Shown piece after piece: positions 1-64,000 of a stretch of DNA of 64,000 bases. This DNA is from Jiangella asiatica. Its GTDB lineage: Bacteria > Actinomycetota > Actinomycetes > Jiangellales > Jiangellaceae. A program made the position numbers and the translations under genes. The stretch's first letter is position 1. Each line of letters begins with the position of its first letter. The DNA lies in the NCBI RefSeq assembly GCF_004349065.1, contig NZ_SMKZ01000001.1, forward strand, positions 372,001 through 436,000. The letters are read 5' to 3'. The notes under the pieces are model-generated. The model was not told the DNA's origin, ran no database searches, and saw only the letters and a list, made by a program, of their open reading frames with translations.

Positions 1-112
1 GGCTCGGGCAACGGGACCGACTCGAGCCTCACCGTGGCACCGCCGCGCCAGACCGCGGCGACCGTCGTCGCCGTCGTCGGTGCCCAGGGTTCGGGACGGC
101 CGCCCGGTGTGG
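1..112. other. Window edge, no gene assigned
   Basis: No gene can be supported in the first 112 bases. One plus-strand frame is open to a stop near 150 and reads like a Ser/Gly/Thr-rich tail, but it would overlap the end of phnE on the other strand. A GTG on the minus strand near 32 could start a gene downstream of phnE, but too little of it is visible. Confidence 0.3.
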
Positions 113-1726
113 TCAGACCTGCGCGCGGATCCATCCCGAAAGCCTTTCTATGACGTAGACGATGACGAAGACGATGAGGATGATGGCGCCGGCGAACTCG
201 AAGTTCAGTGTGCGGACGGCCTCGTAGAGGAGGAAGCCGACGCCGCCGGCACCGACGATGCCCAGCACCGTGGAGTGCCGGATGTTGACGTCGAGCAGGT
301 ACAGCGACGAGCCGATCAGGCTCGGCATCACTTGCGGGAGGACGGCCGAGAACAGCACCTGCCACCAGCCGCCACCGACCGCGCGCACCGCTTCGACGGG
401 TCCGAGGTCGATCTCCTCCGCCGCGTCCGCGACCAGCTTGCCGAGGAACCCGATCGAGCCGATGCCCAGCGCGCAGACCCCCGCGACGGGACCGAGGCCG
501 ACCGCGGCCACGAAGACGACGGCCAGGATCAGCTCGGGCACGCTGCGCACCGCCAGCATCAGCCCGCGCGCCGCCCACGCGAGAACCGGGTGCGGCGACA
601 CGGTCCGCGCGGCCAGCAGACCGAGGGGGATCGACATGACGATGCCGCCGGCGGTCGCGAGCACCCCGATCGCGAGGGTCTGGAGGACCGCCTCCCACAG
701 TTGGCCGCCGACCAGGCCGAAGTCCGGCGGCACCAGACGCATGGCCGCGGCCACGACGTCGGGCGCGGATGTAACCATCGTGAGCGGGTCGATCCGCAGC
801 CAGGCGAACGCGAACCCGGTCGCCAGCAGCAGGCCGGCACCGAAGATCCACCGAGCCGCCCGGTCCCGGCGCGGGTGCCGGGCCGAGGGCTGGAGCAGCA
901 GGTGACGGACGCCGACGGAGGCGACCTCCATGGCCGCGAGCACGGCGAGGATGGCCAACACCATGCCCAGAGCGGCGTCGTACGACAGGCTGCGCAGCGA
1001 GCTCTGCAGCGCGAACCCGATGCCGCCGGCGCCGACGAAGCCCAGCACGACCGAGATCCGCAGGTTGATGTCGACCCGGTACACGAACGTGCCGATCCAC
1101 GACGGCACCACCTGGGGGACGACGCCGCTGACCAGGACGGCCAGGCGGCCGGCGCCGGTGCTGCGGACGGCCTCCCTGGGGCCTTCGTCGATCTCCTCGA
1201 TGGCGTCGGCGAACAGCTTGCCCAGCATCCCGACGGAGTGCAGCGCGAGCGCAAGGACGCCGGCCAGCACGCCGATGCCCATCGCGCGGACCAGCACGAT
1301 GGCGAAGACCAGGTCGGGTACGGCGCGGCAGAACGTGATGACACCGCGGGCCGCGGCCTGGACCACCGGGTGCGGCGTGGTGTTCCGCGCGGCCAGGAAG
1401 GCCAGAGGCACCGACAGCACGGTGGCGATCACCGTGCCCAGCAGGGCCATCAGCAGCGTCTCGACGACCAGGTCGACGGTGCGTCCCGGGTCGTCGACGA
1501 CGGGCGGGAGCATCCGGCCGACCAGGCGAGCCACCGCGTCGGTGCCGTCGAGCAGGACCGCCGGTGAGAACTCCAGGTACCACCACGACGCCACGGTTGC
1601 GAACAGGCCGACGCCGCCCAGCGTCACGAGCACCCGGCGGCGCCAGCTCAGCGGCGGGCGAGAGCGGGGACGCGGGCGCCCGGTGCCGCCGGGACCGCTC
1701 ACCCGTGGCGGGGCGAGGGCGTTCAT
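113..1726 (-). CDS. phnE: PhnE-type phosphonate ABC permease, tandem fusion
   Basis: This 537-residue protein is a fusion of two complete PhnE-like permease domains, roughly residues 70-275 and 330-530. Each has about five or six hydrophobic segments and an EAA-type loop that contacts the ATPase (EAVRSTGAGR in the first half, EAVRAVGGGW in the second). Each also has the PhnE-typical stretch with VDINLR or LDVNIR followed by GFVGAGGIGF or GIVGAGGVGF. Many bacteria encode these halves as separate PhnE1 and PhnE2; here one chain would form the whole channel in the cytoplasmic membrane. The ATG overlaps the phnC stop (ATGA), indicating translational coupling. It is the last gene of the visible phn operon. 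Substrate (phosphonate, phosphite or phosphate ester) is inferred from family and neighbours. Confidence 0.93.
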   Translation of the reverse strand: MNALAPPRVSGPGGTGRPRPRSRPPLSWRRRVLVTLGGVGLFATVASWWYLEFSPAVLLDGTDAVARLVGRMLPPVVDDPGRTVDLVVETLLMALLGTVIATVLSVPLAFLAARNTTPHPVVQAAARGVITFCRAVPDLVFAIVLVRAMGIGVLAGVLALALHSVGMLGKLFADAIEEIDEGPREAVRSTGAGRLAVLVSGVVPQVVPSWIGTFVYRVDINLRISVVLGFVGAGGIGFALQSSLRSLSYDAALGMVLAILAVLAAMEVASVGVRHLLLQPSARHPRRDRAARWIFGAGLLLATGFAFAWLRIDPLTMVTSAPDVVAAAMRLVPPDFGLVGGQLWEAVLQTLAIGVLATAGGIVMSIPLGLLAARTVSPHPVLAWAARGLMLAVRSVPELILAVVFVAAVGLGPVAGVCALGIGSIGFLGKLVADAAEEIDLGPVEAVRAVGGGWWQVLFSAVLPQVMPSLIGSSLYLLDVNIRHSTVLGIVGAGGVGFLLYEAVRTLNFEFAGAIILIVFVIVYVIERLSGWIRAQV

Positions 1727-2508
1727 CAGGCGACCGCCATGCCGGTGGCGGTCTCCAGCCGGCGGTAGACCTCCATGACTTCGGCCCGGCTGACTCCGTC
1801 GGCGGTGCGGTCCAGCACCTTCCGGCCACCGCGCAGGCCCACCAGCCGGTGCGCCCAGCCCAGAGCGAGGTCGACCTGATGCAGGGTGCACACCACGGTG
1901 AGCCGGTCCTCTCGGCACACGCGCAGCAGCAGGTCCATCACGGTGCCGGCGTTCTCCGGGTCCAGCGAGGCGACCGGTTCGTCGGCCAGCAGGAGCCGTG
2001 GACCCTGCATGAGGGTCCGGGCGAGGGCCACCCGCTGCTGTTGCCCGCCGGAGAGGGTGTCGGCGCGCTGGTCGGCCTGGTCGGCCAGGCCGATGCGGTC
2101 CAGGTGCGCGAGCGCCTCCCGCTTGTGCCGGGCGGACCAGGTCAGCAACCCGTAGCGAGGTCCTCGCACCCGGCCGAGCGCACCGATCAGGACGTTCTCC
2201 AGACAGGTGAGCCGGCCGATCAGGTTGAACTGCTGGAACACGAAGCCGACGTCCGTGCGCAGGCGGCGCAGCTCGGCCGGCCTCGCCCGGTGAACCGCGA
2301 CGGTGTCGACCACGACCTCGCCCGCGGTCACCGGGTGCAGGCCGTTGAGGCATCGGAGCAGGGTGGACTTGCCCGACCCCGACAGCCCGAGCAGCACCAC
2401 CAGCTCGCCGGTCCGGACCTCCAGGTCGACCCCGTCGACGGCGGTGGTCGTGCCGAACCGCTTGACCAGGCCACGGGTCGTGACGGCGGTCGCCGGTGGT
2501 GCGCTCAT
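1726..2508 (-). CDS. phnC: Phosphonate ABC transporter ATP-binding protein
   Basis: A 260-residue ABC ATPase of the PhnC family, which powers import of phosphonates or phosphate esters. Visible motifs are Walker A GLSGSGKST near residue 41, the Q-loop in FVFQQFNLIGRLT, the signature LSGGQQQR, Walker B RLLLADEP and the H-loop in VCTLHQVD. The NLIGRLTCLENVLIGALGR stretch after the Q-loop is characteristic of PhnC rather than general amino-acid ATPases. It lies 30 bases after phnD and overlaps phnE by four bases. The protein acts on the cytoplasmic face, bound to the fused PhnE. Confidence 0.95.
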   Translation of the reverse strand: MSAPPATAVTTRGLVKRFGTTTAVDGVDLEVRTGELVVLLGLSGSGKSTLLRCLNGLHPVTAGEVVVDTVAVHRARPAELRRLRTDVGFVFQQFNLIGRLTCLENVLIGALGRVRGPRYGLLTWSARHKREALAHLDRIGLADQADQRADTLSGGQQQRVALARTLMQGPRLLLADEPVASLDPENAGTVMDLLLRVCREDRLTVVCTLHQVDLALGWAHRLVGLRGGRKVLDRTADGVSRAEVMEVYRRLETATGMAVA

Positions 2509-2538
2509 GGTGTCTCCGTGCTGTCGCGTTCGGGCAAG

Positions 2539-3513
2539 TCAGCCTTCGCAGGCCGCGGACTCGGTCAGGCGGCAGACCTCGCGGACGCCGTCGTAGTCGG
2601 CGTCGGTCGCGGGCTTGACACCCCATGCGTCCTCGTCGGTCAGCAGGCAGTCGCCCTCGCAGAAGCCCTCGCCGAGCAGGTAGTCCGCGTTGGCCTTCTC
2701 CGTCATCAGCGTCGTCAGCTCGGCCACGACGTCCTCGCCGAGGCCGTCGCGGGCGACGAACAGCGAACCGGAGATCTGCGGCGACTCCCAGACCGTCTTC
2801 AGGTCTCCCTCGGCGAGCTCACCGCTCTCGATCAGCGTGCGGTCGACCATGCTCTGCATGGCGAACCCGGCGTCGCAGTCGCCGTTCTTCACCGCCAGCG
2901 CCGAGGCGTCGTGCGCGCCGGCGAAGATCGGGTTGAGCGCCTCTGCCATGGCGCTCTCGGTGGCGGTGCTCACCACGCCGGCCTCGATCAGCCCCGCGCT
3001 CGGATACAGGAACCCGGAGGTCGATCCCGGGTCGACGAAGCAGACGTCCTTGCCAGCGAAATCCGCCAGGTCGCTGATCTCGGCGTTGTCGCCCTGGGCG
3101 ATGCCGTAGGAGAAGTACCCCGGCTCCTCGTCCTTCGCGGCGGTGACCGCGCCCAGCGGCGTGATGTCCGCGTCGTTCTCGGTCGCGATGACGTAGGCGA
3201 AGGAGCCGAGGAAGGCCATGTCGACGTTGCCGGCGATGAGGCCCTCGATCACCCCGGCGTAGTCGGAGGCCTGGCTGACCTCCACCGTCGCGCCGGTCTC
3301 CGCCTCTAGCATCTTCACGATCGGGTCGTAGCCCGCGGCGAGGTCGGTGGAGTTCTCCGCCGGGATCGCACCGAGCACGATGGTCGACGGGAAGCCGCCC
3401 GCGGTGGCCTCCGTCTCGTCGTCGGAGCCGCTGGAGCAGCCGGCGGCGAGCGCGCCGAGCGCGGCGGCCACGGCCGACGCGGCGAGTCGGCGCTTCGTGG
3501 TGGTGGCAGTCAT
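2539..3513 (-). CDS. phnD: PhnD-type phosphonate-binding lipoprotein
   Basis: A 324-residue solute-binding protein of the phosphate/phosphite/phosphonate family (PhnD/PtxB type). The N-terminus has basic residues, a hydrophobic stretch and a lipobox LAAGC, so it should be a membrane-anchored extracellular lipoprotein. Family features are the opening strand VLGAIPAENSTDL, the segment FLGSFAYVIA, and FVDPGSTSGFLYPSAGL, which in characterised PhnD proteins supplies backbone and Ser/Thr ligands for the phosphonate group. It sits 25 bases after the phosphonatase-like gene and 30 bases before phnC. The exact ligand cannot be read from sequence; phosphonate, phosphite or methylphosphonate are all possible. 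Confidence 0.93.
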   Translation of the reverse strand: MTATTTKRRLAASAVAAALGALAAGCSSGSDDETEATAGGFPSTIVLGAIPAENSTDLAAGYDPIVKMLEAETGATVEVSQASDYAGVIEGLIAGNVDMAFLGSFAYVIATENDADITPLGAVTAAKDEEPGYFSYGIAQGDNAEISDLADFAGKDVCFVDPGSTSGFLYPSAGLIEAGVVSTATESAMAEALNPIFAGAHDASALAVKNGDCDAGFAMQSMVDRTLIESGELAEGDLKTVWESPQISGSLFVARDGLGEDVVAELTTLMTEKANADYLLGEGFCEGDCLLTDEDAWGVKPATDADYDGVREVCRLTESAACEG

Positions 3514-3538
3514 GTCACAGGTCCTCGAATCGGTGTCA

Positions 3539-4216
3539 TCACGTCAGGAGGTCGGGTAGCTCGGCGACCGAGCCGAGCACGTGGGTGTGCGGGACGGTGG
3601 CGAAGTCGGTGGCGCGGTGTGCCCCGGTGAGCACGCCGGCGACGACACCGGCCCCGGCCCGGTGACCGCTGAGCAGGTCGGAGGTCGTGTCTCCGGCGAC
3701 GGCGACCTGACGGACGTCGTCGACGGCGCAGCGGATGAGCGCGGTGAGGATCAGATCGGGGTACGGGCGGCCGCGGCCCGCGTCGGCCGGGGACAGCACC
3801 AGGTCGGCCAGCTCGCGCCAGCCGAGCGCGTCGAGCACGGCGTCGCGGGTGGCGACGGAGAACCCGGTGGTCAGCGCGACCTTGATCCCCGCCTCTCGAA
3901 GGTTAAGGATCGTCTCGGCGGCGCCGTCGACGGCAGAGGCACCGCCGGCGCGGATCGAATCGAGGTAGGCGGCCTCGAACGCGGCGTTTGCGCGCTGTGC
4001 CGCCTGCTCGTCGCCGCCGATCGCCCGAAAGACCTCGATCTTCGACTGGCCCATCGTCTCGAGCGCGTAGGCGCTCGCCTTCTCCCGCTCGGGGGTGCCG
4101 TCCTCGATGCCGATGGCGTCCAGAGCCCGCGCGAAGGCCGCCATCACCGCCCCGTCGTCGACGACGGTGGTGCCGGCCATGTCCAGGCAGGCGAGCAGGA
4201 CCTGCGGGTGGGTCAT
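3539..4216 (-). CDS. Phosphonatase-like HAD hydrolase
   Basis: A 225-residue HAD hydrolase of the phosphonatase-like group (related to PhnX, phosphonoacetaldehyde hydrolase). Motif I is LDMAGTT with the nucleophile Asp12, motif II is the Thr-Thr in LTTGFS, and motif IV is VAGDTTSDL. The segment GRGRPYPDLI is close to the AGRPYP stretch of true phosphonatases. Notably MGQSK at residues 55-59 keeps a Lys where PhnX has its Schiff-base Lys in MGLLK, so carbon-phosphorus bond cleavage is possible. The family has no settled substrate. It is the first gene of the phn operon, 74 bases downstream of a PHO-box-like element, supporting a role in using imported organophosphonates. Confidence 0.85.
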   Translation of the reverse strand: MTHPQVLLACLDMAGTTVVDDGAVMAAFARALDAIGIEDGTPEREKASAYALETMGQSKIEVFRAIGGDEQAAQRANAAFEAAYLDSIRAGGASAVDGAAETILNLREAGIKVALTTGFSVATRDAVLDALGWRELADLVLSPADAGRGRPYPDLILTALIRCAVDDVRQVAVAGDTTSDLLSGHRAGAGVVAGVLTGAHRATDFATVPHTHVLGSVAELPDLLT

Positions 4217-4289
4217 GATGTGTCCTCTCGATCCGAAGGGCCGCCAGTGGCGCTGGCATGAGGATCCGACACGCGAGGGAACGGGCCCC

Positions 4290-4348
4290 GCGCACGAGGT
4301 GAACCCAGGGGAAACCGTCGTTCACCTTCTGCCCGGGTTGTCCGGACA
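4290..4348 (-). promoter_or_regulatory. PHO-box-like element, copy 1
   Basis: A 59-base intergenic block upstream of the phn operon that matches 55 of 59 positions in the block at 6586-6644. It contains an 8-base inverted repeat, AGGTGAAC at 4297-4304 and GTTCACCT at 4320-4327. GTTCACC is the core half site of actinobacterial PhoP (PHO box) repeats. On the minus strand GGTTTCCCCTG and GGTTCACCTCG form adjacent 11-base units, the known PHO-box period. Regulation of the phn operon by phosphate starvation is inferred from this and from the gene content. Confidence 0.6.
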
Positions 4349-4378
4349 TCGTCCGCGGGGCCGCGCCCACCGTGGGTG

Positions 4379-6478
4379 TCAGTGGCCCAGCTGTGAGGCG
4401 AGGCGCTCGACCTCGAAGATCTCGGTGCCGGCCCGGTTGATCCAGGTCGCGGTCAGCGTCGGGTCGGCGACGGTGGTGTCGGCGACCAGCCGCAGGAACA
4501 CGTTCGGCTCCACCGCGGAGTGGACGAGCGCCGGGTGTGGGACGTTCAGGCTGGGGATGGTCGAGCCGTGCAGCGGGCTGACGATGAACTGCCACAGGTC
4601 GTAGCCGACGCGGGGGCCGTAGTTCAGCGCCCGGGACACGTGGATGTCGCCGCCCATCAGGAAGCAGCCGGCGATCCGTTCGTCCCTGACGAAGTCGAAG
4701 ATCGCCTCCCGCTCGTAGAAGTAGGTGCCCCAGTCGTCCTTCTCGGAGTTCTGCTTGTCGTCCCAGATCAGTCCGGTGGCGATCGCCTTGAACGGCGCGT
4801 CGGACTCCGAGAGCACGGTGCGGAACCAGTCCCACTGGACCGCGCCGATGCAGGTGGGCTGGGACGGGTCGGCCCAGCTCGGCTCGGTGCGGCTGAACCA
4901 CCGCGGGTCGAGCAGGAACACCTCGACCGGGCCGCGCCGGAAGGAGGTGTAGATGCCCTCACCGTCGCGCGGCGTGGTCAGCAGGGCGCCATCGCCGTCG
5001 TGGCCGAAAGTCGCGTTGGCGCGGTAGTCGGCGAACGCGCGCCGGTTGTTGACCTTGCCGACCAGGTCGCCGTGGACGTCGTTGCCGCCGAAGTCGTGGT
5101 CGTCCCAGGTGCCCCAGACCGGCATCGACGAGACCAGGGCGGCCAGCTCCGGCTGCTGCAGGAAGATCCGGTGCTTCTGCCGGGCGACGGCGAGGTCGGT
5201 GCTGTCGATGTAGGGGGTGTCGCCGAGCAGCACGAACGCCTCGCAGCCCACCAGGCGGACCCGGTCCCAGACCGCGTCGGGCACCGACGGCGCGCAGGAG
5301 CCGAAGCCCATCGTCGTCACCGTCGGCTTGCCCGCGGGCGGGGCGGTCGTGAAGCTGCCGCGCAACGGCTCGACGTCACCGGCGTCCCCGTCCGGCGCGA
5401 TCTCGACCGTGTACTCGGTGCCCGGCTTCAGGCCGGTGACGTCGAAGAGCAGGGTGTTGTCCCGCTCGACGGCGATGCCGGCCCGGGTGCGGCGACGCTG
5501 CCTGCCGTAGGCGAGCGTGCAGGTCCACTTCGGGTGAGCCGCCGGATCGACGCCGGGGCGGGCCCAGATCCGGGCGCTGCTCGCGTCGACGTGGCCGATC
5601 AGCGGACCAGTCGGCGGCTGCGGCGGCGCCGGGGTCGGTACGACGGCCGGCGCCGTCCCGGCCCGGACCATGCCGACATAGGCCGCCACGTTGGCGAAGA
5701 AGATCTCGCTGTCGGCGATCGCCTCGGCGGGCTGGCGTGCGGCACCGGCGGCATCCCAGCACTTGTCGACGGTGAGGCTGCTGGCGACGAAGCGGCCGGC
5801 GCCGTGGGCGCCCTCGACCAGGGCCGGTGGTGCGCCGTCGGCCTCGACCGCGGCGAGGACGCGCACCCCTCGCCACTCGCCGAGGTTCTCGTAGCTGGTC
5901 GGGAAGTCGCCGCGGCCGGGGAAGATCAGCCCTCCGCTGGTGCGCAGGCCGGCCAGGAGCGGGTGGTCGGTGGCGATCGGGTGGATGGTGGAGCTGTCGG
6001 GATCGGTGCGCTGGACCCACAGGGTGTCGGGCAGGTACGCCACCGTCGGGCCGTACTGGTCGGATTGCGTCATCTCCAGCACCGTGCCGCCGGCGGACAC
6101 GAAGGCACGCAGCGAGGCGGCGTGGGTGGCGACGTAGTCGAGGTAGGTCCGGTCGTTGTTGGTGAACGACCCGAACGCGATCAGGTCGACGGGGACCGGC
6201 TGGGCGTCGGCCGGCAGGGTGGGGTCGAGGTCGACGACCGTCATCCCGGCGCGCCGCAGCAGCTCGCCGAGACCGGTGGCGCTGGTCCACTGGTCCCGGA
6301 ACTCCAGGACGGCGGCGGTCAGTCCGCGAGCCGTGGTGGAGATGGATGCCTGCGCACTGGGCGCCGGCCCGGCCGTGGTCCCGGCGACGGCGACGGCGGC
6401 AGCGGCGGCGCCACCGGTGATGAACGTCCGACGACGGACGGAGTCGATGGCCGACCGGTCGTCATGCGGTTGGGTCAT
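4379..6478 (-). CDS. Tat-exported PhoD-like phosphatase with extra N-terminal domain
   Basis: A 699-residue secreted phosphatase of the PhoD family, which hydrolyses phosphate mono- or diesters outside the cell. The start was placed at 6478 because GAAGGGA lies just upstream and the protein then begins with a Tat signal (RRRTFITGG near residue 16). Residues about 40-265 form a separate alpha/beta domain resembling class-I glutamine-amidotransferase-like folds. Residues about 280-385 are the beta-sandwich typical of PhoD N-termini. The catalytic part holds GFGSC, LLGDTPYID, WDDHDFGGND and MGGDIHVSR, the metal ligands of PhoD. It ends just before PHO-box copy 1 and starts opposite phnM, suggesting phosphate control. 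The N-terminal domain is unusual for PhoD and its role is unknown. Confidence 0.88.
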   Translation of the reverse strand: MTQPHDDRSAIDSVRRRTFITGGAAAAAVAVAGTTAGPAPSAQASISTTARGLTAAVLEFRDQWTSATGLGELLRRAGMTVVDLDPTLPADAQPVPVDLIAFGSFTNNDRTYLDYVATHAASLRAFVSAGGTVLEMTQSDQYGPTVAYLPDTLWVQRTDPDSSTIHPIATDHPLLAGLRTSGGLIFPGRGDFPTSYENLGEWRGVRVLAAVEADGAPPALVEGAHGAGRFVASSLTVDKCWDAAGAARQPAEAIADSEIFFANVAAYVGMVRAGTAPAVVPTPAPPQPPTGPLIGHVDASSARIWARPGVDPAAHPKWTCTLAYGRQRRRTRAGIAVERDNTLLFDVTGLKPGTEYTVEIAPDGDAGDVEPLRGSFTTAPPAGKPTVTTMGFGSCAPSVPDAVWDRVRLVGCEAFVLLGDTPYIDSTDLAVARQKHRIFLQQPELAALVSSMPVWGTWDDHDFGGNDVHGDLVGKVNNRRAFADYRANATFGHDGDGALLTTPRDGEGIYTSFRRGPVEVFLLDPRWFSRTEPSWADPSQPTCIGAVQWDWFRTVLSESDAPFKAIATGLIWDDKQNSEKDDWGTYFYEREAIFDFVRDERIAGCFLMGGDIHVSRALNYGPRVGYDLWQFIVSPLHGSTIPSLNVPHPALVHSAVEPNVFLRLVADTTVADPTLTATWINRAGTEIFEVERLASQLGH

Positions 6479-6585
6479 GATCGGGGTCCCTTCGATGCCA
6501 TGGACGCCGCCTCGGCGCCGGCCGGTCCGGGCACCGTCTGCGAGCGGCCGAGTTGGACATTTCGGCATCCGAGGGAATGCGCCAC

Positions 6586-6644
6586 GCGCACGAGGTGAAC
6601 CGGGGGGAAACCGTCGTTCATCTTCTGTCCGGGTTGTCCGGACA
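6586..6644. promoter_or_regulatory. PHO-box-like element, copy 2, divergent promoter
   Basis: A near copy (55 of 59 bases) of the element at 4290-4348, placed between divergent phoD-like and phnM genes. Half sites are AGGTGAAC at 6593-6600 and GTTCATCT at 6616-6623. It ends only 12 bases before the phnM start and lies 108 bases upstream of the PhoD start. Copy 1 has the same orientation and a similar distance to its minus-strand gene. A shared regulator, most likely PhoP, is inferred. Confidence 0.6.
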
Positions 6645-6656
6645 GCATCGACGGCT

Positions 6657-7847
6657 ATGCGGCCCTGGCTTCTCACCACACCCGCCGACTACGACCTCGG
6701 CCACGTCCGGGCCGTGCTGCCCGGCCGGATCATCGACGATGCCCGGGTGGTGGTGCGTGACGGCGTCATCGTCGAGGTCGGACCCCGGCCGCGCGGTTGC
6801 TCCGTCGACGTCGACGGAGGCGGGCGGCACGTCCTGCCCGGGCTGATCGACGTGCACAACGACACGCTGAGCAAGGAGTGCCAGCCCCGGCCGGGCGCCT
6901 CGCTCCCGCCACCGTTCGCGATCGCCTCGACCGGCGCCCGGCTCCGTGCCGCCGGCATCACCACCGTCTACCACGGCCTCGCCTACCAGGAACACAGCGC
7001 GGTCGGCATGCGCATCGACTCGCCGCGAGCGGCCGAGCTCGCCCCGGTGATCGATGCGGCCGCCGCGGACCCGCTCGTGGACCACCGCGTACTGCACCGG
7101 CTGGACCAGCGCTGTGCGGTGGGACGCGCGGACCTGGAGCGGCGCTTGTCCGAGACCGCCGCCGGGGCGGCCTTCGTCGTGTCGCACGAGGACCACACAC
7201 CGGGCCAGGGGCAGTACCTCGACCCGCGGACGATGCAGCGATGGCTGGAGCTCAGCGACGGCATGACCGCCGAGCAGGCGGCCGAGCATGTCGCCCGATG
7301 GCGCGCGACCCGGGAACGGGACGAAGCGGTCTCCGTGCGCGAGGGGACGCTCGCCTGGCTGGGCGAGCTGGCTCGGGCGGGCCGCATCCGGCTGTGGGGC
7401 CACGACGTGGAGAGCGTGGAGGACGTGGACGCCCTGCTCGACCGCGGCGGCCAGGTGGCGGAGTTCCCGACGACCCGGGTCGCCGCCGAACGGGCCCGGG
7501 CCGTCGGCCTGAGCATCGTGGCGGGTGCGCCCAACGTCGTCCGCGGCGGCTCGCACGCGGGCAACGTGTCGGCGGCGGAGCTGGCGGCCGCCGGACTGGT
7601 CGACGCGCTCGCCTCGGACTACCTGCCGACCGCGCTGCTGTGCGCCGCCGTACAGCTGGCCCGCGCCGGGACGCTGTCGCTGTCCCAGGCTGTCGGTTTG
7701 GTCACCGCGGGGCCGGCCGACGCGGTGGGGCTGGACGATCGCGGCCAGCTCACCGCGGGGCGCCGGGCGGACCTCGTCGTGGCGGACCTGTCCAGGCCGT
7801 ACCCGGTCGTGCACTGGGTGGCGCGGGCACCCGGCGGCACCGGTTGA
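6657..7847 (+). CDS. phnM: PhnM, alkylphosphonate triphosphate diphosphohydrolase
   Basis: A 396-residue amidohydrolase of the PhnM type, which in the carbon-phosphorus lyase pathway removes diphosphate from ribose 1-alkylphosphonate 5-triphosphate. Diagnostic stretches are LPGLIDVHND (metal site), SHEDHTPGQGQY, GAPNVVRGGSHAGNV and ASDYLPTALL. All are hallmarks of PhnM rather than of other amidohydrolases. The start is the ATG just after PHO-box copy 2; the frame is open further upstream but would overlap the divergent phoD gene. Usual partners phnG, H, I, J, K and L are not in the window, so the enzyme may work with lyase genes elsewhere or have another substrate. Confidence 0.9.
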   Translation: MRPWLLTTPADYDLGHVRAVLPGRIIDDARVVVRDGVIVEVGPRPRGCSVDVDGGGRHVLPGLIDVHNDTLSKECQPRPGASLPPPFAIASTGARLRAAGITTVYHGLAYQEHSAVGMRIDSPRAAELAPVIDAAAADPLVDHRVLHRLDQRCAVGRADLERRLSETAAGAAFVVSHEDHTPGQGQYLDPRTMQRWLELSDGMTAEQAAEHVARWRATRERDEAVSVREGTLAWLGELARAGRIRLWGHDVESVEDVDALLDRGGQVAEFPTTRVAAERARAVGLSIVAGAPNVVRGGSHAGNVSAAELAAAGLVDALASDYLPTALLCAAVQLARAGTLSLSQAVGLVTAGPADAVGLDDRGQLTAGRRADLVVADLSRPYPVVHWVARAPGGTG

Positions 7848-7875
7848 CGGCGTGTGGGCGGTGCATCGACTGGGC

Positions 7876-9414
7876 TCAGTAGGTCTGCCACTCCTGCCGG
7901 ACGTACTCCAGCACGACCGGGTCCAGCAGCGTCGACACCTCGGCGTCGGTGACCACCCGGTCCGGCGGGAACACGGTGGCCGCGCGCAGGACGTCGGCGG
8001 AGAGGTAGCGCAGCGGCGGCGCGTCGTCGGGCAGGCGCAACGGGGGAGCAGCCGGCTTGCTCGCATCGCCGGGCGCGGCGAGCAAGAACCCCCAGTCGCC
8101 GAAGCTGGGCACGGACACCATGTACGGGGCGACACCGAAGCCGGCCGCGGCGACGGTCGCCTCGATGCAGGCGAACGAACGCGGCGCGAAGAACGGCGAT
8201 CCGGCCTGCACCACCATCCGGCCGTCGCCGGCGACCAGGCCGCGGACCATGCCGTAGAACTCCAGTGAGTACAGCTTCGACGTCGCGGTGGAGTCCGGGT
8301 CGGGCATGTCCACGACGACGACGTCGTAGGGCTCGGCGCCTGCGTCCACCTGGTCGCGGACCCACCCGAAGGCGTCGGCGTCGACGGCGTCGACGCGCTC
8401 GTCGGCGAACGCGTCGCGGTTGAGCTCGCGCAGGCTCGCGTGCTCGCGCGCCAGGTCGAGCACGGCCGGGTCGAGTTCGACGAGCGTGACCTCCTCGACG
8501 TCGGGGTAGCGGAGGATCTCGCGCAGCGCCAGCCCGTCGCCGCCGCCCAGGACCAGGACGCGATCGTGCGAGCCGGCCATCGCCGGGTGCACCAGCGACT
8601 CGTGGTAGCGGTACTCGTCGGGCGAGGCGAACTGCAGGTCGCCGTTGAGGAACAGCCGCACGTCGTCGACGCCGGACAGCCGGTGCCGTTCGGTGAGCAC
8701 GATCTCCTGGTGGTCCGAGCGCTCGGCGTGCGTGATGGGATCGCGGAACAGCCGCTGCCGGGCGTCGACCTCGATGTCGTCGGCCCGTACCAGCAGCACC
8801 GTCAGGACGGTGCTCACCGTCGCGGCGAGCGCCGCGATCGCCGCCCACCCGCGCCGCGGCACCGATCGCCGGAACAGCCACGCCACCACGACCGTGCCGG
8901 CCACCAGGTTCAGCGCTCCGGCGGCGATAGTGCCGCGAACCAGGCCGAACGCCGGCAGCAGCACAAACGGGAAGGCCAGCCCGCCCAGCAGGGCGCCGAG
9001 GTAGTCCGCGGCGAACATGTCCGCGACGGCGCTGCCGGCGTCCTGCGCGCGAATGCGTTGCAGCATCGTCATCAGCAGCGGGATCTCGGCGCCGATGAGC
9101 ACGCCGATCAGCGCGGCCAGCACGACCATCATCGGTGTGTAGAGGTCGGTGGTCGCGAAGGCCTGGTAGAGGATCAGCACCGCCGAGCCGCCGAGGAGCG
9201 CCAGCAGCGACTCGACCATCACGAACGACATGGCCGGGTACCGCTGCAGCGGCTTGGCCAGCAAAGAGCCGACCCCCATCGCGAAGACCATCACCGACAC
9301 CACGATCGACGCCTGGACGACGGTGTCGCCGATCAGGTAGCTGCCCAGTGCGATCAGGGCCAGCTCGTAGACCAGTCCGCAGGCCGCACAGACCAGCGCC
9401 GCCGCCAGGATCAC
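7876..9414 (-). CDS. Membrane-fused spermidine-synthase-like aminopropyltransferase
   Basis: A 512-residue protein with an N-terminal membrane part (about residues 1-200, six or seven hydrophobic segments) fused to a spermidine-synthase-like Rossmann methyltransferase fold. The cofactor loop reads VLVLGGGDGLALREIL and the acidic residue follows in VTLVELDPAV. The catalytic-loop equivalent is VVDMPDPDST, with LYSLEFYGMV typical of SpeE proteins. GTG 9414 is used here, but the frame stays open to a CTG overlapping the upstream stop at 9495, so about 28 more N-terminal residues are possible. It closes the DUF4178-DUF2617-DUF4247-DUF350 operon. Whether it makes a polyamine or modifies another substrate at the membrane is unknown. 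Confidence 0.85.
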   Translation of the reverse strand: MILAAALVCAACGLVYELALIALGSYLIGDTVVQASIVVSVMVFAMGVGSLLAKPLQRYPAMSFVMVESLLALLGGSAVLILYQAFATTDLYTPMMVVLAALIGVLIGAEIPLLMTMLQRIRAQDAGSAVADMFAADYLGALLGGLAFPFVLLPAFGLVRGTIAAGALNLVAGTVVVAWLFRRSVPRRGWAAIAALAATVSTVLTVLLVRADDIEVDARQRLFRDPITHAERSDHQEIVLTERHRLSGVDDVRLFLNGDLQFASPDEYRYHESLVHPAMAGSHDRVLVLGGGDGLALREILRYPDVEEVTLVELDPAVLDLAREHASLRELNRDAFADERVDAVDADAFGWVRDQVDAGAEPYDVVVVDMPDPDSTATSKLYSLEFYGMVRGLVAGDGRMVVQAGSPFFAPRSFACIEATVAAAGFGVAPYMVSVPSFGDWGFLLAAPGDASKPAAPPLRLPDDAPPLRYLSADVLRAATVFPPDRVVTDAEVSTLLDPVVLEYVRQEWQTY

Positions 9415-9494
9415 CGCGCGCGCGGTCCGGGAGAACTCGCGGGGCGGCGTCTCGGGCGGGGCGGCGGTGGTGGACGTGATCGGCCCCCCGGTGC

Positions 9495-9953
9495 TCAGAT
9501 GATGGCCAGCGCGACTATGCCGGACACGACGATGCGCAGCACGCCGAGCACCCAGCTGGCCGGGTGCGGTGTCTCGTGCACGAGGTCGTGCCGGACGTCG
9601 CCCGGGATCATCAGGTCGACCACGAGGAACGCCGCCGCGCTCACCACCAGCCCGATGAGGCTGTAGACGACGGTCGTGACGAGCCCGTCGACGAGGTCGT
9701 CGGAGCTGGCGTAGATGGCCGCGACGACGATGAGCCCCTGGGCGGCGAACCCGGTGGCCACCAGCACGGCGGCGTTGTAGTTGCGCTCGACCCAGATGAG
9801 GTCGCGCAGCTTGCCCGGGGTGAGCAGGTCGATGAGGACGAAGCCGAGCAGCAGCATCGCCAGGCCCACGCCGCAGTAGGCCAGGACGACGCCGGCCTCC
9901 TCGACGAGCTCGCCGGCGTCGACGTCGCCCTCGGCGCCCAGCGTCATCAGCAT
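9495..9953 (-). CDS. DUF350 family membrane protein
   Basis: A 152-residue membrane protein matching the DUF350 family. It has four hydrophobic segments (about residues 20-45, 63-85, 93-115, 130-150) in two similar pairs, as expected for this duplicated-hairpin family. The loop LTPGKLRDLIW and the second-half equivalent MIPGDVRHDLV are the paired repeats. Function is not established; in several bacteria it sits next to spermidine-synthase-like or glutathionylspermidine-synthase-like genes and PspA-type membrane-stress genes. Here it lies between the DUF4247 lipoprotein and the aminopropyltransferase-like gene. Confidence 0.85.
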   Translation of the reverse strand: MLMTLGAEGDVDAGELVEEAGVVLAYCGVGLAMLLLGFVLIDLLTPGKLRDLIWVERNYNAAVLVATGFAAQGLIVVAAIYASSDDLVDGLVTTVVYSLIGLVVSAAAFLVVDLMIPGDVRHDLVHETPHPASWVLGVLRIVVSGIVALAII

Positions 9954-9978
9954 GCGGGTGTCCTCTCGTGTCCGTGCG

Positions 9979-10404
9979 TCACTTGCCGCCTCCGGAGCCG
10001 CCGCCGGCGAATCCGCTGCGGTAGCCGCCGCCGAACCCGCCCCAGATCGGGATGATGACCGGTCCCCAGCGGTCGTAGCCGTCGCGGACGTCGGTGACCT
10101 CGATGTCGGACCCGCCGGTGTTCGACGGTTCGATGTGCACCATGGTGTCCTCGTAGCCGAGATAGCGGCCGGTGGAGTCCTCGTGGTCGCGGCCTGCTTC
10201 GGCGGCGTCCTCGACGATGGCGGCGACGGTGTCGACGGAGTCCTCGGTGCGGTACGAGGAGTAGTCGCCGCTGCTGCTCACCAGGTCGTAGTTGTCGGAG
10301 ATGACCCGGCGCACGTCCTCGTCGGCGCTGCCGCACGCGCTCAGCGTCAACGCGGCGGCCAGCACACTCGCGGTGACGGCCAGCCGGGCTCGTCGTGCGG
10401 TCAT
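9979..10404 (-). CDS. DUF4247 family lipoprotein
   Basis: A 141-residue predicted lipoprotein with a basic N-terminus, hydrophobic core and lipobox TLSAC. The mature part begins with VRRVISDNYDLVSSS and includes DSTGRYLGYEDTMVHI, features of the DUF4247 family. The C-terminus is a Gly/Ser-rich tail after IPIWGGFGGGYRSGF. The start overlaps the DUF2617 stop (ATGA), so translation is probably coupled. Its role is unknown; it would place an extracytoplasmic component in the aminopropyltransferase-like operon. Confidence 0.83.
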   Translation of the reverse strand: MTARRARLAVTASVLAAALTLSACGSADEDVRRVISDNYDLVSSSGDYSSYRTEDSVDTVAAIVEDAAEAGRDHEDSTGRYLGYEDTMVHIEPSNTGGSDIEVTDVRDGYDRWGPVIIPIWGGFGGGYRSGFAGGGSGGGK

Positions 10405-10904
10405 CTGGTCAGCTCCGTCCGCGTGGTGACCAGCTGACCGGCGCCGGGGTAGGCGTGCCAGGTGGCCCAGCCGAGCCTGCCGGTCTCGGCGCGGGTCAGG
10501 CGCATCGCCGTGACGGCGTCGGGGTCGGCGGGGAACGCCGCCACCACGGCGGCGCCGTCGCAGGCCAGTGCGCGCAGGTCGCGAACGCGCTCGCGCACCC
10601 CGGCCGCCGGCAGCTCCTCGACCTCGGCGCGGAAGTGGTAGTGCCAGCCGCCGGGCCGGCGCCGGACGTCGCCGGGCAGGTACGCGGGCTCACCCGGCAG
10701 GCAGGCGACGGTCTCGACGACGACACCGCCGGGCTCGCGAACGACCACCTGGTGGGAGGCGCCGAGGACCCGCAGCTCCAGCGTCCCGCCGGACGCGAGC
10801 GGCACGCTGGTCAGCGCCAGCGCGGGCACCAGTGGGTGCTTCAGCGTCCAGGCGAGGTCGGCGGCGCGCGTGTCGACGTATGGGACGTCCAGGGTGGCGA
10901 GCAT
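10401..10904 (-). CDS. DUF2617 family protein
   Basis: A 167-residue soluble protein of the DUF2617 family, with no signal peptide or membrane segment. The ATG at 10904 was chosen because it follows the DUF4178 stop by one base and gives the family-like start MLATLDVPYVDTRAADL. The core reads ELRVLGASHQVVV, a central AEVEELPAAG and a C-terminal WHAYPGAGQLVTT. Biochemical function is unknown. Its constant company with DUF4178, DUF4247, DUF350 and a spermidine-synthase-like protein in actinobacteria suggests it is part of one system. Confidence 0.8.
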   Translation of the reverse strand: MLATLDVPYVDTRAADLAWTLKHPLVPALALTSVPLASGGTLELRVLGASHQVVVREPGGVVVETVACLPGEPAYLPGDVRRRPGGWHYHFRAEVEELPAAGVRERVRDLRALACDGAAVVAAFPADPDAVTAMRLTRAETGRLGWATWHAYPGAGQLVTTRTELTR

Positions 10905-10905
10905 G

Positions 10906-11520
10906 TCAGGGCTGCACTGGGTCGCTGCCGGGGTACACGGTGAGGGTGCCCGGCGGGACACGCTCGCCCACCGCGACCTCCCATTCGCCGCCCTCGAACC
11001 GCTCGAAGGACAGGTAGCGTCCGCCCGAGCCCTCGAAGTCGACGTACTCCACGCGCCCGGTCGAGCCGAGCCCCGTCGTGCCCTCGGAGACGAACTGCGC
11101 GGTGCCGTGCTCGTCGCGCCGGTAGTCGTGGCCGTCGTGGTTGAGCTGCGCGGCGCTGGGCCGCAGGTCGCTGTTCTTCAGCGCGGTCCACCGGACCACT
11201 TCGAGGTCGGGGTCCTCCTCGACCGAGAGCCAGGTGCGGGTGCCGCCGATGTCGTCGAGGAAGTGCTCGCTCCACTGGTAGCCGCCCTCGCGCAGCCGCA
11301 GCGAGCCGCGGACGAACATCCGCTCGCCGAGCAGCTCGACCATGTCGCCGGCGCGCAGCGTGCGAGGGTCGCCGAAGGTGCTCTCGCCGGGGTCGAACGG
11401 GTCGCGTGGCGCCGGCGGCGGCGGTGGAGCCGTCCCGGAGCGGGAACGGAGGGCTCGGACCACGGCCACGGCGATCAACACGACCGCGACCACGACGATG
11501 ACTGCCACCACGGTCCCCAC
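10906..11520 (-). CDS. DUF4178 domain membrane-anchored protein
   Basis: A 204-residue protein with one N-terminal transmembrane helix (about residues 1-22), a proline-rich linker with PPPPPAPRDPF, and a DUF4178 domain from about residue 45. Domain landmarks are LRAGDMVELLGERMFVRG and a second beta-rich half ending in LSFERFEGGEWEVAVGERV. The GTG at 11520 is preferred: it has TAGGG eight bases upstream, and earlier in-frame starts would run into the palindrome at 11591. It is the first gene of the five-gene operon and probably displays its domain on the cytoplasmic or outer face of the membrane; the topology is uncertain. Confidence 0.8.
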   Translation of the reverse strand: MGTVVAVIVVVAVVLIAVAVVRALRSRSGTAPPPPPAPRDPFDPGESTFGDPRTLRAGDMVELLGERMFVRGSLRLREGGYQWSEHFLDDIGGTRTWLSVEEDPDLEVVRWTALKNSDLRPSAAQLNHDGHDYRRDEHGTAQFVSEGTTGLGSTGRVEYVDFEGSGGRYLSFERFEGGEWEVAVGERVPPGTLTVYPGSDPVQP

Positions 11521-11590
11521 AGTCCGAACCCTACATTGTCCCCGATTCGGACCCCGCCTCCCACCTGCCCAGGACCGCTGGAGAGCCTGA

Positions 11591-11673
11591 AAATGATCAC
11601 GTTCAGCACGAGATCTCGTGCTGAACGTGATCATTTCCCTCGCGGCGCTCAGCGACCGCGAGGGAAATGATCA
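11591..11673. repeat. Two overlapping perfect inverted repeats
   Basis: Positions 11591-11636 form a perfect 46-base palindrome centred on AGATCT. Its right arm is reused by a second perfect stem: 11628-11645 pairs with 11656-11673 over 18 bases around a 10-base loop. The shared sequence is TGATCATTT, so the two hairpins exclude each other. The element lies between the end of the GH95-like gene and the start of the DUF4178 operon, both on the minus strand. It could terminate or attenuate transcription, but it has no clear U-tract. A similar TGATCA-rich hairpin is at 38995-39054. Confidence 0.85.
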
Positions 11674-11690
11674 GCGGGTGTGGCGTGGGA

Positions 11691-14600
11691 CTACGGCGTC
11701 TCGTCGATGAACGTCACGTAGGGCGCCTCGCCTTCCCCGTCGATGCCAGAGTTCGGGCCGAGGGAGACCCGACCGGCTGGCAGCTGCTTCGTCCAGACCA
11801 CGAGCGGCACGTTCTGCCGGTCGGCGGGGATGTTCCAGGCCGAGAGGTCACCGGAGAAGTCGTCGTCGAACAGGACGCTTCCGTCGGGCGCGCTGACGGT
11901 GAACTGGTCGAACTCACCGACCTCGCTGCCGGCTTGACGGATGCCGGCAGCGCCGGAGGCGAATGTGCTGTCGCGGCGATCGTCGACCAGCTCGCCGTTG
12001 ATGAACGTGCGGATGCGATCCCCGGTCGCCTCGACCCGCAGGTCGTACTCGTTGCCGGCGCCCGGTTCGATCGGGTTCACCTGCCCGATGCGGGTGAGCC
12101 TGCCGTCGATCATCGTGTACATCTGCAGCTGTCCCAGGCCGCCGTCGCTGCCGAGGTCGCCGCCGATCTGCCAGACGTAGCCGTTGCGCGAGTCCGGTGC
12201 CCGGAACATGACGCCGGTGCCGACCTGCACCTGTTGCAGGGTCACCTCGAGGACCTGGTCGGACCAGTCGTTCTCGCCGTCGATCAAGGTCACCCCGGAC
12301 CCGGACACGCGCATCCGGCCATCTGGTTCCAGCCCCACGCGCTGCAGGAAGTCGTGCGTGTCGATGGTCATGTCGGTTCGCGTGAACCCCTGCTCCTCCA
12401 GCCAGTCCGGCCACCAGGTCCCGTCGCCGCGCTGGTCGAGCGCGACGTACACGTCGGCCGGCTGGCTCAGGTCGAGGGTGAGGTAGTCGGCCGGTTCGGC
12501 GTTCTCGGCGTCGTCCGGAGCGCCGCGGACCATGGCCGTGCCCTCCAGGGCGTCCGGGAGGTCGGGCAGGGCGTTGCTGCTCTCCAGCAGGTGGTCGACG
12601 CCGTCCTCGGCGCGCACCAGCCGGTCGAGGTAGCTGGGCGCGACGACGTCGACGACGTCGCTGCGGATCTCCGGCGTGCTGGACTCCACACCCAGGGTCT
12701 GGCCGCCCAGGTGCCGCGCCTCGGCGGCCGGCTCGCCGCCGACCTCGTCGAACCGGAACGACCGCAGCGGGTCGCCGACCCGCTCGACCAGGTAGCTCGC
12801 ACCGTCCTCGACGGCCAGCTCGATCTCGTCGGCGTTCGTCGGCCGGACGACCGAGTGGTCCGGGTCGGCACCGTCGACGACGCGGATGCGCTCGCCGGGC
12901 CACGGGTTGGCGATCCGCAGCGTCTCGTCGGAGCCGGCCTGGATGCCGACGTGGTTCGGCGCCCCGTCGCGGACCTGGGTGCTCACCACGTGCCCGCCGG
13001 GGATGACGACGGAGCCGTCGACGTCCCAGTCGTCCACCCACGACGGCGCGATGCGGACGACGCCCTCGTGCGCTTGCACCAGGGCCTCCTGGAGTGCTCC
13101 GGCGACGACCGCGCTCCACGAGCTGTAGTAGTTGTGAATCGAGGCGGGGTCGTCGTTCTTGCCGTGGCCGGTGAAACCGTTCGGGAACTTCTGCAGGTCG
13201 ACCGTGCCCTCCACGAGCAGCCGTTCCATGTCGTCGGGCAGGCCGAGGCGGGCGGCCCAGCTCGGGCTCTCGTCCCACTCACGGGTCAGCGGGAACACCC
13301 GCTGCTCGAATGTGTCGCGCATCAGCTGCGAGTCGATGCCGAAGAGGTTCCACGGCATCAGCGGCTCGAGGTCGACGTTCTGCGTGTTCTTGGCCGGCTC
13401 GTCGGTGGCTGACCACGCCATCACCTCCACGCCGTTTCGCGTGGTGGTGGTGAACTCCGGCAGCTTCGGGATCGTCGCCAGCAGCTCGTCGGCCAGCTCG
13501 TCGTCGCCGCGGTCGGCGGCCAGTTCGGCCACGATCGGGAACAGCACCTTCATTGCCGCGACGTCCGGCGTCGGGTCGGTCGTGTCCCACTGGGTCTCCA
13601 GCGAGTTCACGTTGTGTAGGTGGACACGGCCGTCGTCGCCCTCTTCGAGCAGCGACAGGTAGAAGCGGACGACCTCGCGCATCAGCGGGTAGCCCTCGTC
13701 CAGCACGGCCTCGTCGCCGGTGTAGAGGTACTGCTTCCAGATGTTGTGCGCGACCTCGGGGCCGGTGGAGATGACCCGGTTGAGGAAGGCCGGCCCGACC
13801 TCGCCGTCGCACGCCCCGCCGGTGCCGTCGAAGCGCAACAGCTCCGGCACGCAGACGCCCTCGGTGTCCGGCCAGACCTGCCGGGTCCAGTCCAACATCT
13901 GCGGCAGCCGGTCGTTGTAGAGACTGAGGTAGGCGTCGTTGAACTCCGCGGTCCCGGCACCGAAGTTCGCGAACACCTGCTGGCGCAGGTTGAAGTGGAA
14001 CCAGAAGGCCGGCGAGATCATCTGGTCCTCGAACGGGTACAGCATGTTCGCCGCGCCGGCCTGGCCCGTCGGCACGTCCGCGCGCTGTGTGGCGGCCGTG
14101 GTGTAGAGCTGCTGGACGCGCAGGTTCTCCATGTACTCCCCGACACCGTCATCGGAGCCGATCCGCATCGGCGCGGCGGTGGCCCAGAAGTCCGACCACC
14201 ACGCCAAGTGGGTGGCCTCGACGTCGGCTTCCGCGCCGGCCAGCGCGTCGGCCGCCGCCGCGGCCACGTCGCCGCCGGTGTAGGCGGGAACGCCGGTCAC
14301 CACTCGGAACGACCCGTCGGCCGCGGGCCGGAACGTCAGGCGTACCGTCTGCTCGTCGACGACCTCGGCGACCACGTCGCGCGCCACCGCGGTCACCGCG
14401 GCGACGGCACCGGTGGTGATGCCGGACTGCTCGTCGGTGAACGTCTCGGCCAGCGCGGCGACGCCGCCCTCGGCGTACGTCGCCGGGGCGCGGTCCTCCC
14501 ACAGGCGAAGCTCGACGGTCTGGGGCTGGTCCGGGTCCGCGCCGGTCACCTCGACCACCAGCTGATCGGCTTCGGCACGGACGTAGCTGAGCGCGGTCAG

Positions 14601-15029
14601 GCCGGCGCCGGACTGCCGCAGCTGGGCGTCGTACATGTCCAGCCGGCCGGCGTAGTCATCGGCGGCGGAGAGGTCGAACAGACCCGGGATCACCAGCTGG
14701 CCGGCCGACTTCAGCTCCGGGAACGTGTCGTTCCGGTTGAGCTGGGCGGTGAAGCCGTGCTCTGCCCACACCGCCGCGCCGAGGTGGCCGTTGCCCAGCG
14801 GCATGCTCTCGTAGTCACGCCAGGGCGCCTGTTCGAGGATGAGGTCGGAGCGGGAGATCAGGCCCTCGGTGTCCACCTGCAGGGCGCCGTCGCGCCAGGC
14901 GGTGGAGTCGCCCTCCGATTTCTCCGCCGCGGCGCCCATCGAGCTCACCGGGACTGGCGCCACGAGCAACGACATCCCCGCGACCAGTGCCGCGGTGAGT
15001 GCCGTCCTGAGTAGACGTCTGTGCATCAT
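11691..15029 (-). CDS. Secreted GH95-like glycoside hydrolase
   Basis: An 1112-residue exported protein with a signal peptide (residues 1 to about 34). The N-terminal beta domain begins like GH95 alpha-L-fucosidases and alpha-L-galactosidases (PLGNGHLGAAVW near residue 77, then QLNRNDTF). An (alpha/alpha)6-barrel follows with HNVNSLETQWD, where GH95 places its acid Glu, and a late QEALVQAHEGVVRIAPSW. After about residue 850 comes a beta-sandwich of the LamG/DUF1080 kind. The usual GH95 D-containing active-site segment is not obvious, so the substrate may differ from fucosides. A GGAGG overlaps closely, so the second ATG (15026) may be the real start. A LacI-type operator lies directly upstream (15039-15050). 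Confidence 0.78.
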   Translation of the reverse strand: MMHRRLLRTALTAALVAGMSLLVAPVPVSSMGAAAEKSEGDSTAWRDGALQVDTEGLISRSDLILEQAPWRDYESMPLGNGHLGAAVWAEHGFTAQLNRNDTFPELKSAGQLVIPGLFDLSAADDYAGRLDMYDAQLRQSGAGLTALSYVRAEADQLVVEVTGADPDQPQTVELRLWEDRAPATYAEGGVAALAETFTDEQSGITTGAVAAVTAVARDVVAEVVDEQTVRLTFRPAADGSFRVVTGVPAYTGGDVAAAAADALAGAEADVEATHLAWWSDFWATAAPMRIGSDDGVGEYMENLRVQQLYTTAATQRADVPTGQAGAANMLYPFEDQMISPAFWFHFNLRQQVFANFGAGTAEFNDAYLSLYNDRLPQMLDWTRQVWPDTEGVCVPELLRFDGTGGACDGEVGPAFLNRVISTGPEVAHNIWKQYLYTGDEAVLDEGYPLMREVVRFYLSLLEEGDDGRVHLHNVNSLETQWDTTDPTPDVAAMKVLFPIVAELAADRGDDELADELLATIPKLPEFTTTTRNGVEVMAWSATDEPAKNTQNVDLEPLMPWNLFGIDSQLMRDTFEQRVFPLTREWDESPSWAARLGLPDDMERLLVEGTVDLQKFPNGFTGHGKNDDPASIHNYYSSWSAVVAGALQEALVQAHEGVVRIAPSWVDDWDVDGSVVIPGGHVVSTQVRDGAPNHVGIQAGSDETLRIANPWPGERIRVVDGADPDHSVVRPTNADEIELAVEDGASYLVERVGDPLRSFRFDEVGGEPAAEARHLGGQTLGVESSTPEIRSDVVDVVAPSYLDRLVRAEDGVDHLLESSNALPDLPDALEGTAMVRGAPDDAENAEPADYLTLDLSQPADVYVALDQRGDGTWWPDWLEEQGFTRTDMTIDTHDFLQRVGLEPDGRMRVSGSGVTLIDGENDWSDQVLEVTLQQVQVGTGVMFRAPDSRNGYVWQIGGDLGSDGGLGQLQMYTMIDGRLTRIGQVNPIEPGAGNEYDLRVEATGDRIRTFINGELVDDRRDSTFASGAAGIRQAGSEVGEFDQFTVSAPDGSVLFDDDFSGDLSAWNIPADRQNVPLVVWTKQLPAGRVSLGPNSGIDGEGEAPYVTFIDETP

Positions 15030-15038
15030 CGCCTCCAG

Positions 15039-15050
15039 ACAATCGATTGA
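15039..15050. promoter_or_regulatory. LacI-type operator before GH95-like gene
   Basis: The palindrome CAATCGATTG (15040-15049) lies immediately upstream of the ribosome-binding site of the GH95-like gene. Its half site matches the operators at 23277-23288 and 27386-27397. The LacI protein encoded at 15912-16940 is the likely ligand. Confidence 0.65.
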
Positions 15051-15094
15051 GTAATGCGTCGTGCCGGTGCTGCTTTCGGCTGGTGCGAGTGGGA

Positions 15095-15868
15095 CTACGG
15101 GTGGGACGGGTGGATGCCGGCGGTTCCGGGTTCGGTTTCGAGTGCCCGGGCCGCCGCGCGCAGGAGCGGGATCACCACCCCGCGCGGCAGCCGGCTGGGC
15201 TCGCTCGCCGCGGCCAGCTGGACGATCTGACGCGCTGCCAGCGCCAGGCCTCCGCCGGAGGTGTCCGGCACGACCTGGAGCCGCGGCGCGCCGACGCCGA
15301 TCAGCAGTGCGGGCGCCGGCTCGACGACGGGGAGCTCGACCAGCAGCCTGTCCTCGGCGGCGTCGTGGACGGTCAGCCCCGCGCCGGTGCCGGGCACCGG
15401 GTCGGCCCGCGCCGCCGCCAGGGCCCGGGTCAGCCCTGCCACCGACAGCTCGGTGGCGCCCGGTACCGCGGCCGCGGTCAGCGCGCCGTCGGCGCCGGGA
15501 ACCGTCACGCTCAGGTCGGTCACCGACGCATGAGCCTCGCTCGCCGCCAGCAGCACCGCGACGGCCACCCGGGCGAGCAGCTCGTCCGGGCCGGTGCCCC
15601 GCGCGAGCAGTCCGGTCACGTCGGCCTCGACGACGGCGAGCGAGCGCGCGGCCGCAGCCGGCGACACCGACGGCGCCACAGGGGACACGGACGGCCGTGA
15701 ATCGGCGAGATCTCGCAACCGGATGCGCCCGCTCACGCCGGTGCCGCGCACGGCCCGCAGGTCGATGCCCAGCTCTCCGGCGCGGCGGAGCACCGCCGGG
15801 GTGGGCGGCACCGGGGCGACCGGGTCGAGGTCGGTGCGGTACAGCACCCCGGGCGGTCGTCGGCTCAC
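15095..15868 (-). CDS. E2-like protein without lipoyl domain or catalytic motif
   Basis: A 257-residue protein that resembles the C-terminal two thirds of 2-oxoacid dehydrogenase acyltransferases (E2). Residues about 20-57 are a peripheral-subunit-binding domain (TPAVLRRAGELGIDL, GTGVSGRIRLRDLAD), which in E2 docks E1 or E3. The rest follows the acyltransferase fold in outline (segments near LLIGVGAPRLQVVPD). However, the DHRxxDG catalytic motif is missing where LALAARQIVQL stands. No lipoyl domain precedes it. It lies 43 bases after the LacI gene and may be the last gene of the operon that also encodes E1 alpha and beta. It may be a scaffold for that E1; true activity is unknown. Confidence 0.72.
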   Translation of the reverse strand: MSRRPPGVLYRTDLDPVAPVPPTPAVLRRAGELGIDLRAVRGTGVSGRIRLRDLADSRPSVSPVAPSVSPAAAARSLAVVEADVTGLLARGTGPDELLARVAVAVLLAASEAHASVTDLSVTVPGADGALTAAAVPGATELSVAGLTRALAAARADPVPGTGAGLTVHDAAEDRLLVELPVVEPAPALLIGVGAPRLQVVPDTSGGGLALAARQIVQLAAASEPSRLPRGVVIPLLRAAARALETEPGTAGIHPSHP

Positions 15869-15911
15869 GGTGTCTCCTGCCGGTGGGTGGGCCGGTGGGG
15901 CGGCACGCGGG

Positions 15912-16940
15912 TCATCGGGCCAGTGGTGGTGCGGTGGATTCCCGTGGCACCACCTCCATCGGGCCGGTGACGACCTCGCGGACGGTCTCGTCCGGCCCGA
16001 CCTGGGCCAGCAGCTCGACTCCGCGCTGGCCGAGCTCGCGCAGCGGCATCCGCACCGTGGTGAGCGCCGGCCAGAGGTGCTCGGCCAGTGGGAGGTCGTG
16101 GACGGCGACCACCGACATCAGGTCCGGCGCCGCCACGCCGCGTGAGCGCAGCGCGTGCAGCGCGCCGATGGCCGAGGCGAGGTTGGCCACGAAGACCGCG
16201 GTCGGCCGTTCGCCGGCATCGAGGATCTGGATCATCGCGCGGTATCCGCCGTGGGCCGTGTAGTCGCTGCGGTTTGTCCAGCCCGGCCGGACCACCAGCC
16301 CGTGCGTTCGCATCGAGGCGCGGTAGCCGCGCTCGCGCCGCTGTGCGGTGTCGGCGCGGCTCGGTCCGGCCAGGTGCGCGATCTCGGTGTGGCCGAGGCT
16401 GACGAGATGCTCGACGGCGAGGGCGGCGGCCCGCTCGTCGTCGAGCACCACGTGCCGGGCCTCGCCGCGCATCGTGCGGTTGACCAGCAGCCAGGGAAGG
16501 CCGTCGGCGGTCAGCCCGTCGAGGGTGGCCTTCGACGTCAGCTCGCCGGCCAGCAGCAGGCCGTCAACGCGGCCCTGCCCGAGCAGGTCGAGGTAGGAGT
16601 CCAGCTCCGACGCAGCGCCGGCGCTGCCGGTGAGCAGGACGCAGTCGCGTTCGGCGGCGGCCGCCTCGGCGCCCTTGATGATCTCCGCGTACACCGGGTT
16701 GGCGTAGTCCGGGATCAGCAGGCCGATCGTGCCGGTGCGCTGGGTGCGCAGCGTGCGGGCGGCGACGTTGGGCCGGTAGCCGAGCTCGCGGACTGCGTCG
16801 AGGACGCGGCGGCGGGTCTCCTCCCTGATGAGCAGGCGGGGATCGCCGCTGAGCACGCGCGAGATGACCGAGCGGTCGACCCGGGCGCGGGCGGCGACGT
16901 CGGCCAGTGTGACGCGGCGTCCGCCGGTGCCGGTGCTCAC
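15912..16940 (-). CDS. LacI family regulator of the carbohydrate locus
   Basis: A 342-residue LacI-family repressor. The helix-turn-helix is at residues about 9-30 (TLADVAARARVDRSVISRVL), the hinge region follows (YRPNVAARTLRTQ), and the rest is a periplasmic-binding-protein-like sensor domain from IGLLIPDYANPVYAEI. The GTG at 16940 overlaps the stop of the upstream oxidoreductase gene (GTGA). The three CAAWCGWTTG-type operators at 15039, 23277 and 27386 lie in front of the GH95-like gene, the transporter genes and the SDR gene. This makes it the probable local repressor. The effector should be a sugar or sugar acid of this pathway. Confidence 0.9.
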   Translation of the reverse strand: MSTGTGGRRVTLADVAARARVDRSVISRVLSGDPRLLIREETRRRVLDAVRELGYRPNVAARTLRTQRTGTIGLLIPDYANPVYAEIIKGAEAAAAERDCVLLTGSAGAASELDSYLDLLGQGRVDGLLLAGELTSKATLDGLTADGLPWLLVNRTMRGEARHVVLDDERAAALAVEHLVSLGHTEIAHLAGPSRADTAQRRERGYRASMRTHGLVVRPGWTNRSDYTAHGGYRAMIQILDAGERPTAVFVANLASAIGALHALRSRGVAAPDLMSVVAVHDLPLAEHLWPALTTVRMPLRELGQRGVELLAQVGPDETVREVVTGPMEVVPRESTAPPLAR

Positions 16941-18010
16941 GGTGCCTGCACCTGACCGGTGTCGGCGCTGCGGTACAGGGCGTGGATCAGCCGCAGCGTG
17001 CCGAGGTTGTCGCGGGCCGAGGTCGGCGCCTCCGCACCCGTGGCCACCTCCGCCAGCAGCGCGCGCATCGGCCCGGCCACGGCGTCGGGCAGCCAGCGGG
17101 ACGTGACCGGATAGGTCAGCCAGCCGTCGGTGGGCAGCGTGCGGCTGCTGACCTCGACGGTGCCGGGGCGGCCGCGCGGGTAGTCGTACAGCAGCCCGAT
17201 GGTGCCGCGGACGGCGCCCTCGGACCCGTCGATGCGGAACTGGGCCACGGCGTCGCCGGCGCGGTTCTCGTGGTTGACGAACACCATCGCGTGCGCGCCG
17301 GACGGGAACGTCAAGGTGCTGACGGTGCGCGTCTCGCCGGCCGGGCCCTGGCCGGGGGTGCCGCCGGTCGCCGCGTACACCGTCGCCGGGTCGCCGAGGA
17401 CCGAGCGGACGGAGTCGAAATAGTGGATGGAGTGGTACCAGAAGTCCAGCCGCGGGCTGCGGTAGAGCCACGGCCAGCCGGAGAAGTCGGTGGCGATGTC
17501 GACGGTGATCGTCATGGAGGTTGGCTCGCCGATCCAGCCCTGCCGCACCATCTCCCGTGCCGCCGCGACGCCCTCCTCGTAGCGCATCTGCTGGTTGACG
17601 GTGACGGCCCGGCCGCGGTCGGCGGCGAGCGCGACCAGGTCCTCGGCCACGGACAGCTCCAGGGCGAACGGCTTCTGGCACAGCAGGTGCTTGCCGGCCT
17701 CCAACGCCCGCCGCGCGATGTCCGGCTGGGCGGCCGGCGCGACGGCGATGTCGACGACCGGCACGTCGTCGGCGAGCAACTCGTCCAGCGAACCGTAGAG
17801 CCGCTCGACGCCGTGCCGCTCGGCTACCGCCGCGGCCTTGGCGCCGTCGAGGTCGAAGATGCCCCGGACCTCGAGCCCGGCGGCGGCGTAGGCGGGCAGA
17901 TGGGCGACGTCGACGATCGAGCCGGCGCCCACGACGGAGATCGGCAGGCGGTGGCCGGCAGGGACGGACAGGTCGCAGGCGGCCGCGATCGGACGCAGGA
18001 CGTCGAGCAT
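16937..18010 (-). CDS. Gfo/Idh/MocA family NAD(P)-dependent oxidoreductase
   Basis: A 357-residue sugar oxidoreductase. The Rossmann start is ISVVGAGSIVDVAHLPAY at about residue 24, the acidic end of strand 2 is in GIFDLDGAK, and the family EKP motif appears as CQKPFAL near residue 112. The C-terminal alpha/beta domain carries YHSIHYFDSVR with the catalytic His region. Such enzymes oxidise or isomerise sugars and cyclitols, for example galactose or inositol dehydrogenases. The ATG overlaps the stop of the lactonase-like gene. With the lactonase next door it could produce a sugar lactone, but the substrate is not identifiable. Confidence 0.88.
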   Translation of the reverse strand: MLDVLRPIAAACDLSVPAGHRLPISVVGAGSIVDVAHLPAYAAAGLEVRGIFDLDGAKAAAVAERHGVERLYGSLDELLADDVPVVDIAVAPAAQPDIARRALEAGKHLLCQKPFALELSVAEDLVALAADRGRAVTVNQQMRYEEGVAAAREMVRQGWIGEPTSMTITVDIATDFSGWPWLYRSPRLDFWYHSIHYFDSVRSVLGDPATVYAATGGTPGQGPAGETRTVSTLTFPSGAHAMVFVNHENRAGDAVAQFRIDGSEGAVRGTIGLLYDYPRGRPGTVEVSSRTLPTDGWLTYPVTSRWLPDAVAGPMRALLAEVATGAEAPTSARDNLGTLRLIHALYRSADTGQVQAP

Positions 18011-18858
18011 CACGCCACCTCCGGCAGCCGGTAGAAGTCTGCCGCCGTGCCGCCGAGCACCCGCCGCCGGTCGTCGTCGGACAGCGGCTCCAGCAGTTCC
18101 AGCGTCGCCCGCCACACCGGCTGGTAGCCGCCGGCCAGGACGCTGACCGGCCAGTCGCCGCCGTACATCAGGCGACCGGCGCCGAACACGTCGACGGCGT
18201 GCTCGACGTAGGGCGCGAGGTCGGCGGCGCTCCAGGTGGACCAGTCGGCGGCGGTGTTCAGGCCCGACACCTTGGCGTGGACGTTGGGGTGCTCTGCGGC
18301 GCGGCGCAGCAGCCTCGCCCACGGTTCCCACTCCCGCGTGCTGATCGGCGGCTTGGCCAGGTGGTCGATGACCAGCCGCAGCCCGGGATGGCGCGCGGCG
18401 AGCGTGGGGACGTGCTCGAGGTGCCGGGGGAGCACGGCCACCACGTCGAAGCTGAGGTCGTACTCGACCAGCAGCCCGAGGTTGTCCAGCACGGCGTCCT
18501 GCAGCAGCCAGTCCGGATCGGGCTCGTCGTGGATGAGGTGGCGGATGCCGACGAACCGCGGGTCGGGCGCGAACCGGTCCAGGACGGCCCGCGCGGCGCC
18601 GGCGTCGGTCAGGTCGGCCCAGCCGACGACGCCGGCCACCTCGGGGTGCCGGTCGGCCTGCGCGATCATCGCCTCGGTGTCCTCGACGGAGTTCGCGGCC
18701 TGTACCAGGACGGTGACGTCGACACCGGCGGCGGTCAGCTCGGGCTCGAGGTCCGCCCAGCCGAACGTGCGGTAGATCGGGCCCTGGTCGGGGGTGAGCC
18801 ACGGGTAGGCGACCGCCTCGAGGTCCCAGAAGTGCTGATGTGCGTCGACGACTCGCAT
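18010..18858 (-). CDS. L-fuconolactonase/L-rhamnonolactonase-type amidohydrolase
   Basis: A 282-residue TIM-barrel amidohydrolase of the COG3618 group, which includes L-fuconolactonase and L-rhamnono-1,4-lactonase. It starts with VDAHQHFWD (metal ligands) and has GIRHLIHDEPDPDWL, VIDHLAKPP and a late MYGGDWPVS carrying the conserved Asp. The start at 18858 has CAGGAGG eleven bases upstream; a longer frame to 18903 lacks this. It overlaps the oxidoreductase gene and would open the lactone made by a sugar dehydrogenase. The specific sugar is inferred only loosely from the GH95-like enzyme of the locus. Confidence 0.87.
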   Translation of the reverse strand: MRVVDAHQHFWDLEAVAYPWLTPDQGPIYRTFGWADLEPELTAAGVDVTVLVQAANSVEDTEAMIAQADRHPEVAGVVGWADLTDAGAARAVLDRFAPDPRFVGIRHLIHDEPDPDWLLQDAVLDNLGLLVEYDLSFDVVAVLPRHLEHVPTLAARHPGLRLVIDHLAKPPISTREWEPWARLLRRAAEHPNVHAKVSGLNTAADWSTWSAADLAPYVEHAVDVFGAGRLMYGGDWPVSVLAGGYQPVWRATLELLEPLSDDDRRRVLGGTAADFYRLPEVA

Positions 18859-18910
18859 GGGCTGATCGACCTCCTGGCCAGAGTGTAGGGATGGCGGGGA
18901 CACCGGGGCG

Positions 18911-19387
18911 TCACGGCGGCGGCTGGACCAGCTCCAGGGTGATGTCGTCGGGATCGAGGAAGTAGCAGGCCTTGCCGCCCCGGTTCACGCCCGCGGTGAT
19001 GGCGTTCGGCGACGACAAGAAGCGCACCCCGGCTCCTGCCAGCCGGGTGTGCACGGCATCGGCGTCGGCGACGGCGAAGGCCAGGTGCGCCGCGCCGGCC
19101 CGTCCGCGCTCGGGGTCCAGCCGCGGCCGGGCCGGCTGGAGATACTGCACCAGCTCCAGGTCGTGTGACGACACGGTGCCCGCCGTGGGGCCGGCGCGCA
19201 GCTGCGCAACCCGCAGCCGGGCGTCCGGGTAGCCCACCAGCGAGCGTGTGTAGGGGTTGTCCTGGTCCTGGACGTGGACCAGGGTCATCCCGAGCAGGTC
19301 GCGGTAGAACGCCACGGAGGCGTCCACGTCGGTCACGGTGAAGCTGAAGTGCCAGATCCCGGTCACGGTGTCGGCGGGTCCGCTCAT
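18911..19387 (-). CDS. VOC (glyoxalase/dioxygenase-fold) family protein
   Basis: A 158-residue VOC-superfamily protein made of two beta-alpha-beta-beta-beta modules. The first begins HFSFTVTDVDASVAFYRDLL and the second HLAFAVADADAVHTRL, ending CYFLDPDDITLELVQPP with the usual metal-ligand Glu. The family covers isomerases, epimerases, lyases and dioxygenases that act on metal-chelated oxygenated substrates. Its start overlaps the permease stop (ATGA), so it is in the same operon. An isomerase or lyase step on a keto-acid intermediate is plausible but not shown. Confidence 0.85.
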   Translation of the reverse strand: MSGPADTVTGIWHFSFTVTDVDASVAFYRDLLGMTLVHVQDQDNPYTRSLVGYPDARLRVAQLRAGPTAGTVSSHDLELVQYLQPARPRLDPERGRAGAAHLAFAVADADAVHTRLAGAGVRFLSSPNAITAGVNRGGKACYFLDPDDITLELVQPPP

Positions 19388-20691
19388 GGGGTGGCCTGCC
19401 GCCGGTCCGGCGCCGTAGGCGAGTCCGCCCCAGCTGGCCGGTCGGGTGCTGGGCCGCCGCCTCCGCCGTCGTCGTCGTCAGGTGCGGCGACCGCCGGCCG
19501 GCTGCGCTGTCCACGACGTTCGGCCAGCACGTAGATCGTGGCGGCGCCGATGATCACGACACCCTTGATGAGGTCCTGGTAGTTGGCGCCCAGGTTCAGC
19601 ACGCCGAAGCCGTTGATCAGCGTGAACAGGATCAGCGCGCCGACGACGGACTTGAGCACGTTGCCCGCGCCGCCGAACAGCGACGTGCCGCCGAGGATGG
19701 CCGCGGCCAGCACCGTCAGCTCCAGGCCGGTCATCGCCTGCGGGTTGATGGCGGAGAACCGGGAGACGTAGAGGATGCCGACGAGCGCGGCGAACAGGCC
19801 GTTGAGCACGAACGGTGTGATCTTGTAGCGGGCCACGTCGATACCGGACAGCCGGGCGGCCTCGGTGTTGCCGCCGACGGCGTACAGGCGCCGGCCGACG
19901 GCGGTGAACCGCAGCACCAGCCACGCGACCACGGCGACCGCGACGAAGATGTAGACCTGCTTGGTGAGCTCCCACCGGGTCGGCAGGAACAGCAGGGCGA
20001 CCGCCACGACCACGACGCCGGCGCCCACCATCCACGGACCGTAGCCGCTGGTCACCAACCCCTTGCGTTCGCGCATCAGCGAACGAACGCCCAGCGCCAG
20101 GAACACGGCGCCGGCGATGGCGATCCACACCTTGGCGTTGAGCGGCAGGACCCCCGTGAACGCGTCGCCGAGCCCGTCGTGGTCGGTCTGGATGCTCTGC
20201 CCGTCGGTGAGGATGAACAGCAGGCCGCGGACGCCGGTCATCGTCCCGAGCGTCACGATGAACGCGTTCACGCCCACCAGCTGCACCAGCACGCCGTTGA
20301 GCAGACCCATTGCGGCGCCGGTGCCCAGCCCCGCCAGCACCGCCACGGCCACCCCGCTGCCGGTGTTGAGCACGGTCAGCGTGACCCCGGCACCGAGCGC
20401 CGCGGTCGCTCCGACTGACAGGTCGAAGTTGCCGCTGATGAGGCAGATGGTCATGATGACCGCGAGGATGCCCACCTGGACCGTCTGGTCGAGGATGTTC
20501 GCGGTGTTCACCGGAGACAGGTAGAACGGCCGGCCGGTGAGCTCCGCCGCCATCGTGAACGTCATCAGGATCAGCGCGAACGCGTACACGACGCCGGCCC
20601 GGTGCAGCCGGAACGGTTCGGCCCGCTGACGCAGGGACGGCGCCGGCCGCGCGCGCACCGCGCCGGCCGGTCGTGGCATGGTGGTCGTCAT
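19384..20691 (-). CDS. Ribose/xylose-type sugar ABC permease
   Basis: A 435-residue permease of the RbsC/XylH family (CUT2 class) with about ten or eleven hydrophobic segments. Family landmarks are LISGNFDLSVGA, GLLNGVLVQLVGVNAFIVTLG, YAVGGNTEAARLSGIDVAR and AAAILGGTSLFGGAG. Compared with RbsC it has an extra membrane region (about residues 180-240), as in XylH-like proteins, and an Asp/Gly-rich C-terminal tail. The ATG overlaps the stop of the ATPase gene, and its own stop overlaps the VOC gene. It imports the locus's sugar across the cytoplasmic membrane. Confidence 0.92.
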   Translation of the reverse strand: MTTTMPRPAGAVRARPAPSLRQRAEPFRLHRAGVVYAFALILMTFTMAAELTGRPFYLSPVNTANILDQTVQVGILAVIMTICLISGNFDLSVGATAALGAGVTLTVLNTGSGVAVAVLAGLGTGAAMGLLNGVLVQLVGVNAFIVTLGTMTGVRGLLFILTDGQSIQTDHDGLGDAFTGVLPLNAKVWIAIAGAVFLALGVRSLMRERKGLVTSGYGPWMVGAGVVVVAVALLFLPTRWELTKQVYIFVAVAVVAWLVLRFTAVGRRLYAVGGNTEAARLSGIDVARYKITPFVLNGLFAALVGILYVSRFSAINPQAMTGLELTVLAAAILGGTSLFGGAGNVLKSVVGALILFTLINGFGVLNLGANYQDLIKGVVIIGAATIYVLAERRGQRSRPAVAAPDDDDGGGGGPAPDRPAGADSPTAPDRRQATP

Positions 20692-22199
20692 CGTCGACTC
20701 GCTCCAGTCACGGTCGTCAGGCCGCTGGCCAGCGCCAGCAGCTCCGGTTCGTCGGTCTCTCCGGTCAGGCGCTCGGCGACGACCCGCCCCGCGCGCATGA
20801 CCACGATCCGGTGGGCGACCGCCAGCAGCTCCTCGAAGCCCGAGGAGACGATCACCACCGCCTTGCCCGCCGCTGCGAAGCCGCGCACGAGCTGGAGGAT
20901 GTCCGCTTTCGCGCCGACGTCCACGCCGACCGTCGGCTCGTCCAGCAGGAAGACGTCGCCGTCGCCGAACAGCCACTTGCCGAAGACGACCTTCTGCGCG
21001 TTCCCGCCGGACAGCGCGCCGACGGGGGTCTCGGCGGACGGGGTGCGGATGCCGAGGTCGGCGATGGCCCGCTCCGCGCGGTCCAGCTCGGCGGCGTGGT
21101 CCGGGACGCCGCGCCGCGACAGGGCGCCCAGCCCCGGCAGCGACACGTTGCGCCAGATCTCCCACGCCGGGACCAAACCCTGCCGGGCGCGGTCCTCCGG
21201 CACCAGGGCGATGCCCGCCCGGACCCGGGAACGCACCCGGTTGCGCACGGGCTCCCCGCGCACGGCCACCGTGCCCGAGCACCGCGGGTCGGCGCCGAAC
21301 AGCGCCTCGAGCAGCTCCGAGCGGCCCGAGCCGAGCATCCCCGCTACGCCGACGATCTCGCCCGCCCGGACGGTGAGGTCGACGCCGGCCAGCCGGCCGG
21401 GGGACGCCAGGTCGCGCGCCTCCAGCAGCACCGGGGCACCTGACGGTAGCGGATCGGCGCGGTGCTCCTCGATCTCGTGCAGGCGCCGGCCGACCATGGC
21501 GTCCACCAGCGCCGCCTCGTCGAGGCTCGCGGTGGGCGCGGACGTCACGACCCGCCCGTCGCGCAGCACGGTGACCGCGTCGGTGAGCTCCAACACCTGG
21601 TCGAGGAAGTGCGAGCAGAACACGAACGAGACCCCGTCGGCACGCAGCCGGCGCACTGCGGCGAACAGCACGTCGACCTCGGCGTGCGCCATGGACGCCG
21701 TCGGCTCGTCCATGCACACCAGCGTCGCGCCGCCGGCCAGCGCCTGGGCGACGGCGACCATCTGCCGCTCGCCGAGTGGCAGCTCGCCGACGATGCGGTC
21801 CGGGTCGGCGCGGTAGCCCAGCCGCTCGCACAGCTCCTCGTAGCGCTGCAGCAGCGGCGCGGTGCGGAACACCCCGGACAGCTCACCGATGTAGACGTTC
21901 TCGAGCACCGTCAACGTCGGCACCAGCGGGATGTGCTGGTGGATCGTCGACACGCCGGCCGCGCGGGAGTCGCCCGGGGCGCTCCACGTGACGTCCGCCC
22001 CTCGCCAGCGGATCCGCCCGGCGGTCGGCGGGATCGCCCCGGCGATGATTTTGAACAGGGTGGACTTGCCGGCGCCGTTCGCCCCGACCAGGCCGTGGAT
22101 CGAGCCCTCCTCGACGGCGAGGCTCACCTGCCGCAGCGCCTCGGTCCCGTTGGGGAACCGCTTCGAGACACCGCGGGCCTCGAGCAGCACCTCGCTCAC
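20688..22199 (-). CDS. Sugar ABC transporter ATP-binding protein (two domains)
   Basis: A 503-residue RbsA-type ATPase with two ABC domains in one chain. Domain 1 has Walker A GANGAGKST, a variant signature LPLGERQMV and Walker B LVCMDEPTAS. Domain 2 has the degenerate Walker A GMLGSGRSE and an intact LSGGNAQKVVFGKWL with FLLDEPTVGVD, the usual RbsA asymmetry. GTG 22199 was chosen because it puts the family start (VLLEARGVSKRF) near the N-terminus and avoids overlap with the upstream gene; a GTG at 22241 would add 14 residues. It works with the permease and binding protein encoded on either side. Confidence 0.92.
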   Translation of the reverse strand: MSEVLLEARGVSKRFPNGTEALRQVSLAVEEGSIHGLVGANGAGKSTLFKIIAGAIPPTAGRIRWRGADVTWSAPGDSRAAGVSTIHQHIPLVPTLTVLENVYIGELSGVFRTAPLLQRYEELCERLGYRADPDRIVGELPLGERQMVAVAQALAGGATLVCMDEPTASMAHAEVDVLFAAVRRLRADGVSFVFCSHFLDQVLELTDAVTVLRDGRVVTSAPTASLDEAALVDAMVGRRLHEIEEHRADPLPSGAPVLLEARDLASPGRLAGVDLTVRAGEIVGVAGMLGSGRSELLEALFGADPRCSGTVAVRGEPVRNRVRSRVRAGIALVPEDRARQGLVPAWEIWRNVSLPGLGALSRRGVPDHAAELDRAERAIADLGIRTPSAETPVGALSGGNAQKVVFGKWLFGDGDVFLLDEPTVGVDVGAKADILQLVRGFAAAGKAVVIVSSGFEELLAVAHRIVVMRAGRVVAERLTGETDEPELLALASGLTTVTGASRR

Positions 22200-22224
22200 C
22201 TCGTCACCGCGCGCCGCGCCCCGG

Positions 22225-23220
22225 TCACCACTGCGGCTCACAGTCGTCGACGTTCTCCGCGGTGATCACGGGCGTGTCGTAGAACACCAGCTCGCCGGTG
22301 CCGTAGGAGTCGTCGTCGATCGCCTTCTTGAGCTCCTCCATGGCTCGGGCGCCGCCGTCGTACGGCTTGTAGCAGACGGTGCCGTCCATGCCGCCGGCGG
22401 CAATCGAGTCGATGCCGAGCTGAGCGCCGCCGACCCCCCACACGATGGCGCTGGAGCCCACCGCGTCGACCGCTTCCTGGCAGCCGACCGCCATGTCGTC
22501 GGAGATGGCGTAGAACCCGACGATGCCGGGGTTGGCGTTGAGCATCGACGCGCACGCCGCCTGGCCCTGGTCGGCCACCCAGCCGCCGGGCTGCTCGGCG
22601 ACGATCTCGAACGTGCCCTCGGTGACGGCGCGGAACTGCTCCACCCGCAGTGTGTTCTCGGCGTAGCCGGGGGCGCCCAGGACGAGGCCGATCGGGCCGC
22701 CGTCGGGGAGCTGCTCCATCATCGCCTGGCCGACCATCTCGCCGACGCCGGTCTCGTTCTCGATGACCAGCGCGCTCAGCGACGGGTAGACGTCGTCGAT
22801 GGCGCGGTCGGCGCCGATGATGCTGTGGTAGCTCACGACCTTGATGCCCGCGTCGGTCATCTGGTCGACGAACTCGCCGGCCTCGGCGGCGTTTGCCGGG
22901 ATGATGATCACGCCGTCGGGCTGCTGGGCGATGATGGTCTGGACGTTGGCGGCCTCGGTCTGCACCTCGCTCTTGCCGTCGAGGTTCGCGATCACCTCGC
23001 AGCCCAGCTCCTCGGCCTTGTCGACGATGCCGGCGGCGCCGGCGTTGGGGTACGGGAAGGCCGTGCCGGAGCCGTTGTCGATCGCGATCCGGCAGCTGCC
23101 GGAGTCCTCCGAGCCCTCGGCGCTCGTCTCGGTGCTGGTGTCCTCGGTCGCGCAGGCGGTCAGGGACACGGCCAGCGCGCCGATCAGGGCGGCGGCCCTC
23201 ACTCCGTTGTGGTGCCTCAT
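22225..23220 (-). CDS. Sugar-binding lipoprotein (CUT2 class)
   Basis: A 331-residue periplasmic-binding-protein type I lipoprotein with lipobox SLTAC after a short hydrophobic stretch. The mature domain begins CRIAIDNGSGTAFPYPNAG and includes IIAQQPDGVIIIPANAAEAGE, typical of ribose/xylose/galactose-binding proteins that hand cargo to RbsA/RbsC partners. It lies 25 bases before the ATPase gene. A LacI-type operator is centred about 62 bases upstream, so the transport genes probably also have their own promoter inside the larger cluster. The ligand is unknown. Confidence 0.9.
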   Translation of the reverse strand: MRHHNGVRAAALIGALAVSLTACATEDTSTETSAEGSEDSGSCRIAIDNGSGTAFPYPNAGAAGIVDKAEELGCEVIANLDGKSEVQTEAANVQTIIAQQPDGVIIIPANAAEAGEFVDQMTDAGIKVVSYHSIIGADRAIDDVYPSLSALVIENETGVGEMVGQAMMEQLPDGGPIGLVLGAPGYAENTLRVEQFRAVTEGTFEIVAEQPGGWVADQGQAACASMLNANPGIVGFYAISDDMAVGCQEAVDAVGSSAIVWGVGGAQLGIDSIAAGGMDGTVCYKPYDGGARAMEELKKAIDDDSYGTGELVFYDTPVITAENVDDCEPQW

Positions 23221-23276
23221 CACAGTCCTCTCAGTCGATCCGTGGGTGTCCGGCGCGCGTGCGTGGGACGGATTGA

Positions 23277-23288
23277 TCAATCGTTTGA
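23277..23288. promoter_or_regulatory. LacI-type operator before transporter genes
   Basis: TCAATCGTTTGA lies between the end of the E1 beta gene and the sugar-binding protein gene. It is the exact reverse complement of the 12-mer at 27386-27397. An overlapping perfect palindrome, GATTGATCAATC, occupies 23271-23282. Binding by the LacI protein at 15912-16940 is inferred. Confidence 0.7.
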
Positions 23289-23297
23289 GGGCGGCGT

Positions 23298-24284
23298 TCA
23301 GCCGGCGGCGACGAGCTGCCGCACGGCGGCGGCGATCTGGTCGGCGCCAGGCACGACGGCGGCCGCGAGGCCGGGGGCGGCGGGCAGCCGCAGGTCCGGC
23401 ACGGCGACCCGCCGCGGCGGTGCCGCGAGCGCGATGCCGGCCTCGGCCACCCGGGCAAGCACCTCTGCGCCGAACCCGCCGGTGCGGTTGGCCTCGTGCG
23501 CGACGACGAGCCGACCGGTCCGGGCGACCGACGCCAGCACCTCGTCCCACGGGAACGGGTCCAGCCACGGCGTCTCGAGCACCTCGACGTCGTGGCCCTC
23601 CTGGGCCAGTGTCTCCGCGGCGGCCACGGTCTGCAGCGACAGCGCGCCCCAGGTCACGACGGTCGCGGTGGTACCGGTACGGCGGGTGCGCAGGCCGCCG
23701 ATCGGGGCGACCGGCCCGCCGAGGCTCACCTCCTGCTTGGCACCGTGGTAGAGCGTGCGGTTCTCGATCACGACGACGGGGTCGTCGCACCCGATGGCCG
23801 ACAACAGCAGGTCGTACGCGTCCTGGGCGGTGACCGGCATGCACACCCTGATGCCGGGCGTGTGCAGGAAGAACGCCTCGAGGCTCTGCGAGTGCTGTGC
23901 GCACGAGCCCGGTGCGGTGCCCTGCTGGGTGCGGATGGTCAGCGGCGCGGTGAGCCGCCCCTCCGACACGTAGCGGACGTTCGCCGCCTGGTTGACGACC
24001 TGGTCCAGGGCGACCAGGAAGAAGTCGGTCCACATGATCTCGACCACCGGGCGCCGGCCGAACATGGCGGCACCGACGGCGGAGCCGAGGATGGCCGACT
24101 CGCTGATGGGGGTGTCGAACACCCGGTCGCCGAACTGCTTGCGCAGGCCCTTGCTGACCCCGAAGACCCCGCCGGGCACGCCGACGTCCTCGCCGTAGAG
24201 CAGGACCTCGGGCCGTTCCTCGAGGGCGCGGCGCAGCGCGGCGTTGGCCGCCTCGCCGTAGGACAGCTTGCGGGTCTCAGGCAT
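23298..24284 (-). CDS. Thiamine-diphosphate E1 beta subunit (acetoin-dehydrogenase-like)
   Basis: A 328-residue E1 beta subunit of the two-subunit 2-oxoacid/acetoin dehydrogenase family. It has LSYGEAANAALRRALEERP, the cofactor-activating Glu in VLLYGEDVGV, the conserved FDTPISESAILGSAVGAA, and the C-terminal transketolase-like domain with VLETPWLDPFPWDEV. It overlaps the end of the E1 alpha gene by eight bases, so the subunits are coupled. No lipoyl-bearing E2 or E3 is encoded nearby; the only E2 relative is the truncated protein at 15095-15868. Either it borrows another E2, or it performs a non-oxidative thiamine reaction on a pathway intermediate. Confidence 0.9.
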   Translation of the reverse strand: MPETRKLSYGEAANAALRRALEERPEVLLYGEDVGVPGGVFGVSKGLRKQFGDRVFDTPISESAILGSAVGAAMFGRRPVVEIMWTDFFLVALDQVVNQAANVRYVSEGRLTAPLTIRTQQGTAPGSCAQHSQSLEAFFLHTPGIRVCMPVTAQDAYDLLLSAIGCDDPVVVIENRTLYHGAKQEVSLGGPVAPIGGLRTRRTGTTATVVTWGALSLQTVAAAETLAQEGHDVEVLETPWLDPFPWDEVLASVARTGRLVVAHEANRTGGFGAEVLARVAEAGIALAAPPRRVAVPDLRLPAAPGLAAAVVPGADQIAAAVRQLVAAG

Positions 24285-25242
24285 GGACGTGCCTCCTGAC
24301 GGCTTCGGCGTCGGCCAGCGGGGCGGCCGCGGCCTCCCGCGCCGCCGCCTCGATCTCATGAGCGGCGTCGTCGTGCGCCGCGGCGATGTCGGACTCGGGG
24401 ACGGCCGCCGCGCGCAGTGCCGCCTGCAGCCTGGTGACCGGCTCGTTCTCGGCCAGCCGTTCCAGCTCGCCCGGCTGCCGGTACTGCTCGGCGTCGCCGA
24501 TGTAGTGGCCGACCAGGCGGGCCGTCATGAGCTCGAGCAGGACCGGGCCGCCGCCCTCCCTGGCGCTCTGGACCGCGTCGCCGACGCGGTCGCGCACGAC
24601 GGCCGGATCGTTGCCGTCGATGCGTTCGCCGAGCATGCCGTAGGCCCGGGCCCGGTCGGCGAGCACGTCGTTGCGCACCATGTCCCGGATCGGGGTCAGC
24701 TCGGAGTACTCGTTGTTCTCGCAGACGAACACCACCGGCAGGTCGAACGCGGCCGCGAAGTTCATCGACTCGTGGACCGCGCCCTGGTTCATCGCGCCGT
24801 CGCCGAAGACGCACAGCGCGACCCGCCCGGTACCGTCGAACCGCCCGGCCAGCGCCGCGCCGAGCGCCAGCGGCGCCCCGGCGCCGACGATCGAGTTCTC
24901 GCCGTGGAAGCCGTACTCGGGCGCGGTGAAGTGCGCCGATCCGCCGCGCCCGCCGTTGACGCCGGTGGCGCGGCCGAGCAGCTCCGCCAGAATCGCCGCG
25001 GCCGGCACGCCGCGGGCCAGCGCCCAGCCGTGCCCGCGGTACGTCGCGAACAGTGCGTCGGCCGGCTCCAGCACCGAGCAGGCGCCGACCGGGCCGGCCT
25101 CCTGCCCGATGCACAGGTGCACCGAGCCGACGATGTCGCCGCCCAGCCGGAGATCGCGGACCTTCTCCTCCAGCAGCCGGATGCGCCACACGTCGCGCAG
25201 GTCGCGCAGCATGGCTCCGGTGCCGGTCTCCGATTCCGTCAT
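24277..25242 (-). CDS. Thiamine-diphosphate E1 alpha subunit (acetoin-dehydrogenase-like)
   Basis: A 321-residue E1 alpha subunit. The thiamine-diphosphate motif runs from GDGAMNQGAVHESMNFAA to VFVCENN near residues 140-170. Other landmarks are YRGHGWALARGV and the loop GHYIGDAEQYR, which corresponds to the phosphorylation loop of E1 enzymes. Length and motifs fit acetoin dehydrogenase or two-subunit transketolase-like enzymes better than the long pyruvate E1. GAAGGAG precedes the ATG, which overlaps the lyase stop (ATGA). Its place between a lyase, an SDR and a sugar transporter suggests it handles a keto or acyloin intermediate of sugar breakdown. Confidence 0.9.
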   Translation of the reverse strand: MTESETGTGAMLRDLRDVWRIRLLEEKVRDLRLGGDIVGSVHLCIGQEAGPVGACSVLEPADALFATYRGHGWALARGVPAAAILAELLGRATGVNGGRGGSAHFTAPEYGFHGENSIVGAGAPLALGAALAGRFDGTGRVALCVFGDGAMNQGAVHESMNFAAAFDLPVVFVCENNEYSELTPIRDMVRNDVLADRARAYGMLGERIDGNDPAVVRDRVGDAVQSAREGGGPVLLELMTARLVGHYIGDAEQYRQPGELERLAENEPVTRLQAALRAAAVPESDIAAAHDDAAHEIEAAAREAAAAPLADAEAVRRHVHA

Positions 25243-26597
25243 CGCTCCTTCACCTCTCGCTGGACGGACCATGCCTCCAGGGCGCGGTCGCAGCTGGTTT
25301 CCGCCTCGCCGACGTAGTCGCCGGGGGCGATCGGCTCGGGCAGCAGCGCGGCGACCTCGGCGGTCCGGACGGCCTCGTCGAGGGTCGTGCCCTCGGCGCG
25401 GGCCCGGGCGGCCGCCGCGTAGACGGTGTCGTGCGCGCGTTCCCGCCCCAGGTGCGGCGCCAGCCGCATCATGTACGCCTCGGACAGCACCGACCCTCCC
25501 TCGGCGCCCATGTTCGACGCCATGGCCGCGGCGTCGACCTGCAGGCCTCGTGCCGTGTCGGCGGCCAGCGCCAGCGCGGCGGCCGTGCTGCACGCCAGGT
25601 CCGGGACGATCATCCACTCGGCCTGCCACTCGCCGGTGGCCCGTTCGTGGCCCGCCTCCAGCGCCCGGTACAGCCCGGGCAGCAGGGTGGTCGCGTGCAC
25701 GCTGAACCCGAGCATCGCCTCCGACGAGATCGGGTTGCGCTTCTGCGGCATCGTCGACGACGCTCCCCGGTGGTGGCCGTCGACCTCGCGCACCTCGGCG
25801 ATCTCGGTGCGCGACAGGTCGACGATCTCGCGCCCGAACCGGCCGGCCGTCCCCGCCGCCGCCGCGCACGCCGCACCGAACTCGACCAGGCGGTCGCGCG
25901 CCACGTGCCACGGCACGTCGTCCGCGGCCAGCCCGAGCTCGGCCGCCATCGCCCGCCGGACGGCCGCCGCGGTCGACCCCAGCGCGGCAGACGTGCCGCC
26001 GGCACCGTACAGCGACACGACACCGACCGCTGCCGCCGCCGTCCGCAGACGGGCGAGGTCGCGGGACACCTGGCCGAGGTAGGTCGCGATCTTGGCGCCG
26101 AAGGTGGTCGGGACCGCCTGCTGTGCGTGCGTCCGGGCCGCCATCACGGTGCTGCGATGCCGGCCGGCCAAGGCGGCGAGGGCGTCACCGAACTCGCGGA
26201 GCAGCTCGTCGAGTCGCCGGCCCGCCGCGACCAGCTGCAGGACGAGGCCGGTGTCCATGATGTCCTGCGTGGTCGCTCCCCAGTGCACCCGCGGCGGCCT
26301 GGCGCCGTCGACCGGCTCGGCCAGCTGCCGCACCAGCGGCAGGACCGGATAGCCGACGTTGCGCGATTCCTCCCACAGGGTGGGCAGGTCGACGGGCTGC
26401 TCGGCGAGCCGGCTCTTCAGCGCCTGGACGTCATGGTCGTCGACGACGCCGACGCTCGCCTGCGCTTGGCACAAGGCCAGCTCGGCTCGCAGCCACCCGT
26501 CGACGGTGGCCTCCTCGCTGAACACGCGCGTCATCGGCTCGTCCGCGTACAAGGCGGTGAGCAGGCGGAACGGTCCCGGGATCGCACCGTTGGCCAT
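25239..26597 (-). CDS. Fumarase-superfamily lyase (PcaB/adenylosuccinate-lyase-like)
   Basis: A 452-residue member of the aspartase/fumarase superfamily, closest in pattern to 3-carboxymuconate cycloisomerase and adenylosuccinate-lyase-like proteins. The signature is SSTMPQKRNPISSE near residue 280, with the conserved HWGATTQDIMDTG near residue 105 and RTHAQQAVPTTFG near 155. The family eliminates fumarate-like acids or cyclises dicarboxylates. No purine or protocatechuate gene is nearby; it shares an A with the SDR stop (TGATG) and precedes E1 alpha. It probably performs an elimination or lyase step in the sugar pathway, which would be an unusual role. Confidence 0.85.
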   Translation of the reverse strand: MANGAIPGPFRLLTALYADEPMTRVFSEEATVDGWLRAELALCQAQASVGVVDDHDVQALKSRLAEQPVDLPTLWEESRNVGYPVLPLVRQLAEPVDGARPPRVHWGATTQDIMDTGLVLQLVAAGRRLDELLREFGDALAALAGRHRSTVMAARTHAQQAVPTTFGAKIATYLGQVSRDLARLRTAAAAVGVVSLYGAGGTSAALGSTAAAVRRAMAAELGLAADDVPWHVARDRLVEFGAACAAAAGTAGRFGREIVDLSRTEIAEVREVDGHHRGASSTMPQKRNPISSEAMLGFSVHATTLLPGLYRALEAGHERATGEWQAEWMIVPDLACSTAAALALAADTARGLQVDAAAMASNMGAEGGSVLSEAYMMRLAPHLGRERAHDTVYAAAARARAEGTTLDEAVRTAEVAALLPEPIAPGDYVGEAETSCDRALEAWSVQREVKER

Positions 26598-27373
26598 CAG
26601 TGCATCTCCAATCCGCCGTCGACGTTGACCGCCTGGCCCGTCACGTAGGAGGCGAGGTCGCTGACCAGGAAGAGGACGACGGCGGCGAGCTCGTCGGGGC
26701 GACCCTCCCGGCGCAACGGCGCGGCGGCCGTCACCTCACGCAGGTAGGCCTCGCCGGCGCCGGGACCGAACGCCTTGCCGCGGTCGGCGATGATGCCGTC
26801 CCACATCGGCGTGTGGAAGACGCCGGGGCACACGGCGTTGACGCGGACCGCCGGCCCGTAGGCCAGGGCGGCGGACTTGGTCATGGACAGCAGGGCGGCC
26901 TTGCTGGCGGCGTAGTGGACCGCGTTCGGCCGGCCGGATCGGCCCGCGACCGAGGCAAGGGTGACGACGGCGCCGCCGTGCTCGGCCATCGCGTTCGCCG
27001 CGGCCTGGGTGACCAGGAACGTCGCCGTGAGGTTGACGTCCATGATGCGCCGCCACGACTCCTCGCTCACTTGGGCCATCGGTGTCGTCTCCATGATCCC
27101 GGCGCAGTTGACCAGGATGTCCAGGCCACCGAGGACGCCGGTCGCCTCGTGTACCGCCCGCGCCGGCTCGCCGGCACCGGTGAGGTCGGCCTCGATACCG
27201 ACCGCGGCGTCGCCCAGTTCCTCGACCGCCGCCTTCACCGGCTCGCCCGGTAGGTCGCACACGGCGACGCGCGCACCGGCGGCGGCGAGCAACCGGGAGC
27301 AGGCCAGGCCGAGACCGCCGGCGCCTCCGGTGATCAGTGCCCGTCGCCCCCGGAGGTCGACAGCAACGCTCAC
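26597..27373 (-). CDS. Short-chain dehydrogenase/reductase
   Basis: A 258-residue classical SDR. The cofactor loop is ITGGAGGLGLACSRLL at residues 14-29, followed by VNCAG, the catalytic Ser/Tyr/Lys region ending HYAASKAALLSMTKS, and the C-terminal YVTGQAVNVDGGLEMH. Asp in AVCDLPGEP suggests NAD(H) preference. GTG 27373 has AGGAGG just upstream. It is the first gene of the catabolic cluster, and a LacI-type operator lies 12 bases before the start, so it should be tightly repressed. A sugar or deoxy-keto-sugar-acid dehydrogenase is likely. Confidence 0.9.
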   Translation of the reverse strand: MSVAVDLRGRRALITGGAGGLGLACSRLLAAAGARVAVCDLPGEPVKAAVEELGDAAVGIEADLTGAGEPARAVHEATGVLGGLDILVNCAGIMETTPMAQVSEESWRRIMDVNLTATFLVTQAAANAMAEHGGAVVTLASVAGRSGRPNAVHYAASKAALLSMTKSAALAYGPAVRVNAVCPGVFHTPMWDGIIADRGKAFGPGAGEAYLREVTAAAPLRREGRPDELAAVVLFLVSDLASYVTGQAVNVDGGLEMH

Positions 27374-27385
27374 GGGGCCTCCTAG

Positions 27386-27397
27386 TCAAACGATTGA
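27386..27397. promoter_or_regulatory. LacI-type operator before SDR-headed operon
   Basis: TCAAACGATTGA lies just upstream of the SDR ribosome-binding site. It is the reverse complement of the operator at 23277-23288 and matches the LacI-family consensus with a central CG. Occupancy would block the first promoter of the catabolic operon. Confidence 0.7.
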
Positions 27398-27508
27398 CTG
27401 ACGGTACCAGGGGCCCTTTGGGCGGGCAAGGGGAAGATTTCGGACGGGTTCGGGCAAGATGTCCGCCCACTCCCGACGCGGCCGTACGGCTGGCCCGCGC
27501 CGGCACGG

Positions 27509-28189
27509 TCAGTCGCCGGGCAGCTGCCGGGTGTCGATGACCTGCTGCGCGACGTTGCGGAGCTTGACGTTCTTGTGCTGCGAGTAGCGCCGGAGGAGCG
27601 CGAACGCGCGATCCGCGTCGAGGTCGAAGCGCTCCATGAGCATGCCCTGTGCCTGCCCGATCAACTGCCGGGTGCCGATCGCCTGACGCAGCCCGTGTTG
27701 TTCGCGCGCGGCCGCCAGCGCCACGGACGCGTGCCGACCGAAGATGTCGGCGACCTCCAGGTCGTCCTCGTCGAAGAAGCCGGGCGTGGCGGAGTAGAGG
27801 TCCAGTGCGCCGTGGATGTCGCGCAAGGTCGAGAGCCGGACGCCGATGACGCTGCGCAGGCCGAGCTCGGTGACGCCGCGCGCCCAGGCCGGCCATCGTT
27901 TCTCCAGCGTGGTGTCGGTGACGACGAACGACTCGTTGTTCTGGAGGGCTTCGAGGCACGGCCCTTCGCGGAGCTCGGTCTGCAGACGGTCGGACGTGGC
28001 CACTTTCGGGCCGGTGATGGCGACGGTCTCGATCCGGCCGCCACCGTGCAGGAACAACACACCGGCCTCGTCGCAGCCGGTCGTGTCGCGGGCGTACTCG
28101 ATCAGCCGGTCGAGGGTCTGCTCCACGTCGGGTTCGTCGTGCAGCTCCAGCGCCAACTGGGCGAGATCGCTTCGGTCCATGTGGTCCAT
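27509..28189 (-). CDS. GAF-ANTAR domain RNA-binding antiterminator
   Basis: A 226-residue cytoplasmic regulator. Residues about 20-165 form a GAF sensor domain (LIEYARDTTGCDEAGVLFL to ADIFGRHASVALAAA). Residues about 172-225 form an ANTAR domain with RQLIGQAQGMLMERFDLDA and RYSQHKNVKLRNVAQQVI. ANTAR proteins bind paired hairpins in nascent RNA and prevent termination. The GTG/ATG choice was settled by GGAGG eight bases before the ATG at 28189. No partner kinase is adjacent and no paired-hairpin target was recognised in this window, so its targets are elsewhere. GAF-ANTAR proteins of this type are abundant in actinobacteria. Confidence 0.9.
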   Translation of the reverse strand: MDHMDRSDLAQLALELHDEPDVEQTLDRLIEYARDTTGCDEAGVLFLHGGGRIETVAITGPKVATSDRLQTELREGPCLEALQNNESFVVTDTTLEKRWPAWARGVTELGLRSVIGVRLSTLRDIHGALDLYSATPGFFDEDDLEVADIFGRHASVALAAAREQHGLRQAIGTRQLIGQAQGMLMERFDLDADRAFALLRRYSQHKNVKLRNVAQQVIDTRQLPGD

Positions 28190-28381
28190 GTGCCGCACCT
28201 CCAATGGCCGGCGACACGGGGAGTCGACGGTTCGAACACACCAGTATCGCCCGTGGACCGCGGGTGGCCGCCCGGCCCGACCCGACGATCGTGCGGCGGC
28301 ACGCAATGAATCCGGCCGATTCCGCGCACGTGGACGGCGTTCACGACGAGCCCGACGCCGACCAGCTCGGCCGGCCCGGCG

Positions 28382-28633
28382 TCAGAACACCGGGTGAGCG
28401 GCGTTGTCGCTGACGGCGCGGACCCCCTCCTCCTGCGCGCAGTGTGCACAGCAGAAGACGCGGTCGCCGGCCTGGATCCCGTGGCCGATCACCTTGCAGC
28501 CACAGTGCGCGCACTCGGGCGCACAGCGGTGGACGGCGCACTCGAAGCTGTCGAACACGTACTCGTGACCGTCGGCGGTACGCAGCGTGAAAGTGCGCTC
28601 GTACTCGTTGCCGCAGACATCGCATCGGTTCAT
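28382..28633 (-). CDS. Small cysteine-rich zinc-ribbon-like protein
   Basis: An 83-residue soluble protein with nine cysteines arranged mainly as pairs: CDVC at residues 4-7, a single Cys in DSFECAVH, CAPECAHCGC, and CCAHC. It also has His in CAVHRC and VIGHGIQ. This fits a conserved small metal-binding protein sometimes annotated as a prokaryotic metallothionein-like or zinc-ribbon protein. GAGGAG lies seven bases before the ATG. It has its own promoter region and no operon partner. Metal identity and function are unknown. Confidence 0.75.
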   Translation of the reverse strand: MNRCDVCGNEYERTFTLRTADGHEYVFDSFECAVHRCAPECAHCGCKVIGHGIQAGDRVFCCAHCAQEEGVRAVSDNAAHPVF

Positions 28634-28793
28634 GTCGCTCTCCTCGATCTGGAGCTGTGTGGCCCGACAGTGAGGCCGTACCCGTGTCGGCGCGTGGTAC
28701 CCACCAGGCGCTGGGCATGGGGACGTGCTCACCGTTTCGGCGCTGCCACACCGGGTAGTGCGTTGGCGACGAACGATCTCGAAGGAGGCCGGA

Positions 28794-29168
28794 ATGCGGC
28801 ATTTTCGCCGGTGGGGAGCCGTCTACATCTTGATCCTGCTGTTCCTCGGATCATGGATGGGGCACTTCTTCACGCAGCTGGCCGAGTTCCGGAGCGAGCA
28901 GCAGGACCACGATCAGCCATTCGTGTGGTCCGACTACCTGGCGTCGTTCTTCGCCTCGACGTTCGAGAACTGGCAGAGCGAGTGGCTGCAGCTGATCTTC
29001 CAGGCTGTGCTGCTGCTCGCGGCGAAGCACCTGCTGTTCCAGGCCGACGCCGAGGATCTCGAACGGATCGAGCGGAAGATCGACAACATCCACGAACGGG
29101 TGGGCGCCGGCGCGGTCGGGCCCGAGCAGGGCGATGAAGCCGCCATCGAACCCGAACCGAAGACGTGA
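28794..29168 (+). CDS. Small membrane protein, DUF6766-like
   Basis: A 124-residue protein with an N-terminal membrane helix (about residues 8-25) and a second hydrophobic segment (about 66-85). Between them is a conserved-looking stretch with SDYLASFFASTFENWQSEW. The C-terminus is charged and probably coiled (AEDLERIERKIDNIHERV). It resembles the family annotated as DUF6766, whose members share the F-W-x-[ST]-FENW-[EQ]-SE pattern. GAAGGAGG lies just upstream of the chosen ATG. Function is unknown. Confidence 0.75.
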   Translation: MRHFRRWGAVYILILLFLGSWMGHFFTQLAEFRSEQQDHDQPFVWSDYLASFFASTFENWQSEWLQLIFQAVLLLAAKHLLFQADAEDLERIERKIDNIHERVGAGAVGPEQGDEAAIEPEPKT

Positions 29169-29194
29169 CGACGGTCGTCGACCGACTGCCTGCC

Positions 29195-29815
29195 TCAATG
29201 GCTGGCGACCGCCAGCCGGCCGGCGACGGTGAGCAGGAGCACGCCGGTGACCTGCTCGATCCGGGCCTTGACCGGCGGCCGGCGCAGCCACCTACCGAGG
29301 CGGTCGACGGCTGCGACGTACAGGCCGAACCAGGCCAGGTAGAGCAGCGCGAAGATCGCCGACAGCAGCAGGGCCTCGCCTCGCGGCGACCCGCCGCCGG
29401 CGGACAGGAACTGCGGCAGGAAGGTGACGAAGAACAGCGCCACCTTGGGGTTGAGCGCGTTCGACAGGAAGCCCTGCCGCAGGTAGGCCCACTGGCGCCG
29501 GGATATCACGACCGGCTCCCGTGCCTCCGGCTCGTGCCGGGACCGGGCCGCCGAGCGGAGCATCCGCACCGCGAGCCAGAGCAAGTACACCGCGCCGGCG
29601 ATCCTGAGAACCAGGAACGCGGTGGACGAGGCGAGCAGCAGCGCCGACAGCCCGAGCGCCGCGGCACTCGCGTGCGCGGTGACTCCGAGCACTCCGCCGA
29701 GCATCGTCAGCAGCCCGCCGCGCCTCCCACCGACCAGGGCGTTCCGGGTGATCAGGGCCTGGTCGGGCCCGGGGATCATGATCAGCACCAGCGCTGCTAT
29801 CGCGAATGTCGTCAT
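29195..29815 (-). CDS. LysE family exporter
   Basis: A 206-residue membrane protein of the LysE/RhtB family of amino-acid exporters, with about six hydrophobic segments. The N-terminal motif is LVLIMIPGPDQALITRNAL, and FLSNALNPKVALFFVTFLPQF is the second family hallmark. The ATG at 29815 gives the canonical start directly before the first helix. It is transcribed away from a LysR gene, the usual arrangement for LysE exporters and their regulators. The exported compound is unknown. Confidence 0.9.
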   Translation of the reverse strand: MTTFAIAALVLIMIPGPDQALITRNALVGGRRGGLLTMLGGVLGVTAHASAAALGLSALLLASSTAFLVLRIAGAVYLLWLAVRMLRSAARSRHEPEAREPVVISRRQWAYLRQGFLSNALNPKVALFFVTFLPQFLSAGGGSPRGEALLLSAIFALLYLAWFGLYVAAVDRLGRWLRRPPVKARIEQVTGVLLLTVAGRLAVASH

Positions 29816-29875
29816 GACACGAGCCTGCCGCCGAACGAGCAATAGGTCCAATGTCGATATTCGCGGTGACCCATG

Positions 29876-29888
29876 CATAAACTCTATG
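29876..29888. promoter_or_regulatory. Inverted repeat in LysE/LysR promoter
   Basis: CATAAACTCTATG is a 4-base inverted repeat (CATA, TATG) around five bases, overlapping the LysR start. It has the T-rich/A-rich half-site look of LysR operators and lies in the 74-base divergent region. Autoregulation by the LysR protein is inferred. Confidence 0.45.
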
Positions 29889-29889
29889 A

Positions 29890-30822
29890 ATGGTGAGTCT
29901 CGTCCAGCTCCGGGTGCTCGACGCGGTGCGCCGGCACGGGTCCGTCACCGCGGCCGCCAGGGAGTTGCACTACACCCAGCCGTCCCTCAGCCACCACCTG
30001 GCCAGGCTCGAGGCGCAGACCGGTGCCCGGCTGCTCCAGCGGGTCGGGCGCGGTATCCGGCTGACCGAGGCCGGCCGCCTGTTGGCCGACCGCGCGGCGG
30101 AGATCATCGGCAGGGTCGACTCGGCGACGACGGAGCTGTCCGCGCTGGTGGGGCTGGAGTCGGGGCGGGTGCGGCTGGCCGCCTTCGGCTCCGTCATGAG
30201 CTCGCTGGTCCCACCGGCGGCCGCGCTGCTCTCCCGACGGCACCCCGGTCTCGACCTCGGCCTGACCGACACCCACCCCGAGGACGCGCTGCGCCTGCTG
30301 CGGGCCGGCCACATCGACGTCGCCGTGGTCTTCCGGTACGACGAGACGGCACCGGAGGAGGACGGCGTCCGCCTGACGCACCTGCTCGACGACCCGTTGT
30401 TCCTGCTCACGACCGATGGGGGCACCACAATGGCCGAGCACGCGGACTCTGCGTGGGTCGGCGGCTGCGAGCGGTGCCGCAGTCACCTCGTCGAGCAGTG
30501 CCAGCGGGCCGGCTTCACCCCGCGACTGGCCTACACCACCGACGACATGGTGGTCATGCAGAGCCTCGTCGCCGCCGGGATGGGCGTCACCACCATCCCG
30601 GGCCTGGCGCTGCGGGCCCACCGCCACTCGGGCGTCGTCGCGACGAAACTCCCGGGTCCGCCCCGCCGGATCTACGCGGCCACCTACGGCGACCCGCCCG
30701 ACCCGCCGCCGACCGCGGCCCTGCTCGCCGCCCTTGCCCGAGCCGCCACTGCCCTCGACACCGACGAAGAGGGCAGCGGAGTCGCCAGACGTTCACCGCG
30801 GTCGGAACCGGGGCCCGGGTGA
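29890..30822 (+). CDS. LysR family regulator
   Basis: A 310-residue LysR-type transcription factor. The winged helix-turn-helix is at residues 4-62 (LVQLRVLDAVRRHGSVTAA, HYTQPSLSHHLARLEAQ), followed by a linker helix and a substrate-binding-like domain from about residue 92. It is divergent from the LysE exporter and probably activates it in response to the exported amino acid. The C-terminal 25 residues are Glu/Ser/Arg-rich and look unstructured. Confidence 0.92.
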   Translation: MVSLVQLRVLDAVRRHGSVTAAARELHYTQPSLSHHLARLEAQTGARLLQRVGRGIRLTEAGRLLADRAAEIIGRVDSATTELSALVGLESGRVRLAAFGSVMSSLVPPAAALLSRRHPGLDLGLTDTHPEDALRLLRAGHIDVAVVFRYDETAPEEDGVRLTHLLDDPLFLLTTDGGTTMAEHADSAWVGGCERCRSHLVEQCQRAGFTPRLAYTTDDMVVMQSLVAAGMGVTTIPGLALRAHRHSGVVATKLPGPPRRIYAATYGDPPDPPPTAALLAALARAATALDTDEEGSGVARRSPRSEPGPG

Positions 30823-30869
30823 GGGGTCGTTCGTGACCAGTTCGGCGATTTTCGTCACCAGGGTCGTCG

Positions 30870-32192
30870 TCATGCGAACTCCCACAGCGGGTCGATGGCC
30901 TCGGCGAACAGGCCGGCGACATCGCCCCGTTCGTGTCGGCCGTCGCGGACGATGGTCCGCCCACCGGCGACGACGGTGTGGACGTCGGCCGCGCCGGCGG
31001 TGAGGGCGATCTGGGCCGGGTCGGTGCCGGCGGTACGGACGGTGTCGGTACGGACGGCGACGAGGTCGGCGGCGGCACCCACGGCGATGCGGCCGTTGCC
31101 GGGCCAGCCGAGGGCGGTGTGCCCGCGGTGGGTGAGCGCGGCGACGAGCTCGGCGGGCGTGAAGCTGCCGCGCCGGCCGGTGCCGAGCCGCTCGTGCATC
31201 TCCAGCAGCCGCGCCTCGGCGAGCAGGTCGACGACGGCGTGCTGGTCGCTGCCCAGGCACAGCGGCGACCCGGCGGAGGCGAGCGCGCGGGCCGGCGACA
31301 GTCCGTCGGCGAGGTCCTGCTCGGTGGTCGGGCAGGCGCAGACGGCGCTTCGGGCGGCGCCCAGCAGTGCGATGTCGCCGTCGTCGACGTGGTTGGCGTG
31401 CACCGCCGTGGTCCGGTCGGTGAGGGCGCCGTGGTCGGCTAGTAGCCGGGCGGGGGTGCGCCCGTAGGCGGCGAGGGTGGCCTCGTTCTCGGCGACCTGT
31501 TCGGAGAGGTGGACGTGCAACGGTGCACCGCGCCGTGCCGCCCATTCGGCGACGACGGCGACGGCGTCGGGTGGCACCGCGCGGACGGAGTGGATCGCGG
31601 CGCCGACCCTGGTCATGGGATCATCGCGCAGGTCGCTCGCCCGCTCGGCCCAGCGCACGGCGGTGCCGTCGCCGAACCGCAGCTGCGCCCCGCCCAGCGG
31701 CTGTCCGATCCCGCCGGTCAGGTAGCAGGTGTCCAGCAGGGTGAGCCGGACCCCGGCGTCCGCGGCGGCCTGCCGCAGCGCGGCGGCCATGGCGTTCGGG
31801 TCGGCGTACGGAGCGCCGCCGGGGCCGTGGTGCAGGTAGTGGAACTCGCCGACGACGGTGACGCCGGCCAGCGCCATCTCGGCGTAAACGGCCAGTGCCA
31901 GGCGGTGGTAGCTGTCCGGGGTGAGCCGTTCGGCCAGCGCGTACATGCTGGTGCGCCAGGTCCAGAACGAGCCGCGACCGGTGTGGGTGCGCCCGCGCAG
32001 CGCACGGTGGAAGGCGTGAGAGTGGGCGTTGGCGAAGCCGGGCAGCACGATGCCGGGGAGCCGCTCGTCGCCGGTGGCCGGGTCGGTGCCGGGCACCACC
32101 GCGACGATGACCCCGTCGTCGACCTCGATGCGCACCTGCGCCGCCGGGACGTCGCCGACCCAGGCCAGCTCGGCCCAGAACGTGTCGCTCAC
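30870..32192 (-). CDS. hutF: Formimidoylglutamate deiminase
   Basis: A 440-residue amidohydrolase matching HutF, which converts N-formimidoyl-L-glutamate to N-formyl-L-glutamate and ammonia in histidine breakdown. Features are FANAHSHAFHRALRG (metal HxH), FHYLHHGPGG, HVHLSEQ and GSDQHAVVDL. HutF requires a following deformylase to yield glutamate. GTG 32192 overlaps the stop of the M20 gene (GTGA). It is the last gene of the visible hut operon; hutI, often next to it in actinobacteria, is not present here. Confidence 0.92.
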   Translation of the reverse strand: MSDTFWAELAWVGDVPAAQVRIEVDDGVIVAVVPGTDPATGDERLPGIVLPGFANAHSHAFHRALRGRTHTGRGSFWTWRTSMYALAERLTPDSYHRLALAVYAEMALAGVTVVGEFHYLHHGPGGAPYADPNAMAAALRQAAADAGVRLTLLDTCYLTGGIGQPLGGAQLRFGDGTAVRWAERASDLRDDPMTRVGAAIHSVRAVPPDAVAVVAEWAARRGAPLHVHLSEQVAENEATLAAYGRTPARLLADHGALTDRTTAVHANHVDDGDIALLGAARSAVCACPTTEQDLADGLSPARALASAGSPLCLGSDQHAVVDLLAEARLLEMHERLGTGRRGSFTPAELVAALTHRGHTALGWPGNGRIAVGAAADLVAVRTDTVRTAGTDPAQIALTAGAADVHTVVAGGRTIVRDGRHERGDVAGLFAEAIDPLWEFA

Positions 32193-33372
32193 CGGGTGAG
32201 CTCGGTGAGTACGGCCGCCAGTGCGTCGACGCCGGCCAGGCAGTCGTCGCTGTCCGCGTGCTCGGCGGGGGAGTGGGAGACACCGGTGGGGTTGCGGACG
32301 AACAGCATCGTGGTCGGGATGCCCGCGGCGCTGAGGATGCCGGCGTCGTGGCCGGCGCCGGTGGCCAGCAGCGGTGCGTCCTCGAGCCGGGTGGACAGCC
32401 GGTGCGCGAGGCGCGGGTCGAACCGCGTCGCGGGCGTCCACGACTCGCTCTGCGGCCCGTAGGGTGCCAGGTCGGCGAGCACCGAGCGTACGGCGTCTTC
32501 GTCGGCGCCGCGGCAGTCCAGCCATGCGCGGACCTGCGACGCGATGGCGTTGACGCCGTTCGGGTCGACCTCGATCCTGCCGACGGTGGCCAGCACACCG
32601 TGCCGCTCGGCGGCCTCGCGCGCGCCGGTGATCAGGCCGGCCAGGTCCAGCATGGGGTCGACCCGGTCGGGCAGCGGTGTCGTGCCGGCGTGGTTGGCCT
32701 CGCCGGTGAGGGTGACCCGCCACCGGCCGTGCGGCCAGATGGAGGTGGCCACCCCGACCGGTCGGCCCAGGTCGACCAGGCCGCGGCCCTGCTCGACGTG
32801 CAGCTCCACGAACGTGCCCACGCGTCGCAGCGTGTCGCGGTCCGGGCCGAGGTCGCGCGGGTCGCGGCCATGCCGGCGCAGCGCCTCGGCGAGGCTGACC
32901 CCGTCGCGGTCGGTGAGCGCCAGGGCACGGTCGGCGTCCAGCGCCCCGGTGATGACCCGCGACCCGGCGCAGGCCACGCCGAACCGGGCGCCCTCCTCGT
33001 CGGCGAAGCAGGCCACCCCGATCGGCCGTGCCGGGGTGTGGTCCTGTCCGCGCAGGATGTCGAGTGCCGCGAACGCCGACACCACCCCGAGCGGCCCGTC
33101 GAACGCGCCGCCGCTCGGCACCGAGTCGAGGTGGCTGCCGGCCACCACCCCCGGGTCGCCGGCGGCCACAGCGGCGTCCGGGTCGCCCCACCACGCCCAC
33201 AGGTTGCCCGCGCGGTCCAGCGTGGTGTCCAAGTCCCGGCGCCGCGCCTCGGCGACGAACCACTCCCGCAGCTGCGCGTCCGGCCCGGTCCAGGCGAACC
33301 GGCGGTACCCGCCACGCCGATCACGGCCGATCGGCTCCAGGTCGGCCCACATGGCCTCGAAACCGTGGTCCA

Positions 33373-33373
<1 letters not shown>
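32189..33373 (-). CDS. M20 amidohydrolase, likely N-formylglutamate-processing
   Basis: A 394-residue metallopeptidase-fold amidohydrolase of the allantoate amidohydrolase / N-carbamoyl-amino-acid hydrolase type. Metal ligands are seen in GSHLDSVPSGGAFDGPLGV, FADEEGARFG and VELHVEQGRGL, with dimer-domain residues in HAGTTPLPDRVDPM and the late His in GVSHSPAEH. It sits inside the hut operon between hutU and hutF and shares four bases with hutF. By position it probably replaces HutG and hydrolyses N-formylglutamate; generic annotation would call it allantoate amidohydrolase, which has no support from neighbours. Confidence 0.85.
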
Positions 33374-35034
<1,661 letters not shown>

Positions 35035-35051
35035 GGTCTCCTCCTGAACGG

Positions 35052-36602
35052 TCAGTGCAGCGGCCCTGCCGCGGCGGCGATGGCGTCGTTGTGTATCAGT
35101 TCGAGGACGGTGTCGATCTCGGGTGTGAGGTGGCGGTCTGGTCCGGGGCCGGGTACGTGGGTTCGGATGAGGTCGCGGACGGCGCCGGTGCGGGGGGCGG
35201 GGGTCAGTGGTGCGCGTAGGTCCAGGGCTCGGGCGGCGGTGAGTAGTTCGATGGCCAGGACCCGCGTGAGCCCGTCGATGGCGCGGCGTAGCTTGCGCCC
35301 AGCCGCCCAGCCCATCGAGACGTGGTCTTCTTGCATGGCGCTGGAGGGGATGGAGTCCACCGAGGCCGGTACGGCCAGCCGCTTGAGCTCGGAGACGATG
35401 CCGGCTTGGGTGTATTGGGCGATCATGTGCCCGGAGTCCACGCCGGGGTCGTGGGCCAGGAACGGCGCCAACCCGGCGTTGCGTGCCACGTCGAGGAACC
35501 GGTCGGTGCGCCGTTCGCAGATCGAGGCCAGGTCGGCCACGGCGATGGCGAGGAAGTCCAGCACGTACCCCAGCGGCGCGCCGTGGAAGTTGCCGTTGGA
35601 CTCGACCCGCCCGTCGGGCATCACGACGGGGTTGTCCACGGCCGCGGCCAGCTCCCGCTCGGCGACGGTGACGGCGTGGGTCAGCGTGTCGCGGACCGCG
35701 CCGTGCACCTGCGGGGAGCAGCGCAGCGAGTAGGCGTCCTGGACGCGGGTGCACTGCGGGCCGCGGTGGCTGGCCACGATGGCCGACCCGGCCAGCAGCT
35801 CGCGCAGGTTGGTCGCGGACTCGCGCTGCCCCGGGTGCGGGCGCAGCGCCTGCAGGTCCTGGGCGAACACCCGGTCCGTGCCCAGCAGCGCCTCCACGCT
35901 CATCGCCGCGGCCACGTCGGCCACCGCCAGCAACCGGGCCAGGTCATGGGCGGCCAGCACCAGCATCCCGAGCATGCCATCGGTGCCGTTGATCAGCGCC
36001 AGGCCCTCCTTCTCCGCCAGCTGCACCGGTTCGAGCCCGGCGCCGGCCAGCGCGTCGGCCGCGGCCACCAGCGCACCCGACGCCTCACGCACCACCCCCT
36101 CACCCATCAGGGCCAGCGCACAATGGGCCAGCGGCGCCAGATCACCAGAACAACCCAGGCTGCCGTACTCGTACACCACCGGGGTGATGCCGGCATCGAG
36201 CATCGCCGCGTACGCGGCCGCGGTCTGCCACCGCACCCCGGTGCGCCCAGTGGCCAGCGTCGACAACCGCAACAGCATCAACGCCCGCACCACCTCACGC
36301 TCCACCTCCGGGCCGGACCCGGCCGCGTGGCTGCGGATCAGGCTGCGCTGCAGCCCCGCCCGCCGATCGGCCGGGATGTGCCGGGTGGCCAACGCACCAA
36401 ACCCCGTCGACACCCCGTAGTAGGGCACATCGGCCACGGCCAGCTGTTCGACCACCTCACGGCTGCGCTCGACGGCCCTGCGCGCATCCGCACCCAATCG
36501 CACACCAACACCCCGCCGGGCCACCGCCACCACATCATCCACACTGACCGGCCCGACCCCGACCTCGATCTGCCGGGCGGCCGACGATGCCTGAACCGTC
36601 AT
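35052..36602 (-). CDS. hutH: Histidine ammonia-lyase
   Basis: A 516-residue HutH that removes ammonia from histidine to form urocanate, first step of the pathway. The self-made MIO cofactor triad lies in [14 protein letters not shown] and is Cys-Ser-Gly rather than the common Ala-Ser-Gly, a variant seen in streptomycetes. Also visible are [11 protein letters not shown] with the catalytic Tyr, [15 protein letters not shown] and [15 protein letters not shown] 36602 gives family length; 36611 is an alternative three codons upstream. It is the first gene of the hut operon and is divergent from an IclR regulator. Confidence 0.95.
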
Positions 36603-36656
36603 GATGTCCATCTCAGCCGCCAGACCGGCCGGCACCAACCATCTCCGACGGAATGG

Positions 36657-36674
36657 TGTCTCGGATCTGAGACA
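36657..36674. promoter_or_regulatory. IclR-type operator in hut promoter
   Basis: A perfect inverted repeat, TGTCTC and GAGACA, separated by six bases (GGATCT). It lies seven bases before the IclR start and 55 bases before hutH. The position fits an operator through which the IclR protein represses both itself and the hut operon. Confidence 0.65.
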
Positions 36675-36681
36675 ATGAGCC

Positions 36682-37446
36682 ATGGCCAACGCGCCAGCTG
36701 CCGGCCACGCGCTGGCGATCCTCAGCTATCTGGCCCGGCACGCCGAACCGATGCCGGCCGCGGCCATCGCCCGCGACCTGCGGCTACCCCGCTCCAGCGT
36801 CTACCATCTGCTGGCGGTGCTGGTCTCCGAGGGGTTCGTCGCGCATCTAACCGACGAGCGCCGTTATGGGCTCGGCGTCGCGTCGTTCGAGCTCGGGTCG
36901 GCCTACAGCCGGCAGGCGCCACTGCGGCGCATCGCCCGGACGTTGCTCGCGCGGCTCGTCGACGAGACGACACACAATGCGCATCTGGCCGTCCTGCACG
37001 GCCGCGATGTCCTCTACATCATCGAGGACCGCGCGGCCGGCCGGCCGCCGCTCGTCACCGACGTGGGCGTCCGGCTGCCCGCGCAGCTCACCGCCAGCGG
37101 CCTGGCGATGCTCGCGGCACTGCCCCGGCAGCAGGTGCGGGCGCTGTTCCCGTCCGGTGAGGCGTTCGTGCGGCGCCACGCGACCGGGATCGTCTCGCCC
37201 GGGGAGTTGCGCGCCGCCCTGGTGGACGTGAGGCAGCGCGGGTACGCGATCGAGGAGGGGTCCGTGACGCCCGGGTTCGCCTCGGTCGCCGCCGCGGTTC
37301 GCGACCACAACGGGCATTCCGTCGCCGCGGTCGCGGTCACGTTCCCGGCCAGCACTGTCGACGGCGCGGAGCGGGCGAGGCTCGCCGCTGCCGCCGTGCA
37401 CATCGCCGAGGAGCTGTCCCGCCGGCTCGGCTTCCGGCAGCCCTGA
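36682..37446 (+). CDS. IclR family regulator, probably of hut genes
   Basis: A 254-residue IclR-family regulator. The winged helix is at residues about 8-65 (AAAIARDLRLPRSSVYHLL) and the effector domain follows (LVDETTHNAHLAVLHGRDV, LTASGLAMLAALP, GYAIEEGSVTPGFASVAAAV). It is divergent from hutH, with an 18-base inverted repeat in between. Histidine or urocanate is the probable effector. It is followed after 44 bases by the amidohydrolase gene on the same strand. Confidence 0.9.
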   Translation: MANAPAAGHALAILSYLARHAEPMPAAAIARDLRLPRSSVYHLLAVLVSEGFVAHLTDERRYGLGVASFELGSAYSRQAPLRRIARTLLARLVDETTHNAHLAVLHGRDVLYIIEDRAAGRPPLVTDVGVRLPAQLTASGLAMLAALPRQQVRALFPSGEAFVRRHATGIVSPGELRAALVDVRQRGYAIEEGSVTPGFASVAAAVRDHNGHSVAAVAVTFPASTVDGAERARLAAAAVHIAEELSRRLGFRQP

Positions 37447-37490
37447 CCGGATGACATCGTTGAGGGCCACACCGGCTGAAGGGGTGCTCC

Positions 37491-38990
37491 ATGACGTTCG
37501 ATGTGGTGCTGGAGGGTGGCCGCGTCCTCGATCCCGAGACGGGCTTGGACGCGGTCCGCGACGTCGGCATGAACGGCGGGACCGTGACGGCCGTCGCGGC
37601 CGGCCCGCTGCCGGGCGCCCGCCTCCGCCTCGACGTCAGCGGGCTCGTCGTCGCGCCCGGGTTCGTCGACCTGCACAGCCACTCGCCGGGCATCCCCGAG
37701 CTCAGGCTCCAGGTTCTCGACGGCGTGACGACGGCCCTGGACCTGGAGGCAGGCGTCGGTCCGGTCGGCCCTGCGTACGAGCGGGCCGCGGCCGAGGGTC
37801 GGCCGGTCAACTACGGCTTCTCCGCGTCCTGGGCGTCGGCGCGGATGGCCGTGCTCGCCGGCGTCGACACTGAAGGCAGGCAGCGCGCGATCCTGGAGAA
37901 CCTGGGGCATCCGGGATGGCACCGCTCCGCCGAACAGCACGAGGTCGACCGGATCATCGCCGCCGTCAGCGCGGATCTGGCCGACGGCGCACTCGGCGTC
38001 GGCTTCCTGCTCGGCTATGCGCCGGGCACCGACCCCGAGGAGTACCTCGCGGTGGCCCGGCTCGCGGCGGAGGCCGGCTGCGTCACCTTCACCCACACCC
38101 GCGCCCTGGCCGAGGACCACGTCCCCTCGGCCAACGGCGCGTCCGCCCCCGTGATCGACGGGGCGGAGGAGATCGTCAGGGCCGCCGGCCAGACCGGCGC
38201 GACCATGCACATGTGCCACGTGAACAGCGTGGCCAGCCGCCATGTCGACCGTGTTCTCGCCCTCGTCGACCGGGCGCGCTCGGAGGGGTCGCGCGTCTCC
38301 GTCGAGGCCTACCCCTACGGCTTCGCGATGACCGCCATCGGTGCGGTGTTCTTCGACCCGGACGTCATGGCCGCGCGGGGCCGCACCCCCGACTCTCTCG
38401 TCTACCTGAAGACCCGCGAACGCGTGCGCGACGCTGATCACTTGCGGCGGCTGCGCGAGAGCGACCCCGGCGGCCTGGTCGTCTCCGAGTACCTGCGCGA
38501 GGACGACCCCCACGATCGCGGCTTCCTGCTCCGCGCTCTCAGCTTCCCCGACACGGTGATCGCCAGCGACGCCATGCCGATCGTCTGGACCACCCCGCCA
38601 CCGGACCCGATGCAGTGGCCTCTCCCACCGGGCGGGCTCACCCATCCGCGCACGGCCGGCACGTTCGCCCGCAGCATCCGCATGCTCACCAGGGACGACG
38701 CCGACCTCGAGCTGCTCGAGGCGATCCGCAGGTGCAGCCTGCTCCCGGCCCGGCTGGTGGAGGACATGGCGCCGGCGATGCGGCGGAAGGGCCGGGTTCA
38801 GGTCGGCTGCGACGCCGATCTCGCGGTCTTCGACCCCGCCACGCTCACCGACCGCGCCACCTACGGCGACAGCCCGCTGCCGTCCGTCGGCATGCGCCAC
38901 GTCGTGGTCGGCGGCACCTTCGTCGTCCGCGACGGCGACATCGTCCCGGACGCGCTGCCCGGCGCCCCAGTACGCTCCGAGCCCCGCTAG
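37491..38990 (+). CDS. N-acyl-D-amino-acid deacylase family amidohydrolase
   Basis: A 499-residue amidohydrolase of the D-aminoacylase/dihydroorotase-like group. The metal site starts with APGFVDLHSHSPGIPE, and later stretches are THTRALAEDHV, HMCHVNSVASRH and VIASDAMPIVW. The N-terminal strand pattern FDVVLEGGRVLDPETGL and C-terminal GCDADLAVFDPATL form the small beta-sandwich. It lies downstream of the IclR gene and may be co-transcribed with it. Substrate could be an N-acyl or N-formimidoyl amino acid, but nothing in the sequence decides this. A hairpin follows its stop. Confidence 0.85.
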   Translation: MTFDVVLEGGRVLDPETGLDAVRDVGMNGGTVTAVAAGPLPGARLRLDVSGLVVAPGFVDLHSHSPGIPELRLQVLDGVTTALDLEAGVGPVGPAYERAAAEGRPVNYGFSASWASARMAVLAGVDTEGRQRAILENLGHPGWHRSAEQHEVDRIIAAVSADLADGALGVGFLLGYAPGTDPEEYLAVARLAAEAGCVTFTHTRALAEDHVPSANGASAPVIDGAEEIVRAAGQTGATMHMCHVNSVASRHVDRVLALVDRARSEGSRVSVEAYPYGFAMTAIGAVFFDPDVMAARGRTPDSLVYLKTRERVRDADHLRRLRESDPGGLVVSEYLREDDPHDRGFLLRALSFPDTVIASDAMPIVWTTPPPDPMQWPLPPGGLTHPRTAGTFARSIRMLTRDDADLELLEAIRRCSLLPARLVEDMAPAMRRKGRVQVGCDADLAVFDPATLTDRATYGDSPLPSVGMRHVVVGGTFVVRDGDIVPDALPGAPVRSEPR

Positions 38991-38994
38991 CTGT

Positions 38995-39054
38995 CCCCAT
39001 GATCATCAACGATCGTGGGCGTTATAGCACGGGTAATCGTTGATGATCATGGGG
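38995..39054. terminator. Long perfect hairpin with TGATCA core
   Basis: Positions 38995-39013 and 39036-39054 are perfect 19-base inverted repeats around a 22-base loop, in which CGTG and CACG can extend the stem. It begins four bases after the stop of the amidohydrolase gene, the place for a terminator, but lacks a U-tract. The arm contains ATGATCAT, as in the element at 11591-11673. Confidence 0.65.
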
Positions 39055-39166
39055 AGCGAACTGTCCTGCGGGCAATCCATGTGTCCGGTCGTGTCGTATG
39101 TCACATACCGATGCACTGATGGCAACGACAGCTGTCGACCCGGAGCGCTCGCGTAGGGAGTGACGC

Positions 39167-39415
39167 ATGTTCGTTCGGTTCGTGCCATTGATCACCGGGA
39201 TCGTCGCTCTGGCGATCGTCGCGCTGGGGACGGCCGTGGTCTCCCGGATGGCGCCGGGAGAGTGCGGAATGCCAGCTCGCCCGGTGCGGCGGGGCGTTCG
39301 CCCAACGGCTGACGGGCGCACCATGGCAGGCGGCGCCGTGGTCGTGGCGTGCGGCCCTGCCGCGATGACCGGGATTCGGGATCCGGTGACTCGACGTCTT
39401 GACAGAGCGGAGTGA
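39167..39415 (+). CDS. Doubtful small membrane peptide
   Basis: An 82-codon frame starting with a plausible hydrophobic helix (VPLITGIVALAIVALGTAVV) after GTAGGGAGTGACGC, which could be a ribosome-binding site. The C-terminal part is Arg/Pro/Gly-rich and does not look like a folded domain. No family is recognised. It may be a real small membrane protein or chance in GC-rich DNA. Confidence 0.25.
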   Translation: MFVRFVPLITGIVALAIVALGTAVVSRMAPGECGMPARPVRRGVRPTADGRTMAGGAVVVACGPAAMTGIRDPVTRRLDRAE

Positions 39416-39435
39416 TCGTCGCCACTCTGGTTGGG

Positions 39436-39447
39436 GTAAGCGCTTTC
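39436..39447. promoter_or_regulatory. LacI-type operator before ThuA-domain gene
   Basis: GTAAGCGCTTTC, with the perfect core AAGCGCTT, lies 34 bases before the start of the giant ThuA-domain gene. It fits the LacI-family operator pattern but differs from both other operator types in this window, so a different regulator is expected. Confidence 0.5.
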
Positions 39448-39481
39448 CACCCTTCCGACGCCCCCGTGGACGGAGTCACGA

Positions 39482-42400
39482 ATGCGCCGATCCAGCCTGC
39501 TCGCCGCCCTGTCCGTCAGCGCCCTGGTGCTGTCGTTGTCCGCGATCCCGTCCGCCGGCGCCCAGGACTTCGATGTCCAAGCCACCGAGGACACGATCGG
39601 TGACGACACCACCACCGACGACACCACAGAGGCGGCCCAGTTCCGGGCCCTGGTCTTCTCGAAGGTGACCGGCGAGGCCCACGAGTCCATCCCGGCCGGC
39701 GAGGCCCTCATCGAACAGCTCGGCGCCGAACACGACTTCGAGGTCGTGGTCGACGACGGCACGTCGCTGTTCAACGACGCCGACCTGGCCACGTTCGACG
39801 TCGTCGTCTTCAACAACACGCACTCCACACCGGAGAGCGGCGACCTGTTGTCGGCGGCGGAACGCGAGGCGTTCACGCGGTACATCCAGAACGGCGGCGG
39901 GTACGTCGGGCTGCACTCGGCGGCGGACTCCGAGCGGAACTGGGAGTGGTACGGCGGACTGGTCGGCGCGTACTTCTCCGACCACCCGGACTTCAGCGCG
40001 ACCGGCGGGACGTTCCCGGGCCGGATCACGGTGCTCGACCAGGTGCACCCGTCGACGCGGGAGCTGCCGCAGCTGTGGGAGCGCGCGGAAGAGTGGTACG
40101 ACCTCGCCACCAACCCCACCGGCGACGTCCACGTCCTGGCCGAGGTCAAACAGCGCGACGGCATCCCCGATCTGGACACCGGCGTGCACCACCCGTTCTC
40201 CTGGTGTCAGGTCTACGACGGCGGCCGGTCGTGGTTCACCGCGGGTGGGCACGACGCCGCCGCCTTCGAGGAGCCCGCGTTCGTGGGCCACCTGCTCGGC
40301 GGCATCCAGTGGGCCGCCGGCGCGGTGCCCGGCGACTGCGGCGCCACCGACGAGGACAGCTTCGCGACCACGCAGCTCACCGACGACCTCGCCGACCCGT
40401 TCGAACTGGAGGTCACGCCGGATCGCCGGGTCATCTACATCCAGCGCACCGGGCAGATCAAGATGATCGACCAGGAGACGCTCGAGGTCTCGACCATCGG
40501 CGACCTCGAGCTGGGGCTCAGCACCGCCCGGCACTCCGACGGCCTGACCGGATTCGCCCTGGACCCGGAGTTCGCCGACAACGGCTGGCTGTACGTGATG
40601 TACTCCGACCCCGACGTCGCACAGATCAACATCTCCAGGTTGACCTTCGACTTCGAGACCGACCTGGTGGACATGGAGTCCGAGCGACGCCTGCTGTCGT
40701 TCCCGACCTGGCGTGACGTTGGCCTGGCCAACGTGCACATGGGCGGTGCGGTCGAGTTCGGCCCGGACGGCAGCCTTTACGCCTCGATGGGGGACAACAC
40801 CGACTTCTCCCAGTCGGGCAACTTCGCGCCCATCGACGAGCGGCCAGACCGCGCGCCCTGGGACGCGCAGGCAACCTCCGCCAACACCAACGACCTGCGC
40901 GGCAAGGTGATCCGGATCATCCCGACGGACGACGGCGGCTACGAGATCCCCGAGGGCAACCTGTTCCCGCCCGAGACCTCGGACCCGGAGCTGACCCGGC
41001 CGGAGATCTTCGCGATGGGCTTTCGCAACCCGTTCCGGATGACCGTCGACCAGCAGACCGGCGAGGTGCTCGTGGCCGACTACGGCCCGGACGCCACCCA
41101 GCCCAACCCGGACCGCGGACCGGAGGGCATCGTGGAGTGGAACGTGATCAGCGAGGCCGGCAACTACGGCTGGCCGCACTGCGTCGGCAACAACATCCCG
41201 TACATCGACTACGACTTCGCCACCGGGGAGTCCGGCGAGCCGTTCGACTGCGCCGGCGGACCGGTCAACGACTCACCGCACAACACCGGACTGCAGCAGC
41301 TCCCGCCGGTCCAGGAGGCGTTCGTCTGGTACTCCTACCAGGAGTCGCCGGACTTCCCCGAGCTGGGCACGGGTGGTGCTGGCCCGATGAGCGGTCCGGT
41401 CTACCACTACGACCCGGACCTGGAGTCCGACACCAAGTTCCCCGAGTACTACGACGGAAAGTGGTTCGTGTTCGAGTACGCCCGGCACTTCTACAAGACC
41501 ATCACCCGGGTGGAGGAGGACCTGGAGTTCGAGGACGATCGGTTCGACCCGGTGGCCGCGGGTGACCTGCTGGCGATCAACCCGTTCCTCGACTCGACCA
41601 CGTTCCGCGGCCCGTTCGACGCGACGTTCGGCCCGGACGGCTCGCTCTACGTCATCGACTTCGGCTCCGGCAGCGGTGCCGGCCGCGGCGACGTGAACGA
41701 GGGCGCCGGGATCTACCGGATCGACTACGTCGGCGGCGACCGGCCACCTGTCGTCCAGGCGACCGGTACGCCGACCTCGGGGCAGCTCCCGCTCACCGTC
41801 GCGTTCGACAGCGAGGGCACCGTCCATCCGGCCGGGCTGCCCATGACGTACCACTGGTCGTTCGGCGACGGCGCCACCTCCGACGAGCCGAACCCGTCGC
41901 ACACGTACACCGAGGCGGGCAACTACACGGCACTGCTGACGGTCACCGACAGCAGGGAGCGCAGTTCCGTCGCCGCGGTCCGGGTCTCGGCCGGGAACAG
42001 CGCTCCGGAGGTGAACTTCGCCTGGCCACCGCACGGCGGCTTCTACGACTGGGGCGACGACATCGCCTACGACGTGACGGTGGAGGACGCCGAGGACGGC
42101 AGCACCGCGGATGGCACGATCGCCTGCGACACCGTGGTGGCCGGTGCGCTGCTCGGCCACGACCAGCATCAGCATCCGCTGGACAACTATCCGAACTGCA
42201 CCGGCCTCGTGCCCACCATCACCGACGGCGGGCACGGACTGGACACCAACCTGTACTACGTCCTCGAGGCGACGTTCACCGACGCGGGCGCTCCCGGCGT
42301 CCAGCCGCTCACCGGCGGCGACTCGGTGCGACTGAACCCGAAGCGCAGGGAGGCCGAGCACTTCGCCGCGTCCGAGGGCGTCACCGTCTACGAGCGTCCA

Positions 42401-44488
42401 CAGGCCAGCGCCGGGGCGCGGCTCGGCGACATCACCGACGGCGACTGGATCATGTTCGAGCCGGTGAACCTGACCAACATCGACTCGCTCACCGTCGGTG
42501 CGTCCTCCGGTGGCCTCGGCGGCACCATCGAGGTACGCCGCGACAGTCCCGACGGCGAGCTGATCGGGTCGGTCGACGTGCCGGTCACCGGCAGCTACGA
42601 CACCGTCGTCGAACAGACCGGCGAGCTCACCGATCCGGGCGACACCTTCGCCCTGTACCTGGTGTTCCGTCACGACGAGTGGGTCTCGGGAGGGCCTGAC
42701 CTGCTGGCGCTGGACTGGCTGCGGTTCAACGGCGCCGGTGTCACCGACCAGAGCGGTCCGCAGGTGACGGTCGAGGCGACACCGGAGCAGGGCACGGCGC
42801 CACTGGAGGTCTCCTTCACCGGTTCGGCGACCAGCCCGGAGGGTGCGGAGATCACCGGGTACAACTGGGACTTCGGCGACGGAGCCACGTCGGGCGAGCC
42901 GAACGTGACGCACACCTACACCGAACCGGGCGAGTACCACGCCGTCCTGACCGCGACCGACGCCGAGGGCCGCATCGGCTCGGCCGACGTGCGCATCACG
43001 GTCATCGAGCCGCAGCCGGAGTGCCTCGACGGCGGCGTCGACGAGTTCGACGGCGACGCGCTGGACCTGGGCTGCTGGTCCTCGATCGTCCGGCACGACC
43101 CCGACGGCTACCAGATCGCCGACGGGCGGCTGGTGCTGCCGACCGCGCACGGCGAGCTCACCGCGGCCAGGTCCGACGCCGCCAACCTGATCATGCGGCC
43201 GGTCCCCGATGGCGGATGGGAGGCCACCACCCGCGTCAGCATCGAGACGACGACGGCGTTCCAGCAGGCCGGGCTCGTGCTCCACGCCGGCGACGACGAC
43301 TTCGCCAAAGCCGTGGTGATGGCACGCCCGGACGGCACCCGCCGGATGTCGTTCTTCACCGTCGCCGGCGGGCAGGAACGCAACACCGTCGACGACTACG
43401 TGGCCCTGCCCGCGGACTTCCCGACGACCTTCGACCTGCGGTTGACCAGCGACGGCCTCGAGGTCACCGCTTCGTACTCGGTGGACGGGGAGGAGTGGAC
43501 GCCGCTGGGCCGGCCGTACGGGCTCGGCGCCGCCGCGCCGTGGAGCGTCGGGGTGGCCGCACTCTCCGGCGGGGATGGCGACCCCAACATCCCGGTCGTC
43601 GACGCGTCGTTCGACTGGCTCCGGCTCACCGGGGACGAGCCCCAGGTGTGCCCGGAGCCGGAGCCGCCGGCGGGCTTCACCGCGCTCTGGGACGGGAAGA
43701 CGCTCGACGGCTGGCAGATGGCGGGCAACGGGTCGTTCACCGTCACCTCTGACTGCACGCTCATGAGCCGGGGCTCCGGTGGGCTGCTGTGGTACACGCC
43801 GGAGTCGTTCGGCGACTTCCACCTTCGCTTCGAGTACCGGATGAACAACCCGACCGACAACTCCGGGGCGTTCATGCGTTTCCCGGCACCGTTGGACTGG
43901 GAAGGACCGTGGGCCAGGCAGCCCGATGACAGCGTGCGCGGCTACGAGGCGCAGATCGAGGACAACCCCGACGGCGGCGACCCGCAGAAGACCGGTTCGA
44001 TCTACAACTTCGCGACCATCACCGACCTTCTCGCCAAACCGATCGGGGAGTGGAACACGTACGAGATCCGGGCGGTCGGCCAGAGGTACTCGGTCTACCT
44101 CAACGGTGAGCTCGTGAACACGTACACCGGCGACGGGAGCCGGGCGTTGGAGGGACACCTCGGCTTCCAGAACCACCACGACGGCTCGGACGTGGAGTTC
44201 CGCGACGTGTGGATCGCCGAGGTCGAGCCGTCGGCCTGCCCGCAGCCCGACCCGCAGGCGACGGTGGTCGTCGGCGACGTGGACAGCGGCGTGCCCAACC
44301 GTGCCGCCGCCGACGGCTGCACGGTCAACGACCTCATCGACGAGGAGCGCGGCTGGGAGACGCCCGGCGCGTTCCTGCGCCACGTCGCCGAAGTCCTGGG
44401 CGTGCTGGTCGCCGACGGCGTCATCGACGAGCGGGAGCGGAGCCGGGTCCAGCGGGCCGCGGCCGAGTCCGGCATCGGACGGCGATAG
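39482..44488 (+). CDS. Giant secreted ThuA/sugar-dehydrogenase/PKD/CBM6/DUF1080 protein
   Basis: A 1668-residue exported protein with a signal peptide ending near residue 27 (PSAGA). Domains in order: ThuA-like (about 53-282, FRALVFSKVTGEAHESI, GGYVGLHSAAD), PQQ-type sugar dehydrogenase beta-propeller (about 300-750, DGLTGFALDPEF, RNPFRMTVDQQTGEV), PKD (757-836), a linker domain (841-955), CBM6 (956-1086), second PKD (1093-1175), LamG/DUF1349-like (1180-1387), DUF1080 (1398-1582, TALWDGKTLDGWQ) and a helical tail. DUF1080 domains include 3-keto-glycoside hydrolases, and ThuA-like proteins are linked to 3-keto-sugar metabolism. Extracellular oxidation and cleavage of a glycoside is a reasonable inference. 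A LacI-type operator precedes it. Confidence 0.87.
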   Translation: MRRSSLLAALSVSALVLSLSAIPSAGAQDFDVQATEDTIGDDTTTDDTTEAAQFRALVFSKVTGEAHESIPAGEALIEQLGAEHDFEVVVDDGTSLFNDADLATFDVVVFNNTHSTPESGDLLSAAEREAFTRYIQNGGGYVGLHSAADSERNWEWYGGLVGAYFSDHPDFSATGGTFPGRITVLDQVHPSTRELPQLWERAEEWYDLATNPTGDVHVLAEVKQRDGIPDLDTGVHHPFSWCQVYDGGRSWFTAGGHDAAAFEEPAFVGHLLGGIQWAAGAVPGDCGATDEDSFATTQLTDDLADPFELEVTPDRRVIYIQRTGQIKMIDQETLEVSTIGDLELGLSTARHSDGLTGFALDPEFADNGWLYVMYSDPDVAQINISRLTFDFETDLVDMESERRLLSFPTWRDVGLANVHMGGAVEFGPDGSLYASMGDNTDFSQSGNFAPIDERPDRAPWDAQATSANTNDLRGKVIRIIPTDDGGYEIPEGNLFPPETSDPELTRPEIFAMGFRNPFRMTVDQQTGEVLVADYGPDATQPNPDRGPEGIVEWNVISEAGNYGWPHCVGNNIPYIDYDFATGESGEPFDCAGGPVNDSPHNTGLQQLPPVQEAFVWYSYQESPDFPELGTGGAGPMSGPVYHYDPDLESDTKFPEYYDGKWFVFEYARHFYKTITRVEEDLEFEDDRFDPVAAGDLLAINPFLDSTTFRGPFDATFGPDGSLYVIDFGSGSGAGRGDVNEGAGIYRIDYVGGDRPPVVQATGTPTSGQLPLTVAFDSEGTVHPAGLPMTYHWSFGDGATSDEPNPSHTYTEAGNYTALLTVTDSRERSSVAAVRVSAGNSAPEVNFAWPPHGGFYDWGDDIAYDVTVEDAEDGSTADGTIACDTVVAGALLGHDQHQHPLDNYPNCTGLVPTITDGGHGLDTNLYYVLEATFTDAGAPGVQPLTGGDSVRLNPKRREAEHFAASEGVTVYERPQASAGARLGDITDGDWIMFEPVNLTNIDSLTVGASSGGLGGTIEVRRDSPDGELIGSVDVPVTGSYDTVVEQTGELTDPGDTFALYLVFRHDEWVSGGPDLLALDWLRFNGAGVTDQSGPQVTVEATPEQGTAPLEVSFTGSATSPEGAEITGYNWDFGDGATSGEPNVTHTYTEPGEYHAVLTATDAEGRIGSADVRITVIEPQPECLDGGVDEFDGDALDLGCWSSIVRHDPDGYQIADGRLVLPTAHGELTAARSDAANLIMRPVPDGGWEATTRVSIETTTAFQQAGLVLHAGDDDFAKAVVMARPDGTRRMSFFTVAGGQERNTVDDYVALPADFPTTFDLRLTSDGLEVTASYSVDGEEWTPLGRPYGLGAAAPWSVGVAALSGGDGDPNIPVVDASFDWLRLTGDEPQVCPEPEPPAGFTALWDGKTLDGWQMAGNGSFTVTSDCTLMSRGSGGLLWYTPESFGDFHLRFEYRMNNPTDNSGAFMRFPAPLDWEGPWARQPDDSVRGYEAQIEDNPDGGDPQKTGSIYNFATITDLLAKPIGEWNTYEIRAVGQRYSVYLNGELVNTYTGDGSRALEGHLGFQNHHDGSDVEFRDVWIAEVEPSACPQPDPQATVVVGDVDSGVPNRAAADGCTVNDLIDEERGWETPGAFLRHVAEVLGVLVADGVIDERERSRVQRAAAESGIGRR

Positions 44489-44513
44489 CCGTGATCACGG
44501 GGATGACACCGTG
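44489..44513. terminator. Palindromes at convergent gene ends
   Basis: CCGTGATCACGG (44489-44500) is a perfect 12-base palindrome overlapping the stop region of both convergent giant genes. CACGG and CCGTG (44496-44500, 44509-44513) can form an alternative short stem. A bidirectional terminator is plausible in a gap of only six bases. Confidence 0.45.
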
Positions 44514-47500
44514 AAGCTCCACAGCGGTGACCGCGCGGCCCGGCCGGCGGCGTCGAGCGCCTCGGTGAACCACACGTACCGCTGACCGGCGGCGAGCCCG
44601 GGCCAGGTGAGCGCGGCCGGGGACCCGTCGGCGGCGGGTACCGCGCCCAACGGCTCGCCCAGCGAGGCCAGGGCGAACGCGGCGGTCTCGACCCGCTTGT
44701 CGTAGACGTCGCCGAGGCCGACGGGGACGACGAACTCGTCGGCCTCGGCGCCGTAGGCGCCGCCCACGTAGTACTCACCGGCGTTGTGCTCGTCGCGCGA
44801 CGGCGAGTACGTGTTGACCGACATCGTCTTGCCGTCCAGGTCGAACTGCAGCAGCCGCAGGAACCCGGTGTCCCGGAGGCCGTCGGCTCGGTAGCCCTGG
44901 TAGTTCGCGAGCACCTCGGTCACCACGCGGCCCTCGACGCCGTCGACGTCGTGCTTGACGGCGTGGGCCACGCCGTTGACGTGGCCGCTGAGCACGAGGA
45001 AGACGTTGTCGTACGGGCGCACGACCTCCTGCCAGATGCGCTCGCCGAGCGACGTCCAGCGATCGGCGTCCGGCCGCGTCGGGACGGCGTCGCGGTTGAG
45101 GTACTCGTGGGTGGACACGATGACGTTGTGGTCGGGATGGTCGGCGACGACGGAGGCGGCCCAGCCCAGCGTCTCGTCGCGGTCCGGGTACGCGACGAAG
45201 CCGAGGTTCAGCACGAGGAACCGGGCTCCGTCGATCTCCAGGATGTCGTAGTGGCTGACGTTGTCGCCGGGCCGCCAGGAGTCGCCGTACCACGCGCTGT
45301 CCTCGAACCGCTCCGGCGGGAAGTACGCGTTGAACAGTCCGGAGTCGCGGCCCCACTTGTTGTCGTGGTTGCCCGGCAGGATGCCGTAGGGCATGCCGGC
45401 GTCCTCGAGCACGCCCATGGCGTCGGAGGCGAACTGCCACTCGTCGCGGGCGCGGCTCTCCAGGTGGGTGCCCCACATCCAGTTCTGCACGATGTCGCCG
45501 ACGTGCGCGGTGTACTCGATCTTGCGGGCGGCGGCGTTGCGCACCAGCCAGGACACCTGGTCGGCGTGGACGTCGCGGAACTGCTCGGTGAGCTGCTGGG
45601 GGTCCGGGAGCATGCCGATCGCGAAGTCGTAGTCGCCCGGGTCCTCGAAGGAGCCGTCGGCGGCACCGGTGAACGTGGCCCGGGTCGCCGGGCCGTCCTG
45701 CACGAGGACGCTGACGCGCCGGCCGCGGACACCCGTGTCGGCGTCGACCGCACCGGTGAGGGTGAGCTCGCCGCCGTCGCGTCCGGCGTCCGCGTCGAGC
45801 AGGTCCCACGCCTGCGACCGGTGGTTCCAGACGTAGAGCTGCAGTTCGCTGGCGCCGGTGGAGCGGCCGCTCCAGACGACGTCGAAGCTGTCCGGCACGT
45901 CGCCGGTCACGGTCAGCTCGAAGCGCTGGTAGGGGAAGCCCTCGGTCGCCTCGGTGACCAGTGGCTCGCCGTCCTGGCCGCGCAGCAGGTCCGCGGCGCT
46001 GCGCCGGGACTCGCCCGGCAGCTCGCGCTCGGCCGGCGGGGCGGTCGGGCTGGTGCCGGTGTAGACGGCGGCGGCGTTCTCCAGGACCGGCAGCCGCGGC
46101 CCGCCGCGAAACGTCACGTCGGCGGGATCACCGGCGGTGTGCCCGGCCCGCACCGACAGCGACGCCTCCCTGCTCACGTCGTCGGCTCCGTCGGCGGGCG
46201 CGAGCAGCGCCGGCGGCTCCGGGCGCGGCGCCGCGGGCACGTCGACCGGCTCGAGCTCGTCCGCGGGGATGTCGGCCGGAGCGCGCAGGTCGCCGGGTAT
46301 GGCGCCGGGTGAGGCCGGTGCCCGGACGAAGTCGCGGACGTTGTCGCCGGTGTCCTGGTGCCGCTGGTGGGTCTCGCCGGCCGCGGTGTCCAGGAACGGC
46401 ACCAGGGACACGCCGTCGGTACAGGGGCTGTACAGCGCGAAGTAGGCGCCGACCCGATCGGCCGGCCGGCCGGCGGCGTCGCGCACGATGAACCCGTAGC
46501 CGGCCTCGTCCGGTGGCGTGCCGGCAAGCGGGACGACGTGCGCCGCGCCCGGCTCGAGCGCGACACCGTCGAGGACCGCCACGGGCTCGAGCGCCCGCCG
46601 ACCGTTCGCCAAGCAACGGTCGACGGTCCAGCCGTCCAGGTCGACGGCGCTGTCGCCGTCGTTGACCAGCTCGACGAACGGTGCTGCCGGGTCGTGCGTG
46701 AACTCGCTGACGCGGATGCCGGAGCCGCGGTTCTCGGCCGGAGCGGGCACGGAGACGGTGAAGTCGGCGGCGTTGTCGCCGGTGTTCCCGGTGCGCCGGT
46801 AGGTCTGGCCCGACGGGTAGTCCAGCCGGTCCGGGAGGGCGGCCCCCTGGCTGCACGGGCTGTCGATGGCCGGCTCATGCACCGCGTCGGACTCGTAGAC
46901 GCCGACGGCGTCGACCACGCCGCCGCGCGCGTCCTCCACGAGCACGCCGAAGCCGTCCTCGGCCAGGACCGGCTCCGCGTAGCGCACGACGACGCCGCCG
47001 CCCGGCACGCTCGCGGACTCGTGCGCCACCACCAGGCCCTCGCCCGGTGGCAGCGTCGTCCCGGCCGGGAGCTGCGTCAGCACCCCGGCGGTCTGGCGGG
47101 CCCCGAGCGTCGTGCACACCGAGAGCCGCCAGCCGCCGACGTCGACGGCGTCGGCCCCGGTGTTGGTGAGCGCCACGAACTCGTCCGCGTCACCGCCGGG
47201 ACCACCGTTCGCCAGCTCACTGACCAGGACGTCCCCGGCTCGCACACCAGGGTCGGGCCGGTCGGCGTTGGCGGCCGCGGGTGTGCGGGTGGCTCGGATG
47301 AAGTCGACGCCGACGTCGCCGGTGGCGCCCACACGCTGGTAGGACTGTCCGCGGGCGAAGTCCAGGGTGCTCGGCACCGGCGGGCCGCAGATGCTGTCGC
47401 GCGACTCCGGGGAGACGGCGATCCGGTCGACCAGCTGGGCCTGTCCGTCCTCGAGCCACACCCCCATCGCGTCGTCGGCCAGCGACGTGCTGAACACGCC

Positions 47501-47875
47501 GTCCGCGGTGCCGGTGAGGCTGGAGGTGCGGTGCGCGATAACGAACGTCTCGCCGGGCTCCAGCGTGACCCCGGTCAGCGGCGGCACCAGCGGACTGCCG
47601 CCGCGGCTGCCGCTCGCGCCACAGTGGTAGATGCGCCAGGAGTCCAGGTCGGCCGGCGCGTCGCCGTAGTTGGTCAGCTCGATGAAGGCGTCGTCGGCAC
47701 CGGCCGGGCCACCGGCGGCCACCTCGCTGATGAGGACGTCCGCGACGGCGTCGGCCGAGCTGGCCGCGGGTGCCGTCACGACGGCGCCCGCGGCCAGCAC
47801 CGCCCCGGTGAGGAGGGCACCGGCGAGCGCCGTCGTCCTGCGCGCGGCGACGATCCGGTCTCGAGAACGCGACAT
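44495..47875 (-). CDS. Secreted metallophosphoesterase with three lamin-tail domains
   Basis: An 1126-residue exported protein (signal peptide to about residue 42). Three lamin-tail domains occupy about residues 45-190, 210-370 and 380-510, each with an ISEV/VSEL/VSEF start and a [FV]-x-x-L-[TV]-N core. A linker domain precedes a calcineurin-type phosphoesterase (about 735-1010) with HVGDIVQNW, LPGNHDNKWG, VSTHEYL and LVLSGHVNG. The first metal motif reads LPDPQ, where Asp-x-His or Asp-x-Gln is usual. A short FN3-like C-terminus follows. ATG 47875 was chosen since GTGAGGGAA precedes it. Function is probably extracellular phosphate-ester or nucleotide hydrolysis. Confidence 0.87.
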   Translation of the reverse strand: MSRSRDRIVAARRTTALAGALLTGAVLAAGAVVTAPAASSADAVADVLISEVAAGGPAGADDAFIELTNYGDAPADLDSWRIYHCGASGSRGGSPLVPPLTGVTLEPGETFVIAHRTSSLTGTADGVFSTSLADDAMGVWLEDGQAQLVDRIAVSPESRDSICGPPVPSTLDFARGQSYQRVGATGDVGVDFIRATRTPAAANADRPDPGVRAGDVLVSELANGGPGGDADEFVALTNTGADAVDVGGWRLSVCTTLGARQTAGVLTQLPAGTTLPPGEGLVVAHESASVPGGGVVVRYAEPVLAEDGFGVLVEDARGGVVDAVGVYESDAVHEPAIDSPCSQGAALPDRLDYPSGQTYRRTGNTGDNAADFTVSVPAPAENRGSGIRVSEFTHDPAAPFVELVNDGDSAVDLDGWTVDRCLANGRRALEPVAVLDGVALEPGAAHVVPLAGTPPDEAGYGFIVRDAAGRPADRVGAYFALYSPCTDGVSLVPFLDTAAGETHQRHQDTGDNVRDFVRAPASPGAIPGDLRAPADIPADELEPVDVPAAPRPEPPALLAPADGADDVSREASLSVRAGHTAGDPADVTFRGGPRLPVLENAAAVYTGTSPTAPPAERELPGESRRSAADLLRGQDGEPLVTEATEGFPYQRFELTVTGDVPDSFDVVWSGRSTGASELQLYVWNHRSQAWDLLDADAGRDGGELTLTGAVDADTGVRGRRVSVLVQDGPATRATFTGAADGSFEDPGDYDFAIGMLPDPQQLTEQFRDVHADQVSWLVRNAAARKIEYTAHVGDIVQNWMWGTHLESRARDEWQFASDAMGVLEDAGMPYGILPGNHDNKWGRDSGLFNAYFPPERFEDSAWYGDSWRPGDNVSHYDILEIDGARFLVLNLGFVAYPDRDETLGWAASVVADHPDHNVIVSTHEYLNRDAVPTRPDADRWTSLGERIWQEVVRPYDNVFLVLSGHVNGVAHAVKHDVDGVEGRVVTEVLANYQGYRADGLRDTGFLRLLQFDLDGKTMSVNTYSPSRDEHNAGEYYVGGAYGAEADEFVVPVGLGDVYDKRVETAAFALASLGEPLGAVPAADGSPAALTWPGLAAGQRYVWFTEALDAAGRAARSPLWSFTVSSP

Positions 47876-47932
47876 TTCCCTCACCTCTCACGTGATCCGG
47901 CGACGGTCACCTTGCTGCTCGCGCGCTGCCGC

Positions 47933-47994
47933 GGGCAATGCGGTTTCCCACCGTGCAACGCGGCGGTGTTGCACAGGGCGGAACCGCGTTGCCC
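47933..47994. promoter_or_regulatory. Nested inverted repeats in divergent promoter
   Basis: Outer arms at 47933-47949 and 47978-47994 pair at 14 of 17 positions (GGGCAA..., ...TTGCCC). Nested inside are perfect 7-base arms GTGCAAC (47953-47959) and GTTGCAC (47968-47974). The structure lies between two divergent genes and could be a pair of operator sites or an RNA structure in the leader of the phosphatase gene. Confidence 0.6.
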
Positions 47995-48024
47995 GGTCGC
48001 ACCGGGTTGGCCGACTCTGAGCCG

Positions 48025-48816
48025 GTGAGCGCGAGATGGCTGGTGGACGAGCCAGCGGCGGCCGACGCCCGCAGGGTGCGCCTGGTGCTGGTCCGGCACG
48101 GCGAGTCGACGTGGAACGCGGAGGGCCGCATCCAGGGGCACCTCGGGTCGGGGCTGTCCGAGCGCGGCCGGGCTCAGGCCGCCGACGCGGCGAAGCGGCT
48201 GCATGCTCTTCACCCGCGGGTCGCCGTCGTGACCAGCAGCGACCTCCCGCGGGTCATCGAGACCGCCGCGGCGTACACCGCCGTCACCGCGGCGGTCGTC
48301 GACCACGACCGCCGGCTGCGCGAGATCGACAACGGCGCCTGGAGCGGTCGCACCACCGCCGAGGTCGCGACGGCGCACCCCGAGCAGATCGCCGCGATCC
48401 GCCGCGGCGAGGACATCCCGCGCGGCGGCGGCGAGACGTTCGCCCAGCTGCGCGCGCGGGTCGACGTCGCGCTGCGGGACCTGGCCCGGCGGGTCGCTGG
48501 GCGCGTCGCCCGCCGCGCTGCCGGCGTCGACGCGCCCACCGAGCCCACGGCACTGGTGTTCACCCACGGTGGCCCCATCCGGGTGGCCGTCGCCACGGCG
48601 CTGCGGTTGCCCGCCGGCGGCCACGCCCTGCTGGAACCGCCGGGCAACTGCTCGGTGACCGAACTGTCCGCGCTGGTCGGGACCGACGGCGAGACGCTGG
48701 CGACGACACTCGTCGGCTACAACCACGATCCGCTCGACCCGGCCGGGCCGAGGACCGCCGCCGACGACGTCGCAGCGGCGGGTGCGCCGGCAGGTGCCGC
48801 GGGGAGGCGCGCGTGA
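48025..48816 (+). CDS. Histidine phosphatase family protein
   Basis: A 263-residue cytoplasmic protein of the phosphoglycerate-mutase-like histidine phosphatase family. The phospho-accepting His is in LVLVRHGESTWNAEGRIQG (about residue 25) and the second catalytic His in LVFTHGGPIRVAVA. GTG 48025 was chosen because the upstream frame runs through the nested inverted repeats. It overlaps the next gene (GTGA). Many such proteins act on small phosphometabolites; the specific substrate is unknown. Confidence 0.88.
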   Translation: MSARWLVDEPAAADARRVRLVLVRHGESTWNAEGRIQGHLGSGLSERGRAQAADAAKRLHALHPRVAVVTSSDLPRVIETAAAYTAVTAAVVDHDRRLREIDNGAWSGRTTAEVATAHPEQIAAIRRGEDIPRGGGETFAQLRARVDVALRDLARRVAGRVARRAAGVDAPTEPTALVFTHGGPIRVAVATALRLPAGGHALLEPPGNCSVTELSALVGTDGETLATTLVGYNHDPLDPAGPRTAADDVAAAGAPAGAAGRRA

Positions 48817-49586
48817 CCACCTTCGTGTCGATGACCTACAACATCTGGGGCGGACACTGGCTGGCCGAGCGCACCCCGGCGCTCCGCTGGCTTTTCGAGG
48901 TCCGCGAGCCCGACCTGCTCGCCGTCCAGGAACTGACGCCGTCGTCGCGCGACATCATCGACGCCGCCCTGCCCGGCCACCGGCGGGTGGACGACCCGTT
49001 CCCCGGATGGGCGGTCCAGAGCAACCTCTGGTGGCGCGACGACCTGTTCGCGATGGAGGAGTACGGTGCCGAGGACGTGGGCATCCGCGCCGAGCACGCG
49101 CGGCTGTTCTGGGTCCGGCTGCGGCCCGCCGGTTCCTCGTCGTCGTTCGTGTACAGCACAGCGCACCTGACCTGGCCGGGTCACCCGCAGGAGCGCGCCG
49201 ACGACCTGAACCCCCGGGTCGGCCAGGCCCGTCAGGTCGCGGCCGCCCTGGACCGGCTGGCCGGCGAGGGCCCGTGCGTCTTCACCGTCGACATCAACGA
49301 CTACGCGCGGCCCCTGTGGGTCCTGCGTGCGGCCGGCTTCGCGGACTCGTTCGCGGCGCTGGGCCGCAGCTCGCCGATCACTCACCCCGTCGTGCCGCTG
49401 ATCGGGCCCGGCCGCGGCTGGTCCGCTCCCGAGCCCGTGGCCAAGGCGATCGACTGGCAGTTTCATCGCGGCTCGCTGCGGCCGCGCTGCGCCGAGGTCG
49501 TCGAGTTCTTCCACGAGGGCGTGGCTCCCTCTGACCACAAGCCCGTGGTCGTCACCTACACGCTGCCTGACAAGGAGAAGCCATGA
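48813..49586 (+). CDS. Endonuclease/exonuclease/phosphatase family protein
   Basis: A 257-residue protein of the EEP superfamily. Motifs are MTYNIWGG near the N-terminus, LAVQEL with the metal Glu, YSTAHLTWPG, TVDIND and APSDHKPVVV with the catalytic Asp-His. There is no signal peptide, so it is cytoplasmic. GGGGAGG precedes the GTG. Members cleave phosphodiesters or phosphoinositides. It is flanked by a phosphatase and a solute-binding lipoprotein in one overlapping operon, suggesting breakdown of an imported phosphorylated compound. Confidence 0.85.
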   Translation: MTTFVSMTYNIWGGHWLAERTPALRWLFEVREPDLLAVQELTPSSRDIIDAALPGHRRVDDPFPGWAVQSNLWWRDDLFAMEEYGAEDVGIRAEHARLFWVRLRPAGSSSSFVYSTAHLTWPGHPQERADDLNPRVGQARQVAAALDRLAGEGPCVFTVDINDYARPLWVLRAAGFADSFAALGRSSPITHPVVPLIGPGRGWSAPEPVAKAIDWQFHRGSLRPRCAEVVEFFHEGVAPSDHKPVVVTYTLPDKEKP

Positions 49587-51118
49587 TTCGCAGCCGGGCA
49601 CACCGTCCGCTGGCACTGGGCGCCGCCGCCGTCCTGGCCCTGGGGCTCGCCGCATGCGGCGCCGACGAGGAGACCGGCTCCGACGGTGAGCAGGTCCTCC
49701 GCGTCGCGCCGAGCGTGGCTCCGGTCTCGCTCGACCCGCACGGCGAACAGTCCGCCGAGGAGGGCGTCCAGGAGATCGTCCAGCACCTGCTCGACCCCCT
49801 CGTGCGGCTGGAGGACGGCGAGTTCGTGCCGGTGCTGGCCGAGTCGTGGGAGAACCCCGACGACCTGACGTGGGTGTTCCACCTGCGCGACGACGTCACG
49901 TTCCACGACGGGACTCCGCTGACCGCGGCGGACGTCAAGGCCTCAGCGGAACGGCTGATCGAGCTGAACGGTCCGCTCGCGCCGCTGTGGTCGGCCGTGG
50001 CGGCCGTCGAGGCCACCGACGAGCACACCGTGACCATCCGGACCGCACAACCCCTCGGCACGGTGATCAGTACCGTCTCGTTGCTGTTCGTGGGGCCGGC
50101 CGACCGCATCGGCGAGGACGACTTCTGGCGCGAGCCGGTGGGCTCCGGGCCGTTCGTGTTCGAGGAGTTCCTGCCCGACGAGCGCGTCGTGATGACGGCC
50201 AACGAGGACTACTGGGACGGTGCGCCGGAACTGGACCGGCTGGAGTTCACCTACATTCCGGAGATCTCCGCACGCCTGACCGCGCTGGAGACCGGCGAGG
50301 TGGACCTGACCACCGGCGTGCCGCCGGACCAGGCCCCGTCGGTCCAGGACAACGACGACATCGTCTTCGAGACGGTGCCCAGCTACACGTACTACTTCAC
50401 CTGGTTCAACTCAAGCCGCGAGCCGTTCACCGACCCCAGGGTGCGGCAGGCGATGTGGCACGCCGTGGACATCGAGAGCGCCGTCGCCGACCTGTTCGGC
50501 GACGCCGCGACGGTCGCGCGCGGCCCGATCCCGCAGGACGTCTTCGGAGCCAGCCAGCACGAGCCGTACGGCTACGACCCGGACCTGGCCCGCCAGCTGC
50601 TCGCCGAGGCCGGCTACCCCGACGGCTTCAGCACGACCCTGCAGTGGCCGCGCGAGTCCGGCGCCAACATCCGCGCGCTCGCGCAGACCTTCATGTCCGA
50701 CTGGTCCGAGATCGGTGTCACCGTCGAACCGCTGGAGAAGGAGCGGGCGCAGTGGATCGAGGACCTCAACGCGCTGAACTGGGACATGAACCTGCAGACG
50801 AACAGCGTCGGGACCGGTGACGCCGACTACACGCTCGGGCGGCTGTACACCTGCGAGGCCAACCGCAACGGGTTCTGCAACGAGGAGCTCGACCAGCTCC
50901 TGCTCGGTGCGCGCTCGGCGCTGGACCCGGAGGAGCGCACCGCCCTGTACGAGCAGGCGGCCGCGCTGATCTGGGACCAGGCGGTCGGCATCTTCCCGAT
51001 GGACCTGGCCAACAACGTGGCGTATCGCGACCGCGTGGAGGGCTTCGAGATGCCCGCGAACGGCCGGGCGCGCTTCCACGACGTGTCGGTCACCGGGGAC
51101 GCCGGCGAGGTCTACTGA
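49583..51118 (+). CDS. Family-5 solute-binding lipoprotein (peptide/nickel type)
   Basis: A 511-residue extracellular solute-binding protein of the oligopeptide/dipeptide/nickel class, with lipobox LAAC. It has the family opening LRVAPSVAPVSLDPHGEQ, WVFHLRDDVTFHDGTPLTA, VGSGPFVFEEF and RQAMWHAVDIE. Its start overlaps the EEP gene (ATGA). The downstream transporter operon at 54710-58584 has permeases and ATPases but no binding protein, so this is the likely partner though encoded 3.6 kb away. Ligand is unknown; oligopeptides or oligosaccharides are possible. Confidence 0.9.
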   Translation: MIRSRAHRPLALGAAAVLALGLAACGADEETGSDGEQVLRVAPSVAPVSLDPHGEQSAEEGVQEIVQHLLDPLVRLEDGEFVPVLAESWENPDDLTWVFHLRDDVTFHDGTPLTAADVKASAERLIELNGPLAPLWSAVAAVEATDEHTVTIRTAQPLGTVISTVSLLFVGPADRIGEDDFWREPVGSGPFVFEEFLPDERVVMTANEDYWDGAPELDRLEFTYIPEISARLTALETGEVDLTTGVPPDQAPSVQDNDDIVFETVPSYTYYFTWFNSSREPFTDPRVRQAMWHAVDIESAVADLFGDAATVARGPIPQDVFGASQHEPYGYDPDLARQLLAEAGYPDGFSTTLQWPRESGANIRALAQTFMSDWSEIGVTVEPLEKERAQWIEDLNALNWDMNLQTNSVGTGDADYTLGRLYTCEANRNGFCNEELDQLLLGARSALDPEERTALYEQAAALIWDQAVGIFPMDLANNVAYRDRVEGFEMPANGRARFHDVSVTGDAGEVY

Positions 51119-51132
51119 GCACCTCATCCTCG

Positions 51133-51151
51133 ACCCACCCATGAGGTGGGT
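51133..51151. terminator. Stem-loop between convergent genes
   Basis: ACCCACC (51133-51139) and GGTGGGT (51145-51151) form a perfect 7-base stem around CATGA, in the 64-base gap between convergent genes. An alternative pairing uses CACCTCAT (51120-51127) with ATGAGGTG (51141-51148). No U-tract is present, as is usual in GC-rich actinobacteria. Confidence 0.55.
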
Positions 51152-51182
51152 GACCGGGGGACGGGGTAGCGCGGCACGGGCC

Positions 51183-52232
51183 TCAAGCCGAGGCACGCAC
51201 GACGAGCTCGGGCCTCAGCAGGCGCTTGCGCGGCTGCGCCTGCGCATCGGTCGTGGAGTCGCCGCGCAGCCGGCGCAGCAGGAGGTCGACCGCGGTCTCG
51301 CCGATGCGGCGGGCGGGCAGGTGCACGGTGGTCAGCGGCGGGTCGAGGTACGCGGCGTAGGGATGGTCGCCGTAGCCGACGATCGCGAGGTCCGTCGGTG
51401 CCCGCAGGCCCTGCTCGGCCAGCGCCCGGTAGAGCCCGAGGGCGAAGTAGTCGTTGCCGGCGACGACGGCGTCGGGCCGGTCGCCCCGGCTGACGAGCTC
51501 ACGGGCCAGTTTGTAGGCCTCGGCCGGCTGCCACGGCAGGACCGCCGAGTCGTGCCGGCGGGTCGGGACGGAGATGATGTCGGCGTCGGAGCTGGGCAGC
51601 CCGGCGTCGGCCATGGCGCTGTGGAAGCCGGCGATGCGCCCGGCGATCGTGGTGATCGGCAGGTCCTCCTCGAGCACCTGGACGCGCCGGGCTCCGGCGG
51701 CGATGAGGTGGCGGGTCGACTCGTAGGCGCCGCGCTCGTTGTCGATGCCGACGAAGTCGCAGCCGAGCTCGGGAACGTCGCGGTTGGCGAACACGATGGG
51801 CACGCCGGCCGCTTGGACCCGCGTCCAGTGATCGGTCTCGCCCTGGACGGGCACGACGATGGCGCCGTCGACGGCCGAGTGCAGCAGCGACTCCACCGCC
51901 CGCCGCTCGTTCTCGACGCTCTCGTCGGTGACCAGGAGCAGCAGTGAGTAGCCGCGGCCACGCCCGCGCGGCTCGATGCCGCTGATCAGCTGAGCGTAGA
52001 ACGGGTTCGACGGGTTGGTGATGACCAGCCCGATGGTCATGGCCGAACCGAGGACGAGCGAGCGCGCATGGGTGTTGGGCACGTAGCCGATGCGCTCGGC
52101 CTCGGCGCGGATGCGCGCACGTGTGTGCTCGCTGACGTTGTCCTTGCCGCCAAGCGCCCGGGAGACGGTGTTGACCGACACACCCAGCGAATTGGCGATG
52201 TCGCGTAGCCGGGCCCTGCGGGTGTCGGTCAC
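51183..52232 (-). CDS. LacI family regulator
   Basis: A 349-residue LacI-family regulator. The helix-turn-helix is at about residues 9-31 (LRDIANSLGVSVNTVSRAL), the hinge YVPNTHARSLV follows, and the sensor domain starts at IGLVITNPSNPFYAQLISGI. GTG 52232 is the start. It ends the three-gene minus-strand operon whose promoter region holds two CGTTAACGTT-type sites (53651, 53790). It may therefore control its own operon and the divergent transporter operon. The effector is unknown. Confidence 0.92.
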   Translation of the reverse strand: MTDTRRARLRDIANSLGVSVNTVSRALGGKDNVSEHTRARIRAEAERIGYVPNTHARSLVLGSAMTIGLVITNPSNPFYAQLISGIEPRGRGRGYSLLLLVTDESVENERRAVESLLHSAVDGAIVVPVQGETDHWTRVQAAGVPIVFANRDVPELGCDFVGIDNERGAYESTRHLIAAGARRVQVLEEDLPITTIAGRIAGFHSAMADAGLPSSDADIISVPTRRHDSAVLPWQPAEAYKLARELVSRGDRPDAVVAGNDYFALGLYRALAEQGLRAPTDLAIVGYGDHPYAAYLDPPLTTVHLPARRIGETAVDLLLRRLRGDSTTDAQAQPRKRLLRPELVVRASA

Positions 52233-52275
52233 CGTCGTCCTCGTTCTCGTGTCGTGCCGCCGGCTGGAGAGCGCC

Positions 52276-52611
52276 TCAGCTCTTGACCGCCAGGTAGACG
52301 CGCAGCTTGGCCTCGGCGTCGTCGCCGCGGACCCGCCCGCGCAGGCGCAGCCAGTGGCCGAACTCGCGTACCGCCCAGCTCGTCAGACCGAGCCCGGTCG
52401 CCAGGTGCGATGCTTCGTCGTGGTCGCACCACGTGATGCCGTCCGGGGAGAGCTGCGTGACCAGCTCGAGCTCGACCGGGTCGCCGGTGGCCGACAGGAC
52501 CTGGACGAACCAGCGTGCTTCGGTGGCCCACGCGACCTCGTACGGCTCGGTCTCGAACTCGCCCCGTACCGTCGTGTTCCGCTCGAGTACAGCGGTCAGC
52601 GATTGACGCAT
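52276..52611 (-). CDS. Small hypothetical beta-rich protein
   Basis: A 111-residue protein without signal peptide or membrane segment. It is rich in alternating hydrophobic/charged strands (RWFVQVLSATGDPVELELV, SWAVREFGHWLRLRGRVRG), suggesting a small beta-sandwich. I do not recognise a family with confidence. It lies between the 321-residue protein gene and the LacI gene, nine and 43 bases away, so it is probably part of the same operon and may be a binding partner or carbohydrate-recognition module of its neighbour. Confidence 0.7.
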   Translation of the reverse strand: MRQSLTAVLERNTTVRGEFETEPYEVAWATEARWFVQVLSATGDPVELELVTQLSPDGITWCDHDEASHLATGLGLTSWAVREFGHWLRLRGRVRGDDAEAKLRVYLAVKS

Positions 52612-52620
52612 CGTCGTTGC

Positions 52621-53586
52621 CTACCAATCAACCGAGATGAGGACGGAGTCCAGGTACAGGAAATTGCGCACGGACGAATGCGTGCGGACGCTGAAATAGA
52701 AGTTGAGCAGATTCTCCAGCGACTCGTACCGGTCCTCGTAGATCGGGACCGGGACATCGCTCATGTCCATGACGCGGTCATTGATCTGCAATTCCACGTT
52801 CTTGCGCGCGGCGGTGTCGACGACCCAGCGCAGATAATGCCAGTTGATCTTCGTCGGGACCTCGTTGTAGCAGAGCTCCTGTGGCTCACCGAAGGGGTGC
52901 CAGTCCTCCGGGTTCGGCGCGGTGAAGTCGGCGGCGTAGCCCAGCTTGATCTTGCCTTCGAGGTGTTCGCGCGGTGTCGGCTCCGGGACCACGGGGTACA
53001 TCCACCGCCGGGTCAGCCGGTGGTCGAGATCGGTGTTCTGGTAGCGCGCGACCGTGTGGTAGCGGACACCGCCGTCGCCGCACAGGTCGGTGGCCACGGT
53101 CAGCGCGCCGAACTGGGCCTCGGACGGGTGCAGGTTGCCGTCCCAGACGACGTCGCCGAAGGAGTCGTTGGCCGGGTCCGCACCCAGGGTGGCCTCGGCT
53201 TTGAAGGCGAAGTACGTCTCCAGCTGCACCCGGCCGCGCCCGCTCATGGTGAGCCGCCTGATGGCGACCGCGGTGTGGCCCGGATACGGCCGGGTGGCCA
53301 GCTTCAGGGCATAGGTGCCGCCGAGCGTCCCATGGGTGCCGATGTCGAAGAAGTTGCAGGCGCTGAGCTGCGGCGGGCGGAAGTCGCGCATGTGGTCGTC
53401 GACGGTGTCGAGGTTGCCGTTGCCGTCGTAGTTGCCGAGCAGTTCGCACCAGCCGTGCGTGCCGGAGTCGAAATCGTCGTGCGCGAGGATGCGGCCCAGC
53501 GGATTGAATTTCGACAGGCGTGGATCGGCCGCTACGAGCGCCCTCCGGAGCTGGCCCGTCAGATCGCTCTCAGTATCCACAGACAA
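52621..53586 (-). CDS. Hypothetical DUF6772-like protein
   Basis: A 321-residue cytoplasmic-looking protein with no signal peptide. It opens with a helical stretch then KFNPLGRILAHDDFDSG and HGWCELLGNYDG, a pattern I associate with the DUF6772 family, whose fold is probably a concanavalin-like beta-sandwich. The end (NFLYLDSVLISVDW) is also beta-rich. TTG 53586 was preferred since GAGGAGG lies five bases upstream; GTG 53580 is an alternative. Its position next to a LacI regulator suggests a role in carbohydrate use, but the activity is unknown. Confidence 0.7.
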   Translation of the reverse strand: MSVDTESDLTGQLRRALVAADPRLSKFNPLGRILAHDDFDSGTHGWCELLGNYDGNGNLDTVDDHMRDFRPPQLSACNFFDIGTHGTLGGTYALKLATRPYPGHTAVAIRRLTMSGRGRVQLETYFAFKAEATLGADPANDSFGDVVWDGNLHPSEAQFGALTVATDLCGDGGVRYHTVARYQNTDLDHRLTRRWMYPVVPEPTPREHLEGKIKLGYAADFTAPNPEDWHPFGEPQELCYNEVPTKINWHYLRWVVDTAARKNVELQINDRVMDMSDVPVPIYEDRYESLENLLNFYFSVRTHSSVRNFLYLDSVLISVDW

Positions 53587-53650
53587 GGTCGCCTCCTCGC
53601 GAATTCGAGCCCGCTTCGAGGGTGATTTCCAGCGGCTCGCACCTGCTCGG

Positions 53651-53663
53651 ACGTTAACGTTCA
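53651..53663. promoter_or_regulatory. LacI-type operator, site 1
   Basis: ACGTTAACGTTCA lies 64 bases before the start of the DUF6772-like gene; its first ten bases form a perfect palindrome. It is nearly identical to site 2 and fits binding by the LacI protein of the same operon. Confidence 0.6.
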
Positions 53664-53789
53664 CGGAACAGCGGTGTCAAGGTGGCGTTGCATCCCTCGC
53701 AACCACGCTGACCAGCGTATTCGCCAATTCGTCGGCGCCACCCTTGACAGCGTTCGCGCCATTACCCTAGCGTCGCACATGAACGCTAC

Positions 53790-53801
53790 CGTTAACGTTA
53801 A
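53790..53801. promoter_or_regulatory. LacI-type operator, site 2
   Basis: CGTTAACGTTAA includes the perfect palindrome TTAACGTTAA. With site 1 it could support looping over the divergent promoters. It is 141 bases before the IclR start. Confidence 0.6.
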
Positions 53802-53942
53802 TGGAACGGGCCCGACCTCGTCCTGACATCGCGGCGGTCGCGTCGGCCGCGCCGGGTGAACCTGGGCGCGGCTCCACCCGCTGCCCGGCCCTCGCGAGCG
53901 CGTGCGCCGGACCGCCGACCAGAGCACAGGGGTGAGTGATCG

Positions 53943-54710
53943 ATGAAGTCGCTGAGCCGCGCCCTCGAGGTGCTGACCGAGCTGAGCCGGCACGGCCATC
54001 CGCGCACGCTGACCGACATCACCAACGCCGTCGGCCTGCACAAGAGCACCGTCCACCGGATGCTGGCGACCTTCGTCGAGTTCGGCCTGGTCCGCCGCGA
54101 CGAGGCCAACCGGTACGTCGTCGGCCTCGGGGCACTCGACCTGGCGCGAGCCGCCCGAGGCGAGGCCGGACCGGACTCCGTCGTGCACCCCGCCCTGGCT
54201 GAGCTGCACGAGCGCACCGGCGAGGCGGTGAGCTACGGGCAGCCACGCGGCGGCCAGCTGGTGCGGACTGCGACGGCCGGCCAGTCCGCGGCGGAGCCTG
54301 GGTCACCGCTGCCGATGCACGCGACCGCGCTGGGCAAGGCCTACCTCGCGCATCGTCCGCGGGTCGAGGTGGACCGGTTCGTGGTGCGCGCTCCGTTCCC
54401 GCGGCTCACCGCCCGCACGGTGACCGACGCCTACGGCCTGCTGCGCGCCCTGGCCAGGACGCGTACCTGCGGCTACGCCGTCGAGGACCGCGAGTACGCC
54501 GAGACCGGGCGGGCGGTGGCCGCTCCGGTGCTCGACCACGACGGGCTGGCCGTCGCCGCGGTGGCCGTACGGATCCCGTCGCGGGTGACGCATCCGGCCG
54601 AGCTGGGTGGGCTGGCCGCGGCGGTCACCGCGTGTGCGGACCGCATCGGCGCCGGCCTGCTGGACGAGGCTGCTCCAGTGGTCGTCCTGGCCCACGCCCA
54701 GGGGGCCTGA
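53943..54710 (+). CDS. IclR family regulator of the transporter operon
   Basis: A 255-residue IclR-family regulator with a winged helix at about residues 5-60 (LTDITNAVGLHKSTVHRML) and effector domain (HERTGEAVSYGQPRGG, MHATALGKAYLAH, GYAVEDREYAETGRAVAAPV). It is the first gene of the permease/ATPase operon and shares one base with the permease start (TGATG). It may repress the operon until an oligomer degradation product is bound. It is the second IclR in the window and is not closely related to the hut-linked one. Confidence 0.9.
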   Translation: MKSLSRALEVLTELSRHGHPRTLTDITNAVGLHKSTVHRMLATFVEFGLVRRDEANRYVVGLGALDLARAARGEAGPDSVVHPALAELHERTGEAVSYGQPRGGQLVRTATAGQSAAEPGSPLPMHATALGKAYLAHRPRVEVDRFVVRAPFPRLTARTVTDAYGLLRALARTRTCGYAVEDREYAETGRAVAAPVLDHDGLAVAAVAVRIPSRVTHPAELGGLAAAVTACADRIGAGLLDEAAPVVVLAHAQGA

Positions 54711-55633
54711 TGCCGGCTTACCTCGCCCGCCGGCTGCTGTTCTCCGTCTTCGTGCTCTGGGGCGCCGTCTCGGTGATCTTCCTGGTGCTGCGGCTGGTGC
54801 CCGGCGACCCCGCCATGGTGCTGCTGGGCCCGGACGCGACGGCGAGCCAAGTCGACGAGCTGCGGGCGCGGATGGGCCTGGACGAACCGCTGATCGTCCA
54901 GTACGGCATCTACCTGCGCGACGTCGTGCGGCTGGACTTCGGCGAGTCGTTCCGGATGAGCGTCGACGCCATGGACCTGGTGCTGTCCCGGCTGCCGAAC
55001 ACCGCGCAGCTGGCGGTCGCCGCGCTCGGGCTGTCGATCCTCATCGGGTTCCCGCTCGGCGTGGTCGCGGCGCTGAAGGCCAACACGCTGACCGACCGGG
55101 TCATCTCGGTGCTGTCGCTGGTGGGGCAGTCGACTCCGGCGTTCTGGGTGGGCATCGTCTTCATCCTGGTGTTCGCCCGGACGCTGGACGTGCTGCCCAG
55201 CGGCGGCACCGGCGGCTGGCAGCACCTGGTGCTCCCGGCGGTGACGCTCGCCCTGCCGTTCCTCGCGATTCTGGTCCGGCTGACCCGCAGCGGGCTGCTG
55301 GAAGTGATCCACGAGGGCTACGTGCAGACCGCCCGCGCGAAGGGCCTGCGCGAACGCGTAGTGATCTTCCCGCACGCCGCCCGCAACGCGCTCATCCCGG
55401 TCGTGACGGTGGTCGGCCTACAGTTCGGCCAGCTGCTCGGCGGCACCGTCATCGTCGAGACGGTGTTCGCCTGGCCAGGCGTCGGCCGGCTGCTCGTGGA
55501 CGCGATCTCGCATCGCGACTACGGCGTCGTCCAGGCCGCCGTGCTCTTCATCGCCGGCGTCTTCGTGCTGGTCAACCTCGTCGTCGACATCCTGTACGGC
55601 TACCTCGACCCCCGAGTGCGATTGGCCGGGTGA
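54710..55633 (+). CDS. DppB-type ABC permease
   Basis: A 307-residue inner-membrane permease of the oligopeptide/dipeptide/nickel class. The N-terminal RRLLFSVFVLWGAVSVIFLVL helix is typical of DppB/OppB, as are RLVPGDPA and the loop EGYVQTARAKGL with the EAA motif. About six transmembrane helices are visible. It starts at the overlap with the IclR stop and precedes the DppC-like gene by three bases. It pairs with that protein to form the channel. Confidence 0.93.
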   Translation: MPAYLARRLLFSVFVLWGAVSVIFLVLRLVPGDPAMVLLGPDATASQVDELRARMGLDEPLIVQYGIYLRDVVRLDFGESFRMSVDAMDLVLSRLPNTAQLAVAALGLSILIGFPLGVVAALKANTLTDRVISVLSLVGQSTPAFWVGIVFILVFARTLDVLPSGGTGGWQHLVLPAVTLALPFLAILVRLTRSGLLEVIHEGYVQTARAKGLRERVVIFPHAARNALIPVVTVVGLQFGQLLGGTVIVETVFAWPGVGRLLVDAISHRDYGVVQAAVLFIAGVFVLVNLVVDILYGYLDPRVRLAG

Positions 55634-55636
55634 ACC

Positions 55637-56542
55637 ATGACCGACACTCTCACCGACCTCGGCAGCCCACCGGCCGCTCCCGTCCCGGAGCAGGTCGTCC
55701 GGGCCCGCCGCCGGGCCGGATCGGGGCGCATCCGCTTCGCGAGCGCCGTCATCGGCATCTACGTCCTCGCGGCCGTCTTCGGGCCGTGGCTCGTCGGGTA
55801 CGACTCTGTCGCGACGAGTACGGGCGACCGGCTGCTGCCGCCCGGATCGCGCACCGAGGACGGGTCGCTGGCGATCTTCGGTACCGACCAGGTGGGCCAG
55901 GACCTGTTCGCCCAGGTGCTGCAGGGCGCGCGGATTTCCATCGCGGTCGGCGTCGCCACCCTGCTGCTGGCCGGGGTGATCGGTGTCGCCATCGGCGTCG
56001 TGGCCGGGTGGTACGGCCGGTGGCTGGACGGTGCGCTGATGCGCCTGGCCGACGTCCAGCTCACGTTCCCGTCGATCCTGCTGGCCATCTTCATCGCCGC
56101 GCTGCTCGGCCCGAGCGTGGTGAACGTCGTCATCGTGCTGGCCATCTCGAACTGGGTGACGTTCGCGAGGGTTGCCCGCAGCCAGGTCCTGGTGACGAAG
56201 AACCGAGACTTCGTCGACGCGACTCGGACTCTCGGCGCGAGGTCCTGGCACCTGGTGCGCCGCTGCGTCCTGCCGGCCTGCGCGGCACCGGTGCTGGTCG
56301 TCGCGACGGTCGAGATCGGCCACGTCATCCTGGCCGAGGCGTCGCTGAGCTTCCTCGGCCTCGGCACCCCGGCCAGCTCACCGAGCTGGGGCGTCACCAT
56401 CGCGAACGGGCGGAACTACCTGGGCGACGCGTGGTGGATCTCGACCATCCCGGGCATCTGCCTGGCGCTGCTCGTCGTGTCGTTCGGACTCCTCGGTGAC
56501 GCGCTGCGGGACCGGTTCGACCCGAAGCTGAAGAACCTGTGA
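55637..56542 (+). CDS. DppC-type ABC permease
   Basis: A 301-residue permease partner of DppB type. It has the N-terminal membrane helix, the DppC hallmark FGTDQVGQDLFAQVLQGAR, and the EAA loop DFVDATRTLGARSWHLVRR, then EASLSFLGLGTPASSPSWG. Six hydrophobic segments are visible. It follows the first permease by three bases and precedes the first ATPase by seven. Confidence 0.93.
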   Translation: MTDTLTDLGSPPAAPVPEQVVRARRRAGSGRIRFASAVIGIYVLAAVFGPWLVGYDSVATSTGDRLLPPGSRTEDGSLAIFGTDQVGQDLFAQVLQGARISIAVGVATLLLAGVIGVAIGVVAGWYGRWLDGALMRLADVQLTFPSILLAIFIAALLGPSVVNVVIVLAISNWVTFARVARSQVLVTKNRDFVDATRTLGARSWHLVRRCVLPACAAPVLVVATVEIGHVILAEASLSFLGLGTPASSPSWGVTIANGRNYLGDAWWISTIPGICLALLVVSFGLLGDALRDRFDPKLKNL

Positions 56543-56549
56543 GGCGGCC

Positions 56550-57560
56550 GTGACGGACACTCCACTGCTCAGCGTGCGTGACCTCGCGGTACGGTTCCGC
56601 ACTGGCGCCGGCCAGGTCCGGGCTGTCGACGGCGTGTCGTTCGACGTGCGCAGGGGCGAGACCCTCGCCGTCCTCGGCGAGTCCGGCAGCGGGAAGAGCG
56701 TCACCGCCCAGGCCATCATGGGCATCCTGCCCAGACCGGCCGGTGAGGTCGTAGCCGGCAGCATCGTCTACGACGGTCGCGACCTGCTGGCCGAGGACCC
56801 GAACCGGGTCCGCAAGCTGCGCGGCGACGAGATCGCGATGGTCTTCCAGGACCCGCTGAGCTCACTCAACCCGGTTTTCCGGGTCGGCTGGCAGATCGGC
56901 GAGATGTTCCGCCGGCATCGAGGCGCGTCGCGCCGGGACGCTCGCGCCGCCGCCGTCGAGTTGATGGAGCGGGTCGGCATCCCGGCCGCCCGGCGACGGG
57001 TGGACGATTTCCCGCACCAGTTCTCCGGCGGCATGCGCCAGCGGATCATGATCGCCATGGCGCTCGCGCTGAAGCCGCGGCTGCTCATCGCCGACGAGCC
57101 CACGACGGCGCTCGACGTCACCGTCCAGGCGCAGATCATGCGGCTCCTGGCGGACCTGCGGCGCGAGGAGGGCATGGCGCTGGTGCTGATCACGCACGAC
57201 CTCGGGGTGGTGGCCGACGTGGCCGACCGGGCGCTGCTCATGTACGCCGGGCGCGCGGTCGAGACCGGCGACATCCGTGAGGTCTACGACCATGCCGCCC
57301 ACCCGTACACCCGGGGCCTCATGGCGTCGATCCCGGACCTCGACGCGCCGCGCGAACGGCTCACGCCGGTGCGCGGCGCGCCGCCGAACCTCCTGGACCT
57401 GCCGTCGGGGTGCTCGTTCCATCCGCGCTGCCCGCACGCCACCGACCGGTGCTCCGTCGACGATCCCGTGCTCCGGCCGATCGACGGGCGCCCCGAGGAG
57501 CACCGGTCCGCGTGCCACTACGCCGAGGAGGTGCTGGCCGGTGAGCGCGAGCCCGTCTGA
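56550..57560 (+). CDS. DppD-type ABC ATPase
   Basis: A 336-residue ATPase of the DppD/OppD group. Walker A is GESGSGKS, the Q-loop lies in MVFQDPLSSLNPVFRVGWQ, the signature is FSGGMRQRI and Walker B LLIADEPTTALD. The C-terminal extension holds GCSFHPRCPHATDRC, the cysteine cluster that can bind an iron-sulfur cluster in this class. It starts with GTG seven bases after the permease and overlaps the next ATPase gene by 20 bases. Confidence 0.94.
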   Translation: MTDTPLLSVRDLAVRFRTGAGQVRAVDGVSFDVRRGETLAVLGESGSGKSVTAQAIMGILPRPAGEVVAGSIVYDGRDLLAEDPNRVRKLRGDEIAMVFQDPLSSLNPVFRVGWQIGEMFRRHRGASRRDARAAAVELMERVGIPAARRRVDDFPHQFSGGMRQRIMIAMALALKPRLLIADEPTTALDVTVQAQIMRLLADLRREEGMALVLITHDLGVVADVADRALLMYAGRAVETGDIREVYDHAAHPYTRGLMASIPDLDAPRERLTPVRGAPPNLLDLPSGCSFHPRCPHATDRCSVDDPVLRPIDGRPEEHRSACHYAEEVLAGEREPV

Positions 57561-58584
57561 GCCCCTGCTCTCGGTGCGTGAGCTGCACACGACCTTCCCG
57601 ATCCGCTCGGCCCTGCTGCGCCGGGTCACCGGACACATCCAGGCGGTCGCCGGCGTGTCCTTCGACCTGCGCCCGGGCGAGACGCTCGGGCTGGTCGGCG
57701 AGTCCGGCTCGGGCAAGTCGACCCTGGCGCGGACGGTGATCGGGCTGGAGAAGGCCGCCTCGGGCACCGTCACCTTCGACGGCCGGGAGCTGACGTCGGC
57801 GTCGCCGGCAGAGCTGCGCGCGGCACGTCGCGACATCCAGATGATCTTCCAGGACCCCTACTCGTCGCTGAACCCGCGCCGGACCGCCGGCCAGATCGTG
57901 GCCGAGGCCTGGGAGATCCATCCCGACGTCGTGTCCCGCTCGCGGTGGCGGGACGAGGTGAGCGACCTTCTCGCCCGGGTGGGCCTGGACCCGAGCCACG
58001 CCGACCGCTACCCCCACCAGTTCTCCGGCGGACAGCGGCAACGCCTGGGCATCGCCCGCGCCCTCGCGCTCAAGCCCAAGATCGTCATCTGCGACGAGGC
58101 CGTGTCGGCGCTGGACGTGTCGATCCAGGCCCAGGTGCTCAACCTGCTCGCCGACCTGCAGGCCGACCTCGGCCTCACCTACCTGTTCATCGCGCACGAC
58201 CTGTCGGTGGTCCGGCACGTCGCCGACCGGGTCGCCGTCATGTACCTGGGCCGGGTGGTCGAGGTGGCCGACCAGGAGGAGATCTTCCAGCGGCCCACCC
58301 ACCCGTACACCCAGGCGCTACTGTCCGCCGTCCCTGTCCCGCGTCCGTGGGACCAGCCGCAGCGCGAGAGCATCATCATCGGCGGCGACGTCCCGTCGCC
58401 GGCTGACCCGCCGTCGGGGTGCCGGTTCCGCACCCGGTGCTGGAAGGCCCAGGACGTGTGCGCGCAGGTCGAGCCCGCCCTGGAGATCCGTCTGGGCCTG
58501 CACCCCAGCGCCTGCCACTTCGCCGAGCTCCTGTCGGCCGCGCCCGGGAACTCGCCCGAAGGGTCCCTCACCCCTGGTGGGTGA
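57541..58584 (+). CDS. DppF-type ABC ATPase
   Basis: A 347-residue ATPase of the DppF/OppF group. Motifs are Walker A GESGSGKST, MIFQDPYSSLNPRRT, the signature FSGGQRQRLGIARAL and Walker B IVICDEAVSALD. Here the Walker B runs Asp-Glu-Ala, where DEP is commoner, a known variant in this subgroup. The Cys-rich C-terminus GCRFRTRCWKAQDVC matches its partner. GTG 57541 overlaps the end of the DppD-like gene. Confidence 0.93.
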   Translation: MSASPSEPLLSVRELHTTFPIRSALLRRVTGHIQAVAGVSFDLRPGETLGLVGESGSGKSTLARTVIGLEKAASGTVTFDGRELTSASPAELRAARRDIQMIFQDPYSSLNPRRTAGQIVAEAWEIHPDVVSRSRWRDEVSDLLARVGLDPSHADRYPHQFSGGQRQRLGIARALALKPKIVICDEAVSALDVSIQAQVLNLLADLQADLGLTYLFIAHDLSVVRHVADRVAVMYLGRVVEVADQEEIFQRPTHPYTQALLSAVPVPRPWDQPQRESIIIGGDVPSPADPPSGCRFRTRCWKAQDVCAQVEPALEIRLGLHPSACHFAELLSAAPGNSPEGSLTPGG

Positions 58585-58634
58585 GGCCCGGCCTACGTCG
58601 CGGTGCCTACCTCGGGGCGGCGGGCCGGCATGGT

Positions 58635-58648
58635 GTCAAGATCTTGAC
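58635..58648. promoter_or_regulatory. Perfect palindrome before GH123-like gene
   Basis: GTCAAGATCTTGAC is a perfect 14-base palindrome, 61 bases upstream of the GH123-like start and 50 bases after the ATPase stop. It looks like an operator. It does not resemble the other operator motifs found here. Confidence 0.55.
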
Positions 58649-58709
58649 GAACAGGGGCGATCTGCGCGAATCTGCTCGGGTCACCCGTCGTCCGATCAGG
58701 AGTAGGCAC

Positions 58710-61508
58710 ATGAGATTGGGTCTGCGCACCGTGATCGCCATCGCCACCATCGTCACCACTGTCGCCGCGCTGCCTCCTGGTGGTGGGTCGGCTCCCACGG
58801 CCGCGGCCGTGGGAGCCGACCCCGTCGTCTGGGTGCCGACGGGGTCGTTCGCCAGCTCGTCGTTCGTCCGGGTGGAGCAGGACGCCGGCCCCGGCGCGAC
58901 GGTGCGTGAGGGCGAGGTCCTCCGGCTGGACGTGCCGGCCGGCGGTCGGAGTTCCGCACAGCTCGCGGTCCACGCGTCCGGCGGCCTGGACGAGCTCAAC
59001 GTGTCGGTCGGGCGGCCGCGGTCGCGGCACGGCGGCGCGCTGCCGGCCGAGGCCGTCCAGGTGCGCTACCCGCGGTACATCCCGTTCGACTCCGGCGGTG
59101 TGGTGGCCGACCCGCTGCTCGACGTCGCCTCCGTCGACGTAGCCGAGAACGCCAACCAGCCGGTGTGGTTCACCGTCGACGTCCCCGCCGGCGCCGCGCC
59201 CGGCGTCTACTCGGCGACGGTGGACGTGACCGGCGGCGGTCGCAGCCTGGGCGGGTGGACGCTGCAGGTGGTCGTCGCCGACGTCGCTGTGGAGCCGATG
59301 GCGGACCGGCCGTTCACGCTGGACCTCTGGGCGCACCCGGACGCGGTCGCCGACCAGACCGGTACGCCGCTGTGGAGCGAGGAACACTGGGCGGCGATGC
59401 GCCCGTACCTGCGTGACCTCGCCGAGCACGGGCAGCGGGTGGTCAACGTCGCCGTCACCGAGGACCCGTGGATGGTCGACCACCAGGGCGAGTGGCGGCC
59501 GCAGACGTGGAGCCACTTCGCGTCCATGGTCGAGTGGAGCTGGGACGGCGAGCGGTTCGGCTTCGACTTCGGCGTCTTCGACCGCTATGTGGAGGAGTCC
59601 CGCGCGGCGGGCATCGGCGAGCGCATCCACGCCTTCGCGATGCTCCAGTTCGACCACCGGGAACGCTTCGTCTACACCGACACCAGCACCGGTGAGCGCG
59701 TGGTCGAGGAGGTCGATCTCGGCGACGCGCGCTACCGCGAGGGCTGGGGCCAGTTCCTGCGCGCGTTCACGGCGCACCTGACCGAGAAGGGCTGGTTCGA
59801 CGACGCGTCGCTCGGCTTCGACGAGCGGCCGGCCGACGAGCTGGAGATCGTGTTCGACGTCCTCACCGGTGAGGCGCCGGAGTGGCTGGACAAGATCGCG
59901 GTCGCCGCGAACAGCCTGGACGTCCAGGACTTCGCCGACTACGTCAGCTACAACTACTCGTTTCTCGACAGCGTGCCGGACGAGGACATCGCCCAGCGCC
60001 GCGCCGAGGGCAAGCCGACGCTGTTCTACACGTACTTCAACCCGCTGCGGCCCAACACCGTGACGGCGTCACCGCCGATCTCCGCGCGCGTGCTGGGCTG
60101 GGTGGTCGCGCAGAAGAATCTCGACGGCTACCTGCGCTGGACCTACAACTCCTGGCCGGAGGACGTCTTCGCCGACCCGAGCTTCCGCTACGGCCAGGGC
60201 GACGAGTACATCGTGTACCCGGGCGAGGACGGGCCGGTCTCGTCGATCCGCTGGGAGACGTTCACCGACGGCCTGGACGACGCGGAGCTGCTGCGCAGGT
60301 ACGCCGAGCGCTACGGCCGCGACGACCCCCTGTTCACGCAAGTCCTCGGCGCGGTCGACCCGAGGGCGCAGAGCAGCGCGCCGGCGTGGTCGGCGATGCT
60401 GCTGGGCCGGCACGCGGTGCTCCGAGGGCTGCGGGCGGACGGGGACCTGGACGTCACCGTCTCCCGGCCGGACGGCGAGGTGGCGGCCGGCGACGTCGTC
60501 GAGATGACGGTGACCGCCACCGCCACCGGCGAGCGCCCGGTGCCGGCGCCGCGGCTGGATCTGCCCGACCAGCCCGGCTGGTCCGCGCGGGTCGTGAGCG
60601 CGCCGCGGCCGGGTGCGCTGCTGCCCGGCGAGCAGGTCACGTGGACCGTGCGGGTCACCGTCGACGACGACGCCGGCGGCTACCTGTACCTCGGCGGCGC
60701 GGTGACCGATGCGGGCGGCCGCGACCGCGCCGACTTCGCGACCGACCTCACCGTCCGGCCCCCGGTCGAGACCACCGGCCCGCCGGTGGCAGCGCCGGCC
60801 AGCTCCCCGGACGCGACCAGCCCGGTGACGATCACGGTCCCGGTCACCAACGTCTCCGACCGCGAGCAGACGGTCGAGCTGGTCGTCGGCAACCTCGGCT
60901 TCTGGCAGCTCGACGTGCCGACGTCGCCGGTCGCAGTCCCGCCGGGCGCGACGGTGAACGCGTCGGTGCGGCTGCTCCCAGGCGGCCGGACCGGATGGAG
61001 CACCGTCGACGTCGAGGTCCGGCACGGCGGCGCCGCGGTCGGCTCCGGCCGGGTCGACATCGTCTCCGGCGGCCGGCACGTGTCGGAGTGGGAGTGGGCG
61101 TCGCAGACCAACGGCTGGGGCCCGGCCGAGCGCGACACCAGCAACGGCGAGGACCAGCCCGGCGACGGTGCCCGCATGTCGATCAACGGCCGGCAGTACG
61201 GCGTCGGCGTCGGCGTGCACGCGCCGTCGCGGATCACGCTCGACCTGGCCGGCCGGTGCAGCCGGTTCCAGACCGACATCGGGGTCGACGACGAGGTCGC
61301 CGGCGGCAGCGTTCGGTTCCACGTCGAAGCTGACGGCCAGGAGATCTTCGCGTCACCGGTGATGACCCAGACCTCCGCGGCCCGCTGGGTCGATCTCGAC
61401 GTGACCGGCGTCCAGACGCTGGCCCTCGTGGTCGACGACGGTGGCAACGGCGTCGGCCAGGACCACGCCGACTGGGCCGGTGCGTGGCTGCGCTGCGAAT
61501 CCGGCTGA
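58710..61508 (+). CDS. Secreted GH123-like glycosidase with NPCBM domain
   Basis: A 932-residue exported protein (signal peptide to about residue 33). The N-terminal beta domain and central barrel follow the DUF4091/GH123 pattern. The key acidic pair is Asp371-Glu372 in SLGFDERPADE, matching the Asp-Glu of GH123 beta-N-acetylgalactosaminidases, with YVSYNYSFLD and RWTYNSWPEDVF as barrel strands. Two beta-sandwiches follow, and residues about 785-932 form an NPCBM/NEW2 carbohydrate-binding domain (SEWEWASQTNGWGPAERD). AGGAGTAGG precedes the ATG. It follows the ABC operon and could cleave an aminosugar glycan for import; whether GalNAc is the target is inferred. Confidence 0.85.
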   Translation: MRLGLRTVIAIATIVTTVAALPPGGGSAPTAAAVGADPVVWVPTGSFASSSFVRVEQDAGPGATVREGEVLRLDVPAGGRSSAQLAVHASGGLDELNVSVGRPRSRHGGALPAEAVQVRYPRYIPFDSGGVVADPLLDVASVDVAENANQPVWFTVDVPAGAAPGVYSATVDVTGGGRSLGGWTLQVVVADVAVEPMADRPFTLDLWAHPDAVADQTGTPLWSEEHWAAMRPYLRDLAEHGQRVVNVAVTEDPWMVDHQGEWRPQTWSHFASMVEWSWDGERFGFDFGVFDRYVEESRAAGIGERIHAFAMLQFDHRERFVYTDTSTGERVVEEVDLGDARYREGWGQFLRAFTAHLTEKGWFDDASLGFDERPADELEIVFDVLTGEAPEWLDKIAVAANSLDVQDFADYVSYNYSFLDSVPDEDIAQRRAEGKPTLFYTYFNPLRPNTVTASPPISARVLGWVVAQKNLDGYLRWTYNSWPEDVFADPSFRYGQGDEYIVYPGEDGPVSSIRWETFTDGLDDAELLRRYAERYGRDDPLFTQVLGAVDPRAQSSAPAWSAMLLGRHAVLRGLRADGDLDVTVSRPDGEVAAGDVVEMTVTATATGERPVPAPRLDLPDQPGWSARVVSAPRPGALLPGEQVTWTVRVTVDDDAGGYLYLGGAVTDAGGRDRADFATDLTVRPPVETTGPPVAAPASSPDATSPVTITVPVTNVSDREQTVELVVGNLGFWQLDVPTSPVAVPPGATVNASVRLLPGGRTGWSTVDVEVRHGGAAVGSGRVDIVSGGRHVSEWEWASQTNGWGPAERDTSNGEDQPGDGARMSINGRQYGVGVGVHAPSRITLDLAGRCSRFQTDIGVDDEVAGGSVRFHVEADGQEIFASPVMTQTSAARWVDLDVTGVQTLALVVDDGGNGVGQDHADWAGAWLRCESG

Positions 61509-61732
61509 CGCGGCCAGCGTGATCAGGGTGAAGCGGTCGCCCGGCGCGCTCGGGCCTTCACTCGTCCGACGGGCGGGTCCCCTGGACGGTGCGGATCCGG
61601 CGCCGACCTCGCCGGGCTGGAGAGCGAACCACCCCCGTGATCAGGTGTGCGTGCGCATCAGGTCCGGCTTCTCGGGCGACAGTGGTTGACGCCGACCGCA
61701 CGTCGGTGGGAATGAGCGCCTCGACGCCCGTG

Positions 61733-61752
61733 TTGATGAAATCAGTTCTCAA
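61733..61752. promoter_or_regulatory. Possible Zur box before rpmJ
   Basis: TTGATGAAATCAGTTCTCAA is an imperfect inverted repeat 21 bases before the bL36 start. Zinc-free bL36 and bL33 paralogues are usually under Zur control in actinobacteria, whose sites are AT-rich inverted repeats of this kind. The match is weak and the call is made mainly from context. Confidence 0.35.
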
Positions 61753-61773
61753 CTACAGGAAGGTGGCCCGCCG

Positions 61774-61896
61774 ATGAAGGTCCGCACCTCGTTGAGGTCG
61801 CTGAAGAACGCGCCCGGATCGCAGGTCGTGCGGCGGCGCGGCCGGGTCTTCGTCATCAACCCGGCGAACCCGCGCCGCAAGGCACGCCAGGGCTGA
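61774..61896 (+). CDS. rpmJ: Ribosomal protein bL36, zinc-free paralogue
   Basis: A 40-residue bL36, a small component of the large ribosomal subunit. It begins [12 protein letters not shown] and ends NPRRKARQG, and contains no cysteine, whereas the standard bL36 binds zinc through three Cys and one His. This is the C-minus form that replaces the zinc-bearing version under zinc starvation. GGAAGG precedes the ATG by eight bases. It is directly followed by the zinc-free bL33 gene. Confidence 0.93.
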
Positions 61897-61926
61897 GGCA
61901 CACCCGACGTCTGGAAGGAGAGGTCG

Positions 61927-62091
61927 ATGGCTCGCACCGAGCTTCGCCCGGTGGTCAAGCTCCGCTCGACCGCCGGCACCGGCTACACCTACGTGACCCG
62001 CAAGAACCGGCGCAACGACCCGGATCGCCTGGTGTTGCGCAAGTACGACCCGTTGGCCCGCCGGCACGTGGGGTTCCGCGAGGAGCGCTGA
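61927..62091 (+). CDS. rpmG: Ribosomal protein bL33, zinc-free paralogue
   Basis: A 54-residue bL33 with the family core [30 protein letters not shown] and [14 protein letters not shown]. It has no cysteines, unlike the zinc-binding bL33, so it is the C-minus paralogue that frees zinc during starvation. It lies 30 bases after bL36 with GGAAGGAGAGG upstream. The usual companions bL28, bS14 and bS18 of this zinc-sparing set are not in the window. Confidence 0.93.
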
Positions 62092-62158
62092 GGCCCAGCG
62101 GCGGGGAGGCACGCCTCAGCGCCTGCGCCCGGGAGCCGGCCCCGGGCGCACCGACGAC

Positions 62159-62191
62159 GTTCAGAGACCGGTCATCATGAGTCATGCCCGG
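62159..62191 (+). promoter_or_regulatory. PHO-box-like direct repeats before second PhoD
   Basis: GTTCAGAGACC (62159-62169) and GGTCATCATGA (62170-62180) are adjacent 11-base units matching the actinobacterial PHO-box form, and a third GTCATGCCCGG follows one base out of register. They sit 32 bases before the chosen start of the PhoD gene. PhoP control is inferred. Confidence 0.55.
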
Positions 62192-62222
62192 CGTTAACCT
62201 TCCAAGCGGACCGTTGGTGCGC

Positions 62223-63914
62223 ATGGAAGCTTCCCCCGAGCGTCCAACGGGCGCGTCCCTGTCTCGTCGTCTCTTCGTCGCCGGCCTCGGTGCCTCCGCC
62301 GCCGCGGTCTCGGTCCCGTCCCTGATCCGCGTCGACGGCGCGTACGCCGCGGCGCCCAGCACCGGCGGCTCGCTGCCCGACGGTGTCTTCTCCCTCGGTG
62401 TCGCGTCCGGTGATCCGCTGCCGGACGGCGTCGTGCTGTGGACCCGGCTCGCGCCGGACCCGCTGGCCGGCGGCGGGATGCCGAGCCGTCCGTATCCGGT
62501 GGAGTGGGAGGTGGCCGAGGACGACGCGTTCGCCCGCGTCGTGCGCCGAGGGCGCACCGTCGCCCTACCCCAGGAGGGCCACAGTGTCCACGTCGAGGTC
62601 GACGGCCTGGAGTCTGGCGCGGACTACGTCTACCGGTTCCGCGCCGGCGGCCGGATCTCCCCGGTCGGCCGCACCCGCACCGCGCCGGCCGGCGCCGTCT
62701 CGTCCGGGCTGCGCTTCGCGTTCGCGTCCTGCCAGAACTGGCAGGACGGCTACTACACCGCCTACGAGGCGCTGGCCGCGGAGGACCTCGACTTCGTCGC
62801 GTTCCTGGGCGACTACATCTACGAGTCGGTGCCCCGGACCACCACCGTCCGCACCCACGAGGGCACCGGTGAGCCCGTCACGCTCGCGGAGTACCGCAAC
62901 CGGCACGCCCAGTACCGGTCCGATCCCAACCTGCAGGCCGCACACGCCGCGTTCCCGTGGATCGTCACCTGGGATGACCACGAGGTCGACAACAACTGGG
63001 CCGACGAGATCCCGCAGGACCCGGACCTTCAGACGCCCGAGGCGTTCCGGGCCCGGCGCGAGGCGGCGTTCCAGGCGTACTACGAGCACATGCCGCTGCG
63101 CCGTGGCGCCCGCCCGCGCGGCCTGGACCTGCAGCTCTACCGGCGGCTCCGGTTCGGCGACCTGGTCGACCTGCACGTCCTGGACACCCGGCAGTACCGG
63201 TCGGACCAGCCGGCGACGCTCGAGGCGGCCTCGACCGACCCGTCGCTGACCATGACCGGCGAGGACCAGGAGCGCTGGCTCGTCGACGGGCTCACCGACG
63301 GCGGGACCCGCTGGAACCTGCTGGCCAACCAGGTCATGTGGGCGCAGAACGACCGGACCGCCGGTCCCGAGGACACCTTCGACCTCGACAACTGGGACGG
63401 CTACCGCGTCCAGCGGCGCCGGCTGCTGGAGCTGTTCGGCAGCGGCCAGGTGGCCAACCCCGTCGTCCTCACCGGCGACCGCCACTGCACCTGGGTCTGC
63501 GACCTCGAGCCGGACTTCGACGACCCGTCCGCTCCGGTCGTGGGTGCCGAGATCACCGGAACCTCGATCTCGTCCGGCGGCGACTCCGACCCGGACGCGT
63601 TCCAGCAGACCTACCGGCCGATCGCGGCGGAGAGCCCGCACTGGAAGTTCTTCGACAACCAGCGTGGCTACGTCGTCTGCGATGTCGACGGCGAACGGAT
63701 GCTGAGCTCGCTGCGGCTGGTCGACACCGTCTGGCAGCCGAGCGGGGCGACCGTGCGCACCGCCGCGGAGTTCGTCGTCGAGGCCGGGGCGCCCGGCGTC
63801 ACCGTCGAGTTCCAGGAGCCGCCGGCCGTCACCCAGCGCGCCCAGGCCCGGCGCGAGGCCGGCCCCGTCTACGACGTCGACGACACCGAGGACCTGGCCG
63901 ACGTGGGGCGCTGA
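62223..63914 (+). CDS. phoD: Tat-exported PhoD-like alkaline phosphatase
   Basis: A 563-residue PhoD phosphatase with a Tat signal (SRRLFVAGLGASAAA near residue 14). The N-terminal beta-sandwich runs about residues 50-150 (GVASGDPLPDGVVLWTRLAP), then the metal-binding core FASCQNWQDGYYTAYEAL, FLGDYIYE, WDDHEVDNNW and TGDRHCTW. It hydrolyses phosphate esters outside the cell with iron/calcium chemistry known for the family. ATG 62223 is preferred; the 62184 alternative would lie within the PHO-box-like repeats. It is closer to classical PhoD than the two-domain enzyme at 4379-6478. Confidence 0.92.
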   Translation: MEASPERPTGASLSRRLFVAGLGASAAAVSVPSLIRVDGAYAAAPSTGGSLPDGVFSLGVASGDPLPDGVVLWTRLAPDPLAGGGMPSRPYPVEWEVAEDDAFARVVRRGRTVALPQEGHSVHVEVDGLESGADYVYRFRAGGRISPVGRTRTAPAGAVSSGLRFAFASCQNWQDGYYTAYEALAAEDLDFVAFLGDYIYESVPRTTTVRTHEGTGEPVTLAEYRNRHAQYRSDPNLQAAHAAFPWIVTWDDHEVDNNWADEIPQDPDLQTPEAFRARREAAFQAYYEHMPLRRGARPRGLDLQLYRRLRFGDLVDLHVLDTRQYRSDQPATLEAASTDPSLTMTGEDQERWLVDGLTDGGTRWNLLANQVMWAQNDRTAGPEDTFDLDNWDGYRVQRRRLLELFGSGQVANPVVLTGDRHCTWVCDLEPDFDDPSAPVVGAEITGTSISSGGDSDPDAFQQTYRPIAAESPHWKFFDNQRGYVVCDVDGERMLSSLRLVDTVWQPSGATVRTAAEFVVEAGAPGVTVEFQEPPAVTQRAQARREAGPVYDVDDTEDLADVGR

Positions 63915-64000
63915 CCCGCATCCGACGTCGTGGCGCCGCCGGCCGCTCGCTACCACCGCGGGCCGCCGGCGGCGCTGTTCTTTCGGCCGGACATCTCGCC
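63915..64000. other. Window end, no gene assigned
   Basis: The last 86 bases hold GC-rich sequence after the PhoD stop. No supported start or element is visible before the window ends. Confidence 0.4.

Follow-up and report, generated by a model that had tools for sequence, protein, structure and literature searches.

E2 acyltransferases form the acyl-transferring core of enzyme complexes that supply the citric acid cycle. What does an E2-like protein do in a sugar gene cluster if it has kept the binding domain of an E2 acyltransferase and lost its catalytic equipment? The protein, a pseudo-E2 that we call E2L, is encoded on the minus strand at 15095..15868 of the window, the whole 64-kb stretch of DNA that was analysed. 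It starts with GTG and comprises 257 amino acids, arranged as an N-terminal peptide, a peripheral-subunit-binding domain (PSBD), a linker and a shortened E2 catalytic-domain fold. The PSBD (residues 22-54; 15707..15805, minus strand) was matched by Pfam E3_binding with an E-value of 2.2e-8 (34.6 bits, cutoff 23.7), and no Pfam catalytic-domain family was reported at E ≤ 0.1. The top NCBIfam match, over residues 23-83, was to TIGR02927, a model of actinobacterial E2s, and at 32.9 bits it lies far below the cutoff of 423. When solved structures were searched with phmmer, E2L matched AceF of Corynebacterium glutamicum (6zzl; whole-sequence E 1.1e-7) in two aligned stretches, residues 22-88 and, weakly, 113-219.

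The region resembling the catalytic domain (residues 76-244; 15137..15643, minus strand) was delimited by alignment and structure models. When E2L was aligned with 40 canonical actinobacterial E2s, its SEPSRLPRG (15179..15205, minus strand) came to stand opposite the catalytic YDHRLIDGA, so that the motif is replaced in place and the DHRxxDG columns read EPSRLPR. The columns of the TN.G motif read HDAA. Moreover, nothing in E2L aligns with the catalytic domain's first helix or with part of its hairpin, and residues 81-244 of E2L make up 164 residues compared to a median of 197 in the 40 E2s; identity to 20 canonical E2 rows is 23-28%. As the 40 sequences were picked by the DHRxxDG pattern, their His and Asp counts hold by construction, and the PSBD and TN columns are independent of that choice. 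A catalytic motif elsewhere within E2L was ruled out by the alignment and the column counts.

A lipoyl domain was detected neither in the protein nor in the 43 bases up to the end of the upstream LacI gene, nor in the 64-kb window when searched by tblastn with three lipoyl domains (E ≤ 0.1). We could therefore also rule out a lipoyl domain that lies upstream or in another frame. Of the features that define an E2, E2L has the PSBD and the fold and is without the lipoyl domain and DHRxxDG. With neither a lipoyl domain nor the catalytic His and Asp nor the TN motif, E2L cannot, by its sequence, act as an E2 transacylase. The sequence-only reading of this locus, which had noted the missing lipoyl domain and His/Asp motif and drawn the same conclusion, was right on all these points.

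That reading had also described an open reading frame with a PSBD and the outline of an acyltransferase fold, which the Pfam and phmmer matches and two structure models bear out. The model computed from the four available E2L sequences alone was of poor confidence (mean pLDDT 49.5). Among the 50 Foldseek matches listed for it, 49 were E2 or E3BP chains by title, with M. tuberculosis DlaT first, and the remaining one (8x03) has an uninformative title; coming from a model of low pLDDT, these matches may be read as weak support for an E2 fold. A second model, with 20 canonical E2 rows added to the alignment, reached a pLDDT of 85.4. Its residues 71-247 superposed on M. tuberculosis DlaT with a Z of 17.7 and 2.4 Å over 173 residues, a result that the added rows bias towards the E2 fold.

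The openness of the reading frame proves little, because long chance frames are common at 72% GC; one of 400 amino acids lies on the strand opposite E2L. The case for a real gene rests instead on orthologues, domain matches and a selection test. We found E2L orthologues in 4 of 22 Jiangellaceae genomes, the own genome included. The other three are G010, G008 and G001, with identities to the E2L of the window of 67, 60 and 44% in the search and 65, 61 and 42% in the alignment. All remaining weak matches in the 22 genomes extend over the PSBD only. The lyase of the cluster (E ≤ 1e-80) is present in the same four genomes, and the position of E2L is fixed in all of them, after the LacI gene and before the GH95-like gene. 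AGGAGA stands directly upstream of the start codon and is kept in the four orthologues. The frame is open throughout in all four species. In G008 a contig break inside the gene leaves two parts at contig ends, and the single TGA counted in that match is the frame's own stop (L024 701-703), beyond which the match extended.

In all four E2Ls the catalytic His is replaced by Pro, DHRxxDG is lost and the Asn of the TN motif is lost as well. Because of this shared loss of His and Asn, the active site was most simply lost before Jiangella and Haloactinopolyspora split. Homologues with an intact motif, which would have marked E2L as a decayed gene, were not found, and E2L is not a lone decayed copy. 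An alignment-based query of named genome contigs gave two matches, apparently those of G008 and G001, in Jiangella aurantiaca and Haloactinopolyspora alba, both Jiangellaceae. Scans with the single E2L sequence gave no match among plasmids (tblastn) and none among the named genome contigs, the pattern method behind the latter scan being insensitive. No E2L orthologue was recognised among 396 genomes of the phylum (own genome apart), for which part of the weak matches was read; at most six candidates per genome were scored, which makes the rarity of E2L an estimate.

We also screened weak matches for other dead E2s. The 43 loci screened were 12 from family genomes, 29 from the phylum search and two of the three from a further search (L004, E 0.144, was left out). 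DHRxxDG was detected by pattern in 40 of them, and the remaining three, as read, have DHRTIDG (L031), DHRAVDG (L053) and DHQILDG (L056). The phylum search gave 14 further places outside the 43. Those in G266 and G355 were read, one is an E2 of the own genome (L002), and the remaining 11, with open frames of 417-703 amino acids, were left out of the reading. A short frame in G406 turned out to be an E2 at a contig end. No second E2L was recognised among the weak-match loci read. One of the E2s, L062 of G355 (9098-10915), is otherwise full length with its PSBD stretch open in another frame (9717-10214), a pattern as after paired frameshifts or sequencing errors. In the literature, mostly open-access, we found neither a bacterial lipoyl-less dead E2 nor an account of the E1 lineage of the window.

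To judge selection, we compared E2L and 12 neighbouring genes in the four genomes by the method of Nei and Gojobori. The dN/dS of E2L, window against G010, G008 and G001, was 0.54, 0.55 and 0.68, compared to 0.10-0.30 for the neighbours (36 comparisons), which makes E2L the fastest evolving of the 13 genes. Neutral evolution was simulated from the E2L sequence with substitutions only, under three base compositions with 200 replicates each, with dS matched to the G010 and G001 distances. At the G010 distance, the minimum of simulated dN/dS in the three settings was 0.70, 0.79 and 0.86; the corresponding minima for the G001 distance were 0.67, 0.75 and 0.80. In the AT-richest setting at the latter distance, the observed 0.68 is not below the simulated minimum of 0.67 and thus lies at the edge of the null. 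A stop was acquired in 89-99% of the simulated pairs. The constraint is uneven along the protein. PSBD identity is 65% in each pairing. At the widest distance, both the linker and the C-terminal part that surrounds the lost motif evolve almost neutrally, with a pN/pS of 1.24, at or above parity, for the lost-motif region. As to the marks of a pseudogene, there is no frameshift or stop in four genomes, and dN/dS is below or at the edge of the neutral simulations. E2L is thus under weak purifying selection, weaker than that on its neighbours. Together with the frame kept open in four genomes, this makes a stable protein, on which the sequence-only reading had made its proposals depend, plausible.

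E2L lies in a cluster that is encoded entirely on the minus strand. In the direction of transcription we found genes for an SDR oxidoreductase (26597..27373), a lyase resembling adenylosuccinate and carboxymuconate lyases (25239..26597), an E1 alpha subunit (24277..25242, start codon inferred) and an E1 beta subunit (23298..24284) of a lineage without E2 neighbours. These are followed by a sugar ABC transporter (19384..23220, with the binding protein at 22225-23220, the ATPase at 20688-22241 and the permease), a VOC (glyoxalase-like) protein (18911..19387), an L-fuconolactonase-like amidohydrolase (18010..18903, below the NCBIfam cutoff), a Gfo/Idh/MocA oxidoreductase (16937..18010) and, directly upstream of E2L, a LacI-family regulator (15912..16940, start inferred). 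The gene downstream of E2L encodes a GH95-like glycosidase (11691..15029). Close to the C-terminus of this 1112-residue protein, a 3-keto-disaccharide-hydrolase domain is matched weakly, below the cutoff; the same cluster also encodes a Gfo/Idh enzyme. The lyase, a member of the adenylosuccinate/carboxymuconate-lyase superfamily in a sugar cluster, stays under every NCBIfam cutoff listed.

A LacI-type operator-like palindrome, CAATCGATTG, lies between E2L and the glycosidase gene (15040..15049). Two similar sites with one mismatch each, likewise without strand, were found before the transporter unit that ends with E2L (23278..23287) and before the SDR-lyase-E1 unit (27387..27396). With up to one mismatch there are three such palindromes in the window against 0.46 expected, and 0 of 100 shuffles reached three, for a pattern that was chosen after the first site had been seen. 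G010, G008 and G001 have the sites at corresponding positions, and G656 and G513 share them in part; a few additional sites occur, and G478 has none at corresponding positions. No RNA family reached its gathering score between 11000 and 29000 of the window. By their positions, the palindromes would divide the cluster into three transcription units. The SDR-lyase-E1 unit, the unit from the transporter to E2L and the glycosidase unit probably form one LacI regulon. As the presumed operators bound these units, E2L would be the last gene of the second one, a unit other than that of the E1 genes, which lie about 7.4 kb away.

We surveyed relatives of the E1 pair at 23298-25242. The survey covered 16 loci without E2L, namely 11 genome places and five of eight plasmid records, whose E1 beta subunits are 51-73% identical. 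No E2 gene was found at any of the 16 loci by tblastn at 1e-4, and an E2 profile run in six frames gave nothing beyond chance-level scores (E 2.5 and above). The sequence covered was about 4-12 kb on each side where the contig allowed, and L090, with only 3.3 kb, barely covers its neighbourhood. As positive controls, two more distant E1 pairs, on own contig C56 and in G266, do adjoin an E2. The one weak lipoyl match among the E1 loci (L092, E 0.039) lies inside an 1830-residue frame, which we took, from the start of its sequence, for a biotin-type carboxylase. The E1 pairs of the window lineage (L084-L099 besides that of the window) are encoded on plasmids and in actinobacterial catabolic clusters of several kinds, among them clusters of sugar or inositol type and of acetoacetate-decarboxylase type, and no E2 was detected in their vicinity. 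The own genome (G000) has a second such pair on contig C53 (L089, 9580-11527), which is 57-62% identical and adjoins genes for an ABC solute-binding protein, amidohydrolases and a 2-hydroxyacid dehydrogenase. In two relatives a muconolactone-isomerase-like protein is encoded with the E1 pair (L086, 8100-8396; L099, 12920-13210), in one of them next to an annotated scyllo-inosose 3-dehydrogenase.

Three of the 16 loci (G656, G513 and G478) harbour the cluster of SDR, lyase, E1 pair, VOC protein, amidohydrolase, Gfo/Idh enzyme and LacI regulator with no E2L. Searching these three genomes as a whole gave 20 E2 loci, some of them two parts of one gene, of which 19 carry DHRxxDG and one (L109) has DHRFING. 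Three equivalent clusters without E2L indicate that the pathway does not need it. In a tree of E1 beta, the four rows that come with E2L form one group (support 100/99) among rows without an E2; two long outgroup branches meet in this tree and five forks are open, which leaves its deep order unsure. The grouping and the clusters without E2L are most simply explained if E2L was gained once and late, in Jiangellaceae, and it looks like a late, dispensable addition to the cluster.

The pair has E1 alpha and beta folds and, in alignment, active-site histidines. E1 beta has a His aligned with H128 of the Geobacillus subunit (1w85_B), and E1 alpha retains in the alignment the His of the human GHS stretch, which we take to be the same residue as H271 of the Geobacillus alpha subunit. 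For the Geobacillus enzyme, roles in acyl transfer are described for H128 of beta and H271 of alpha in PMC2663715. With these residues conserved, the pair could work on its own or transfer acyl groups to a lipoyl domain supplied in trans.

E2-type catalysis is thus excluded as far as sequence can exclude it, and what remains is a two-halved binding protein of E2 origin. We see an even chance that E2L is a genuine protein which one sugar-degradation regulon retains for non-catalytic binding, and for a retained non-catalytic function of any kind the balance seems just as level. An E2-derived protein would, on the simplest account, have lost its lipoyl domain together with its active site before Jiangella and Haloactinopolyspora separated. 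E2L would work through protein contact, one partner being bound by its PSBD-like end and another by the end that resembles an E2 core. As an adaptor it might tether the E1 pair of the cluster to the lipoyl-bearing core of the housekeeping E2, for which genes lie on contigs C90 and C56, in the way that E3BP links E3 to the core in eukaryotes; this mechanism, which we favour among the specific ones and which agrees with the anatomy, is tentative and on the unlikely side. Slightly more doubtful is that E2L is an independently arisen bacterial counterpart of E3BP, lipoyl-less and dead, bridging an E2-less sugar-pathway E1 pair to housekeeping lipoyl arms. The adaptor view is weakened by the loss of the helix-1 Arg described below and by the clusters that do without E2L.

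The main rival sees E2L as a passenger in slow decay, derived from an E2 fragment that the cluster took up a single time and whose function is gone or going, the residual constraint reflecting avoidance of harmful misfolding or the recent past. We consider this possible, at clearly less than even chances. Decay would agree with a dN/dS well above that of the 12 neighbours, with a linker and C-terminus near neutrality at the widest distance, with the loss of binding and catalytic residues alike and with the three equivalent clusters without E2L. It would also fit the narrow distribution, which is 4 of 22 family genomes and no orthologue recognised in the part of the phylum matches that was read. 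However, nearly all neutral replicates gave a higher dN/dS than was observed, and neutral drift brought stops into the great majority of pairs, whereas the real frame is intact in four species that also retain the ribosome-binding sequence and the PSBD. Moreover, the active site was lost in all four and the frame nevertheless stayed open.

The sequence-only reading had suggested that E2L may be a scaffold for the E1 pair of the same cluster; normal contacts of the PSBD would then be used. Such a scaffold would profit from the retained PSBD fold, from the loop Arg48 conserved in all four E2Ls and from the operator-like sites that place the E1 pair in the same regulon. However, the basic residues of helix 1 are lost. 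All 39 canonical E2s that reach the domain (the fortieth stops short of it) have the helix-1 Arg, against one of four E2Ls (Leu27 in the window). The same 39, and none of the four E2Ls, have a Lys/Arg at position 51, which lies two residues ahead of the conserved Asp. The net charge of the PSBD does not separate the groups (4, 2, 0 and 1 in the E2Ls; mean 1.7, range -2 to 4, in the E2s). Because of the lost Arg and Lys/Arg, canonical docking of E1 or E3 by this PSBD is doubtful. In addition, no E2 was found beside the 16 E1 relatives, three clusters with the same E1 do without E2L, and E2L sits in a different unit from the E1 genes. The scaffold proposal is therefore not supported by our data, and we regard it as improbable.

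The other role that had been proposed, that of a regulatory decoy, seems very improbable; in the presence of the sugar, E2L would then enter housekeeping E2 trimers or poison them. The fold of the trimer-forming domain is, in the models, retained; against this, the first helix of that domain has no counterpart, and identity to the 20 E2 rows does not exceed 28%. Dynaplanin, which is thought to act at the E2 active site (PMC9239090), was set aside as a reason for an E2 decoy because E2L has no such site. That the old acyltransferase fold has acquired a new active site and is an enzyme again is scarcely credible, as no conserved His stands in for the lost one and H168, the candidate, is missing from one of the four, even though stretches such as ATELS and LPxVxPA are conserved in all of them.

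If functional, E2L would be a bacterial pseudo-E2 in a role described for eukaryotic E3BP, and if the adaptor reading is true, the central complex would serve a specialised E1 as a common acyl carrier. E2L as a passenger would present a case of slow E2 decay within an intact operon. E2L also points to actinobacterial catabolic E1 alpha/beta pairs without a nearby E2, whose acyl acceptor is a testable question.

Among known systems, E2L is closest to the actinobacterial PDH-type E2 (DlaT/AceF; TIGR02927 SucB_Actino), with which it has the PSBD and the catalytic-domain fold in common and which gave the top sequence and structure matches. It differs from this E2 in having no lipoyl domain, no DHRxxDG and no TN motif and in its shorter catalytic-domain region. 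By its best matches, E2L would be derived from an actinobacterial E2 acyltransferase of the PDH type (E2p/DlaT). The E2 domain fused to E1o in OdhA/KGD of actinobacteria has the E2-type fold in common with E2L (Z 12.0-14.6 against the E2L model), and to our knowledge it has no lipoyl domain either. In OdhA, however, both steps are carried out in one polypeptide, as described in PMC10415282, whereas E2L is a separate protein that has lost the active site.

PMC10156792 and PMC6270654 describe eukaryotic E3BP (protein X) as a paralogue of E2 without catalytic activity that has a PSBD and binds the core through an E2-derived domain. The likeness lies in the order of a PSBD followed by an E2-type fold and in an acetyltransferase-homologous domain that, in E2L, is predicted to be inactive. 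E3BP is described as a eukaryotic gene (PMC10156792), and the mammalian protein retains a lipoyl domain (PMC6270654), whereas E2L is bacterial and has no lipoyl domain. Its best sequence matches, being actinobacterial E2p proteins, point away from orthology with eukaryotic E3BP. We file E2L as a pseudo-E2 and not as an E3BP.
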